Shown: positions 1 to 64,000 of the stretch, piece by piece
Position numbering within the stretch: the first letter of the stretch is position 1
Layout of the letters: the number at the start of each line of letters is the position of its first letter
Source of the DNA: Zygnema cylindricum
Lineage: Eukaryota > Streptophyta > Zygnematophyceae > Zygnematales > Zygnemataceae
Reading direction: 5' to 3'
DNA length: 64,000 nucleotides
Assembly (NCBI GenBank): GCA_037447655.1
Contig: JBBHKE010000376.1
Span: 1 to 64,000, forward strand
Notes under the pieces: generated by a model
Databases searched by the model: none
What the model was told of the DNA's origin: nothing
Seen by the model: the letters and a program-made list of their open reading frames with translations, nothing else
Position numbers and translations under genes: made by a program

Positions 1-852
1 GATGTGTTAAATGGATCATTGGCAGAATCTGATGCCAGTTTTGATCAGAAAAATGACCAGGCTTTGCATTTAGTAAAGCTTATGATATCAAAAGAATTGC
101 ATATGACATATATTAATGTTGCAAAGGCATCAGATTTGTGGGATGCATTGAAATCTTCTTATGTTAAAGCTAGTGACCAGCATGAGATTATAACTGCTGG
201 TCAAATCTATGAGTATAAGTACACAGGTGGTAGCATGGTGGAATACACTAATCGGTTTCGAATGTTACTGTCAGAAAATGCATGTTCTGGGGGGACTTTC
301 TCCCCTTATCATCAGGCCATGATTCTCCTAAAGGGGCTTCCTAATGAATATAAAGGAGCCTCAGATGAAATGAAAAAATTGTCTAAACCTCTTTGGAATT
401 TGCAAACAGCTATAGAGTTTATCTTGGCAGAAGAGGCTACTCAGACAGTTTTAGGATTTGGAAAACCAGCTGTAGCATTTACAGCTCAGTTTCAAAAGGA
501 AAGTAGATATCAAGGGACTCAGTTTAATCCTCAGTTTGAGAAATGTGTTTTTTGCTATACTGATGGTCACTCCTTCAGAGCTTGTCCTTTGTATATCAAA
601 GCTCTTGAAACAGGTACCTTTCGGAAAGGATGGAGACAACGCAGATCTCCCATTTCCCAAAAACCTCCGAATAAATCTGTTGCATTTTCAGCGGAGGATA
701 CCGAATTGAAGAAGAAAACGACAGAGGAAACGACACCTGATGTGATCAGTTTTCCAAACACTAATGACAAAGAGTTCTTTTCTCTTGCCAAACTCGACAT
801 GATGGAAGGAGAAAAGGACCTCGGATGGATAATGGATTCAGGCAGCTTTTAA
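1..852 (+). pseudogene. Copia C1 gag, 5' end outside window
   Basis: This is the capsid (Gag) part of a Ty1/copia polyprotein, which packages element RNA in cytoplasmic virus-like particles. The frame is open from the window edge and shows a UBN2-type gag domain over roughly residues 1-150. A zinc knuckle CVFCYTDGHSFRAC (CX2CX4HX4C) lies at 544-585. The frame reaches the protease motif WIMDSG at about 826-843 and then hits a stop at 850-852. The same gag occurs again at 4844-5270 (C2), about 95% alike by eye. The start codon is upstream of the window; by comparison with C2 it would lie in the 5' LTR. Family assignment is firm; the copy is broken just after the protease active site. Confidence 0.9.
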
Positions 853-1386
853 CACATGTGTTGGAACAAGTCTTCGTTTAAGGAGATGTCTTCTATTCTT
901 TTACGTTATATTTTTCATGCTTGTAGCTATGCCGTTGAATCAAATACCAAAGGAAACAGAGATCTGGATTGTGTGATAGATGGAAAGGTTTTTAAGAGAA
1001 CTTTGTATGATGTCTTGTATGTTCCAAAGTTCAAGAAAAATATGTTTTCTACGTTTGTAGTTGAAAGCAACTGCTTTGAGGTTCTCCAAAAAAATGGCAA
1101 GAAAATAGTGAGCAAGAATGGAAGAGTAACTCTAGTAGGAACTAGAGGCCCAAAAGTTTTGTACCGCATGGACCAGGCTAATAAAATTGATTTTGCGTAC
1201 TCCAGTGTCTTATGTGATAATGTTTTGTGGCATAAAAGGCTTAGTCATGTGCATCATGAGAGACTTACTAAAATGATAAAGCATGATATGATAGAGGGAG
1301 TCAAGATTGGTCAACAAGAGTCTGAAGTGTATGATCGTTGCGCTCTCGGAAAGCTTCACAAGCTTCCCCCTATCACAAGTTTCTAA
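853..1386 (+). pseudogene. Copia C1 protease C-terminus and integrase zinc finger
   Basis: This stretch continues the polyprotein after the stop at 850-852. It carries the C-terminal protease part (LYDVLYVPKFKKNMFS) and the pre-integrase HHCC region (LWHKRLSHVHHERL). The final CX2C of the zinc finger reads YDRC instead of the usual CDGC, so one zinc ligand is lost. A frame change near 1375-1390 then shifts translation into the integrase core frame. Together with the upstream stop, this shows the copy cannot make a full polyprotein. Confidence 0.85.
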
Positions 1387-2434
1387 TCACCGAGCCACAG
1401 ATGTTCTTTGTATTATTCACTCTGATGTTTTCGGCCCTTCTAAAGTTCCCTCTCTTGGTGGCAGCCGCTTCTTTACAGATGATTACTCCCGGTATAGTCG
1501 CCTATACTTCATGAAGGAGAAGAGAGAAGTCTTCACTCACTTTAAGCACTATAAAATCTGGGTGGAGAAACTTCACGGCAAATCTATTCTTGCTTTGCGG
1601 ACGGATAATGGTGGAGAGTATGTATCTCATGCCTTTGCTGATTTTTTGAAAGAAAATGGCATCTCTCATGAAATTACTGCTCCGTACACACTAGAACAAA
1701 ATGGTGTTGCCGAGAGACTTAATCGTACTTTGACTGAATGTGCTCGATCTATGATGGCCGATAAAGGTGTGGATCCAAAGTTTTGGGGGGAAGCTTTTCA
1801 TTGTGCTTCCTACATCAGAAATAGAGTGGAAACTCGAGCTGTTAGGGATAAGACACTTTATGAAGTATGGACAGGCAAAAAGCCAAATGTCAGTCATTTT
1901 AGAGTTTTTGGTAGCAAATGTTTTATCTTGGATAATCTTCCTAATTGGAAGCTTAGTCCAAAATCTGTACCTGGTGTCTTTTTAGGCTGTGATGATGAAT
2001 CGACAGGTTATAGAGTCTATAATCCTCAGAGAGGATGCCTTCAAACAGCAAGGAATATTGAGATTAAAGAAGAAAGTCAATCTGTTGACGTTTTTAGCAT
2101 GGATGCAGCTGAAACGAATGAGAATATACAAGAGTATATCATTCTTGAGCAGGTACCTTTTACTCCAACCTCTTCTACTTCTTCTACCTCTCTCCCAAAT
2201 GCCTCTAGGCCGTCTAATACTCCTTCTGGAGCTGCTCCTTTTGTTGATGCTCCTCCCAATACACGCCCTGTGCGGCAAGGTAAGGAACCAACTGTTCCCG
2301 CGTCAAATTTTCCGGGGGGAAGAAGGCAAAGCAACCGCCTTCGAGGCGACCGAGTTGAGAGTGATTTTTTTGCAAGCGCAGAAGAGGAGCTTACTATTCA
2401 TGAAGCTTTTTCCGTTCCTGAAAAGGATCATTAG
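1380..2434 (+). pseudogene. Copia C1 integrase core and C-terminal linker
   Basis: Integrase inserts the cDNA into host DNA. The DDE residues are readable: Asp in IIHSDVFG, Asp in LRTDNGGEY and Glu in EQNGVAERLNRT. The copia C-terminal signature follows (VWTGKKPNVSHFRVFG, then GCDDESTGYRVY), and then a low-complexity Ser/Thr/Pro linker and a PASNFPGGRRQSNRL motif that leads into reverse transcriptase. The frame ends at a stop (2432-2434). All catalytic residues are present, but the frame is separated from protease and RT by lesions. Confidence 0.9.
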
Positions 2435-3262
2435 ATCTCGGCTGCAAATGAGGAGATAAAGTCAATTATGGAAGCCCAATCTTGGGAACTTTTTGAGCTC
2501 CCACCGAACTGGAAAGCTATCGGTTGTAAGTGGGTCTTCAAATTAAAATTGAACCCTGATAATATAATTGAGAGATACAAAGCTAGACTGGTGGCTATGG
2601 GATTTAGCAAAAATGAGGGAATTGATTATGAAGAGACCTTCTCTCCTGTGGTTCGCTTTCCTACTGTTAGAGTTTTGCTATCTCTTGCTGCAATAGAGGA
2701 TATGGAATTGCATCAGATGGATGTTAAGACGACTTTCTTGCATGGTGATTTGGAGGAAGTAATCTATATGAAGCAACCAGAGATGTATGCAGAAAAAGGG
2801 AAATAAAATCTGGTCTTTAAACTGTTGAAGTCCCTGTATGGTATGAAACAGGCTCCGAGACAATGGTACGTGAAATTAGATGAGTTTTTAACCAATCTTG
2901 GCTTTTTCAAGATCAGTTCAGATCACTCAGTGTTTGTAATACACGGTGATGATCGAGTGATTTATGTGGCAATGTATGTAGATGATTTGCTACTGATTAG
3001 CAAATCCATCAATGAGATTAATAAAATAAAATCAGCTATAAATTCCCGGTTTGAAATGAAAGACTTGGGTGAGGCTAAGTATATTATAGGAATTCAAGTA
3101 GAAAGAGACAAGAAACACAAAATTATATATTCAACTCAAAGTGAAGCTATCAAGAACATGTTAGAAAAGTTTGGCATGTCAGAAGCAAAGTGGAGTGCCA
3201 CTCCTATGGAATTCAAGCAAAAAATTGGAGGGCACGGAAACGGATGGTGGTGTTTTGGTTGA
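2435..3262 (+). pseudogene. Copia C1 reverse transcriptase
   Basis: Reverse transcriptase copies element RNA to cDNA. The N-terminal half (2468-2806) has GCKWVFKLKL, YKARLVAMGF and [12 protein letters not shown], and ends at a TAA stop in the loop before KSLYGMKQAPRQW. The second half (2825-3262) has the catalytic box MYVDDLLL followed by FEMKDLGEAKYIIGIQ. A further frameshift near 3230 separates it from RNase H. Catalytic aspartates are intact, but there are at least two disruptions. Confidence 0.9.
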
Positions 3263-4099
3263 TGATTTCTTAGATTCAGGGGAGGCAGATTCTATGTCCT
3301 CCATTCAACACAAGTAGATTGTCGGAAGCCTCAATTATTTCATGAATTGTAGTCGTTCCGACATTGCAGCAGCGGTTGGAGCCTTAAGCCGAAGCCTGCA
3401 GAATCGAAGGAAGTCAGACTATGAGGCTGCAAAGAGAGTTCTTCGTTTTTTTCCAGGAACTCGAAATCTTAGACTCTCTCTCGATGGAGAGGAAGTCAAA
3501 ATTCATACATGGAGCGATGCGAGCTACGAGAGATATGCCGAGCCGATTCCACCACCGGATACATTTTGAAGATCGAAAGTGGAACTTGGTGCTGGAGCAG
3601 CAAACTTCAGAAGGTAACAGCTTAGTCTACCATGGAGGCTGAGTACATGGCTGCCGGCTCGACAGTTAAGGAGTTACTTTGGGTAAATTCTCTTCTCCTA
3701 GAGCTTTTCTTTATGCGATCTGGACCACAGATAGTGTGGTGTGATAATCAGGCAGCAATCGCTATTGCATCTAATCCCAGTCATCACTTTAAGAGTAAGC
3801 ACATTGATAAGTTACTTTGGGTAAAGTCTCTTCTCCTAGAGCTTTTCTTTATGCGATCTGGACCACAGATAGTGTGGTGTGATAATCAGGCAGCAATCGC
3901 TATTGCATCTAATCCCAGTCATCACTTTAAGAGTAAGCACATTGATATCAAGCTACACTTTGTAAGAGAACAGGTGATGGGAAAAGTCTTGAAGTTGAGT
4001 TATTTACCGGATGAGCAAATGGTGGCTGATATGATGACGAAACCCTTACTTGCTCCCAAATTGAAGTTTTGTAGAGAGGCATGTGGACTGAGTGACTAG
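3263..4099 (+). pseudogene. Copia C1 RNase H with internal 138-bp duplication
   Basis: RNase H removes the RNA strand during cDNA synthesis. Readable blocks are NCSRSDIAAAVGALSRSL, TWSDASYE (first acidic residue), MEAEYMAAGSTVKELLW and WCDNQAAIAIAS. The block around WCDNQAAIAIAS is present twice in tandem and in frame, which inserts 46 residues in the domain. A frame change near 3560-3630 splits the front part from the rest. The C-terminus (ADMMTKPLLAPK, then GLSD and a stop at 4097-4099) is normal for copia and lies 23 bp before the 3' LTR. Confidence 0.88.
3673..3948 (+). repeat. Tandem duplication, 2 x 138 bp, in RNase H
   Basis: Copy 1 is 3673-3810 and copy 2 is 3811-3948. They differ at about one base (ggtaaattctc versus ggtaaagtctc). 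The unit is 46 codons, so the frame is kept. The near-identity suggests a recent event, probably replication slippage or template switching. Confidence 0.95.
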
Positions 4100-4122
4100 C
4101 ACAGTCTAAAGCTCTAGGGGAG

Positions 4123-4909
4123 TGTTGTTTTTAGAAAGCTTTAGTCCTCTCTATGCCTCAGCTGTGAGGGAGAGAGAGGTGTTCATGACTTAAGCTGTTT
4201 TTGGTTGAGTTCAGTTCAGTACTTACCAAAATTAGTGTGACAGTGAAGTTGGGAGTTCACGGTTCATTCACACTTGGGACACGCGTCGTCACTTGGGAGA
4301 ATGCATGAGTATGTCCTCCGTGGACGTACAGAAATTCGGCAGGACCACGGGACTTCGTCAAGTAAGTTCTACGGTGCCAAATCCTCTAATCGAACCGTTG
4401 ACAGCCGCCGCCAACAAATAGTGACGAGGCGTGACTAGATCATTATCACTTTACGTTGTTTGAACTTCGGTGTAAATATTTGGTAGGATAGAACTTTGTT
4501 CGTAGTGAATTATTTGTTGTGATAGAATGTTAGATAAACGGCTGGAATGCCTCCATAAAACTTAGTGTAGTTTCGGTGTATAGAAGTAGGACTTAGTGAA
4601 TTTGATTTTTAGGAACAAATGATATGAAAACTGTACACTCAGTTTTATGTAATTTCATTTCTACATATCTCACAGAACTGTAAGCGAAATCGATTGAAAT
4701 TTTGTGTTTGTGTTCCTTTTTATGTTATCTACACTGTGGTAAATTTATAAGACCATTGCAGCATTTTTCTGAAAGGTATATTTTGTCAAATTGTTGTTTA
4801 GCCATCGGTATTTGTGGAAACTTCCTCTCTTGATTTGTTCTACGATGACTACTGCTGCATCTGCTGCATCTTCTTCATCTTCAGTGCCAGCAGTTGTCTC
4901 AGAACAACA
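4123..4909 (+). repeat. LTR shared by copia C1 (3') and C2 (5'), 787 bp
   Basis: The LTR starts TGTTGTTTTTAG right after a polypurine tract (ctaggggag, 4114-4122) and ends ...GAACAACA at 4909. C2 gag continues from there without a gap, so one LTR serves both copies, as expected from recombination between LTRs. The last 66 bp of the LTR encode the Gag N-terminus (ATG at 4844). The homologous M2 LTR (18910 to 18096, minus) is 815 bp and ends at the equivalent point, which supports the boundary. Confidence 0.75.
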
Positions 4910-5365
4910 GGTCACGGGCCCGCCATCACAAATTCCAGTCTTTGATGGATGTGAATATCTGTATTGGGCAGATTTGGTTAGGTCTTACTTCAAGCAAGTG
5001 GAACTTATTGATGTGTTAAATGGATCATTGGCCGAATTTGATGACAGCTATGATCAAAAAAATGACCAAGCTTTGCATTTAGTAAAGCTTATGATATCAA
5101 AAGAATTCCAAATGACATATATTAATGTTACAAAGGCATCAGATTTGTGGGATGCATTGAAATCTTCTTATGTTAAAGCTAGTGACCAGCATGAGATTAT
5201 AACTGCTGATCAGATCTATAAGTATAAGTACACAAGTGGTAGCATGGTGGAATATACTAATCAGTTTTGAATGTTACTGTCAGAATATGCATGTTCAGGG
5301 GGGGCTTTCTCCCCTTATCATCAAGCCATGATTCTCCTAAAGGGGCTACCTACTGAATATAAAGG
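4844..5365 (+). pseudogene. Copia C2 gag fragment
   Basis: The likely start ATG at 4844 (MTTAASAASSSSS) lies within the LTR. The gag N-terminus continues QVTGPPSQIPVFDG and then the UBN2-like domain, closely matching C1. A nonsense codon at 5268-5270 (after YTNQF) is followed by about 95 bp of homologous sequence (ACSGGAFSPYHQAMILLKG in frame). Homology stops at about 5365, where unrelated DNA begins. The copy is truncated and cannot give a full Gag. Confidence 0.88.
4910..4924 (+). promoter_or_regulatory. Primer binding site of C2, half-tRNA-iMet type
   Basis: GGTCACGGGCCCGCC follows the LTR end directly. It matches 12 of 15 positions of the complement of plant initiator tRNA-Met nucleotides 25-39 (anticodon arm). 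No classical site complementary to a tRNA 3' end (TGG...) is seen after the LTR. The site is inside the gag frame, where it encodes VTGPP. See X1 for the best-conserved version. Confidence 0.6.
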
Positions 5366-5371
5366 TGCCTC

Positions 5372-5413
5372 TGTGTACGGATGATTGTGTACGGATGATT
5401 GTGTATGGATGAT
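5372..5413 (+). repeat. Short tandem repeat, 3 x 14 bp
   Basis: The unit tgtgtacggatgat occurs three times, the third with one change. It sits exactly where C2 gag homology ends, so it may mark the truncation junction. Confidence 0.9.
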
Positions 5414-5569
5414 TGCTCTGCCTGTGTGTGGATAAATGATTGCATTTTTGTATGCATGTATGTTAAATGGAGGATGCAATTCAAATGATTGTTAATTGGC
5501 TTAGCTTCGCTTAGGTTTTTTCATGATAGTTTCGGTGGCTCCTTTGGTCTATTTTACACCAAAGAACAA
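5414..5569. other. Unassigned junction sequence
   Basis: This AT-rich stretch lies between the truncated C2 gag and the aCA exon-2 remnant. No coding signal or repeat relative was recognised. Confidence 0.4.
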
Positions 5570-7117
5570 CATGTTTTTCCAGTGAGGCAATATGTTAGTT
5601 GTACCCACATTTGTAAGTCTTACAAATTTTGTTAGAACAATGCTAAAGATTAGATCCAATGATTTACAAAACTATCAACAAGCTCATACTTTTGACTAAA
5701 AGCCCAAAACTAATCCTCAATAATTACTACTTGAAAGTAATTGTTGGATCTTAAGATAAAATAACTCACTCAAAATAAATGCTAAAAAAGAAACATAAAA
5801 CATACACACAGCGGAAGCTCATAAACAACAAGAGGATAATCGACCAAAAAGATATTTAAGTGTTTCTGACTGAAGCCTCTTTACATCAACTCTTCTCTCT
5901 TCTTTTCCTCTCTTCACTGAGAAACTCTACACTCTTAAAAGATCACTCAATAATGATCACACTCATTAAATGATCTATTCTCCAATTGGATCACAAAGGA
6001 TCCTCAACACGTGTGAATTGACCACAAAGGATCGTACTCTCTTAAATGACCACAAAGGGTCTTTCTCTCTCTCTCTTAATCGATCACTAAGGATCTTCCC
6101 CTCTCTCTTAACTGATCACAAAGGATCTACATCTTTACTCTTCAATTGATCCAAAGGTAAACCAAGGATAATTATGCAGCTGAACTTTGCTGCCTATATA
6201 GCCTCTCTAACTAACTTACAAAGCAAGCAAACTAGCAAAGCAGTAAACTCCAATCTCCTTCCTGGCACGCGCACACTAAAAGGAAACTTCCATGAAGGAA
6301 GGAGTACACGCCTTCTCCTTCAAAAACGCGAAACCTCAGAATGAGAAGTTTCCCGCGTGCGCAGTTCACACACGAAATCAAACACCTGCAAACGAAATAA
6401 TACACCTGCATATAAAACAAAAGTCACGCGAAACGAAATCGTACATTTCGTTCGCTCACTCAACAAGTATTGACGTGAAACGAATTCGTACGTTTCACGC
6501 CAACCGTCAATACTCCAAAGGTACCAAAAATCCAAACGTACACAAAATGTGTACTTGCAAATCGAAGCCGAACGCTTCGGTCGCCAACATCCAAAAAAAT
6601 ACCGTCACAAATTTAGCCGTGCGAAGTACTCGCACAAAACAACTCCATATCAATACGACACAAATCGAAGTCGAGCGCTCCTTACGCGAACTCGATATAG
6701 ATTGCGGTTCACTGAAGCGTCACATCGAGCGATTCAACAATGAATCTAACAGTAATTGGTAGAGCTTGGACATGATTGACGCGGATAAATTTGCAATATT
6801 GAATCAATCACGATTATTTTCTTTTTTTAAATCGCACCCATTTCAAAAATAAAAAACTAGCTTCTTTGCGTTCATTTTGACTATAAAATTTCTCATCCAA
6901 ATAATAGTTTCTGGCATTAATGGTGTCGCTTCATTTGGAATTTCTACTTATTATGCTGAAATATGCCCCTTTTAATAGGCACGTGTCAACATACCGGCCA
7001 ATCAGTTCCAGAGAGACCATAATCGTAAGCCATGGCGTCCATTTTAATTGTGGTGATTGTTAGTACCACAATAGCCAATGCAAAGAGGCCATTGGTAAAA
7101 GCTGCTTTAGAGCCCAT
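5570..7117 (-). pseudogene. Alpha carbonic anhydrase copy C: exon 1, intron 1 and a piece of exon 2
   Basis: Exon 1 (7117-6995) encodes a start Met, a hydrophobic signal peptide (GLFALAIVVLTITTIK) and a mature start YDYGLSGTDWP. It ends in phase 0 at a GT donor (GGCCG/GTATGT). Intron 1 holds the solo LTR 5742-6751. At 5612-5570 only the first codons of exon 2 (around YCLTGK) remain; its acceptor reads ACAA instead of the ACAG of copy A, and the rest of the gene is gone. A secreted alpha-type enzyme (CO2 + H2O to bicarbonate) is the family function, but this copy has no catalytic exons. It is head-to-head with the plus-strand exon at 8154. Confidence 0.75.
5742..6751. mobile_element. Solo LTR (S1), 1010 bp, TSD GTAAT
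   Basis: The element begins TGTTGGATCTT, ends AATCTAACA and is bracketed by the 5-bp duplication GTAAT (5737-5741 and 6752-6756). The related intron of aCA copy A (around 23356) shows the site without the insert (aaataattgg). No gag or pol sequence lies inside. It holds about five copies of a unit like gatcacaaaggatc (5980-6160), a TATATAG at about 6195, and two hairpin-forming palindromes at about 6427-6455 and 6473-6498 (arms cgtgaaacg / cgtttcacg). Its strand was not determined. Confidence 0.9.
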
Positions 7118-8153
7118 ATTCACAAAAGGAGAAAAAAAGGGAACAGACGAAATAATCCAAACGTAATGCACTCAACAAGAGATTGTTTTCCTAACAATCT
7201 AATGATAAACAAAAAAGTTCCAATCAGGCGAGTGAACACAATACGTTGAAAAATACTCTTTATAAAACTCTAGGAGATCTAGAAAAAAATACTGACAATG
7301 TCGAAAAATAAATAGAAAATGTTGCAAAAGGTATATGCAAGGAAGAAAGACTGGCTATAGCGGAAATCGAACAGAGCGTGGTTTGGAACTTTCAGTTTTG
7401 AAAGCTTGGATTGACATTGAGCCGATCTGCGCCATTTAAATGAATTTGACGCCTAAGACGACAAGCGGGCAAAGGCAATCTACCGGCCGGCATCACTGTC
7501 ACGGCGTGTCATGGGAGATGGAGCGTGCAGCCGAACATAAAGTACAGAAAATTAAACACTATGTACGGAAGATAGAGTTCGAGACCAGCCGCGACCCTTA
7601 ACTGTCGGAGGCTCGCTGTTAGACCTCCATAATACGGTACACGTCTGAGCCCCTCCTTGGCGCATCTGCCGTACCCTTCCAGTAAATACGGTGTTTCAAA
7701 TCGAGCCCACGAGGTTTCGCCGAAACTGAGAGGCCACTTGGACTTTTGGAGGTCCGTCCTTTTAGATTTATCCGTACGAGTAGTTCCAAGGAGCCCTGCA
7801 TCACATCATACGTCACTTGACGGTAGTCTGTGAAAAACGACAAAACTGCGGCCGGCTGTGAACTTTACAATATCCTCCGGAAGTGCTGTTATTGGCTATT
7901 GGTTACACCTCAGAACGCGGGCATAGAAAGTTGGACAAAACTGCCGGCCGTCGGAAAATTTGCTGATCGTGTGTACCTACGCCAACTGTACTCGTAGCTT
8001 CCTTTGTTGCATGCCGCCGTGACACTTCAATTTAAATTGAGCACATCGGCCCATTTCATTTCAAGCATTCGGATCCGTCTCCTCCCAACCTCCCACTCCA
8101 ACATTCGCATTCTCTTTTATTTTTTAAAATCTTCTTGTTCTTCATTTGCAAGT
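7118..8153. promoter_or_regulatory. Shared intergenic region of a divergent aCA gene pair
   Basis: The 1036 bp separate two aCA first exons transcribed outward (minus from 7117, plus from 8154), so both would need to be driven from here. A second copy of the region lies at 23726-25034, interrupted there by a Helitron. The two copies align well up to 8014/25034 (...cctttgttgcat). A bidirectional promoter is inferred from layout; no specific factor site was identified. Confidence 0.5.
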
Positions 8154-8276
8154 ATGGCGAAAAGAGCACCCTCTCTCGGTGGATTCCGAGCACTGAGCAT
8201 TTCAGTTTTTACCCTCACCGCAATTATAATGGGTGCGATGGCTTTCGACTACGGACTCTCGGGAACCGATTGGCCG
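8154..8276 (+). pseudogene. Alpha carbonic anhydrase copy D, exon 1 only
   Basis: ATG at 8154 opens 41 codons: MAKRAPSLGGFRALS, a hydrophobic signal segment (VFTLTAIIMGAMA) and FDYGLSGTDWP. The exon is 123 bp, like exon 1 of copies A and C, and ends at a phase-0 donor (GGCCG/GTATGT). An upstream in-frame Met at 8004 is less likely because the other copies start at the equivalent of 8154. No exon 2 (YCLTGKTQSP motif) was found on the plus strand downstream. It is therefore called a gene fragment, but a very distant exon outside the window cannot be excluded. Confidence 0.65.
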
Positions 8277-9486
8277 GTATGTCGCTTTATAGAAATCAGA
8301 ATATTAGCTTATTTTCATACATAAAAAGAGGTCGTATTTAACGTGTATTATCAATTGAGCACATTAGACGGCCACGATGTTATCTCAATCGGAGGCATCA
8401 AGCAGTGTTAATGTCGTATAGTGCAAATGTATAAGAGTAAAAAAAAAAAAGTTAATATCCTCGATCTTGGAACCAGAATGATTTTAAAACAATTTTCAAA
8501 GGCAAAAAAAAATTGCGTATCCTGGCCTAAAAGCCTAATGGGTTACGTTTTTTTTTACCACAACATTGAGGGTAATGATTTTCGAATTAATTTGTACGGA
8601 ACCTCAATTAACGTCAAGGAAAAATTAAAATCACGTATACTATTTTTGGAAAAAAATCAAAATTTTAAGAACCCAAATTAGTGACCGTGACACTAATAAC
8701 GATGCGCGGTGTAGTGGCGCGACGTCTATTCAATTTTTTGTGTAACGGTCTTGTACGAACCATTCTGTGAAACGCACATATACGATTTCGCCAAATGTAC
8801 GGTTCGATTCTAATTACGTCATCGAAATTTACCGAAACTGACCGTGTAATATTTTGACGAAGGTTCGTGGTCAACAAAAGTTTGTGAGTACGGAAATCAC
8901 CAAAGAATCGAGTAGGAGTGTTGGTTTTTGGTGCGATTCCGGGCGATTCTCCGATACACCGATTTGCTTCGTATCGTTTGTGTTTTATACGTGAATCGGT
9001 TTGTTTAGTATAGGCGATATTTTCGGGAGGGGAATTGTAGCGGGATTTTGTCAGTTTTTGAGTCTGCAGTTTTTGTCAGAACATGCAGGTCTCCCCCACG
9101 TTTTATTGTGCGGTGGAATTTTAACACGTGGCAGATTATGATAGGACCGCCACTTACTGTGTGTGTTAGTGCTAGGCTATTTAGTCGTGTGCTTAGAAGA
9201 AGAAAAACATCATTCACAAAAGGGAAAAGACAGAACAGGCAACCAGCTTTATTAATAAGGACAATCTGTCCATTTTGTTTACAATCAAATTGTATTCCTA
9301 CCTCTTTATAATGGGAATATACAAATCTGTCTAAAACTATTCAATGTCTGTCTTATCTCTACCCACTCTAAATTCTGATCAAACTGCCTAGTCACTTGTT
9401 CTATCTGAGCCTTGTGTTATTCTGCTCCATAGTCGGAAGTCTGAGTCGGAAGTCTATGGCGCTCAGATTTATCTTTGTTGCTCGTA
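8277..9486. other. Unassigned sequence, intron-like then copia P1 leader
   Basis: From 8277 the sequence looks like intron or intergenic DNA with A and T runs and no aCA exon. At 8691-8713 cactaataacgatgcgcggtgta resembles one terminal end of the MITEs at 25446 and 59186, but no partner end was found. From about 9030 on it is probably the 5' LTR of copia P1, which ends at 9506; its start could not be fixed. Confidence 0.35.
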
Positions 9487-11583
9487 ATGGCCGACCCCGC
9501 GTATCAAGTTACGGGCCCACCTGGCTCACTAGACAAGTTCGAAGGCGCCAACTATCAGTTATGGAGGTGTAGGGCGGAAGCCGCTTTAGAGGAGAGAAAT
9601 TGTCTTGCAATCGTACTCGGAGCTGAAACACGTCCCACTGCTGCAGATGCTGCAAACCCCTGCAGATGCTGCAAACCCAACAGATGCAGAGAAAAAGAAA
9701 ATCACTGACTGGGACGTGAGAGAAATCCGTGGCAAGAACATTCTCATAAGGGGATTGGCTAATAACCAATGGAGAAACGTCACGAGACTCAAGACGTCAG
9801 CCGAAATCTGGACATCTCTCGAGAATACACACAAACTCTCAGGGATGACAGCACGCATCAAGTTGGGGAAGATGCTGATGACTACCATTTATCAAGATGG
9901 AATTTCCATGGAGGCTTATACCTCCCATTATGCCAACTTGCTAGCCGAAGCTGACGCTGTCGGCTTTACCCTCGCTAATGACACGAAAATCACTCTCCTC
10001 ATGCTTTCCCTCCCAGTGGAATACAAACCGATTCTTACCTGGCTGGATCAGAAAGATGTAAACTCATGGATGTGGAATCAAGTCGTTGAAGCGCTCCTCA
10101 AGGACGAGTTCAACACCAAAATTATGACAAGCCGTGAGTCCATTACCGAAAGCTCTGCGTATGCTGCAGACAAACATGGAAACAAGGAGAGGAAGGATCA
10201 AAATCGTGACAAAAAACAAACAAAAAATGTTTTTATTGCGATAAGGCGGGTCATTTCATCTCGGTCTTTCGGAAATTCTCATATGACAAATTACATGGGA
10301 AAGTAGACGAGACAAAATTGAAAAAGGGGAAGGGAAAGGGGGAGGAGACCGTCACCTCACAAGCAATGATGGCGTCCTCCATCGCAACTAGCAACGACCA
10401 CTGGATGGTGGACACCGGTGCGTCTGAGCACATGTGTTTCAGGAGAGAGTGGTTTTCCAACTTTCACGAAATCGCTCCATCACGGATCTTCATGGGAGAC
10501 AACCACAGCGCACATGCCACACGAAAAGGAGACATCGAAGTAGAGGCGTTAGTTGACGGTCGAATCCAATCACGGACCATCAAGAAGTGCTCTATGTTCC
10601 CTCTTTCAAAAGAAATCTATACTCTAATTCTCAAGCTGAGGAGAATGGCATCACACCAGTTTGGCAGAAGCATGGAAAAATCAAACTCATGCAAGATGGT
10701 GTCACAATTGCAGAAGGCGATCGAATGGTAGACAGAACCTACCGTTTGAAGTGCAGTCCAAAACCCAGAGGTCTCGCACTTGCCACAAGCGCAGTTCTCC
10801 CAAAATCAAGTGAGGAGAATCCACCTAATGTACGATCTGCGAATGGAGAGAAACCGGAAATGTCAGTCGAGAAGTCTGAAATGCGAATCAAGCATGAACA
10901 AGATTCCAAAACGCCTAGCTACAATCAAATGCTGTGGCATCGAAGACTAGGACATTTGCACACAAACGGTATGATAAAAATAGTCAAAGGACAGCTTGTT
11001 CACGGACTAGGACTCAACAACGTGACCGACTCACCAGATCCATGTTGTAGCTGCGAATTGGGTAAATCGCATCGCCTTCCCTTTCCCAAAGACGGAGGAA
11101 GAAGAGCTACTCAGCCGCTTGAGCTCGTCCACTCAGATGTGTGGGGACCGACGAAGGTCAAATCCTGCAGCGGAAAAAGATTTGCCGTTACTTTCATAGA
11201 CGACTACTCAAGGATGACTCACATCTACCTACTCAAGCACAAGAGTGAGGTATTCCAATGTTTTAAGCAATACAAGGCTATGGCTGAAAAGAAACACGGA
11301 AAGTCTATCATCGGACTGAGAAGCGACAATGGAGGGGAGTACTTATCCTCGGAATTTAAAAACTTCCTTACCTTTGAAGGGATCGAACATCAGTTGACGG
11401 CTCCAAGCACGCCTCAGCAAAACGGTGTTGCGGAGAGGATGAACCGCACACTCAACGAAATGTCACTCAGCATGATGGCTACCCATCAAATTGGCTCTGA
11501 ATTTTGGTGAGAAGCCATGTGTACTACAGCGTACCTGCGCAATAGGTGTCCAACATCTGCGTTAGAGAATGCAACCCAATGTT
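9487..11583 (+). pseudogene. Copia P1 gag-protease-integrase, 3' truncated
   Basis: The gag start ATG (9487) lies 20 bp before the inferred LTR end (9506). The half-tRNA primer site AGTTACGGGCCCACC (9507-9521, 13/15) follows and encodes VTGPP. Gag domain: 9605-10306 (SAEIWTSLENTHKLSG...). The zinc knuckle reads CFYCDKAGHFIS but lacks the last Cys and is out of frame. Protease WMVDTGAS is at 10405-10428. The HHCC finger shows MLWHRRLGHLHTNGM and CCSCELGKSHRLPF. Integrase has HSDVWG, LRSDNGGEY and PQQNGVAERMNRT, then a TGA at 11508-11510. The element stops at about 11583 where minus-strand M1 begins, so RT and RNase H are missing. Confidence 0.85.
9507..9521 (+). promoter_or_regulatory. Primer binding site of P1, half-tRNA-iMet type
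   Basis: AGTTACGGGCCCACC directly follows a CA end (GTATCA, 9501-9506). Thirteen of 15 positions are complementary to plant initiator tRNA-Met nucleotides 25-39. It overlaps gag codons VTGPP. Confidence 0.6.
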
Positions 11584-12987
11584 TAACTGAGCCTTAAAAT
11601 TCTCTTCATCACCTTCTCTCTTACAAAATAAAGCTTGATGTCAATGTGCTTCCTTTAAATGTGATGACTCAGGTTGGATACAATCGCAATAGCTGCCTGA
11701 TTGTCACACCACATTGTTTGAGGTCCATATTGCATAAAATAAAGTTCTTGAAGAAGAGACTTCACGCGTAGTAATTCCTTAACAGTTGAGCTCGCTGCCT
11801 TATATTCAGCCTCTATTGTAGATTGAGCTGTTACCTTTTGAAGCTGCTGCTCCAGCAGCATGTTCACTTCCAATCTTCAAAATGAATTCTGTTGTGGAAC
11901 GGCGGCTTGGCATGTCTTCGTAGCTAGCATCGCTCCATGTCTGAATTTTGACTTCATCTCCAACGAGAGCAAGTCGAAGATTCCGTGTCCCTGCAAGGTA
12001 TTGGAGAACCTTTTATATTGCCTCCCAGTCTGATTTCTTCGGATTTTGTAAGCTTTGACTCCAAACACCAACTGTTGCCGCAATATCCGGCCTCGTGCAG
12101 TTCATGAAGTAGATGAGGCTCCCAACAACTTGTCGGTAAGGAATGGTGGCCATAAAATTTGCCTCCCCTGAATCTAAGATGTCATCAAAGATGACTCCCG
12201 CATTGGTCTCCATGCCTTCCACCTTTTTCTTAAAGTCCATGGGAGTGGCATTTCCCTTTGCCTTTGCCATGCCAAACTTTTCAAGCACATTTACTATAGC
12301 TTCTCGCTACATAAGATGGATTGTTCTCCGATCTCTTTCCCTTTCTACTTGAATTCTAAGAATTTACCTTGCCTCACCTAAATCCTTCATCTCAAATCTT
12401 CAATTCAAGGCTGCCTTGATTTTGTTAATCTCATTTAATGATTTGTTTAATAACAACAAGTCATCTATATATGCAGCAATGTAAATGATCCCATCTTCCC
12501 CTTCCATAACATAAACTGAGTAATATGAGCTTATCCTAACAAATCCAAGACTAGCTAGAAACTCATCTAGTTTCAGATTCCACTAACGTGGAGCCTGCTT
12601 GAGACCGTACAGGGATTTCAACAATTTACAGACTTGATTTTCTTTGCCGGTCTCTTCATACATTACAGGTTGCTTCATATAAATTACTTCCTCTAGATCT
12701 CCATGCAAGAAAGTTGTCTTGACATCCATTTGATGTAATTCCATATCATCAATAAACGCTAACGACAACAAAATTCTAACAGTTGAAAATCGGACAACCG
12801 GAGAGAAAGTCTCTTCATAGTCAATTCCCTCTTTCTGACTATAGCCTTTAGCAACAAGTCTAGCTTTATATCTTTCTAGAGAGTTATCCATGTTCAACTT
12901 GACTTTAAAGACCCACTTACAACCGATGGTTTTTCGATCCGATGGAAGCTCCACATGCTCCCAAGTTTGAGCCTCCATTATCGATCG
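11584..12987 (-). pseudogene. Copia M1 reverse transcriptase and RNase H, 3' truncated
   Basis: RT N-terminus runs from 12978 to 12583 ([48 protein letters not shown]). A stop follows, then an AYIDDLLLL box near 12470. The connection domain (12288-12013) contains ATIPYRQVVGSLIYFMN. RNase H (11873-11655) has STIEAEYKAASSTVKELL and WCDNQAAIAIVSN. Several frame changes separate the pieces. The element is cut at about 11584, before the normal RNase H end and 3' LTR, by the junction with P1. Confidence 0.87.
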
Positions 12988-14232
12988 AGTTTCATCGTTG
13001 ACTGCGGAGATCCATTAATCCTTTTCCCAAGCTGAAAACTTTCCTGTATTGTGACTGGTTCCATCGTGAAGGTAGACAATAGAGCAGCCTCGCAGCTTCG
13101 CAGTAGCATCGCAGCTTCATAACATCGCAGCAGCATCGCAGCTTCGAAGTTTCGTAGTTTCTCAATATTCGCCAAGTTCCAGCGTGCTGACAAAAAATAG
13201 AGTAGCTTCGCAATTTCGGAGGCACCTGCTTTGCCTTCTTCCCCCCGGAAAATCTGAGGCTGGAATTGTTGGATCCGTAGGTTGCCGCTGAGGAGGAGGA
13301 GGTGGAGGAGGAGGAGGAGGAGTATCCTCCACACGTGGACCAACCGACGTGTCCAAAGAGTGACTAGTTGAAGTGATAGGAATACTTTCAAAGATGACAT
13401 ATTCTTTGATTTTGGAATCTTTTTCAAAATATGTCATACCGAAAACATCTATCAATCGACTATCTTCTTCAACCTTAATACTTATAACAGTTTGAAGAGT
13501 GTTCTTATCCGTATTAAATATTCTATAGCCTACGGATTCATCATCATATCCCATAAAGATTCCGGGAATTGATTTTGGACTAAGCATAGAAATAGGGAGA
13601 TTATCCAAAATAAAACATTTACTCCCAAAAACCCTAGAGTGACTAACATTCGGTTTTCTTCCGGTCCACACTTCATATGGTGTTTTCCCTTTTATTGCTC
13701 TAATCTCAATTTTATTCATAAAATACGACGCACACGAGAAAGCCTCACCCCAAAATTTGAAATTTATTCCTTCATCTAGCAACATAGATTTTGCACTTTT
13801 CGTTAGAGTTCGGTTGAGTCTTTTGGATACTCGATTCTATTCCGGAGTATAAAGAACTGTAAATTGCCAAGAAATGGCATTGTTTGTTAAATATTCAAAA
13901 AATGCATGAGAAATATATTCTCCTCCATTGTCGGACCGAAGGGAAAGGATCGGTTTCCCATGAAGTTTTTCCGCCCATACCCGGAAATGTTTGAAGTGAG
14001 TTAGCACCTCACTATTTTCTTTCATAAAGTAAACCTTACTATACCTTGAGAAGTCATCCGTAAAAGTGACCAAAAACCGGTTGCCACTGAGTGAAGGAGC
14101 TTTTGACTGTCCCCACACATCCGAATGAATAATTTGCAGCAAATCCGTTGCCCGAATATGCGTTGTGTGAGGTAGGGGCAGCTTATGAAGTTTTCCTAAA
14201 GCACATCCATCACATACATGAGAATCTATCAT
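12988..14232 (-). pseudogene. Copia M1 integrase and Pro-rich linker
   Basis: The zinc-finger end CDGCALGKLHKLPL and the core (HSDVWGQ, LRSDNGGEY) are at 14232-13837. A stop lies in the place of EQN before NRVSKRLNRT. The C-terminal part (13785-13162) has VWTGRKPNVSHSRVFG and GYDDESVGYRIF. A ten-proline run comes from a ggaggaggagg microsatellite at about 13288-13322. At 13080-13155 a degenerate tandem repeat of a unit like atcgcagcttc replaces normal linker sequence. The copy is inactive. Confidence 0.85.
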
Positions 14233-15723
14233 AATTTAACACCATCTATCATATTTTGCTTTACCATTTTATCAAGCCTTTCATGATGAACATGACCGAG
14301 CATCTTATGCCACAAAACATTTTCCGAAAGGACACTGGAGTATGCAAAGTCAATTTCATTAGCCAAGTCCATCCGATACAACAAGTTTGGGCCTCTAGTT
14401 CCTACCAAAGCTACCCTCCTATCTTTGCTTACTACCTTTTTTCCATTCTTTTGTAAAATTTCAAACCCTTTCATTTCCGCCACCGAAGTGGAAAACAAAT
14501 TTTTCGAAACCTTTGGGATATAAAGAACATCATGCAAGGATCTATTTACAATCTGACCATTGATGTCACATGCTAACTTCACGCTTCGTTTTGCCGTAGC
14601 CTCCACAACGCTGTTATCCGCGTAATAAATTCGATCAGTGGGAATTGGAGTAAGCGTTTTGAAGTAAGCCTGGGTGCCGCACATGTGGGAGGAGCATCTG
14701 GAGTACATAATCCATCCATTCTCTCGAGGTCCCTCCATGAGATCTTTTGCAAGAGCAAAGAACTTATCATTATCCTTTTGCGGAAATTTGACCACATCTT
14801 CCTCTACTTCTAGCCATTCATCTTGTGACGTCTCATCAAATGCAAGGAACGACAAATTTTAACCGGCAATTTTGATGCCGCCACTTTTGATGGTGAGTCC
14901 ACTGACTGCACCCTCCCTCCAACACAATATATTCTTGTTTCACACGCTTTTATATATGCCAGACACAGGAGGAAAACATGACCTTGATCAAAGTAATAGA
15001 CACACCTATCATATTGCCTATAATTCGGATTGGGGGTAAAGGTTCTATTTCCAGAAAATCCAGCCGGCTTAAATGTCTTTGCATTGTAAGCTACCACCGA
15101 TTGACCACCATTTAATGTTATCTGAGTTGCTTTTTCGTCTAAGATATAAGCCTAAGCTACAACTATATTCCATTTACTCTTCTCTAACCTTCTTAGCTGC
15201 TGCGCTGCTCCTCTATATTAAGTAGGGATCCCTCTCGTTAGAATCATGGCTTGATGGCAAGGAGGAAAAACCCCCCAGAACATGCAATTTTAGACAGTAA
15301 AAGCTTCAAGCCATTAATATATGAGTTCATGTCACCCCTAGTATACTTATAGTCCCAAATTTTTCCAGCAGTTACAACCTCATTTTGCTCACTAGCTAAG
15401 ACAAAAGATTCACTCAAAGCCTTCCAAATATCAGATGCCGCAGAGATATTGATATATGTCATGTTAAGATCTTCTGACAAAAGTAATTTCAGAACATGCA
15501 AAGCATCTTCATTTTTCTTTCCAAAATCCGGATTCGTATTTGGAAGGTTACCAGAAATCACATCATATAATTTCACTCGTTTCAAGTAAGACTTAGTCAA
15601 ATCCGCCCAATAAAGATACTTCTGCCCATTAAACAACGAGATCCGTGAGGGAGGGCCCGTGACATGTTGATTTGAGACAACTGGTGCCACCGAAGAAGAT
15701 GAAGAGGCACAGGCAGTTGCCAT
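14229..15723 (-). pseudogene. Copia M1 gag and protease
   Basis: The likely start Met (15723; MATACASSSSS) is in the LTR, as in C2, followed at the primer site by HVTGPPSRISLFNG. Gag runs to 15244. A knuckle CVYYFDQGHVFLLC (15097-14810 frame) has Tyr for the second Cys. The protease site reads WIMYSRCSSHMC, with Asp replaced by Tyr, so it would be dead. The HHCC region NVLWHKMLGHVHHERL follows. The LTR part upstream ends at 15665 and is cut at about 15957. Confidence 0.85.
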
Positions 15724-15957
15724 AACAATCAAATATGCAAAGAGGAAACTCTCACGAAATTTCACAAACTACCAACTTCACAATGAAGCCCCAAACAAAT
15801 CAGACACACTCTAGATCTGCAAATTTGCCACAATATAAAATATACACCAAAGAAACCACATTGATCTTACAATTCAAAACACCCCAAAACTGCTTCGCAT
15901 TTTTCATACAAAAAAATAATCCTACTTCCTAAAATTATCTAAGTCCTACAAATACAA
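15665..15957 (-). repeat. Remnant of M1 5' LTR
   Basis: The LTR end CAACA is followed on the minus strand by the primer site TGTCACGGGCCCTCC (15664-15650). The stretch upstream aligns with the 5' leader of M2 (about 18096-18425). It is truncated at 15957 where M2 integrase begins. Confidence 0.6.
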
Positions 15958-18154
15958 ATGAGCCTACATCATAACCCATAAAAATTCCCGGGACAGATTT
16001 TGGATGAAACTTAGAAATAGGAAGATTATCCATAATAAATCATTTACTACCAAAACCCAGAAGTGACTTACAATGGGTTTCTTTTCGGTCCACATTTCAT
16101 AAGGTGTCTTCCCTTTTACCGCCTTAGTTTCTTTTCTATTTCTAATATAAGATGCACAAGAGAAAGCCTCACCCCAAAACTTGAAATCTATCCCTTTGTC
16201 CAACATCATAGATTTTGCACTCTCCGTTAAAGTCCGGTTAAGTCTTTCGGATACTCTGTTTTGCTCCGGAGTATAGTGAACTGTAAAATGACGAGATATG
16301 TTGTGTTCCCTTAAATATTCCAAGAATGCATTCGAAATATATTCTCCCTTGTAGTAGGACCGAAGAGAGAGAATCCGCTTCCCGTGAAGCTTTTCCGCCC
16401 ACGCCCGGAAACGATTGAAGTGAGTGAACACTTCACTCTTCTCCTCCATGAAGTAAACTCTGCTCTACAACGAGAAGTCTTCCGTAAATGTAGCTAGAAA
16501 CCGGTTGCCATTAAGGGAAGGGACTTTAGACGGTCCCCACATGTCCGAATGAATAATTTGTTGCAAATTCGTAGCCTGGTTATCCGCGGTTTGAGGTAGG
16601 GGCAGCTTGTGAAGCTTCTCTAAAGCACAACCATCACATACATGAGAATCTATTTGTCCTAATATGACCCCATCTATCATTTTGTGTTTCACCATTTTAT
16701 CAAGTTTCACATGATGAACATGACCGAGCCTCTTATACCACAAAACATTTTCCGGAAGGACACTTGAGTATGCAAAGTCAATTTCATTAGCCAAGTCCAT
16801 CTGGTACAGCAAGTTTGGGCCTCTAGTTCCTACCAAGGCTACTCTCCCATCTTTGCTTACAACCTTCTTCCCATTCTTTTCCAAAATTTCAAATCCTTTC
16901 ATTTCAGCCACAGAAGTGGAAAAAAAATTTTTTTAAGCATTGGAATATATAGAACATCATGTAAGGTTCTATTTACAATCATACCATTGATGTCACATGC
17001 TAACTCCATGCTTCCTATTGCCGTAGCCTCCACACCGCTATCATCGGCATAGTAGATTCGACGAGTCGAAATCGGAGTAAGGGTTTTGAAGTAAGCCCGG
17101 TTGCCGCACATGTGGGAAGAGCACCCGAAGTCTATAATCCATCCATTCTCTTAAAGCCCCTCCATGAGATCTTTTGCAAGGGCAAAGAACTCATCATCTT
17201 CCGATTGCGGATATTTGACCACATCATCTTTTTTCCCCAACGATTTGTCTTGTGGCGTCTCATCAAATGCAAGGAACGCCGCAGTTTTCACCGACAGTTT
17301 TGGTGCTGGACCCATTTGAAGGTGGTTCCTCCGATCGCACCTTCCATCCTGCACGGTAAATTCTTGTTTCACACGATTTTACAAATGCCGGGCACAGCCG
17401 GAAAACATGACCTTGACTGAAGCAATAGACACACCTATCATGTAATCTATAATTAGGATTAGGGGTGAAGTTCATATTTCCGAAAAAATCCAGCCGGCCT
17501 ATATGTCTGAGCATTGTACGCTACCGCTGATTTTCCACCATTCACTGCTATCTGAGTTGCCTCTTCCTCTAGAATGTAAGCTTCAGCTACAGCTATATTC
17601 CATCTAGCCTTTTCTAACCTTTTCAATTGTTCCGCGGCTCCTTTTAATTCAGCAGGAAGCTCTCTCATTTAAATCATAACTTGATGATAGGGAGGAAAAT
17701 TTCCCCCGGAACATGCATTTTCCTACAGCAAAAGCTTCAAACCATTACAATAGGATTTCATATCACCCTCGGTATACTTATAATCCCAAATTTTCCCAGC
17801 AGTTATAACCTCATTCTGCTCACTAGCTATGACATATGACTCCAGCAAAGCCTTCGATATGTCGCATGCTTTTGAGATATTGATATATGTCATATTCAGA
17901 TCTTTCCACAAGACTAGTTTGAGAACATGCAATGCATCCTCATTTTTCTTTTCAAAATTTGAATCCGTATCCGGAAGAACACCAAAAATCACATCATACA
18001 ATCTCACTTGTTTAAGGTAAGACTTAGTCAAATCCGCCCATTATAAATATTTTTGGCCATTAAACACCGGGATTCGTGAGAGTGGGCCTGTGACCTAATG
18101 GTTTGAGGCAACCGGTGACCTAGAGGAAGAAGAAGAAGCACCAGGTGTTGCCAT
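15958..18154 (-). pseudogene. Copia M2 gag-protease-integrase, 3' truncated
   Basis: This is the same family as M1 in the same orientation, lying immediately upstream. The gag ATG (18154, MATPGASSSSS) is in the LTR, and a stop TAG sits just before the primer-site codons VTGPL. A complete zinc knuckle CVYCFSQGHVFRLC is present near 17420. The protease site reads WIIDFGCSSHMC (DFG for DSG). Integrase spans 16911-15964 with HSDMWG, LRSYYKGEY (the Asp of SDNGG is lost) and EQNRVSERLNRT. It is cut at about 15958 inside the GYDD region. RT is absent. Confidence 0.85.
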
Positions 18155-18910
18155 AATATTCAGATTACAAAAGAGGATACTCTCACGGAAATCACAAAAG
18201 GACCGACTTCACAATGAATCCCCAAGCAAACCAGACACACACTAGGTATGCAATTTTCAACAATATAAACAGTATAACAAAGAAACCACATGCAGAATTT
18301 CACAGGGTTCTGCCAAAAGATCACAATGATCTTGCAATTCAAAAAGACACAAAAACTGCTCGCAGTTTTGCATTCGTTGAATTCCTAACTCCAAAACAAT
18401 CTAAGTCCTGCATATACAAAGTGAACCTACAGCTGATCTACACCGTACCACAACTACCGTGTTGTGTTGGTACACTAAACATTAATCAAACTAAACCCCG
18501 CCATCTACCGTACAAGTATTTACATCATTCTTTAACCCTAGCCGCTGCTAAAGTACGCAGTCAAAGTTAGTCTGCTGAAATGACAGCTCGATCAATATTT
18601 CTCTTCCAAAAATGACAGCGAACTCCGTCTGCCGTCCGCGTGTTCATTCATCACCGAAGATGAACCTCCACGTGTAAATCTGGTCCATCAAGTAAATATG
18701 TACTTTGTCAACCAACTCAACCAAACTTGACTTCCCCACGAGCCGACAAGTGAACATAGAGTGTACCAAATCTGTGAACTCCCTTTGGAGTTACATTCCA
18801 CACCACATCTTGTCTACGTCAACTCAGTCTGTACACAAAAACTGACGAAGTCTAGATACTCTTTCTCACACACGACATATAGAGAGGACTAATGGTTTCC
18901 AAAACCAATA
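18096..18910 (-). repeat. M2 5' LTR, about 815 bp
   Basis: Read on the minus strand it begins TATTGGTTTTGGAAACC (TG mutated to TA), parallel to TGTTGTTTTTAGAAAGC of the C1/C2 LTR. It ends ...AACCATTA just before the primer site GGTCACAGGCCCACT (18095-18081). It contains the first codons of gag. Confidence 0.65.
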
Positions 18911-21535
18911 ATTATTACTTTGAGCGAGGCGACGAAGCGCAAATATCTTCCACCCTTAAACTGTTGCTTGATCTTTTGACAGGTTTTACGCTACACGAAA
19001 AATAGTGGATTATTGACACTGGAGAGTCACATCACGTTTGTACTCACGCTTCACTCTTTAACGATTTTCGCGGACTCACAGTACCAAAACGAATCACTAT
19101 CGTAAGTGGACAAGTTATTTCGATAAGTATAGTGGGTACTGTACGATTGGATTTGCCAAGTTTGGACTCACGCGGGTAGAAAAAGTTACGCAAACTCAAT
19201 TAGCAAATGTTTTGTACTTACCTGAAGGATAAGTGAACCTTCTTAGTGTATCGCAGATTTAGCGAGCGGGCGGCAACATACTTGTGTACGGAGACTCCAC
19301 AATAAAAATTGTACGATCGGATGGGTACAAATAGTTGAAGGAGAAGTCACAAATTTTATGCATAGTCGCCTAAAATGGCGTTGGCCAAAAACCCCCCCAA
19401 ACTCTAATGGTATTATTTCGCAAATCACTGAGTTGAAAAGCGATTTAACCTTGTGGCATCACCGGATGTCTCATACATCCGAGACGAGGAGACAAATCTG
19501 AAAGCTGCATCCGGCTAAGGATCCCATGCATCGATCTAAGCATCCGCTTGATCTAATGCAAATTGATTTATGTGGGGACGTGAAACCGGAGACGATTGGT
19601 GGAAACAAATATATTATGGTGGTGGTGGACGACTTCTCTCGCTTCAGATGGGTAATATTACTAAAACACAAATTCGAAGCATTTTTACGTTTTCAAGAGC
19701 GGCATGTGATGGCCGAAAGGCAATGTGAGAGAAAGTTAAAATCTATTAGATCGGATAATGAAGGGGAATTTATTGCTTTTGATCCTTATTCTAAAGAGTG
19801 GGGAATTTCACACCAATATACCACATCTTACTCACCGTAATCAAATGGCGTTGCGAAAGAAAGATCCGCACTCTTCAAGAGATGGTACGATCCATGGTAC
19901 ACGGATCGGGAAGGAGCATTAATTTATGGGGCAAATTATATTTGCAATCGGAGGATTACATCAGTTTCGGGTGATAAAACTCCGTACGAATTGTGGTATG
20001 GCCGAAAACCTACTCTCACAACATTCGGATTTGGGGATGTCGTGCATCGGTTTATATTCAAGCACAAAAGAGAAAAGGTAAATTTGCATCGAGAAGTTGG
20101 AGTGGTTATTTTGTAGGGTATAGCAATAAAGGGAGTATTTATCGAGTTTATGATCCCATTCGGAATGTCATTGAGGAATCGAGGAATGTGGATTTTCACG
20201 AGGATTTATTATCCACAATCTCTTGATCGGCCAAACGACATTTTAATCTTGATTTTCATAAGGAATTTAAAATTGGTGATCTTCATGACATTGAGGGTTC
20301 GGATTCGGAAATTGATCCGGAATCCACCTCCAATGTTAAGAGGGGGAAAGGTAAAATTGTGGAAAATGTAAATTTTGATAACATTGGTGGGGATTCACGA
20401 AGCGAAAATTCCCGAATGTCTTCGGACACGAGGAAATCTTCGTCTTCTAAATCGAGTGGACCGAATATCATTGAGGAGGAACCGGCAAAGGAGGAGAAAA
20501 AAATTGCGCCGAGGAGTATGAGAGAGAATAGGGGAAAGAAACCGGCTCGTCTTTCTCTTGACGGTAAGGGAAATATTGAAAATTCTTATTATTTTATTTC
20601 AGCGGCTAGGGAGGAGGATTTCCTATTATAGCAATCATTAGGCGACAAAATGCCGGGCGATCCGCAATCGTACATGGAAGCACGAAATTCGTGCGATTGG
20701 GAGAATCACTGGAAACCAGAGTGGGAAAGAGAACTTCAATCTATCATTGACAACCGAACATTTGAGGAGGTAAGTTTACCGGAGGGTAAAGAGGCTATTG
20801 ATGCGAAGTGGATTTTTAAAACTAAAACTTGTGCATCAGGGGAAATAGTAAAACATAAGGCTCGGCTAGTTTGTAAGGGCTTTCAACAAAGGGAAGGAGT
20901 AGATTATACGGAGATATATGCACCGGTAATGAAGTTTGATTCTTTGAGGATGATCATTGTTATTGCCGCTGCAAGCAAAAAGCACATTCACCAAATGGAC
21001 GTAGAGTCGGCGTTCTTGAATGGTGATTTAGAGGAGGCTTATATGAAAGTTATGGAGGGAGTAGTGTCGAAGGAGGGGAAGGTATAGCGGCTGCGAAAGT
21101 CCTTGTACGGACTAAAACAGGCACCGCGGACTTCGTATTTACGATTACACAAGGTCCTTACCGAATTTGGATTCGTACGAACAGTTTCAGACTCTGGAGT
21201 TTACGTAAAAGGTGAGGGGGAGGATAAAATCATATTTTTTGTCTACGTGGATGACTTTTTAATAAAATTTGCCAAGTTGACGCGAATTGCGAAATTGAAA
21301 GAGTACCTGCGTCTACATTTTAAAGTCACAGATTTGGGGGAGGTACGATATATTCTTGGAGTGGAAGTTTTAAGGTACGAAAATGGGGATATTAAATTGT
21401 TGCAAGCGCAGTATTGTAAAGAAGTACTGACAAAATTTGCTATGTTGGATTCTGAGCCGGTTTTGACACCTCTAGATTCCATACTTCAATATCGCAAATT
21501 TGAGGAGGAGCAACACATCAAAATTTATCTCCCCT
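18911..21535 (+). pseudogene. Copia V-A protease-integrase-RT fragment
   Basis: The copy starts mid-element at a junction with the M2 LTR. Protease reads WIIDTGESHHVC after an in-frame TAG. An internal deletion of about 100 bp near 19483 removes the zinc-finger end that V-B retains. Integrase (19526-19840) has DLCGDVKPETIGG and RSDNEGEF; a stop precedes SNGVAKE. RT spans 20650-21087 and 21103-21530 with [47 protein letters not shown] and FFVYVDDFLI. At about 21535 RT homology ends at TPLDS...EEEQHI and aCA 3' flank begins. The identical fusion point in V-B shows the fusion is older than the duplication. Confidence 0.85.
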
Positions 21536-21952
21536 CATCAAGGCCAAGATGCTCCAAGACGCTAATTTTCTATATGTCCACAGATGTTCAGTGCAAGTTA
21601 GTCATAAACATGTACTTAAGTGTGATGAGAATCAACGCACAAAATTGTGCCATAACCATACCATGAGACAAAACATATAGGAAGAGTCATAAGTTTAAAA
21701 ATCACAAATAGACAAACTATAACTATTGAAAGCTATTGTATTGCTGAAATAGTGATAAAATACCCATGATTTACAGATGTAAATGGTGTCGGAGACTTTG
21801 TAGTCCAGGCTTTCAGCAACTACAGTCAAAACTCGTACGAAAAGAAGCTACCCAATTCAAATCCGATGCTTTACACATATTTCCATATGCAATATAGACA
21901 TATGTTCCCAAATGCTGAAAAGTTGTATAGCTACATATGCAAAAAAGGCGTG
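21536..21952. other. 3' flank of aCA copy A
   Basis: This non-coding DNA follows the aCA stop codon (minus strand) and is repeated at 37455-37889. It may contain the aCA 3' UTR. No other gene was recognised. Confidence 0.5.
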
Positions 21953-23725
21953 CTACTGGGTTGCGCTCCAAGAATGAATTTTCCTCCCATTGAGAGGCTG
22001 AGGGGGACGATGATTGGTTCGCTGCCCCCCACTCACAACAGATATGGCCTTCATGAAAACTATGGCCTGTGGAGAAATAAACTCATCACATGAAGTTAGA
22101 AAATATTCCCAGATGTGGGGAACATAAGGAGCAAAAACACTTGCAAACACATACAACTTGGATTTCCACAATGCTAAAAATAAACAAAAAAATCATTGTA
22201 TCCATGCAACTGTCTGGTTTATATATGGAAGGAAGTGCTTACCTGTTTCACCGATAGATACTGCGGCTTTTGGAGCACATACCAGTGCACTCTTTCAAGG
22301 CACTTTGGGGTTGTGAGGGATCCCATGTAGTTGTAAAACGCGATATTGTTGGTTCCCGCAGCCCCTCCGAGGAAGAGCGCACTCGGATTAAGAAGTGAGC
22401 GGACGACGTGTGACGACACGGTTGTGGGTACTTTTCCAATAAAACTGTTAAAAATGCAAAGGGAAAAGGTAAAATAAAAACTAAGTGCTGCGAGAATTTC
22501 ATGTATCGAGAGGCTTACAGAAAAGAAAAAAACATTTCAAATTATAACTGACCTGTCCAGCCAGGCGTTAGGAACATCGTTAGGGTGGTAACGAAAGAGC
22601 ACCGACACGACAGCGAGATCACTCGTATTTCTGACATTCTCATGCACAAAATGAATTTCCATGGCGGACAACAGGCCGTCGATTGTGTGCTCGGACGGAA
22701 CGTGCACATGGAACTGCTTCTAGTGAAAAACGCCTTCAAAAAGTCGAACCGAGTTCACAGTTTTCTCCTGCGGCACCACCTCTGGAATCTCCCAGAGCCA
22801 TGGCTGGTGTCAATATCATTTTGTGGACAGTCACAAAGAGATCTTGAAAAAAGAAAAAATCGTGTCTTTCAAAGGACACACCGGAGCGAAAGACAATATC
22901 TTGACAGCAAACAAATATGATGGATGCCAGCAATAGTTTAAGAGAATTCGATGGCTCATTACTTTTTGTTTATAAACTTTATTTTTTAATATATTCTTTA
23001 GGGTCAAAGTATAACCCGAAGGACAGCCATTAAGTAAATGTACCGCACCGATTGTGTGGCCATTATTTGAGATTGTGTAATTGACCCATAACGCATATCC
23101 AAATTTAAATATAGATGTGGTTCCTTTATACACGATATGGGGTGAGGCAGCGATGTTGATTGGTGATTGTGTTTTTCCAGTGAGGCAATACGTTGGCTGT
23201 AAAACCGTACAAAACCACCCACATTTGTAAGTCTTATAAGGTTTGTTAGAACCATGCAAGAGATTAGAGCCAATGATTTACAAAACTGTCAACAAGCTCA
23301 TACTTTTGACTGAAAGCCCAAAGCTGATTCTCAATAATGACTACTAGAAAATAATTGGTTGGTAGATTTGCACTGAATCGAGGCTAATATATTTGAAAAA
23401 TTGAGTCCATTATTGTTCTGTTTTTTTAATTAATTTTAATTTCACCCATTTCAGAAATGAAAAACTAGCTTCTTTGTGCTCGTTCTGACTGTAAAATTTC
23501 TCATCCAAATAATAGATTCTGACATTAATGTGGTCGCTTCATTTGGAATTTCTACTTATTATGCTGTAATATGCCCCTTTTAATAGGCACGTGTCAACAT
23601 ACCGGCCAATCAGTTCCAGAGAGAGCATAATTGTAAGCCACGGCGTCCATTTTAATTGTGGTGATTGTTAGTATCACAACAGCCAATGCAAAGAGGCCAT
23701 TGGTAAAAGCTGCTTCAGAGCCCAT
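21953..23725 (-). pseudogene. Alpha carbonic anhydrase copy A, five exons, one in-frame stop
   Basis: Predicted exons are 23725-23603, 23196-23016, 22781-22553, 22444-22243 and 22066-21953; phases 0, 1, 2, 0 match across GT-AG junctions. The 849-bp CDS would give 282 aa, normal for secreted alpha enzymes. It shows a signal peptide, CLTGKTQSPINI, NNGHTI (proton-shuttle His region), KQFHVHVPSEHTIDG and MEIHFVHEN (all three zinc His and the gate Glu), GSLTTPKC (active-site Thr) and the C-terminal NHRPPQPLNGRKI. Only one lesion is seen: TAG at 22722-22720, just before KQFHVH, where copy B has TTA (Leu). It is a very young pseudogene or a functional allele with a base error. The family reversibly hydrates CO2. 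Confidence 0.8.
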
Positions 23726-25034
23726 ATTCACAAAAGGAGAAAAAAAGGGAACAGTCGAAATAATCCAAACGTAAAGCACTCAACAAGAGATTGTTTTCCT
23801 AACAATCTAGTAATAAAAAAAAAAGTTCAATTCAGGCGAGTGAACACAATACGTTGAAAAATACTCTTTATAAACTCTAGGAGTGACTGATTTAGAAAAA
23901 AATACAGACAATGTATCAAAATAAATAGAAAATGTTGCAAAAGGTATATGCAAGGAAGAAAGACTGGCTATGCCGGAAATGGAAAAGAGCGTGATTTGAA
24001 ACTTTCAGTTTTGAAAGCTTTGATTAACATTGAGCCGATCTGCGCAATTTAAATGAATTTGACGCACAAGACGACAAGCGGGCAAAGGCAATCTACCGGC
24101 CGGCAACTCTGTCACGGCGTGTCATGGGAGAATGAGCGTGCAGCCGGAAGTAGAGTACGGAAAATTAAACACTATGTACGAAAGGTAGAGTTCGAGACCA
24201 GCCGCGACCCTTAACTGTCGGAGGCTCGCTGTTTGAACTCCGTAATACGGTACACCTCCGAGTCCCTCCTCGGCGCATCTCCCGTACCATCAGTGTATTT
24301 ATAAGGGAAGTGCGTTCACCTTCGGGGAAAAACCTATATTGGCGCCGTGTCTGTCTCGATTATAATCCGTCACACGGCCGTACCGCGGGCACGATGTAGC
24401 GCTGCCGCCCGTTGCGGTACAGACCGCCGTACCGTGGCAATATTCTACTCTGCCGCCCGTCTGCTGGCGTATTTCTTCGCTGCTGCCCGCCCGCTGGTGT
24501 AACCTACGCTGCCGCGTGCCGCGTGCCGCCCGTCGCGGTACAGACAGCCGTACCGTGGCAATATTCTACATGCCGCCCGCCAGGTGGCATGATTCTTCGT
24601 TACCGCCCGCCCGTTGGCGTAATTTGCGCTGCCACCTGCCGCCCGTCTTTGGCGAAAATATAAGTAATAACATGCAAATCGGTCCATGCCCGTGTAACGG
24701 GCTTTGATTTGCTAGTTCCAGTAAATACGGTATTTTCAAGTCAAGTCCACGAGGTTTGGCCGACTTTTGGACGTCCGTCCTTTTAGATTTATCCGTACGA
24801 GTAGTTCCAAGGAGCCCTGCATCACATCATACGTCGTTTGACGGTAGTTTGTCAAAAACGACAAAAATGCGGTCGGCCGTGAACTTTACAATATCCTCCG
24901 GAAGTGCTGTTATTTGGTTATTGGTTACACCTCAGAACGCGGGCATAGAAAGTTGGACAAAACTGCCGGCCGTCGGAAAATTTGCTGATTGTGTGCACCT
25001 ACGCCAACTGTGCTCGTAGCTTCCTTTGTTGCAT
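23726..25034. promoter_or_regulatory. Second copy of the aCA intergenic/promoter region
   Basis: It aligns with 7118-8014 on both sides of a Helitron (24290-24715). Unlike the first copy it has no plus-strand aCA exon: homology stops at 25034 (ttgttgcat). It is expected to be the promoter of copy A. Confidence 0.55.
24290..24715 (+). mobile_element. Non-autonomous Helitron, 426 bp
   Basis: The element starts TC (after A) and ends CTAG (before T). Its 3' end carries the hairpin GCCCGT-GTA-ACGGGC (24688-24702), 9 bp before CTAG. The paralogous region at 7660-7680 (gtaccc/ttccag) is the empty site, and no target duplication is present, as expected for Helitrons. The GC-rich interior holds a diverged tandem repeat with a 121-bp period (24411 and 24532). 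No Rep/helicase is encoded. Confidence 0.88.
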
Positions 25035-25283
25035 CCGTTGTTAAATCAAAAGATTGTAATGGGCCGTCGTGGTCTGTCGCGCGGCCGGCTAATTTGACTA
25101 TTGAGTCAAAGTTGAAGTCTGCCGTCGCGGTCTGTCGCGCGGCTGGCTAATTTGTCATTACGTCAAGTTAATGGGCTAATTTGTCGTTACTTCAACTTAG
25201 TGGACCCGGTTAGTTTGGAGGTATTAAGTCGTGTAGTACGGATTCTAGTTTCGTGGCCTCGCGGAGATTTTGTTTGACGACGA
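25035..25283. other. Unassigned sequence with degenerate tandem repeats
   Basis: Two diverged units built on ggtctgtcgcgcggc(c/t)ggctaatttg lie at about 25068-25095 and 25125-25155. No coding sequence was seen. Confidence 0.5.
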
Positions 25284-25433
25284 CCAGGTTATGTGTCGTT
25301 TGGTGAGTACAGTATGTAGGTACGGTTTGTCTTTACGTAGCTTTGATTGTAAGTGTCGCCAGGTTATGTTTCGTTTGGTGAGTACAGTATGTAGGTACGG
25401 TTTGTCTTTACGTAGCTTTGATTGTAAGTGTGA
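25284..25433 (+). repeat. Tandem duplication, 2 x 75 bp
   Basis: Units 25284-25358 and 25359-25433 are nearly identical (ccaggttatg...ttgtaagtgt). They lie directly left of the MITE at 25446. Confidence 0.93.
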
Positions 25434-25445
25434 GTTGTACCGGTA

Positions 25446-25994
25446 CACCGTCAATCGCTATTAGAGTTAAAGAATATATAGCGTAAAAAAAAAATTAGTG
25501 TTATCAACACTAATCGGGAATTTTTTTTATTTGAAAAAATATATATATATTAATAAATCACTAACTGTAATTTGGGTTGTCCAGAATAATAAATACCCGC
25601 CCTTAAAATGTCTACAGTAATATGTGTAGCCGTATAAATTCTGACAATTCGTACGCCGTTGCGTTGTTCACACGGTCGACGGACGAACATATGAGAACGT
25701 GAATTTTGTCGACGAGTTTGCGTCTCTTTCTTCAAGTACACATTCACATGTGTGCGCATTAACGTTAGGTGTCTTTTTAAACATTTTTAATTCATAAAGT
25801 ACAATTTCGTACGGATATACCATGTCCGTACACCACACAAAAAATTGCAATGTACTTTCATTATTAACGCTAATTGAAAAAAAAACCTAATTAGAATAAT
25901 GGAAAAAATAAAATTATGGATTGCATTTAAGGTTTTTCTTTTTGAAAAAGGGGCACCGAATTGGCGTTATATACTCTAATAGTGATTGACGGTG
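25446..25994. mobile_element. TIR MITE, 549 bp, TA target duplication
   Basis: The left end CACCGTCAATCGCTATTAG and the inverted right end CACCGTCAATCACTATTAG match over about 23 bp (one mismatch). TA flanks both ends (25444-25445 and 25995-25996). The interior is AT-rich and non-coding, with a small palindrome ttagtgttatcaacactaa. The TA duplication points to the Tc1/mariner/pogo superfamily. Confidence 0.82.
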
Positions 25995-26299
25995 TAGTTC
26001 TTTGTGTTTCGTTGTTGACGCAATTTGACTTGTACGCACTTAGTGCGCACTATTTGGTTTGGCTTGAATTATAGTTTGAAGTAGTGACGTCAATGTACTA
26101 CATACTGTAGCTTAGAGGGAGTGGGAAGTTAATATTTTTATTGGAAGAAAATGTCTATATGTTCATTCTCGTGTGAATTATTTTTTGAATGCTTCCGCAG
26201 TACTCTAACACTCTGAGATATTTTGTGTAAGATCCTATCAAGTGGTACCGCAGCCTGTGTGCCCCATTGAGGTGTAGAAGGGTGGCTAGTTTGGCCGCC
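25995..26299 (+). promoter_or_regulatory. Copia V 5' LTR end, primer site and leader
   Basis: An LTR-like end ...CCTATCA (26240) is followed after AG by TGGTACCGCAGCC (26243-26255). This resembles the usual plant copia site TGGTATCAGAGCC complementary to the tRNA-iMet 3' end (three differences). Family V would thus use classical priming, unlike the other copia families here. The LTR start was not found and may lie left of the MITE. Confidence 0.5.
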
Positions 26300-27675
26300 A
26301 TGGGTAGAATGAAGAAAAATACCCCTTCTCCTATGTTGCCTTATTCTTCTACATCAATTCCTCGACCTCCAGATCTGGATCCTCCGGATCCATCCGAATC
26401 CGAATCATCGTCCGATCCGAAAGTAGAAAGTCCATTTGCTTTCATCGACAAAACTTTTGAGGAATCCGTTTCGGTCGATCCGTTCGGACAAAAGATGGAG
26501 AATGAGGGGAAAAAGAAGGAGGAAAATGATGCGATGGAAGACCATCTTCAAAAACTGATGGACAGACTTTTCAGTTATGTTGATCAACGGATCTGGGAGG
26601 ACAACCGTGTCACGAGACCTCCATTTTTCGGAGATCCCGTTCCGACACAAAACATCGTTGATACGGATGTAGATGAAGGAGATGAGGAGAGGAGGGAATC
26701 GATTCGAAAGGGGAAACTTCTCATTGATGACAATTTCGATCTTGATGATTGGAGTGAAGGGGACGAACAAGTTGAATCTATGTCCGGAAAAATCGTCATC
26801 TAAAATTGAACGAATTATCAATCATGGAAGAAATATATCAAAGGTCAATTTAAACTAAAACGACTTTGGAAGGTGGTAAAATGGGTGGAGAAGATGCCTA
26901 CCTCGAATAGGAGAGCTTATCTTGTGTGGACAAAGAAAAATCTTTCCGTCGTTGGTGGTTTATTCCAATCATGTAGCACTTCTATGCATCATCTATTTTT
27001 ACCCGAAGATTTGCCCATGATTGTTGGGTGGCATTTGAAAATCACTTTGAGAAGAGTCTTCAAAACAGGGGCAACACATTTATACCGATTACACATCTTT
27101 CAAAGTGAAACCAAACAAATCTATCGATGAGGCCGCAAAGAGATTTCACATTATTATTGAGCAGCTCGCAAATATGGGAAAATTTATTGAATAGATTGTT
27201 AAGGCATCGGTCTTCACACATGCCTTACCGCAGAAAAGGATAAATTTAGGGACATTCTCTTATTAAAAGATTTGAATACTAAGGACTCGATTATGACATT
27301 CCTCTAATCCACCGAAGCGAATCTTCCGAGTTCATTGACGTGACCCCAACCGACCGGTTTCCTCAATGCGACGACACCAAAATTGCCCGATCAAAATTAT
27401 TTTCGGGGAAGAAGAGGAACAAGAGGCAAAAATCCGAGAGGAAGAGGGGGAAGAAGACATCAAAGGGCTAGGAGATCTCCTTCCTAGCCCGGATATTCAA
27501 ATCTAACCAATATTGCCTTTTTTTAGTGCGGTAATCTCAATCACATGGTGGCTTCTTGACCCAAATGAGGAGCATCAATGTCATTTTTGTGGGAAATGGG
27601 GCCATATTAGCCCACAATGTTATTCAAAGGCTGAAAATAGAGGAGCCGGCGGTAGAGGAGGCAGCGGCAGTAGAG
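26300..27675 (+). pseudogene. Copia V gag
   Basis: The start ATG at 26300 has a strong context (gccgccATGG). The first part (to 26803) is acidic and Pro/Ser-rich (PRPPDLDPPDPSESESSS). It ends at a stop and is followed by decayed UBN2-like sequence (26873-27400). A zinc knuckle CHFCGKWGHISPQC is intact at 27579-27620, followed by a Gly/Arg-rich tail. Homology to the V-B gag end (33480-33740) stops at about 27675. Protease onward is missing. Confidence 0.75.
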
Positions 27676-28239
27676 GAGATGTCGTGCATGACCATACAAC
27701 TGTTCAATGACATGCATCATACCCAATTAGCTAGCCAAAAATGTATGGACCGCACATATGTATGCTAAAACTAGGGAGCAAAGAATATATACTAACATAA
27801 ATACTAATGAATCAGCTCAAAAAACAAACAAACAAATAGAACTACAAAGAAAAGTTTAGTAGGTAAAAAGGGAAAAAAGATGGAACCCCCCCCCCTTCTA
27901 GCTCCTTAGCTTGTAGGGGAGTTGGGGAGGACAGGCGGTAGGGCGCGGCATCAGTGGCAAAACCATTGTCCAGCAGGAATAGAGTGCAAAGGTGGGACCA
28001 ATTACTCCATGTGAAATCCTAGATTGCAATAGTCGCAGAGAAGCATCGTCGTTTCTGTATCAAACCGCCAACACAACTGACACTCAGTGGCCTCGGTAAT
28101 CGGCATCCGCCACGGATCCATCCTATGGGAGAGATCAGGTAGGTAGCATGGAGCAAAATTTTTCTAATGTTCTCGCAAAGTCCGCGTGTCGGCCCCATGT
28201 ATGCTTAATAATCTATTGGCGTCGATTTTGTTGATCCTC
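27676..28239 (-). other. 3' end of gypsy G1 and flanking sequence
   Basis: Decayed minus-strand sequence continues from integrase (for example GRHADFARTLEKFCSMLP near 28170). A purine run (on the minus strand GAAGG followed by Gs) at 27885-27897 may be the polypurine tract. An LTR downstream of it was not identified. Confidence 0.4.
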
Positions 28240-28960
28240 AATATGTGAGATGAGACATCCGTGTCGAGGGTGTCAAATGTTTGTCGACGCAAATATACGT
28301 AGTCCCCCTCCCGATAAGGTTTTTGTTGTGGCTGCTAACTACCACGGTGAGTTTTATCAAACCGTAAAGAGTCGCAATGTTGAGCAATCTGCAAGTTTTC
28401 AAAGGCCATTAGAATTTCCCTTGCAAAAAGCAAAGCCGGTTGGTTAGTTGTTCCAAAAAAGGAGAATCACTCATAAACAGCAAAGGAAAACTAGCAACTT
28501 TTTGTATATTTCTACCGAGTAGTGGTTGTCGACCAAATAACACATTAGAAGGTTGAAATTTGCTAAGCTGGCTTGTACAAACATGCAATAACCCATGACA
28601 ATATAATCAATGATTCATCCCACACAGTAATCTATTTCTCAAAACAATGTTTATGCAGAGCCCACTTAAATGTTTGCACCGCCTTCTCCGCCAAACCGTG
28701 TGCCTGGGTTGATGTCGAATGGTTCAATGGTGATTGATCAACGCCTCCTCCAACATTTCCTGAAATTTGCCATAGAACTTGGTCCCTTGGTTTGTAAGGA
28801 CTTCTGCTGGAGCTCCAAATCGGAGGAGCACATGCTCCTTGAAAGCGGTGGTGGTGAGTTTGGCAGTTTTGTGCAAAGGGCGACCACTTCCACCCATTTG
28901 CTGAAATTCTCGATCATGAGCATGAGGTTTTTGTTGCCTCTTTGCGAAACGGGAAAATGA
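28240..28960 (-). pseudogene. Gypsy G1 integrase fragment
   Basis: At 28923-28738 the minus strand reads MLMIENFSKWVEVVAL. After frame changes it continues with a VLTNQGTKF-like segment and, near 28690, HGLAEKAVQTFK. These are Ty3/gypsy integrase core signatures. Many stops and frameshifts are present. No chromodomain was recognised. Confidence 0.72.
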
Positions 28961-29417
28961 CCAACCAGATCACACGACCACCTATAGGAGAGACCTCAGA
29001 TATGCAAAGGTTGAAGTTTAGTCTGACGGTTAGAGAAAGAGGTTAGCAACCGGTCACATGTGCTACATCCATGTAACACGGCAACTACGTCTGCCTGCAT
29101 GCTCTACCACCAATTACATGCCTGTACCAAACTCAAAGTCCGTTTAGTACCATAATGTCCCAGATTAGTATGAATCTGATCGATAAGTGATAGGCATTCT
29201 CTCGGCCGAGGAACATGCCAATGACTTCCATATGAGAGGAGACGGATAAGGGAACCTCCCATCTATAAGTAATTTTGAGCTCTTTTACGAACACGCTCCT
29301 CCTCTCCTAGTGTTGTGCTTGTTCGAAATTACTGGGTGGATAAAAATAGGACCAAAGCACTATCCCGCCATGGATTGTATTCAATTTTGTGATATGTGGG
29401 ACCCGGAAAATTGTAGA

Positions 29418-29807
29418 CTAGGTGTGCTCCAGCAGACAACGATGCAAGTGGTTCATCATCAAAATCCTGTCGCACTCCATTATCAGGAGAATTTTGTAAG
29501 GGGTTCGAGAAAGACCGTCGGCATTCAAACTGAGGAGCCCAGGTCGATAGATGATCTCCATATAGTATTCCTGCAAAAGAAGAGCCCAACAGGCTAACTT
29601 GTCGGATAGTTTGTCATTGGTCATGAGCCAATGCAATGGTTGATGGTCAGGGAGAAGAGTGAAAGTCTTACCATAAAGGTAATGGCGGAAATGCACAATT
29701 CTCCAAACGGCATCCAAACACTCCCCCTCATAATATGTAGTTTGACTCTGCTTGATTTTTGCTTCGACTAGCATAAGCCACCATGTATTCCTCACCTGTA
29801 AGCTCAC
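29418..29807 (-). pseudogene. Gypsy G1 RNase H
   Basis: The 130-codon frame shows IKQSQTTYYEGECLDAVW, FRHYLYGKTFTLLPDHQP, LHWLMTN and YRPGLLSLNADGLSR, the standard Ty3/gypsy RNase H core. The expected ordering RT, RNase H, integrase on the minus strand is kept. Confidence 0.85.
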
Positions 29808-29963
29808 GGTGAGCTAGGATGGCGTCAATACCAAGCCTACCAAAGTCTATCTGTAGGCATAATGGTAACTTATGATTTGGTGATCGGAGAATCGAAGCGG
29901 TGGATAGTGCTTTTTTAAATCTGTGGCATGCCTCAATCTGCTAGGGTCCCCAAGTAAGCTACG

Positions 29964-30760
29964 CTATTTTTTTAAGAGTTCATTTAGTGGGGATGCGAGC
30001 GTGCTAAACCCAAGAACAAACCTCCGATAATAATTAGCCAAACCTAAGAATGCACTCAGGCTCGTTAAATCTGTTGGGGTTGTTAGTTTCCTGATCGCTT
30101 CTACCTTGGCTTCTAGGGAAGTAATTCCCTCGGATAAGATAAAATGCCCGAGATATGGTACCTCTTCAGCCCCGAAGATGCATTTGGATGGATGACATTT
30201 GAGACCCACCTTTTTCAACTCTTTTAATACCCACTCTATATGTGGTGCGTGTTCCTCTATAGAGGATGAAGCAATGATTAAATCGTCAATGTAACAAACA
30301 GGCAAACTTACACCCCCCTTAGACTTAGTCCATAACCTTCTGGAATACGATAGGTGCATTTTTCAAGCTAAAGGCCATAACTGAACATTCCCAACGCCCA
30401 TCACTTCCCCAAAATGCAGTCTTATGTCGGTGTTTTTTCTCTGTTTAAATTTGGTTAAACCCTTGTTGTAGATCTTGAATGCTCAAATATTCAGCCCTTT
30501 CAACATGATCAAAAATGTACTCTACCAAAGGCATTGGATGTCGGTCCTAGATTGTACGCGAATTTAGTTCGCGATAGTCCCCGCACATACGACATTTTTT
30601 GAAATTCCCCTCCGTGTCTCTTTTACGAGGCATGACGGTGGGCGCCGCAAAGGTGGAGTCGGACCTATAAATCAGTCCTGCCTCTTCTAACTCTGAGCAT
30701 TGCTTGTCCACTGCATCCCATTCAGTTTATTATATACGATGCTTGGGTTTGAATATGGGT
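29964..30760 (-). pseudogene. Gypsy G1 reverse transcriptase
   Basis: Ty3/gypsy RT motifs are read in order: DKQCSELEEAGLIYRSDS, MCGDYRELNSRT, DRHPMPLVEYIFDHV, YLSIQDLQQGFNQI, KTAFWGSDGRWE, then VCYIDDLIIASSS with the catalytic aspartates and LGLANYYRRFV. Stops and at least two frameshifts interrupt it. It lies about 370 bp downstream of the methyltransferase frame, in a different frame. Confidence 0.88.
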
Positions 30761-31129
30761 CTATCATCTTCCAGGCCAATGACATTCTCTAAATGGTGTG
30801 TTGACCCAAATCTTTCCTGGAGTAAGCGAATGCGTTTTAGTGTTCGTTTATAACTCCATTTAACAATTCCGGTTTTGGTTTTGTTTTTCCCGTCCCAAAA
30901 TTCCACGTTGGTTATTCATGTGCGTTGATGGTAATGGCTTCCATGGCCTGTGCCAATGCTAGCTGCTCTTTCCCGACTAAAGACTGTCCCAACTTATACT
31001 CAACTGGGAGCTGATGCTAACAATTTCATGCATGATGCCAACTTCTAGATGGAAATGCAGTTGTCTAGTGTGGGACTGCGCGAACTAGTATCGAAGCTCT
31101 AGCCGTTGTGTATGCAGGAATAGACCAAA

Positions 31130-32554
31130 TCATGTGACTAGGTTCCAAGAAATCGTAAATAGTATGATTTGTGTCCGACATGGCAAAAAGAGGATAAAGA
31201 GAGATATGAAAAGTTGTACCCGGAAGAGAAGGTGAGGATTTACAAGCAATGTGTTTGAATGGTGTATTTCCCCTCCAGCTGATTGAGAACGATAGTTCTG
31301 TGCATATCGATCGGCTACAAACCCTACGCCGAAGACAAATGACAGGGATTGAGGATCCATATTTTGACCAAGTAAGGTGCAGCGCTGCCGCTCACTGAGT
31401 CTTGGGGCAGCGGTAGTGCTTAGAATGAAATGGAGTAAGAGTTCTCTCTGCGCAACAGTAGGTTCTTCTATAATGCCAATATGAGTGCTCTGAAGCATAC
31501 CAGTTCCGTTATGTGAATATGCACGGGAGTTTGGATATGGGACTAATGTAGGAAGTGCACGTAATGGTAGGCCAGGGGTATTAAGACAAACTGCAGGAGG
31601 ATAGTGTGTCTAGACACGTGTTTGGACCTTATGAAATGAAAGAAGTGCTTATTTAATGAAAAGTTTAGGTGGTCGGACAACAAGGTTAGCTTCCTGGAGC
31701 CGGCCTATGTCAACCAGATTAGTCCACTAGGAACGAACTTTGTGGGACTGCGACCCATGACGTGCGGCATTGATTATTAGTGGGGGTCGAATAAATGATT
31801 CGATACGTTTGTAATTTGTGAGAACCATAGGTCGGGGGTCATTATGAGCCGCGACGTTTTCTAAAACGTGTCCAAAGGGACGGTTTGATGACTAAAAGAA
31901 ATGGATAAGATGCACTACCTCAAAGAACAGTTTACTGCGCGGATCTGCTAGACCTGAACCCTTCCAAGCTCGAGACATACCCTGACATTCCCATCCTGCA
32001 AAAAGGAGATCGATTGGTTGTAACTTCTCCAGGTGGTGATTACCTATTAGACCGATATCCTTCACTAAAGCTGAATGCATACTATAAAACGCAGACTGTG
32101 GTAGGAGGTGAGGGTATTGTTTATGTAAGATTTGACAGTGGTGCAACTGAGCACCTCTAGCCAAAGGGTCACTATCTACGGAATAAATCTGCTTGATTAG
32201 AATATCGTTCCTAAGGCATAAGAGAAGTGTGGTACCTATTCTTGCAAACACGTCTAAGATAACAAGACCGTTTGGGTTAGGTTGTAAACTGACTAGCTTC
32301 CATTCAATCGGCAGAAACCCGGAGGGATCTTTTACAATCGCAGGTGGATCCGGAATACTGAATAAAGGAATTGGTGCAGTAAACTTATAGAAACAGTCAA
32401 AATTTGAAGAGTCAATAATAAAACCTAGGGTGCCAAATAATTCCGCCATCCTTGAGAGTTCTGGTAAGATTTCTTCCGCGATTAAAGATTCAAAAATATG
32501 AGCACCTATACAACCTGCAGCATAGGCTGGCAAGACAAACGCAGAATGAGCCAT
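31130..32554 (-). pseudogene. C5 cytosine DNA methyltransferase domain in gypsy G1
   Basis: The 475-codon frame (only nonsense changes, no shift) shows C5-methyltransferase motifs in order. Motif I is LDVFARIGTTL (residues 100-110). Motif II is YSVDSD (124-129). Motif IV is AGWECQGMSRA with the candidate catalytic Cys190 (31987-31985). Motif VI is HVLENVAAHN (ENV codons 31861-31853). A motif VIII-like HGSQSHKVRS is followed by a stop and WTN. A C-terminal EEPTVAQRELLL...LLGQNMDPQSL matches motifs IX-X. The family methylates cytosine C5 in DNA using AdoMet. Glu replaces the usual Pro before Cys190, and Arg replaces a Gly in motif I. The frame continues from an upstream polyprotein piece (33376) and precedes RT, so it reads as part of the element. 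Stops make this copy inactive. Confidence 0.82.
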
Positions 32555-33455
32555 AGTAGGAATGGGTTGATGAACTGAGATAAAAGGTAAGCAAACTTTG
32601 CGTTTCGGAAAATCTTTTGATATGTACGAAAACGTTTGATCTACATATCAACCCTCCCCCCTACTCATAAAATGACGTCCTGGCTGACCAAGTACTTATA
32701 ATCACTACACTTGGTGACCAAAGCGTGAGCATATATTTTTGCGAAATCGGATTTTTGATCGACACTGAAATTGAAAACATAGTGGTTCTTTTGTCCTACG
32801 TAGGACTGGTGTTATGGTTCATACGGAAGTCAACAAACGAATGGTAGTGGGTTGTAGTGTATCTGCCGTAAGATCTATTTTTTTGGCAAAATCTGATTCG
32901 AGGATAATGGGTTTTTCCATTGTGTCTAAGAGAGGTAAAGTTTGGGCCACCCCATTATCTGTGAACACACATAACTTCTTATCGTGAAAACTGATGTGTG
33001 GAGTAAGAGTGGAACGCTCTTCGTTAGTAATTGCTTGAAGAGATAGGGTACTACGATGGTGTTAAAGCGCTTCTAATGCATGAACATATTGAGATAGATA
33101 TGAGGAATTAGCCTTGTTAATCGATTTAGGAAACATAGTGGACAGTATTGCTCACCGTTTTTTGACCTTATAGGCATCTTGTTTACTCCCCTCTAGAATA
33201 GTTAAGGCCTCAGCAGTGATGCTAAAGACTATTTCCGGGATAAGGGTTTTAGGTTCTTTAGCGAAAGATAATGGTATGCGAGTGTTAATGGATTTAGACT
33301 CACCATTATGATCGGGTCCCTTTGAAAAGATCTGCCCAGTGTTAAACGGTTGATTCTCGGAGAGATCGCCCAACAAAAGAGGGCATATGGACTACGGTTT
33401 GGGCAATTCTAGTTAATTGCGGTTTAACCTACGCCATAAGCGCGGTAAACTGCTC
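32555..33455 (-). pseudogene. Gypsy G1 polyprotein region upstream of the methyltransferase
   Basis: This stretch is in the same frame as the methyltransferase from 33376 on (for example QPFNTGQIFSKGPDHNGES, ITNEERSTLTPHISFHDKK, FTDNGVAQTLPLLDTMEKP) with scattered stops. No protease or gag signature was recognised. The element is cut at about 33455 by the junction with copia V-B; gag and a 5' LTR are absent. Confidence 0.5.
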
Positions 33456-33469
33456 CTTTATAAGGAGGA

Positions 33470-34769
33470 AGAAGAGGCGAAAATCCTAGAGGAAGAGGGG
33501 GAAGAGGACATGAAAGGGCTGGAGATCTCCTTCCCAGCCCGGATATTCAGATCCGACCAATTTTGCGTTTTTTTAGTGCAGCAATCTCGATGACATGGTG
33601 GCTTCTTGCCCAGATGAGGAGCGTCAATGTCATTTTTGCGGGAAATGGGGCCATATTAGCCCCCAGTGTTTTTCAAAGGCTGAAAATAGAGGAGCCAACC
33701 GTAGAGGAGACGGCGGCGGCCGATAAGGTGGACGCGGCAACGGTCATCTTGGCGGCCCCGGTGGTCATGGAGGCCGCCATGGAAGAGGAGGAGGACACTT
33801 TATGGGTGACGATTACTTTGAGGGAGGCGACGAAGAGCAAATATTTTCCGCCCTTAACCTATTGCTTGATCTTTTGACACATTCTACACTACACGAAAAA
33901 GAGTGCATTATTGACACTGGAGCGTCACATAACATTTGTACTGACGCTTCACTCTTTGACGATTTTTGTGACCTCACGGTACCAAAATGAATCACTGTTG
34001 TACGTGGACAAGTGAGTTCGATAAGTATCGTGGGTACTGTAAAAATTGGATTTGCCAAGATTAGACTCACGTGGGGTAGAAAAAGTTACGCAAATTCAAT
34101 TAACAAATGTTTTGTACTTACCTAAAGGATCAGTGAACCTTCTCAGTGTACCGCAGATTTAGTGAGCGGGCGGCAACATACTTGCGTACAGAGACTCCAC
34201 AATAAAAATTGTACGATCGGATGTGTACAAATAGGTGAAGGAGAAGTCACGGATTTTATGCATAGTCGCCTAAAATGGCGTCGGCCAAAATTCCCCCCAA
34301 ATTCTAATGGTATTTTTTCGCAAAACTTTGAGTTGAAAGGCCATTTAACCTTGTGGCACCACTGGATGTCTCACACATACGAGACGAGTTTACGACGGAT
34401 GATAAAAAATGTAAGCGTGCGGGAAATGGACTTGGCGTCGGGGCAAAAATTTAATGGGTGTGAAGAGTGTAGTAAGGGGAGACAAATCTGAAAGCTACAT
34501 CCGGCTAAGGGTCCCATGCATCGATCTAAGCATCCGCTTGATCTAGTGCAAATTGATTTATGTGGGGACGTGAAACCAAAGACGATTGGTGGAAACAAAT
34601 ATATTATGGTGGTGGTGGACGACTTCTCTCGCTTCACATGGGAAATATTACTAAAACACAAATTCGAAACTTTTTTACATTTTCAAGAGCAGTATGTGAT
34701 GGCCGAAAGGGAATGTGAGAGAAAGTTAAAATCTATTAGATCGGATAATGGAGGGGAATTTATTGCTTT
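33470..34769 (+). pseudogene. Copia V-B gag end, protease and integrase N-terminus
   Basis: A zinc-knuckle segment homologous to 27579-27620 lies at about 33630-33670. It is followed by an expanded Gly/Ala-coding repeat, then protease CIIDTGASHNIC (33900-33935). The zinc finger (LTLWHHWMSHTYETSL and CEECSKGRQ, then a stop) and integrase start (DLCGDVKPKTIGG, RSDNGGEF) follow. Y2 is inserted at 34770 right after this Asp motif. Compared with V-A it retains about 100 bp deleted there. Confidence 0.85.
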
Positions 34770-35675
34770 TGTTGAAAAGAGGTAATTAGTATTTCACTTC
34801 CCTGTTTTAGTTTTGCTTTAAAGAAAGAGAGTGAGGATCAAAGGCGCGCCATGGCTGCCGCCATATTTAGAAAGTGGCAGTTTTTCAAGTAAAGGGTATT
34901 TTACTAAAATGATGCCTAAGTCTAGATTTGAACCTATGACCTCTAAAGTCTCTATAGCCTAACGCCTTAACCATTTAGGCGTTACGAAACGATACACGTG
35001 ACGGGTTTTATAAATACATAAACATTAACGCAACAGTTAATTAACAGCATACTAACCTAAAGGAGCAATTTCTGCATGTACGCAAATCTAAACCGTGTAA
35101 AATATGTTTTGATCGGACGGCCGACATTATAGCCGACACGCGAAGTGAGCTTTTTGGCGGCATACGGAGATAGCGTCACGCGGTGCCACGTGGCGCCACA
35201 TTATTTGATACCGGAAAAGATGGGAGGAGGAACCATGGCTTCCGATTTGACATGTGTCACCTTGTAGACCTTGTCGTACAATGGTCGTACAATAAGTACA
35301 TCGCCCATTGTACCTTCTTGTACTATATAGTGTTCCTATTGGACTAGGGTTTAGTAGTAGGTAGTCGTGAGTAGGCAGACCAAGACTTAGTGATATTTAG
35401 GTACCTCTCTCTAATAAGAGAACTTGCAACTATAAAGGTCATCTTTGACCAACCATAACGTACTGCTCAGGGGAGCAAATTCAGTGATTCTTTTTGCGTT
35501 TGACTCAAGGGAGTCTTGTCATCACAGGGGTGAGAGTGGTCAGAATATTTGTGTGCCTGGGCGGCGCTTATTCAGCGGGAAAGTAGAAGGGGAAAATATT
35601 ATCCTAGAGGCTTTCCATAGGTTGGCTTTACATAGGCTGCTCATTCTGTGGGTCAATGGAGACCACAGAATTTTA
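34770..35675 (+). mobile_element. Solo LTR Y2, 906 bp, TSD GCTTT
   Basis: The insert begins TGTTGAAAAG, ends ACAGAATTTTA (CA mutated to TA) and is flanked by GCTTT (34765-34769 and 35676-35680). V-A shows the uninterrupted site (ttgcttttgatcc). Its right part matches solo LTR Y1 (minus, 41872-40636) and the R/U5-like part of X LTRs (actgctcaggggagcaaattc). Confidence 0.88.
34914..34980 (-). other. tRNA-like sequence with A and B boxes, antisense in LTR Y2
   Basis: On the minus strand there is an A-box-like TGGTTAAGGCG (34973-34963) and a B box GGTTCAAATC (34934-34925). Flanking GCCTAAA and CTTAGGC could pair as an acceptor stem. It resembles a degenerate Ser/Leu tRNA. The anticodon arm does not fold, so this is not a functional tRNA gene. 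Confidence 0.55.
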
Positions 35676-37460
35676 GCTTTTGATCCTTATTCTAAAGTGT
35701 GGGGAATTTCTCACCAATATACTGTATCTTACTCACCGTAATCAAATGGCGTTGCGGAAAGGGAGAACCGCACTCTTTAAGAGATGGTACGATCCATGGT
35801 ACACGGATCGGGAAAGAGCATTTATTTATGGGGCGATGCAATTTTGACGGCAAATTATATTTGCAATCGGAGGATTACATCGGTTTCGGATGATAAAACT
35901 CCGTACGAATTGTGGTATGGCCGAAAACCTACTCTTCACCGCATTCGGATTTGGGGATGTTGTGCATCGATTTATATTCAAGCACAAAAGAGAAAAGGAA
36001 AATTTGCATCAAGAAGTTGGAGTGGTTATTTTGTGGGGTATAGCAATAAAGGGAGTATTTATCAAGTTTATGATCCCATTCGGAATGTCATTGAGGAATC
36101 AAGGAATGTGGATTTTCACGAGGATTTATTATCCACAATCTCTCTATCCTTCAAACGTCATTCTAATCTTGATTTTCATGAGGAATTTGAAATTTGTGAT
36201 CTTCGTGACATTGAGGGTTCAGATTCGAAAACTGATCCGGAATCCACCTCCAATGTTAAGAGGGGGAAAGATAAAATTGTGGAAAATGTAAATATTGATA
36301 ACATTGGTGGGGATTCACGAAGCGAAAATTCCCAAATGTCTTCGGACACGAGAAAATCTTCGTCTTCTAAATCGAGTGGACGGAATATCATTGAGGAGGA
36401 ACCGGCAAAGGGGAAAAAGAATTTGAGCCGAGGAGGAGTATGAGAGAGAATAGGGGAAAGAAACCGGCTCGTCTTTCTTTCGATGGTAAGGGATATATTG
36501 AAAATTCTTGTTATTATATTTCAAGGGCTAGGGAGGAGGATTTCTTCTTATAGCAATCATTTTGGGACTATATGTCGGGCGATCCGCAATCGTACATAGA
36601 AGCACAAAATTCATGCAATTGGGAGAATCATTGGAAACCAGAGTGGGAAAAAGAACTTTAATCTATCATCAACAGACGAACATTTGAGGAGGTAAGTTTA
36701 CCGGAAGGTAAAAATACTATTGATGCGAAAGTGGATTTTTAAAACTAAAACTTGTGCATCGGGGGAAATAGTAAAACATAAGGCTCGGCTAGTTTGTAAG
36801 GGCTTTCAACAAAGGGAAGCAGTAGATTATACGGAGACATGCACCGGAAATGAAGTTTGATTCTTTAAGGATGATCATTGCTATTGCCGCTACCGGCAAA
36901 AAGCACATTCACCAAATGGACGTAGAGACGGCGATCTTGAATGGTGATTTAGAGGAGGAGGTTTATATGAAATTTCTGGAGGGAGTAGTGTCGAAGGAGG
37001 GGATGGTATGGCGGCTCCGAAAGTCCTTATACAGACTAAAACAAGCACCGCGGACTTCGTATTTACGATTACACAAGGTCTTTAAAGAATTTGGATTCGT
37101 ACGAACAATTTCAGATTCTAGAGTTTACGTAAAAGGTGAGGGGGAGGATCAAATCAAATTTTTTGTCTACGTGGATGACTTTTTAATAATATTTGCCAAG
37201 TTTACGCGAATTGCGAAATTGAAAGAATACGTGCGTCTACATTTTAAAGTCAAAAATTTAGGGGAGGTACAATGTATTCTTGGAGTGGAAGTTTTAACGT
37301 ACGAAAATAGGGATATTAAATTGTCGCAAGCGCAATATCGTAAAGAAGTACTGACAAAATTTGCTATGTTGGATTCTCAGCCGGTTTTGACACCACTAGA
37401 TTCCAAACTTCAATATCACAAATTTGAGGAGGAGGAGGAGGAGGAGCAACTCATCAAAGC
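35676..37460 (+). pseudogene. Copia V-B integrase C-terminus and reverse transcriptase
   Basis: After Y2, integrase resumes (GISHQYTVSYSP, a stop, then SNGVAERE shifted) and continues to TPYELWYGRKPTLHRIRIWG and FVGYSNKGSIYQVYDP. An acidic/Ser linker to about 36440 leads into RT. The main RT frame is 36850-37527 (HQMDVETAILNGDLEEE, LYRLKQAPRTSYLRL, FFVYVDDFLI). RT is cut at about 37460 at the same aCA junction as V-A. V-A and V-B are around 90-95% alike by eye. Confidence 0.85.
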
Positions 37461-37889
37461 ATATCTCCCCTCATCAAGGCAAAGATGCTCTAAGACGCTA
37501 ATTTTCTACATGTCTACAGATGTTTAATACAAGTTAGTCATATACATGTACTTAAGTGTGATGAGAATAAACGTACAAAATTGTGCCATAACCATACCAT
37601 GAGACAAAACATATAGGAAGAGTCATATGTTTAAACCTCACAAATAGACAAACTATAACTATTGAACGCTATTGTATTGCTGAAATAATGACAAAATTAC
37701 CGATGATTTACAAATGTAAATGGTGTTGGAGACTTTGTAGTCCAGGCTTTCACCAACTACAGTCAAAACTAGTACGAAAAGAAGCTACCCAATTCAAATT
37801 TGATGTTTTACACATATTTCCATATGCAATATAGACATATGTTCCTAAATGCTGATAAGTTGTTTAGCTACATATGCAAAAAAGGCGTG
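37455..37889. other. 3' flank of aCA copy B
   Basis: It corresponds to 21536-21952 and is non-coding. Confidence 0.5.
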
Positions 37890-39118
37890 CTACTGGGTTG
37901 CGCTCCAATAATAAATTTTACTCCCATTGAGAGGCTAAGGGTGACGATGATTTGTTTTGCTGCCCCCGACTCACAACAGATATGGAGTGCATGAAAACTA
38001 TGGCATGTGGAGAAATAAACTCATCACATGAAGTTAGAAAGTATTCCTAAAAGTGGGGATCATAAGGAGCAAAAACACTTGCCGACACAAACAACTTGGA
38101 TTTCCACAATGCTAAAAAAAAACAAAAAAATCATTATATCCATGCAACAATATGGTTTATATATGGAAGGAAGTGCTTACCTGTTTCACCGATAAATACT
38201 GTGGTTTTTGAAGCACATACTAGTGCACTCTTTCATTGCACTTTGGGCTTGTGAGGGATACGGTGTAGTTGTAAAACGCGGTATTGTTGGTTCTCGCAGC
38301 CCCTTTTGGGAAGAGCGCACTTGGATTAAGAAGTGAGTGGACGATGTGTGACGACACGGTTGTGGGTAATTTCGATAAAATTGTTAAAAAATGCAAAAGG
38401 AAAAGGTAAAATAAAAATTAAGTGCAAAGATCATTTGGAATTTGCGAGAATTTAATGTATAGAGAGGCTTGCAGAAAAGAAAAAAACAGTTCAAATTATA
38501 ATTGACATGTCCAGCCAGGTGTTTTGAACATCGTTAGGGTGGTAACGAAGGAGCACCAACACGATAGCGAGTGTATTGGTATTTTTGACATTCTCGTGCA
38601 CAAAGTGGTTTTCCATGGCGGACAAAAGGTCGTTGATTGTGTGCTAGGACGGAACGTGCACATCAAACTGCTTTAAGCGAAAAATGTCTTCAAAAAGTCG
38701 AACTAAGTTCACCGTTTTCTCCTGCGGCACCACCTTTGGAATCTCCCAAAGCCATGGCTGCTGTCAATATCATTTTGTGGAATTTCACAAAGAGAGATCT
38801 TCAAAATAAAAAAATCTTGTCTTTCAACAAACACAACGGAGCAAATACATTATTTTGACAGCAAAGAAATATGGTGGATGCTAGCAATAGTTTAAGAGAA
38901 TTCAATGACTCATTACTTTTTGTTTAAAAACTTTATTTTTTAATATACTTTTTACGATCAAAGAACCCGAAGGACAGCTATTAAGCAAAGGTACCGCACC
39001 GATTTTTTTGGCCAGTATTTAAGATTGTGTAATTGATCCATAACGCGTATCCAAATTTAAATATAGATGTGGTTCCTTTATATACGATATAGGGTGAGGC
39101 GATGTTGATTGGTGATTG
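37890..39118 (-). pseudogene. Alpha carbonic anhydrase copy B, exons 2-5 decayed
   Basis: It aligns with copy A from the stop codon (37892-37890) up to the middle of exon 2 (39118), where an LTR begins; exon 1 is missing. Lesions: a one-base insertion in exon 2 at the NNGHTI motif, the first zinc His changed to Asp (KQFDVHVPS), SEH changed to a stop, the exon-4 acceptor changed from AACAG to AACAA, and the exon-5 acceptor lost (CACAG to CACATG). It is clearly non-functional and more decayed than copy A. Confidence 0.88.
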
Positions 39119-39473
39119 TGTTTATAGGAGTAGGATTATTGGACGACACAATAAAAGACAAAGAGAGTCAAAGCATTTAAAATTGTTTGATCAAAATTGA
39201 TAATTTCATTATGCAACAAGATCCTCTTATTTAACGTGACAAAATGCTAATTATTGTGGATAGTGGTGTACTACGCTACCTAAATTGGATTTGGGCAGCT
39301 ACATAAAGACCAAATCTATTAGGCAAAGTTGAGCGACGAAAAGAAAAGGAAAGAATAAGACTGAAACTAGAATTACAAGACCGCACTTGAATAAGTGGAG
39401 CACGGTTTTGTTTACGTAAGAAAAATGAGACTAAAGTGGACGTATAGAAACATACTAAAAATAACATTTAACA
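39119..39473 (-). repeat. 3' LTR of copia Z/E, about 355 bp
   Basis: On the minus strand a polypurine tract GAGGGGGGG precedes TGTTAAATGTTATTTTTAG at 39473. The LTR ends near TATAAACA (39119), abutting aCA copy B. This LTR type is unlike the X, Y and C/M LTRs. Confidence 0.65.
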
Positions 39474-40407
39474 CCCCCCCCTCAAGCTAAAACTAAAAAG
39501 GAGTATTTTAGATGAAATATAAAGTGTAATTGGAGGAATTAGGAGGAAGGTGGAGGACGAAGGCCGGAGGAGAAAACGATGCTGCTCAAAATGGGGGCAA
39601 TGAAGAGCTTTGGTGAGAAAGTCAGCAACTTGATTTGCAGATTTCACATAGAGAAATTGAAGGGTTCCATCCTCGACACGCTCTTGATAATTGTGATATT
39701 GGATGTTGATGTGCTTGGTGCGCTTGTGGTGAACTGGATTCTTAATCAAAGCAAGGGCACCTTGAGAATCCGAGTAGATGGGAGTTGGTGAGGGTGGAGG
39801 GAAACCAAGATAGGTGAGAAGGGTTCGAAGCCAAACAACTTCCTTAGCGGCATGGCAAACAACCATGTATTCGGCCTCAGTACTAGAGCTAGTTGTAGTA
39901 GGTTGTTTCGTGCAAGTCTAAGAAATATGCCCATTTCCCAAGAAAAAACACAAGCTAGAATGGCAAGAAATGTCATCTTGTGCCCAATCAGAGTCAACAA
40001 AGTCGATGAGGGCAATAGAACCAGAGAAGGAGTAAGTGAGGCAAAAGATATAGTGCCTTGCAGATACCAAAAGACTCGTTTAGCAGCTGCAAGATTATCT
40101 GGAGAAGGTCTCTGAAGAAATATACTAAGTTTTGTAATCGCTGTAGCAATATCTGGCCGAGTTGCTTGTATGGCGTAAATAAGAGAGCCCGCCATGGAGC
40201 GGTAAGTGGCATGGAGAGGAGGGGAGAGGAGGGTGTCGGTGGCGGGGACGAGAGGCGAAATAGTATCCAAGGGGGTGGAGATAGAAGAGCAATTGGTCAT
40301 ACCCAAACGGCCATAGAGATTAGAGATAAAGGTTTCTTGGGAGAGGCAAAGAGTCTTAATAGAGCAATTTCAAAGGACTTGGATTCCAAGGTAGTATGTG
40401 AGTTCAC
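39474..40407 (-). pseudogene. Copia Z/E RT end and RNase H (3' part)
   Basis: From 40407 the minus strand reads LTYYLGIQVL, then a stop, KTLCLSQETFISNLYGRLGM and AGSLIYAIQATRPDIATAI. RNase H has IYSDSQGALALIKNPVHHKRTKH with frameshifts and ends at SLRGGC just before the LTR. It continues the RT that breaks off at 52148: both sides share the duplication GTGAA (minus; TTCAC plus) around X2. Confidence 0.85.
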
Positions 40408-42714
40408 TGAAACTCTGAGACCTCCATAAGTCCTCAGAGTGGACAGCTTCCAAGAAGCCTCTAGGATAACCTTGACCCCTTTGTGTTTCAGCAAGAACAA
40501 CTACCACCCTAGCAAACAAAAACTTTGACCAACTTCACCTCTATGAAGGAAAGACTCCCATGAGTCGATATCAAAAAGAATCCCTGAATTTTCTCCCCTG
40601 AACAGTAAGTTATGGAGGGTCAAAATTGACCTTTTTGAAATTCTATGGGCTCCATTGCCCACAGAATTCGCAGATCCAAAAGAAGCTAATCTAGATAGTG
40701 CCGACTCCAAGTTGATATAAACCCAAATGAATGATCCCTTGATAATCAAAACCCCAATACAACTTCACCATTGTGAAGATAAGACCTTGTGTGTGCTCAG
40801 TTCCACCACAGAATGCAAAGCTTGAATATGTGTTTTGGACAGTATTCCCCACTTTGACTTTCCCACTGAATAAGTGCCACCCTGACACGCAAAAACCTCT
40901 GACCGACTACACCACTGTGTAGCTTGGACTCTCTTGAGTCCGCAGCAAAAAGAATCACTGAATTTGCTCACCCGAGCATTAAGTTATGGCTGGTCAAAGA
41001 TGACCTTTATAGTTACAAGCTCTCTTAGAGAGAGAGGTACCTAAATATCACTAAGTCTTAGTCTGCTTACTCACGACTACCTACTACTAAACCCTAGTCC
41101 AATAGGAACACTATATAGTACAAGAAGGTACAATGGGCGATGTACTTATTGTACGACCATTGTACGACAAGGTCTACAAGGTGACACCTGTCAAATCGGA
41201 AGCCATGGTTCCTCCTCCCATCTTCTCCGATATCAAATAATGTGGCGCCACGTGGCACCGCGTGACGCGATCTCCTTATGCCGCCAAAATCTCACTTCGC
41301 GTGGCGGGTATAATGTCGGCCGTCTGATCAAAACATATTTTACACGGTTTAGATTTGCGTACATGCAGGAATTGCTCCTTTTGGTTAGTCGTTTGTTAAT
41401 TAGTTGTTTTGTTAATGTTTATGTATTTATATAACCGGTCGGGTGTATCGTTTCGATAACGCCTTATTGGTTAAGGCTTACCTCTACAAACATAACCACA
41501 GACCATGGTTCAAATCTAGTCTAGAGCAGTTTTTGGTTGTGTTAGTTTGTTAGAACTCTCTACTTCTACACGTATAAATACCTATTATACCCAACATATC
41601 CCATCGTTGACTCTAAGCTATAGGTTAAAGCTAACGGCTGTAAAGGGTTATAGGTGCTAGGATCAAATCCTAATTCTCGCAATCCTCTTTTGCTACAAAC
41701 TACGAATCAGCCTATCCCCTTTAGACAACCATGGCACTAGCTCTCTCTCTGGTCTTCAGTGACTGCAACAAGTATGGGGACCGGAGAGATTTGAGCAAGA
41801 AGCATGCTGCCTTTGTTGACTTACTCTATTTATTTTTCCAATAGAGACCTAGTAAATGCATAAATTTCAACACTTTTACAAAGAAGATCTCTGGGGGAGA
41901 GGGTCCTATCTACAAATTTTTCTAAGTCCTATATCTCTCACAAACTCTATCTACTAGTGTACGACACCAATCATATTAAACTGTCGTACATAAAATTACA
42001 GCCGCTTGTGTAATTTATGTTCGGAAATTGTACGACATGGCCTAAAAATCGACACATGTCATATTCGGATTCGGTGTCATAATCCGCGGAGATACCGCGA
42101 TCCAACGCAATTTCGCCACATGTCATCCGATGTGGCGATGACCATAAACCGCCAAGAATCTCTTCCGCAATCTTGGCTTTCTTCCCAGTCGTCCGATTAA
42201 ATGTAGATTTCAATCGGAGCCGTCATAAATACATGCGCGGTATTTGTTTCGTAAAAGAAACAAAATACGCGATACTTGTTTGTTGTCCATACCGTAATCC
42301 GTACGTTTACATAACGGTTTCTATGAAACCGTAAACATCCGCAATTAAATGAATTTTCCGACGTCGTAACATATAAATACGAATCACACCTAATCGTATA
42401 TATCAGAACTTCTATACTTAACGGCTAAGGCTACCGGGTACCGGCGCTTTGAAGGTCGGCAGGTGCCAGGATCAAATCCTTTCACCAACATATAACTTTT
42501 AGTAAATAAACCTTCCTACCTGTAAATAGAATAATCTATTTCCCGTAAACCTCTAGATAGCCCAGATAGCCATGGCTCTAGCTTCCTCTCCAACTTCTTA
42601 GTGACGGTAACAAGTGTGAGAGTATAAGAGAGAAGTTAGAGGCAGACTTCCTCGGCTTCTTTCAATATTCCAATTTAGACCTAGAAAATAATGAAATAAC
42701 CATCGATTTCTACA
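40408..42714 (-). mobile_element. X2 3' LTR, split by solo LTR Y1
   Basis: The LTR starts TGTAGAAATCGATGG at 42714 after the X2 polypurine tract. It runs to 41878, is interrupted by Y1 (41872-40636, with the CTTTT repeat on both sides), and resumes at 40635 to end TTTCA at 40408. The next five bases, TTCAC (40403-40407), repeat at 52143-52147 on the other side of X2. A tRNA-like stretch lies antisense at about 42417-42488. Confidence 0.85.
40636..41872 (-). mobile_element. Solo LTR Y1, 1237 bp, TSD AAAAG
   Basis: Minus strand TGTTGAAATTTATGC...ATAGAATTTCA is flanked by CTTTT on the plus strand (40631-40635 and 41873-41877). Joining the flanks restores the X LTR sequence (tacaaaaggtc). No internal domain is present. 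On the plus strand (antisense) an A-box-like TTGGTTAAGGC (41467-41477) and a B box GGTTCAAATC (41508-41517) occur, as in Y2. Confidence 0.88.
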
Positions 42715-42715
42715 C

Positions 42716-43048
42716 TCCCTTTTTTTTCCAGTCAATCTTTAATCTCAGACCACACTTCTCCTTGCAGAAACTTAGTTTGGGGGAAGGCAAAGGTTTGGTC
42801 ATCATATCTGCTACCATCTCGCTATTTGGTAGGTACTCTAAACTGATTATTTTGTTTTCTACTTTCTCTCTAGAAAAGCTGAGTCTAATATCCATGTGTT
42901 TAGCTTTAAAATAATGTTTAGGATTGGCAGAAATAGCGATTGCAACCTGATTATCACAAAAAAAAAATTGCACACCACTCTTAAGGTGACCAAGCTCACC
43001 AAGCAAAGACTTGACCAACATCAATTCTTTTGGAGCAAAGCGAGAGGC
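42716..43048 (-). pseudogene. Copia X2 RNase H 3' part
   Basis: The minus strand reads SRFAPKELMLVKSLLGELGHL, CDNQVAIAISANPKHYFKAKH and MVADMMTKPLPSPKLSF, and ends before the 3' LTR. It continues from the X2 pol segment that stops at 49499; X1 is inserted between them with duplication GAGGC. Confidence 0.88.
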
Positions 43049-44097
43049 TGTAGAAACTAATGGTTCTAAAGTATTTTCTAGGTCTGAAAAGAAATAAAGA
43101 AACCGAGGCAGTTTATCTCTAACTTCTCTCTCCAACTCTCAAACTTGTTGCAGTCACTGAGAAATTGGAGAGGAAGCTAGAGCCATGGCTACCTAGGCTA
43201 TCCTGAGTTTTACGGGAAATTTGTATTAGTTAGGGTTTATTTATTTAAAAGGTATGTGCCGGCGACAGGAATTGATCCTTGTACCTACCGGCCGGCAGAC
43301 AAGAAATAGCCGGTAGCCTTAGGCGTTAAGTATAGGATTAGTGTTACGTAGTATATAGTTTGATAATTATTTAAATATGTATACGTACGATATTTCATTT
43401 AACTGTAATAGATTACGGGATACATAGATCTGGTAATATATAAAGTACGGATTACTGTACGGACTAGAAATCAATACCGCGCATTTGTTTCGTAAGTGAA
43501 ACAAATACCGCGCATGTATTTTCTACGGCTACGATTAAATCCGAATTTAATCGGACGACCGCAATTAGCGCCGAGATCGCGGAGGAAAATTTCGGCGGTT
43601 TGTGGCCATCGCCACATCAGATGACGTGTGGCGAAATTACATTGGATCGTGGAATCTCAGGAGATTATGGCACCGAATCCGGATATGACATGTGTCGACA
43701 TTTAGGCCATGTCGTACAATGTCCGTACCTAAAGTACACCGGCAACTGTACTTTTGCATACGGAACTCAATTCTGATTGGTTTCGTACATCAGTAGATAG
43801 AGTCTCTGAGAGAGATAGAACTTAGAAAAATTAGAAGATAGGACCCTCTCTCCCAGAGAGCTTCTGTACAAAAGGTCAACTTTGACCCTCCATAACTTAC
43901 TGCTCAGGGAAGCAAATTCAGAGAATCTTTTTGCTATCGACTCAAGGGAGTCTTGCCTTCACAAGGGTGCAGGTGGTCAGGGTTTTTGTCTGCCAGGTTG
44001 GCAGTTCTTTTTCCTGAAACACATAGGGGTCAGGATTATCCTAGAGGCTTCTTGGAAGCTGTCAACTCTGAAGACTTATGGAGGTATCAGAGTTTCA
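43049..44097 (+). repeat. X1 5' LTR
   Basis: TGTAGAAACTAATGG...CAGAGTTTCA, 1049 bp. The last 20 bp contain an ATG (44078) in frame with gag. A tRNA-like antisense stretch (TAACGCCTAAGGC and GGATCAATTCC on the minus strand) lies at 43262-43333. Short palindromes such as gtttcgtaagtgaaac occur near 43486. Confidence 0.92.
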
Positions 44098-44700
44098 GGT
44101 TATGGGCCCACCCTCTAGGGTACCAATCTTTAATGGAACTGGCTTCATATACTGGGAAAGTATGATGATAGGAGCTTTATGCGAAAAAAGGTTTTGGGGG
44201 ATAGTGAGTGGACGGTTGGGGCGTCCATCAAGTCTTGGAATTCCTCCAGGGTTTGGAGGAACCAGATTCACCAGGAAAGAGGTTCCACCTTCGACGGCGG
44301 AAACAAAAGAAGGAGAGGTGGTGGACAAAGGAAAGGAGAAGGAGACGACCACACCAATAACAACTGGTTCGACGTTCATGTCACCTATTCCGAGGAATGA
44401 GGAGAATGATACTGAAACCTGAACTTCAACAATATGGCGGCAAAGCACTTCATCCTACGCCATCTCACTCAAGGACTTGCATGTCCTCATTTGCAGGTAA
44501 AAAGGGCATCCGATCTTTGGATGGCTCTCATAGAGATGTACCAAAGTGGTACGATTCAGCAATAACAGTTGGCTGATCAAAAAGTTAAGGAGTATGTATA
44601 CAAAGGGGGAAATATGTTGGATTTATGCAATGAGCTTGCTACACTCTTCATGGAGCTAGAGAGTGCGGGAAAAGATTTTAGTGAAAAATAAAGGGTTAAT
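44078..44700 (+). pseudogene. Copia X1 gag N-terminal half
   Basis: Two in-frame starts exist: ATG 44078 inside the LTR and ATG 44102 inside the primer site (MGPPSRVPIFNGTGFIYW). The frame runs through a Lys/Glu-rich segment (EGEVVDKGKEKE) to a frameshift/stop at 44420-44422, where X3 keeps reading NDTETWVFNNM. The remaining gag (RHLTQGLACPHLQ, MELESAGKDFSEK) is in the shifted frame to about 44690. Confidence 0.85.
44098..44112 (+). promoter_or_regulatory. X1 primer binding site, complementary to tRNA-iMet anticodon arm
   Basis: GGTTATGGGCCCACC begins at the first base after the LTR. As I recall plant initiator tRNA-Met, it is a perfect 15-nt complement of nucleotides 25-39 (GGUGGGCCCAUAACC). 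Position 39 is where Drosophila copia primer fragments end. X3 has the same site with one change (AGTTATGGGCCCACC, 55614-55600, minus). The ATG inside the site (44102-44104) is in frame with gag. Confidence 0.78.
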
Positions 44701-44709
44701 TGTTAACTG

Positions 44710-46362
44710 ATGAAGTTACTTGATGAGTTCGTGAACATAGTTTATCGTGTGCAGGACTTGCCTGACTCAAGGTGGATATGGAACTCAGTGGTAGGGATGA
44801 TTCTCGTTCAAGAGAATACAATTGAGATCCGAAGGGGAGGAAAGAGTGGTCGAGCCTTGGCAACAGCGACTGATTGGAGGAACAGGGATTCCCGAAAACC
44901 GGTCGGAAACTATGGGGGTAGGGAGCAGAAAAAACAGGCAGATGAGTTCGAACCAAGGGCTCCCAAAGGTCTATGTCATTTTTGTAAGAAACCGGGGCAC
45001 TATATGGCAGAGTGCACTAAGCTAACCGAACTTCGGTTAAAGGAAGGGCAGATCGGTGGTACCTCGAGAGGAAAGAAAAAGGCCCTTGTCACACAGGTTC
45101 TTGAGGCGGAATCCGAGGACGAGGACGATGAGCTCCTTTTGGATGAGGAGTTGGAGGCGAAAAATGAGGTCGAAATTCCACGAAGGCAAAAATGTGCTTA
45201 TGGTGGATTAAAAGGTGAAGCAGGCTGGATTGTAGATTCAGGTGCCTCCATGCACATGTGTAAGGATAGACACCTGTTCACTAAGATAAGAAAGATTCCC
45301 ACCGTAGAGATAGAGTACGGGGATGGGAGGATAGTCACCACTACTCTTGTAGGATCGGTAGATCTGAAAGTATTAGTAGAAGGAAAGACATCCATATTAA
45401 CATTCTCCGATATATTGTTTATTCCGGAGCTGAAAAAAAATCTTATCTCTACATCAGTATTAGATGATAAGGGTTTTTTCACTAGCACTAGGGAAGGAGT
45501 CTTTACTGCTAGTTTTGAGGATGATGTCTATTTCATTGCTGAGAAAGGTAGCCATGGGATGTTTAGGCTGATCTTAAGTAATGAAAAGAAGAAACTTTAT
45601 TATGTTGGTGTTCATGATATTATGATGTTGCATAAGAGGCTTGGGCATGTGAATCTAGATAAGTTAAGAGAGATGAAAAAGATGGGAGTGGTGGAAGGGA
45701 TTCAGTTCAGTGAAAGTGATGATATAAGTGATTGTGGTGGATGTGCTCAAGGTAAAACACACAGATTACCCTTTCCTAAATCAGCCACCTATAAGGGAGA
45801 AAAAATTCTAGATCTAGTACACATAGATATTTGGGGACCGGCTAAAGTGCCCTCACCAGGGGGGAAGAGATTTATGATGATTATAACTGATGATTGGTCT
45901 CGGTATTCCCGGGTATATTTTTTCAAAAACAAGTCCGAAGCTGAGGATTGTTTTAGACAATATAAAGCATGGAGCGAAAAACTCCATGAAACTCCAATCA
46001 AGAGAGTAAGGAGTGACAATGGTGGAGAGTATATTTCTAACGAGTTTGAGGATTTTCTTAGGGAAGATGGGGTTCAACACCAAAAGACAGTTCCAGAAAA
46101 TCCGGAACAGAATGGGGTAGCTGAAAGGTTAAATAGAACACTAAGTGATAGTGCTAGAAGTATGTTGTCAGATAAAAAGATAGGAAAAAGGTTTTGTGCA
46201 GAAGCAATGAACTGTGCTAATTACCTCAAGAATAGAGTTCTTACTTCAGCTATAAAAGATCAAACACCTTATGAGAGATGGACAGGCCCGAAACCAGACA
46301 TATCTCACTTAAAGGTTTTCGTCAGTCAAGTTTTCAGTCTAGATACTGATCGATCCAATTAG
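44710..46362 (+). pseudogene. Copia X1 gag end, protease and integrase
   Basis: The 550-codon frame has a zinc knuckle CHFCKKPGHYMAEC, an acidic stretch (ESEDEDDELLLDEEL), protease WIVDSGASMHMC, a finger with HKRLGHVNLDKL and CGGCAQGKTHRLPF, and integrase with all DDE residues (HIDIWG, VRSDNGGEY, PEQNGVAERLNRT). It ends at TAG after SLDTDRSN; two more stops follow before the linker frame at 46498-46851 (PSIPASDFEGGRRSSKRL). Confidence 0.92.
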
Positions 46363-46872
46363 AAGCTAGATCCTAAAAGAAAACTTGGATATTTATTAGG
46401 ATATGATGAGGATGTTAAAGGATATTGAGTTTACAATCTAAAGAGGAAAGATATAATCTTAGTAAAGCATCTAGTAGTTATAGATGAAGGAAAGTCTGTG
46501 GATCCCTTCAAATATACGAAATTAGTAAAAATCAGATTTGAGTCAGAAAATTCCGATGACTTTGAGCTTCCTAACTATCCAGGTTTTAAAGAAGATCACA
46601 TTCTTGCAGGAACAAATCAAACCGAAAAGAACTCGGCTGTGGAAACTCTAGTGACAACTCTACTCGAAGTGGAAGACGTGGTGGAAATTGATTTGGAATC
46701 AAGGGATAGGGGAGAAGCCGAGTTTGTTCGAAAGAATCCACGAGAACCATCTATTCCGGCCTCAGATTTTGAAGGGGGGAGGAGAAGTAGCAAAAGACTG
46801 CAAGAAAAACAAGTTAATAACAAGGTAACTAAACTATCTCATCAAGATTAACCTCAAACTTATGGAGAGGCG

Positions 46873-48285
46873 ATGACTTGTCCAGAAAGAAACCGGTGGA
46901 AGACAGCCATCAATGAGGAGATGGTTTCAATCATGGCAGCCGATACTTGGGAGCTGGTGGACTGTCCACCTAACCGAAAACCAATCGGTTGTAAGTGGGT
47001 TTTCAAACTAAAACTGAACCTAGATAACACAATCAAGCGCTACAAGGCCAGATTAGTGGCAAAGGGATTTACACAAAAGGAAGGAATTGACTACGAGGAA
47101 ACCTTTGCCCCAGTGGTCAAATTTCCCTCCGTCCGCATACTTCTCAGTTTAGCAGCGGCGGAAGACATGGAAGTTCATCAGATGGACATCAAGACAACAT
47201 TTTTGCATGGAGAATTGGAAGAGGAGATCTTCATGCGACAACCCGAAGGTTTTGTGGAGGAAGGAGAGAAGAGTAAGGTATGCCGGCTGATTAAATCTCT
47301 TTATGGTTTGAAACAAGCACCTCGACAATGGAATAAGAAGCTTGATGAGTTTCTTACGGGTCTGGGATATATTCGGATCAGCTCAGATCACTCAATCTAT
47401 GTTTTCGAAGATGAGGAAGGTTTTATATTTATTGCAATATATGTTGATGATTTGCTTGTTTTAAGTAAATCAATGGAAAAAATTAACAAATTGAAAACCG
47501 ATCTTAAGGGGAGATTTGAAATGAAGGATATGGGAGAAGCAAGATATATTTTGGGAATTCAAGTAGAGAGAGACCGAAAAAGGAAAATTATAAGACTGAC
47601 TCAAAAGGAAGCAATAGGGAACATGCTTGAAAAATTTCAAATGGATAAAGATAATAGTTGTAAAACTCCAATGGAGTTGAAGAAGGGAAGTGAGGGGAGT
47701 GAGGAAGGAGTCATAGTCTTAGACGAGGAATTATCTCCTGATGAACAGAAGTTCATGCAGACTATTCCTTACAGGCAAGAAGTGGGAAGTCTAATCTATT
47801 TTATGAATTGTACCCGGCCGGATTTAGCTGCATCTGTAGGAGTGCTGAGTAGAAGTCTAAATGCTCCCACTAAGAAGGATTGGGAGGCAGCTAAGCGAGT
47901 CCTTAGATATTTGGTAGGAACTAGGGATCTATGGTTGCATTTGGGTGGGGAGAATATTGACATCACTACTTGGAGTGATGCTAGTTATGGTGATGCTCCG
48001 ATGAGGAGATGCACTTCTGGATATGTATTATATGTGGGTGATGGGGCTTGCTGTTGGAGTAGCAAACAGCAAAAGGTTATTGCTCAGTCCACCATGGAGG
48101 CTGAGTATATGGCCTCTTGCTTTGCTGTAAAAGAATTGATGTGGGTCAAGTCTTTGCTTGGTGAGCTTGGTCACCTTAAGAGTGGGGTGCATAAATATTT
48201 TGTGATAATCAGGCAGCAATCGCTATTTCTGCCAATCCTAAACATCATTTTAAAGCCAAACACATGGACATCAGACTCAGCTTAG
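46873..48285 (+). pseudogene. Copia X1 reverse transcriptase and RNase H
   Basis: The 470-codon frame covers complete RT ([66 protein letters not shown]) and most of RNase H (TTWSDASYGDAP, QSTMEAEYMASCFAVKELMW). A one-base frameshift near 48195 breaks CDNQAAIAIS; the true C-terminus (ADIMTKPVPSPKL) is read in another frame to 48431. A stop at 46850-46852 separates it from the upstream linker. Confidence 0.92.
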
Positions 48286-48444
48286 TTAGAGAAAAAGTAG
48301 AAAACAAAATAATCGGTTTAGAGTACAGACCAGATAGTGAGATGGTAGCAGATATCATGACCAAACCTGTGCCTTCCCCTAAGCTAATTTTTTGGACGGA
48401 GAAGTGTGGTCTGAAATTAAAGATTGACTAGAAAATAAGGGGAG

Positions 48445-49493
48445 TGTAGAAACTAATGGTTTTAAAGTATTTTCTTGGTCTGAAAAGAAATAAAGAAGCC
48501 GAGGCAGTCTATCTCTAACTTCTCTCTCCAACTCTCAAACTTGTTGCAGTCACTGAGAAATTGGAGAGGAAGCTAGAGCCATGGCTACCTAGGCTATCCT
48601 AAGGTTTACGTGAAATTTGTATTAGTCAGGGTTTATTTATTTAAAAGGTATGTGTCGGAGACAGGAATTGATCCTTGTACCTACCGGCCGGCAGACAGGA
48701 AATAGCCGGTAGCCTTAGCCGTTAAGTCTAGGATTAGTGTTACGTAGTATATAGTTTGAAAATTATTTAAATATGTATACGTACGATAATTCATTTAACT
48801 GTAATAGATTACGGGATACATATATCCAGTAATATATAAAGTACGGATTACGGTACAGACTAGAAATCAATACCTCGCATTTGTTTCGTAAGTGAAACAA
48901 ATACCGCGCATGTATTTATAACGGCTACGATTAAATCCGAATTTAATCGGACGGCCGCAATTAGCGCCGAGATCGAGGAGGAAAATTTCCGCGGTTTGTG
49001 GCCATCGCCACATCAGATGACGCGTGGCAAAATTACATTGGATCGTGGAATCTCAGGAGATTATGGCACCGAATCCGGATATGACATGTGTCGACATTTA
49101 GGCCATGTCGTACAATGTCCGTACCTAAAGTACACCGGCAGCTCTACTTTTCTGTACGAAACTCAATTCTGATTGGTTTCGTACATTAGTAGATAGAGTT
49201 TGTGAGAGAGATAGGACTTAGAAAAATTAGAAGATAGGACCCTCTCTCCCAGAGAGCTTCTGTACAAAAGGTCAACTTTGACCCTCCATAACTTACTGCT
49301 TAGGGGAGCAAATTCAGTGATTCTTTTTGCTATTGACTCAAGGGAGTCTTGCCTTCTGAAGGGTGCAGGTGGTCAGGGTTTTTGTCTGCCAGGTTGGCAG
49401 TTCTTTTTGCTGAAACACAAAGGGGTCAGGATTATCCTATAGGCTTCTTGGAAGCTGTCTACTCTGAGGACTTATGGAGGTCTCAGAGTTTCA
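48445..49493 (+). repeat. X1 3' LTR
   Basis: 1049 bp, TGTAGAAACT...GAGTTTCA, preceded by the polypurine tract and followed by the target duplication GAGGC. It differs from the 5' LTR by scattered substitutions. Confidence 0.92.
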
Positions 49494-49498
49494 GAGGC

Positions 49499-51189
49499 CA
49501 TATACTCAACCTCCATGGTGGAGTGAACAATAACCTTTTGCTGTTTGCTACTTCAACAGCAAGCCCTATCACACACATATAATACATATCCAAAAGTATA
49601 TCTCATCAGAGCATCACCATAACTGGCATCACTCCAAGTAGTGATGTCAGTATTCTCCACACCAAAATGCAGCCATAGATCCCTTGTTCCTATCAAATAT
49701 CTAATGACTCTCTTAGCTGCCTCCCAATCCTTCTTAGTGGGTGCATTTAGACTTCTTCTCAGCACTCCTAAAGCTGCAGCTAAATCCGGCCTGGTGCAAT
49801 TCATAAAATATATTATGTTTCCCAATACTTGCCTGTAAGGAATAGTATGCATTATGTTTCCCAATACTTGCCTGTAAGGAATAGTATGCATGAACTTCTG
49901 TTTTTCAGGAGATAATTTCTCGTCTAAGACTATGACTCCTTCTTCCTCACTCCCCTCACTTCCTTTCTTTAACTCCATTGGAGTTGTACAACTATTATCT
50001 TTATCCATCTGGAATTTTTCCAGTATGTTCCTTATTGCTTCCTTTTGAGTGAATCTTATAATCTTTCTTTCTCGGTCTCTTTCTACTTGAATTCCCAAAA
50101 TATATTTTGCTTCTCCCATATCCTTCATTTCAAATCTCCCTTTAAGATCGGTTTTCAGTTTATTAATTTTTTCCATTGATTTACTTAAAACAAGTAAATC
50201 ATCAACATAAATTGCAATTAATATAATACCTTCTTCATCTTCAAAAACATAGATTAAGTGATATGAGCTGATCCGAATATATCCCAGACCGGTAAGAAAC
50301 TCAAGTTTCTAATTCCACTGTCGAGGCGCCTATTTCAAACCGTAAAGGGATTAATCAGCTGGCATACCTTACTCTCCTCTCCTTCCTCCACAAACCCTTT
50401 GGGTTGTCGCATGAAGATCTCCTCTTCCAATTCTCCATGCAAAAAGGTTGTTTTGATGTCCATCTGGTGCACTTCCATGTCTTCCGCTGCTGCCAGGCTG
50501 AGAAGTATGCGGACGGAGGGAAATCTGACCACCAGGGCAAAGGTTTCCTCGTAGTCAATTCCCTCCTTTTGTGTAAATCCCTTTGCCACTAATCTGGCCT
50601 TGTAGCGCCCGATTATGTTATCTGGGTTTAGTTTTAATTTGAAAACCCACTTACAATCGATTGGTTTTCGGTTAGGTGGACAATAAGCTCCCAAGTATCG
50701 GCTACCATAATTGAGGCCATCTCCTCATTGATGGCTGTCTTCCACCAGTTTTTTTCTGGACACGTCATCGCCTCTCCATAAGTCTGAGGTTCATCTTGAT
50801 GAGATAGTTTTGTTACCTTGTTATTAACCTGTTTTTCTTGCAATCTTTTGCTACTTCTCCTCCCCCCCTCAAAATCTGAGGCCGGAATAGATGGTTCTCG
50901 TGGATTCTTTCGAACAATCTCGCCTTCTCCCCTATCCCTTGATTCCGAATCAATTTCGACCACGTTTTTCGCTTCGGGTAGAGTTGTCACTAGAGTTTCC
51001 ACAGCCGAGTCCTTTTCGGTCTGATTTGTACCTGCAAGAATGTCATCGTCTCTAAAACTTGGATAGTTAGGAAGCTCAAAGTCATCGGAATTTCCTGACT
51101 CAAATCTTATTTTTACTGACTTTGTATACTTGAAGGGATCCACAGACTTTCCTTCATCCATAACTACTAGATGCGCACATCGGGTTTTA
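49499..51189 (-). pseudogene. Copia X2 linker, RT and RNase H 5' part
   Basis: The minus strand carries the linker (SVDPFKYTKSVKIRFES, PSIPASDFEGGRRSSKRL), RT ([43 protein letters not shown]; then a break near 50330 and a decayed catalytic box at about 50210) and the connection (GQIQ-type LGIQVERDRERK, TRPDLAAALG, TTWSDASYGDA). It reaches VHSTMEVEYMA, where X1 is inserted. gag, protease and integrase are deleted: the 5' LTR joins directly to the linker at about 51189. Confidence 0.88.
49812..49889 (-). repeat. Tandem duplication, 2 x 39 bp, in X2
   Basis: Units 49812-49850 and 49851-49889 are identical and repeat 13 residues (HTIPYRQVLGNIM) in frame. Confidence 0.95.
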
Positions 51190-52142
51190 TAAACAAAAAC
51201 TTTCACCAACTTCACCTTTGTTAAGGCAAGACTCCCCGGAGTCAAGAGCAAAAAGAATCTTTGAATTTTCTCCGCTAAACAGTAAGTTATGGAGGGTCAA
51301 AGTTGACCTTTTGTACATAAGCTCTCTAGGAGATAGGGTCCTATCTATCAATTTTTCTAAGTCCTATCTCTCTCACAAAATCTATCTAATGGTGTACGCC
51401 ACCAATCATATGAAAGTGTCGTACATAAAAGTACAGCCGCTGGTGTATTTTATGTATGGAAATTGTACGACATGGCTTAAAAGTCGACACATGTCATATC
51501 CGGATTCGGTGGCGTAATCCCTGGAGATACCGCAATCCAACATAATTTCGCCACGTGTCATTCGATGTGGCGATGACCATAAACTGCCGAGAATCTCTTC
51601 TGCGATCTCTGCTTTCTTCCCGCTCGTCCGATTAAATGTAGATTTCAATCGGAGCCGTCATAAATACATGCGCGATATTTGTTTCGTAAAAGAAACAAAA
51701 TGCGCGGTACTTGTTTCTTGTCCATAGCGTATTCGGTACGTTTACATAACGGTTTCTATGAAACCGTAAACATCCGCCGTTAAATGAATTTTCCGACGTC
51801 GTAACATATAAATACAAATCAAACCTAATAGTATATATCAGAACTTCTATACTTAACGGCTAAGGCTATCGGCGCTTTGACGGTCAGCACGTGCCAGGAT
51901 CAAATCATGTCACCCACATATAACTTTTAGTAAATAAACCTTCCTACCTGTAAATAGAATAAGCTATTTCTCGTAAAACTCTGGATAGCCCAGGTAGCCA
52001 TGGTTGTAGCTTCCTCTCCAACTTCTCAGTGACTGCAACAAGTGTGAGAGTTTGAGAGAGAAGTAAGAGGAAGACTTCCTCGGCTTCTTTCTATATTCCA
52101 ATTTAGACCTAGAAAAAAATGAAATAACCATCGATTTCTACA
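51190..52142 (-). repeat. X2 5' LTR, 3' end deleted
   Basis: Minus strand TGTAGAAATCGATGG begins at 52142. The plus-strand flank TTCAC (52143-52147) matches the flank at 40403-40407. The last part of the LTR, including primer site and gag, has been deleted. Confidence 0.85.
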
Positions 52143-52147
52143 TTCAC

Positions 52148-53004
52148 CTAGGTCACTCATGTCAAAATAACGTCGAAGAAGAATTTTTACAGTGGAAATC
52201 TCAAAAAGAGATTGACGAACAAGGATGAGGTCATCAACAAAAATAGCAACGATGATTAACGAAGCACCCGAGCCATAAAAATATATGATAAAGTTAGCGT
52301 CAATGCGAGTGAAGCCTTATTTCTTAGTGGCATTGATAGTATGGTTCGAAACATAAGGAGATTATTTCAAACCGTATACTGTTTTCATGAGGTGACAGAC
52401 TAAGTGTTCAGAGTCAGGGGACATGTACCCTTCAGGTTGCTGCATATAAATATTTTCTGAGAGGACACCATTCAAAATGGCATTTTTTACGTCCATTTGA
52501 TGAACATGGAAACATGTTCAGCATCTAATGCAAGGAGATCGCGAATTGACGTGAGACGAGCAACTAGAGTTTAAGTTTCAGTAAAATCTATACCCTCAAT
52601 TTGTGAGAATCCCTTGGATAGTAATCGGGCTTTGTATTTGTCGACGGATCTGTCTGCTTTTTGTTTAACGCGGAAAATCCACTTTGAACCGATGGCTTTG
52701 CGACCTGAAGGAAATGGAACAAGATTCCAAATGTTGGTGGATATGACGGCGGAATACTCTGCGTCAACTGCACTTTTCGAAAGGTGACTCTAGGTGAGAG
52801 TTAGGGTGTTTGAGAGCAGGTTTGAGAGAGAGGAGAGTGGATACTAGAGAGGCAGATGCACCAGTTGAATAAGCGCAAGCAAAGGATGCATGACCCATGG
52901 TCTCAATGAGGCTAAACGGAGGGCCACGAGATCTGGTCGAGTATCGACGAGATATATCAAGGGGGGCATCTATGGGGGTAAAAGAGGGTGGGAATCTGAA
53001 AAGA
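52148..53004 (-). pseudogene. Copia Z/E linker and RT 5' part
   Basis: The minus strand reads FTPIDAPLDISRRYSTRSRG, then decayed RT with FHVHQMDVKNAILNG, a KTVYGLK box, AIFVDDLIL and RRYFDMSDLGE at 52148, where X2 is inserted. The continuation LTYYLGIQ is at 40407. At about 53004 it joins X3 linker sequence. Confidence 0.8.
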
Positions 53005-54707
53005 GCCCTTGATTCTGAATCAATTTCCACCACGTCTTCCGCTTCGGGTAGAGTTGTCACTGGAGTTTCCACAGCGGAGTCCTTTTCGGACTGATTTATA
53101 CCTGCAAGAATGTCATCTTCTCTAAAACCTGAATAGTTAGGAAGCTCAAAGTCATCGGAATTTTCTGACTCAAATCTGATTTTTACTGACTTTGTATATT
53201 TGAAGGGATCCTAAGACTTTCCTTCATCCATCACTACTAGATGCTTTACTAAGATTATATCTTCCCTTTTTAGATCATAAACTCTTTATCCTTTAACATC
53301 TTCATCATATCCTAATAAGTATTCCGGTTTTCCTTTAGGATCTCGCTTCCAATTAGACCGATCTGTATCTAGACTGAATACTTGACTGCCGAAAACCTTT
53401 AAGTGAGATATGTTTGGTTTCCGGCCTGTCCATCTCTCATAAGGTGTTTGATCTTTTATAGCTGAAGTAAGAACTCTATTTTTTAGGTAATTAGCACAGT
53501 TCATTGCTTCTACCCAAAACCTTTTTCCTATCTTCTTATCTGACAACATACTTCTAGCACTATCACTTAGTGTTCTATTTAACCTTTCAGCTACCCCATT
53601 CTGTTCCGGGTTTTCTGGAACTGTCTTTTGGTGTTGGACCCCATCTTCCCTCAGAAAATCCACAAACTGTTTAGAAGTATACTCTCCACCATTGTCACTC
53701 CTTATTCTATTATTTGGAGTTTCATGGAGTTTTTCCCTCCATGCTTTATATTGTCTAAAACAATCCTGAGCTTCCGACTTGTTTTTCAAAATATACACTC
53801 GGGAATACCGAGACCAATCATCAGTGATAGTCATCATAAATCTCTTCCCCCGTGGTGAGGGCACTTTAGCCAGTCCCCAAATATCTGTGTGTACTAGATC
53901 TAGAATTTTGTCTCCTTTATAGGTGGTTGTTTTGGGAAAGGGTAATCTATGTGTTTTACCTTGAGCACATCCACTACAATCACTTACATTATCACTCTCA
54001 CTGAACTGAATCCCTTCCACCACTCCCATCTTTTTCATCTCTCTTAACTTATCTAGATTCACGTGCCCAAGCCTCTTATGCCACATCATAATATCATGAA
54101 CACCATCATAATAAAGTTTCTTCTTTTCATTACTTAAAACCAGCCTAAACATCCCATGGCTACCTTTCTCATCAATGAAATAGACATCCTCCTCAAAACT
54201 AGCAGTAAAGACTCCTTCCCTTGTGCTAGTAAAAAAACCCTTATCATCTAATACAGACGTAGAGATGAGGTTTTTGTTCAGCTCCAAAATAAACAATACA
54301 TCGGAGAATGTTAATATCGATGTCTTTCCTTCTACTAACTCTTTCAAATCTACCGATCCTACAAGAGAAGTGGTGACTATCCTCCCATCCCCGTACTCTA
54401 TCTCTACGGTGGGAATATTTCTTTTCTTAGTGAACAGGTGCCTATCCTTACACATGTGCATGGAGGCACCTGAATCTACAATCTAGCCTGCTTCACCTTT
54501 CAATCCACCGTAAGCACATTTATGCCATCGTCGAATTTCGACCTCGTTTTTCGCCTCCAACTCCTCATCTAAAAGGAGCTCATCCTCCTCGTCCTCGGAT
54601 TCCGCCTCATGTACATATGTCACAAGGGCCTTTTTCTTTCCTCTCGAGGTATCACCTGTCTGCCCCTCCTTTAACCGAAGCTCGGTTAGCTTAGTGCACT
54701 CTGCCAT
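53005..54707 (-). pseudogene. Copia X3 protease and integrase
   Basis: The main frame 54461-53286 contains the protease C-terminus, finger (WHKRLGHVNLDKL, CSGCAQGKTHRLPF) and integrase with HTDIWG, IRSDNGGEYT and PEQNGVAERLNRT, then WTGRKPNISHLKVFGSQ and GYDEDVKG. Protease WIVDSGAS is interrupted by a stop near 54483. A linker piece ends at 53005 in IDSES, fused to Z/E linker sequence. RT of the X type is missing. Confidence 0.88.
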
Positions 54708-55614
54708 ATAATGCCCAGGTTTCTTACAAAAATGACATAAACCTTTGGGAGCGCTTGGTCCGAACTCGTCGCTCTGATTTTTCTGCTCCCTCCCCTGATA
54801 GTTTCCGACCGGTTTCCGGGAATCCTTGTTCCTCCAATCGGAATCGCAGTTGCCAAGGCTTGGCCACTCTTTCCTCCCCTTCGGATCTCAATCGTATTCT
54901 CCCGAACGAGAATCATCCCTACCACTGAGTTCCATATCCACCTTGAGTCCGGCAAGTCCTGCACACGGTTGACTATGTTCTTGAACTCATCGGGTAACTT
55001 CATTAGTAAACAGTTAACCTTTCATTTTTCACTAAAATCTTTTCCCGCACTCTCTAGCTCCATGAAGAGTGTAGCAAGCTCATTGCAAAAAGCCAACATC
55101 TTCCCCCCTTTGTATACATACTCCTCAACTTTCGGATCAGCCAACTGTTGTTGCTGAATCGTTCCACTTCGGTACATCTCTATGAGAGCAATCCAAAGAT
55201 GGGATGCCCTTTCTACCTGCAAATGAGGACATGCAAGTCCTTGACTGAGATGGCGTAGGATGATGTGCTTTGCTGCCATATTGTTGAAGACCCAGGTTTC
55301 AGTATCATTCTCCTCGTTCCTCGGAATAGGTGACATGAATGCCGAACCAGTTGCTATTGGTGTGGTCGCCTCCTTCTCCTTTCCTTTGTCCGCCACCTCT
55401 CCTTCTTTTGTTTCCTCCGTTGAAGGTGGATCCTCTTTCCTGGTGAATCTGCTTCCTTCAAACCTTTGAGGAATTCCAAGACTTGATGGACGTCTAACCA
55501 TCCACTCACTATCCCCCAAAACCTTTTTTCGCAAAGAGCTCCTTCATCATACTTTCCCAGTATATGAAGCCAGTTCCATTAAAGATTGGTACCCTAGATG
55601 GTGGGCCCATAACT
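54686..55614 (-). pseudogene. Copia X3 gag
   Basis: Gag starts at or next to the primer site AGTTATGGGCCCACC (55614-55600), whose ATG opens MGPPSRVPIFNGTGF. A frameshift near 55540 is followed by the frame 55534-55022 (RFTRKEDPPSTEETKEGEV, NDTETWVFNNMAAKH, MELESAGKDFSEK). A second frame (55003-54686) ends in the knuckle region, which is frameshifted. Confidence 0.85.
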
Positions 55615-56667
55615 TGAAACTTTGAGACCTCCATAAGTCCTCAGAGTGGACAGCTTCCAAGAAGCCTCTAGGATAACCCTGACCCCTTTGTGTTTCAGCA
55701 AAAATAATTGCCACCCTGGCAGACAAAAACTCTGACTAACTTAACCCCTCTGAAGACAAGACTCCCCTGAGTCGATAGCAAAAAGAATCTCTGAATTTGC
55801 TATCCTGAGCAGTAAGTTATGGAGGGTCATAGTTGACCTTTTGTACCGAAGCTCTCTGGGAGAGAGGGTCCTATCTCCTAATTTTTGTAAGTCCTATCTC
55901 TCTCACAGACTCTATCTTCTGACGTACTGAGCCAATCTGATTACAATTCCGTACACAAAAGTACAGCTGCCGGTGTACTTTCTGTACGGACACTGTACGA
56001 CATGGCCTAAATGTCGACACGTGGTATGTCCGGATTCGCTCCCTTAATCCTCGAAGATGCCGCTATCCAATGTCATTCCGCAACGTGTCATCCGATGTGG
56101 CGATGACCACAAACCGCCGAAATCCTCTTCCGCGATCTCGGCGTTAATTCCAGCCGTCCGATTAAATTCACATTTAATCGTAGCCGTAATAAATACATGC
56201 GCGGTATTCATTTCATTAAAGAAATAAATGCGCAGTATTGGTTTCTTATCCGTAGCGTAATCCGTACTTTTACATTACTGGATCTATGTATCCCGTAAAC
56301 AGTTACAGTTAAATGAATTATCCTACCTGGTAATGTTTAATTATATATCAAACCATATAGTACATAACACTAGTTAAAGACTTAACGGCTAAGGCTACCG
56401 GCTATCGGTTGTCTGCTGACGATAGGTACCAAGATCAAATCCTGTCGACGGCACATACCATTTAGTAAATAAACCCTAACTAATATATATTTCCCGTAAA
56501 CCTCTGGATAGCCTAGGTAGCCATGGCTCTAGCTCCCTCTCCAATTTCTCGGTGACTGCGACAAGTTTGAGAGTTGGAGAGAGAAGTTAGACGTAGACTG
56601 CCTCGGCTTCTTTCTATATTTCTATTTAGACCTATAAAATACTTTAAATGGACCATTAATTTCTACA
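55615..56667 (-). repeat. X3 5' LTR, 1053 bp
   Basis: Minus strand TGTAGAAATTAATGG...CAAAGTTTCA, immediately followed by the primer site. The tRNA-like antisense stretch (AACGGCTAAGGC and GATCAAATCC, plus strand) is at about 56390-56445. No matching 3' LTR of X3 is present. Confidence 0.88.
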
Positions 56668-56696
56668 GATTTTCCCATTATGTAAATGCTACATAG

Positions 56697-57191
56697 CAGA
56701 GGTCGCAATCGGGTACTTGAATCCGTACCCGATCTATACCCGGCCGGCCGCGTCGGATCCGGAATGGATTCAGGTGCCAAATTTTGGGGCAGGCTGGATT
56801 CGGCCGCGTGTTTTCAAAAAAAAAACAAATTCGGGTACGGGCAGGTAAGGAAAAAACGAAAAAAAATTGAAGGTTTCGTATATTTGTTCCATTCCAGTAC
56901 AAAAGTGTCCATACTATCCCACATTATTGTACTTTGTACTCTTGGTATCTGGAAGGTATAAGGTAGATGTTAGATGTACCACTAATTTTGTACTTATAAG
57001 GGTACGGGCGAGTACGGGTAGTTGCGAGAAATCGCATTCGGTTAACTTATTTTTTGGTAAATGCGAATCGCGTACCGGGTAACAAGTTAGGAGCGTGCAA
57101 TAACCCGGCCGGATTTCGGGTGTTCAGATTTTGAAAAAAACATAATGCCTGATTCGGGTATTTGCAATTTTGACTTTTGCAACCTCCGCTG
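56697..57191 (+). mobile_element. hAT-like MITE copy 1
   Basis: The left end CAGAGGTCGCAATCGGG and the right end TTGCAACCTCCGCTG are short inverted repeats. The interior has many TACCCG/CGGGTA motifs. It forms the left arm of a long inverted repeat with 57217-57675. The terminal motif resembles plant hAT ends (CAGRGGTSGCAAACGGG-like). No clear 8-bp duplication was found. Confidence 0.6.
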
Positions 57192-57216
57192 CATAGCATT
57201 TGTTTCGACTCATCTT

Positions 57217-57675
57217 TAGAGGTCGCAAAAGTCAAATTTTAGATAACCGAAACCGACCGTTTTTTTTTTTTCAAAATCTGAGTACCCGACGACCGACCGG
57301 GTTATGTCACGCTCCAAAATTGTTAATCGTTACCCGAAACGCGTTTACGAAAATAAAAGTTAACAAAAACTCGATTTCTCGCGACTATCCGTACCCGCCC
57401 GTACTTTAATAAGTACAAAATCAATGGTACATTTACCTTATACCTTCCACGATACCAAGAGTACCAAGTACAATAATGTTTGATAGTATTGACAGTACAA
57501 AACCTTCAATTTTTTTCGTTTTTTGCTTACCGACCTTAACAGTTTTTTTTTTTCGTGAATCACCCGCCCGAATCCGCCAGACCCCCCAAATTTGGCACCC
57601 GAATCCGTTCCGGATCCGGCGCCGGCGGTCGGTTAATGGTCGGTTACGGTTTCGGTTGACCGTTTGCGACCTCTG
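57217..57675 (-). mobile_element. hAT-like MITE copy 2, opposite orientation
   Basis: It starts TAGAGGTCGCAAAAG and ends TTGCGACCTCTG, and is a diverged reverse complement of copy 1 with a spacer of about 25 bp between them. It contains no coding sequence. Confidence 0.6.
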
Positions 57676-58004
57676 GCCATCGCATCGTGAAAATATCGTA
57701 ATATCGTATCGGCCCCGTTAGTGCATCGTTAGCAGGACTTTTCAAACGTTTTCCATTGTCGATTCGTCGCATCGCATCTTCCACTCGATACGCCGCGCTG
57801 GCGGCATCGGGCTGTGGCAATCATTGCTTTTCACGGTATTTGTTTGGGGGTTATCGCATTTTTTCAAGTAGTGCGTTTTTTTGACCCAAACAAGGTGTTT
57901 TAACTTTTAAAAGCCGATGGACCCCAACCGTTAAAACCGTCGAATCTATTCCAATGCGATGCGCATCTCTTTGACAAACCGTAAGAAAAAGTTGGTACAG
58001 TAAT
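57676..58004. other. Unassigned sequence
   Basis: It is rich in ATCG/CGAT words (gcatcgtgaaaatatcg...). No gene or repeat was recognised. Confidence 0.3.
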
Positions 58005-58628
58005 GTGAATTTCCGTCAAGCTGTTTTTTATACTACGTTAAATAATGTGAGATTTCGTAGGTCCGATGCACCAGACGTTGGCTCCCAACAGTACGACGAC
58101 ACTCCCAGCGGCATGATGGAAGTCCCATCTTCGCGAAAGTCCATTTCCAATCGACTGTCGCTGGCTTCACTTTTGTCGGATCTGCCATCGCCTAGAGCTG
58201 TGACTAGGCTAGAGCTGTGGCCGCCTTCAGCCGCGTGTCCTTTCGAGTTGTCAGAGACTCCTGCGAACGGGGGCATCTTATTGGCGCAGTCAGATGCCGC
58301 GGTGCTACAGCGCAGTTCTCCGCGAATCGCTGCTAGACGTTGTGAAGTACATAGCGTGGAGCTCAATTTACTGTTACTCGCTCTAGTTTGTGCCCGAGAG
58401 ATGCGTGGGCTGTTTTCGGCCTTTTGCCAAGTTCATGTTTTGAACGGGAAACGATGTTCAATGGCCAGAATTCCAGACACCGAGTCAGTGCTACAAGCGA
58501 CAAGAGCTATTCGCTGTTTGCTGTACATTATTGTACTGTGGCGATGCGTGGCTCCTTGGTGTCCCATAGCGCGAGCAGAGAGATCAGCCGAGGAAACTGC
58601 GAATTCGGTGCTTTGCGGTTGTACCTAG
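58005..58628 (+). CDS. Unrecognised open frame, 207 codons
   Basis: I do not recognise this product. The frame has a Ser/Arg-rich part (SSRKSISNRLSLASLLSDLP) and a hydrophobic, Cys-containing C-terminal third (LLLLALVC, CLLYIIVLW). The opposite strand is also open for 112 codons (58366-58028), which weakens the case for coding. There is no domain signature and no neighbour that suggests a role. It could be an exon, a decayed transposon gene or chance. Confidence 0.2.
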   Translation: MNFRQAVFYTTLNNVRFRRSDAPDVGSQQYDDTPSGMMEVPSSRKSISNRLSLASLLSDLPSPRAVTRLELWPPSAACPFELSETPANGGILLAQSDAAVLQRSSPRIAARRCEVHSVELNLLLLALVCAREMRGLFSAFCQVHVLNGKRCSMARIPDTESVLQATRAIRCLLYIIVLWRCVAPWCPIARAERSAEETANSVLCGCT

Positions 58629-58665
58629 CGATTCTGTACGAAATTCAGGAGATTTACGCGGAGGA

Positions 58666-59183
58666 TTGATTCTACCGTACGGTATTTTCTGCACGCCTTT
58701 AGGAAGTACATGCTTTTTCAGCCGTGGGGATAAACTCGAAGTCTCACAGAACCGTCCATTCCGCTGCTATTTATTGTGGTCCCGATTGTACTTCAACTTC
58801 GGAATGGGGGCTATCATCGCCACCCGATCTCTCGTTTCGTACACAATATCAGCATATAGTCAACATGTGTCTTCCACCTTCTGGAGCGTACGATCGTGTC
58901 AGAATTGTACGGCATATAATTGCCGGCAAACTGTCCAAGAACTATGAACCTGGCCGGTTACAGTCCATGCTGTCCTTGCCACCGTCCAATATATGCCGAA
59001 CTCCCAAAGGACAAAATAGATGCACAACACGAGAACGTTTTTAGTACAATTGAAGTACGAAGAGAACGCAATAAGCTGTGTTCGAAACATTACGATAACG
59101 TCTACACTTCAATTCGTTTAAATATGAAATTTCGTGCGCTCAATTTTCAAACGCCTAGCGATTTGTACGAACAAATCGGAAGG
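58666..59183 (+). other. Unassigned sequence with open frames
   Basis: Overlapping frames exist in three phases (for example 58920-59198 with CCPCHRPIYAELPKDKIDAQ). The Cys-rich start could be a chance pattern. No family was recognised. Confidence 0.25.
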
Positions 59184-59185
59184 TA

Positions 59186-59754
59186 CAGTAAACCGTGAAT
59201 CGTTATTAGCCTTATGTACTCTATATCGGCAGCCCAAAATTTTGACATTGATACCCGAAATACAATGAATAAATATAATTTTTCCTTGACGTTAATTACG
59301 GTTCTTATAAATTACTGTAGCGTTCATGGTTATACCGTACTTATTTCATGAATAGTGTGGTGTACGGAATGTGTTTGTTCGTACAACACTGTACTTCATG
59401 ACCGAAAATCGTACGGAATTTTTAGTTAACTTATGTCGGTAGCATACAGAACTGCGCTTCGAATAAACGTGGAGTCGAGTTTGCGACAAACGCGTTCCCA
59501 AACCCGAATTATAATTGTGGATTAAATACAGTAAAAGGACGAGACGTGGTACAGATTGTCAGATTTTGTACTTTTATCTATTTTACTGTATATGTAATGA
59601 CTGCAGATCCGGTGTACCGAAATCTGCGTTATGGAGAAATTACAATTAAACATTTTTTTGAAAATGGGATTGATACACAAATTAACATTAATGACACTTA
59701 TTAATTATTAACACTAATAATTTCTATAGTCTAATAACGATTCATGGTGTATTG
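59186..59754. mobile_element. Pogo-like TIR MITE, 569 bp, TA duplication
   Basis: Left end CAGTAAACCGTGAATCGTTA and inverted right end CAATACACCATGAATCGTTA match over about 24 bp with four differences. TA flanks both sides (59184-59185, 59755-59756). The CAGTAAA start is like plant Emigrant/Lemi1 (pogo) MITEs. It is non-coding and shares the ...ATCGTTATTAG subterminal motif with the MITE at 25446. Confidence 0.82.
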
Positions 59755-59915
59755 TATTGTAGTCTCTTCCAGTTATAATGGTTACAGTAAAACAAAACTG
59801 ACGTTAATGCTCCTTCAATTTTTGTCGCGGTTCCGTTGGAAATGTTTTGGAATAGCTAAGTACTGTAGATTGGAGAGTCGCTACGAACCGCATGTCGTAC
59901 GTTTTCGACGGCAAC

Positions 59916-61788
59916 CTAAGGGTACTTTCGCATGTAACCAAAACTTAGTCTTGTTACTTTGTTTTTTAGCGAAGATTCTCCGTACAACTTTTAGAGCATT
60001 CGTATGTAAATAAATGAAATCGTACCTTTAGATTGTGACGGATGTAGACGTGGGTGCAATTTGTGACGATTGTAGAGACGTACAAAAATCGCGACAATTG
60101 ATGACGTTTACAAAATAGAGACGGTTGTAGACGTCTAGCTACTTGTGACATTGTAGATGTTTAGGGTTTGTGACATTTTGACGTCACGCATACTTATGAT
60201 AGCGTCGATGTCACAAATTCCAAAACATCCCGCCATGGTTTCCCGATTTTGTTTTTCCGTCCTCTCTCACTCTACTTACCACCAAAATAAGTTAAAAGAC
60301 AGCGAAAATAAATATTTTTTATAGATTTTTCATTTGATACCTTTCTTGCCATTTTTCATTACAAGAAGTGTGGTATAGACGCGTTAGTGGGAGAGGGGGA
60401 GAGAGAGAGGCGCTTTCACGACTTTCGCTTTTGCGAAATGGCGTCCGTTGGTCGAAACCCCCTCCACGGCCTCTATACGGAAAAAAGCGCACGAAAAAAA
60501 TTCACGCACAGGCTGGAAACGTGCGGTGGGTTTTTTTTTTCGTACTCCGCGCTCAAAAAATGTAAAAAACTTCCGGCACGTGCGATAGCATCTGCCTATT
60601 CGTTTACCTCATGGATCTTTATTTAAAATCACCTCGCGATGTGATTTTATATAAATTTTGAAGATGAGCTAGAAGGACGCGAAATTGGGTCGAAATGCGC
60701 TATACGACAAACTGCTTGGCGATAGACGACAAATTGCAGTAAATTTGAAGTTTTAAGGTAACGCAACTTGTACGGTGTTAATTTCATTTTTTTGGTACGA
60801 CTGCGGATTTTCTCTTCTTTTTCTAAGGGCACTTTCCCATGTGTTAAAGTTATAGTTATTTTATGTCGTTTTCCTTTATAACTTGGAAATAAACGAGAAA
60901 ACACGCAGCCGTACCAAAAAATTGAAATTACCATCGCATAAGTTGCGTTACCTTAAAACTTTAATTGCATTGCAGTTTGTCGTCGAGCGCGATGCAATTT
61001 GTCGTTTAGCGCGTCTCGACCCACTTTCGCGTCCTTATGGCTCATCTTCAAACTTTATATAAAATCACTTCGCGAGGTGATTTTAAACAAAGCTCCACGA
61101 CGTGGTCGAAATATGCATATGATTTCGCACGCGACGGAGGGTTTTGACAATTTTTGTGCCTGGAGTACCTAAAAAAAACCTACTGCATGTTTCCAGCCTG
61201 TGCGAAACTTTTTTCCGTGCGCTTACCGTGGAGGGGGTCTCGACCAACGGATGCCATTTCGCTAAAGCGAATTATGTGAAAGCGCCTCTCTCTCTCTCCC
61301 TCTCCCTCTCCCACTAACGCGTATAACTCACAATTCTTGCAATGAAAAAAGGCAAGAAAGGTATCAAATGAAAGATCTCTAAAAAATATTTATTTTGGCT
61401 ATCGTTTAGCTTATTTTGATGGCAAGTAGAGTGAGAACGGACGATAAAACAAAATCGGGAAACCATGGCGGAATGTTTTAGATTCAGTGACGTCGACGCT
61501 ATCAAAAGTGAGCGTGACGTCAAAATGTCACAAACCCTAAAAATATACAATGTCACAAGTAGCTAAACGTCTACAAACGTCACTATTTTGTAAGCGTCAT
61601 CAATTGTCGCGAGTTTTGTAGTCTTATACAAACTGTCACAAATTACACCCACCTCTACATCCGTCATGATCTAAAGTAACGATTTTTTTTTTTTTTACAT
61701 ACGAATGCTCTGAAAGTAGTACGGAGAATCTTCGCTAAAAACAAAGTTACAAGACTAAAGTTTCGTTTACATGGGAAAGTGCCCTAAG
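59916..61788. repeat. Long inverted repeat, about 890-bp arms, 80-bp loop
   Basis: The left arm 59916-60814 and the right arm 60894-61788 are near-perfect reverse complements by eye over their whole length. Examples are tagcgaagattctccgtac and its complement near 61720, and the gag(ag)n stretch near 60395 versus ctctctctcc near 61290. The ends are CTAAGGG / CTTAGGG. A related copy of the end motif (ctaagggcactttcccatg) lies in the loop, and another just outside the right end (61790-61845). No transposase frame was seen. Confidence 0.85.
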
Positions 61789-63229
61789 TTATGGAGGAAA
61801 ACGACAGAAAATAACTGTAACTTTAGCACATGCGAAAGTACCCTAAGGGAGGATGCAGATTCCGCCGTTAAAAACTACAGTAGAGAAACGTATTTTTTTC
61901 AAGAGGAAAAAAGTCCAGAAGCCCTTCTCGAATGTTTACCTCGTCCGCGGGAAAGTCATTGACCAGACTCCGTACAGAATTGTACACGTATTTTATTTTG
62001 TGCGAACTAAATAAGAGTTCGAGAGTAAGCTCGTACCGTACGACCGTATTTCTAATCATAACATTGAACATCTGGTCCGCGTCATTTCCATCCTCGCCCG
62101 GGCGGCACTGATTGGCTCAGTTCGTGCCGTGGGACTGCAGGGAGAGACAACAACAAAAATACTGAGGACGTCAGCAAGCTTGACTTCTACTGCACTAACT
62201 ACGCGGGTTTTTGTGGGTTGGGACTTGGGAGCCTGACGGGATTCGTCTAGTTCCATGCGTACCTTCAGATGGCGACAGAACTTTTATCAAGCACAGAGCG
62301 ATCGAGTGCACATCTGCCGTACATAGCACGTGTAGGATCTACACCGTACAGTGATGCACAGCTGCAGATTCTTGCCGTAACGCGCAACTGGTGATGGAAG
62401 GGCCACTTTTGCAGCAGGGGGCGTTGGGTACAGATTGTGGACTATCCCAAAATCCAGGCTCACGGGCGGATTTACGTTGCAGCCTCGCCGGTCATTTGTG
62501 ACAAAAGTCAACAAGGGATAAGGCTTCTCGCTCGCTATCGTACGGCCACACAAAGCTAGTCCGTCCGGATTGCCACGTGACGACGGTCGAACGGCCGCAG
62601 TTCGCGAAGCCGATCGCTTGCCGTCCGGACAGCAATGGACACCGATGCTGCTCTTGTTGTGAACAGCCGTCACCATATAAATCTCGCGTCGCAGAATGTC
62701 GTACATGCGACTCCCGTCAACTGTACTGTACCATTCCGCGACAACCTTTCCCTTGCGGCCGGCCAACCACCCGAACAAAGCATCGCTGACGCGATTTGGT
62801 GAGAAAACGACGAAACCCACAAAAAGCGAAAGGCAACAAACCGCAAATCTTGAGGCCAAGAACGCGACGGCCAAAAATAATTTGAAATTTTTAAAAGCTT
62901 CAAATAATTCAAATAAAATTTGAATGTTCAAAAAGATTCGCCCAAACATTCCAAAAAAAATTCGACGCGCGGGCGGCAATCGCTCCCAAAGCCGCAAATA
63001 GTACCAAAACTCAAAGGTAACAAAAATCTTAAAATCAAACCACCGACCCAAATTTTCGCGAAAATTGACCTCTTTCCTTCCCGCCATCGTTTCTCCCACC
63101 AAAAATACACAAACCTTCAAAATTTCACAAAAAATACGCCAAAAAAAGCGCGGAAATGCCCAAATCCAATTAACGACCTTTAAATCGAACCCCGAATTCA
63201 GACAAACTAAAAGTCGCTTCTGCACGTTG
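61789..63229. other. Upstream region of the SPL-like gene, no gene recognised
   Basis: The first 60 bp repeat the loop of the preceding inverted repeat. The rest is mixed sequence with an A-rich stretch at 62860-63180. A long minus-strand frame (63258-62287) is judged spurious. Confidence 0.4.
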
Positions 63230-63601
63230 AAGTCTCTCTCCCCTCGCAGTCCCTTCAATATTCTCTCCTCAAACGTGCTTCGTCCGTACGCCTATTCGCT
63301 GCTCATCGCTCTCTCCTTTTTGCTCTCTGCCTCTCACCTCTATCCGCCTCTCCCTCTCACTCTTTCTCCTCAGTCCCTCTCACTCTTTCTCCTCGATATT
63401 TTCCGTTTTCCCGCTAGGCCTTTGAAAGCATGGCTGTTCTTTTTCCCTCCGACTCCACTCGAGTCTTCACTTTTTTGAAGCAAAGAAACCTGACGGCCTG
63501 TCTTTATCACTTTTTGTAAGAGTGTTGAATTCTTCTCGGAACCTCGCCGTTTTTGACCAGAAAACCTAATTTACTCCCAGAAGCCCTAATCTGGGGGATC
63601 C
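63230..63601 (+). promoter_or_regulatory. CT-rich 5' leader of the SPL-like gene
   Basis: Long pyrimidine tracts (tctccctctcactctttctc occurs twice, 63350-63395) are typical of plant core promoters and 5' UTRs. They lie 200-370 bp before the ATG. No TATA box was fixed. Confidence 0.5.
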
Positions 63602-63869
63602 ATGGAGGCGGCAAAAGATGGAGGAGAATCAGTGAAGGAACCAAAGGATCCAACCGATTTGAATGATGTAAAAGATTTGAAAGATGTGTCTGCATCTGGT
63701 GATATGAAGAATTATCAGGTTCCAAACGTGGGGGAGAAGTTGTGGCAGAGCAGCCAATGGCAGTGGGATAGCTCAGCATTTGTTGCACAGGCTGCGACGA
63801 AATTGATGACGTCATCACCAGCTGGAGCTTTCCCCGGGGCTGATGTTCCTCCTGTCTGTTCTGAAAATG
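63602..63869 (+). CDS. Probable SBP-box (SPL) transcription factor, first exon
   Basis: ATG at 63602 opens 89 codons, up to a likely donor ATG/GTACAA at 63869-63870 in phase 1. The N-terminus is acidic (KDPTDLNDVKDLKDV). It contains GEKLWQSSQWQWDSSAFVAQ, resembling the conserved W-W-D-F motif near the N-terminus of long SPL1/SPL12-type proteins (nuclear DNA-binding regulators). The diagnostic SBP zinc-finger domain would be in later exons beyond the window, so the identity is tentative. Codon use and the CT-rich leader support a real host gene. Confidence 0.5.
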
Positions 63870-64000
63870 GTACAAAAACATGTTTCTCTAGGAGGTTAAA
63901 ATGACCTTGCTGCATTTACGACTTATCCTTTTTTCCTTCAATCTTCCTTTGGGTTCTCTCCTTCTTATGATTGTCCTTCCGTTTCATTCTCCTTCTTATG
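63870..64000 (+). other. Start of intron 1 of the SPL-like gene
   Basis: It is T-rich intron-like sequence after the donor and runs off the window. The exon frame would continue only 11 codons into it before a stop. Confidence 0.45.

Follow-up and report, generated by a model that had tools for sequence, protein, structure and literature searches.

The window, by which we mean the entire 64-kb stretch of DNA analyzed, very probably holds on its minus strand a truncated and decayed Ty3/gypsy LTR retrotransposon whose Pol comprised a probable protease, a linker, a DNMT3-type methyltransferase, a reverse transcriptase, an RNase H, an integrase and a PHD finger. The domain content, strand and order of this copy can be read directly: the domain matches above cutoff (PF00145, RVT_1, RNase H, H2C2 and PHD) follow one another on one strand in pol order and leave no gap for a foreign insert. 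What counts against this reading is that there is one copy only, that no LTR pair was found for it and that the protease and the integrase core lack above-cutoff support. The features are as follows.

33465..33717, plus strand: copia gag DNA at the element's 5' side; 89% match to 27414-27668; Pol_BBD 24.6 bits and zf-CCHC 14.5 bits, both below cutoff
32640..33376, minus strand: probable protease region in two frames; read by eye, no Pfam family
31130..32647, minus strand: C5 cytosine methyltransferase, predicted DNMT3 type, with N-terminal linker and four internal stops; from PF00145, best PDB matches DNMT3B/3A and stop counts
32263-32234, minus strand: motif I, aligned with phage enzymes
32185-32168, minus strand: motif II, aligned with phage enzymes
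32011-31973, minus strand: motif IV, catalytic Cys in Trp-Glu-Cys-Gln; aligned to DNMT3B by phmmer
31870-31853, minus strand: motif VI, Glu-Asn-Val present; aligned to DNMT3B by phmmer
31774-31730, minus strand: motif VIII, aligned to DNMT3B by phmmer
31465-31442, minus strand: IX-like motif, by eye
31375-31343, minus strand: X-like motif, by eye; lined up uncleanly by MAFFT
29964..30911, minus strand: reverse transcriptase and upstream linker in two frames; RVT_1, linker by eye
29418..29962, minus strand: RNase H in two frames; PF17917 54.8 bits (cutoff 24.8), PF17919 48.1 bits (cutoff 29.8)
29050..29196, minus strand: integrase zinc domain (H2C2); PF17921 40.4 bits (cutoff 25.5)
28600..28983, minus strand: integrase core remnant in broken frames; rve 14.7-14.9 bits over 28983-28870, below the cutoff of 32.6, the rest by eye
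27948..28082, minus strand: PHD finger; PF00628 29.4, 31.7 and 32.2 bits (cutoff 24)
27886..27899, minus strand: purine run, candidate polypurine tract
27414..27668, plus strand: copia gag DNA at the element's 3' side; 89% match to 33465-33717; no Pfam family alone

The methyltransferase frame within pol

The C5 cytosine methyltransferase lies in one minus-strand frame, 31,130-32,647. Its open ORF (31892-32647) matches PF00145 at 28.4 bits (1.4e-6), and the whole of 31130-32647, read through with stops as X, matches at 31.5 bits (1.6e-7); the curated cutoff of this family is 22 bits. This profile check supports a preliminary description of the same DNA, which had placed a C5 methyltransferase in a gypsy element. 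The remaining two minus frames returned 0 Pfam families over 31000-33519. Scored against the methyltransferase frame, the NCBIfam dcm profile reached 30.1 bits and missed its cutoff of 100.65, and the PHROGs methyltransferase families reached 40.5 and 38.4 bits.

No intron is needed between motifs I and X, nor is a frame change over ~1.5 kb (31160-32638). Across 31130-32647 the methyltransferase frame contains five stops, the last at its end and the other four internal; over the same stretch the two remaining minus frames contain 27 and 26, and the three plus frames 41, 29 and 35. Over the 493 codons of 31160-32638 there are 4 stops, and 2000 dinucleotide shuffles gave a mean of 22.1 and never fewer than 9. 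The counts in other frames and in shuffles indicate that this frame has been kept far better than chance. The region from the reverse transcriptase to the PHD finger (27940-30990, minus strand) shows several frame changes over ~3 kb, unlike the methyltransferase; this may be chance, and we do not use the contrast as evidence because frameshifts are invisible in poorly conserved stretches.

The frame had also been described as continuing to 33376 with nonsense changes as its sole damage. This does not hold for the whole of the upstream region: 32,800-32,640 reads as protease-like, by eye, solely in a minus frame other than that of the methyltransferase, which points to a probable frameshift upstream of the latter. 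Pfam found no protease in the region upstream of the methyltransferase. On the other side, RVT_1 scores 40.9 bits in the ORF 29964-30362 and 30.0 and 37.3 bits when read through (cutoff 29.6). As the preliminary description had claimed, the reverse transcriptase, the RNase H and the integrase lie downstream on the strand of the methyltransferase, and their order on one strand identifies the element as Ty3/gypsy; the Pfam support excludes the integrase core itself, which stays below cutoff. By eye, the stretches flanking the methyltransferase read on into pol-like sequence.

Alternatively, the methyltransferase could have originated outside the element, as a processed pseudogene of a host DNMT3 or as some other DNA, and ended up between two pieces of gypsy sequence. 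Such an origin would fit the single copy, the sharp frame change just upstream of the linker and the copia flanks, which attest to rearrangement of this region. Yet the methyltransferase sits on the pol strand at the right place for a pol insertion, neither a poly-A nor a duplication is seen at its edges, and a layout with DNMT3 in Pol is already published in the passages of PMC5890265 discussed below. We regard this origin as most unlikely and favor a methyltransferase that was part of the element's Pol.

Methyltransferase class and catalytic loop

The motifs lie in order within one frame, as had been noticed earlier, with IX and X read by eye only. Their order from I to X is canonical and not rearranged, and the frame does not qualify as a DRM enzyme. 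In PDB searches, the read-through frame matched DNMT3B/3A best (1.4e-6), with HhaI behind (0.0029), and the open ORF alone gave weak matches, among which HhaI (0.049) narrowly preceded DNMT3B (0.092). An AlphaFold model, built on an alignment of viral and prokaryotic relatives, has low confidence (pLDDT 60.3, pTM 0.65); in fold comparison it also resembled DNMT3B/3A best. Judged by closeness in sequence and predicted fold together with the canonical motif order, the methyltransferase is of the non-rearranged DNMT3 type, an assignment that is weak with the open ORF alone.

DNMT3A is also the best match for two phage or bacterial relatives. In general, the DNMT3-like methyltransferases of phages and bacteria have the methyltransferase motifs in common with our frame, score up to 51 bits with it, and differ from it in lying outside retrotransposons. 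In a phage collection, 65 records matched the methyltransferase weakly, the best at 48 bits. Single queries with the methyltransferase ORF and the reverse transcriptase ORF retrieved no relatives from viral contigs, nor did a pattern for this reverse transcriptase's motif find a match there; GWECQGM searched as a DNA pattern in the same contigs gave two matches, both of which read as other proteins and were set aside. An alignment query recovered at least 563 methyltransferase relatives, this being their number among the 600 matching viral stretches listed, and 88 among 192 genome stretches, and 80 relatives were kept from each set. For the comparison of motif IV we used 169 relatives, that is, ORFs from viral and prokaryotic loci that align at 1e-3. 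When pieces of our reverse transcriptase, RNase H, integrase and PHD finger were searched against these 169 loci by tblastn, nothing was found at 1e-3, a result from viral and prokaryotic collections that is silent on plants.

Upon inspection of motif IV, we found that the catalytic cysteine is kept and that a glutamate stands where Pro-Cys is expected. Every one of the aligned viral and prokaryotic relatives (169/169) has Ser-Pro-Cys at this position, and the six phage enzymes with which motifs I and II were aligned likewise have Ser-Pro. Glu-Cys-Gln in place of Pro-Cys-Gln, which the preliminary description had called unusual, is real in this copy and stands apart from these relatives. Because the comparison set includes no eukaryotic enzyme, it cannot distinguish decay of this copy from a character of its lineage. 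Retroelement proteins of the green lineage may have GWECQG-like loops, which gives a lead.

The PHD finger, the flanks and the decay of the copy

A PHD finger follows the integrase. It had escaped the preliminary description and is new here. It lies in one frame with an integrase C-terminal-like region that begins at 28400, with two stops inside, and its best PDB matches are PHF12 (4.7e-13), fly KDM5 Lid and ORC1B. Several of the matched PHD fingers read unmodified H3K4, as does DNMT3's own ADD domain. A Pfam search of the three minus frames across 27040-29000 detected no chromodomain after the integrase; it detected the PHD finger instead. The stops and frame changes between the integrase core and the PHD finger could mean that the latter is a neighboring fragment and not a part of the element. 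We find this improbable, given that the PHD finger shares its frame with the integrase C-terminal-like region, has the strand expected of the element and lies just before the purine-rich run. A PHD finger that belongs to the element's integrase is the reading we retain.

In chromoviruses, a group of gypsy elements, a chromodomain follows the integrase. Like our copy, they place a chromatin reader at the integrase C-terminus; the reader is a chromodomain there and a PHD finger here, and chromoviruses are not known to carry a methyltransferase. A second comparison is offered by Ginger1 elements, which have a gypsy-like integrase and, in the family Ginger1-9_HM, a C-terminal PHD finger with Ulp1; they are DNA transposons, not gypsy elements, and no methyltransferase is named in the passages of PMC2836005 considered. 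In the open-licence literature searched, we found no PHD finger paired with a methyltransferase in a gypsy element. The main text of the plant LTR element survey of Neumann et al. 2019 (PMC6317226) contains no occurrence of PHD or methyltransferase, and passages of PMC3286476 and PMC5408684 treat other subjects.

Both ends of the gypsy block abut copia gag DNA, which accounts for the missing gag and LTRs. The 255 bases of copia gag on either side share orientation and are 89% alike. As a direct repeat at both ends they were considered as a candidate LTR pair, which we rejected since they read, partly by eye, as copia gag. The repeat by far exceeds the length of a target-site duplication and suggests a rearrangement or two copia copies. 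No LTR pair was found in 20000-45000, and no second copy of the element occurs in the window. With its stops and frameshifts, and with neither gag nor an LTR pair, the copy is dead and cannot work.

The observed/expected CpG ratio is 0.72 in the gypsy block, 0.96 in the copia DNA at 33465-39123 and 0.52 in that at 44700-48300. Across four alignments of repeat copies in the window, C/T differences amount to 15.9% at CpG versus 5.8-12.1% elsewhere, a weak excess that is not decisive. Elsewhere in the window, the copia element at 44707-48285 retains long open frames of 551, 140 and 477 amino acids, with an integrase and RVT_2 at 277.6 bits, and is much better kept than its neighbors. One copia-type stretch is present twice in direct orientation (19766-23174 and 35668-39123, ~90-92% alike), an inverted repeat (34919-35604 / 40837-41522, ~87% alike) is inserted in a copia remnant, and 3672-3947 is a perfect-looking tandem duplication of a 138-base unit with 99% matches. 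Searches returned 0 Rfam families and 0 tRNAs, and six-frame translation of 60000-64000 gave 0 Pfam families at 0.001.

Known methyltransferase-bearing elements and a possible mechanism

A gypsy element that bears a methyltransferase is already known. The charophyte Klebsormidium nitens has KnitGypsy-Dnmt3, which passages of de Mendoza et al. 2018 (PMC5890265) describe as a Ty3/gypsy element with an intronless DNMT3 in its Pol ORF; on that description it is like our element in having a non-rearranged, intronless DNMT3-type methyltransferase in gypsy Pol. Our best reading is that the present copy is a truncated relic of a DNMT3-carrying gypsy lineage. The two cases differ in that the KnitGypsy-Dnmt3 family has several copies under purifying selection, whereas here we see one dead, truncated copy. 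The text description of KnitGypsy-Dnmt3 in PMC5890265 leaves a PHD finger unmentioned, and that element may have one too. Our copy could then be a plain new member of the same kind, PHD finger included and with nothing new about it. We take this as a serious possibility, below an even chance: the domain class and the position in Pol agree with the published description, but the likeness is one of description and not of compared sequences.

The same passages describe SymbioDIRS-Dnmt3 of Symbiodinium, which also has a DNMT3-type domain in a retrotransposon but is a DIRS and not a gypsy element, and treat it and KnitGypsy-Dnmt3 as independent gains (PMC5890265). Passages of a 2025 survey again place certain DNMT3 members inside retrotransposons, those of streptophytes and of dinoflagellates (PMC12344493). 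The preliminary description had credited both known cases with de novo CG methylation. This stands for SymbioDIRS-Dnmt3, two copies of which methylate CG de novo in yeast, and not for KnitGypsy-Dnmt3, whose domain produced no methylation in yeast, a result that its authors call inconclusive (passages of PMC5890265). The idea that such an element methylates its own cDNA is a suggestion that the 2018 authors made for DIRS elements (same passages).

If this idea is carried over to live relatives of our copy, Pol would be cut by the protease and the methyltransferase released from it. The enzyme may then place 5mC on the element's cDNA or on a fresh insertion, and the marked element would resemble host repeats that are already methylated. 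We consider self-methylation in live relatives possible, with our own leaning against it. The PHD finger, in turn, may tether the integrase to chromatin and guide where the element inserts by recognizing the tail of histone H3, perhaps with H3K4 unmodified; such targeting in live relatives has, in our estimate, almost an even prospect. Taken together, the two domains might represent the paired chromatin toolkit of a gypsy lineage in which pol supplies a DNMT3-type writer and the integrase bears a PHD reader, in effect a split version of the host DNMT3 layout of ADD plus catalytic domain, with a Trp-Glu-Cys catalytic loop of its own. We hold this broader proposal, which would include a possible land-plant affiliation, to be unlikely on balance. 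The earlier label of a 'plant' or 'land-plant' element finds nothing in the sequence to support it.

Hosts commonly silence retrotransposons by DNA methylation, and an element that carries its own methyltransferase reverses this arrangement. A second gypsy case that also bears a histone reader would reveal whether elements acquire writer and reader domains jointly, and it would make the idea of self-methylation testable in intact relatives.
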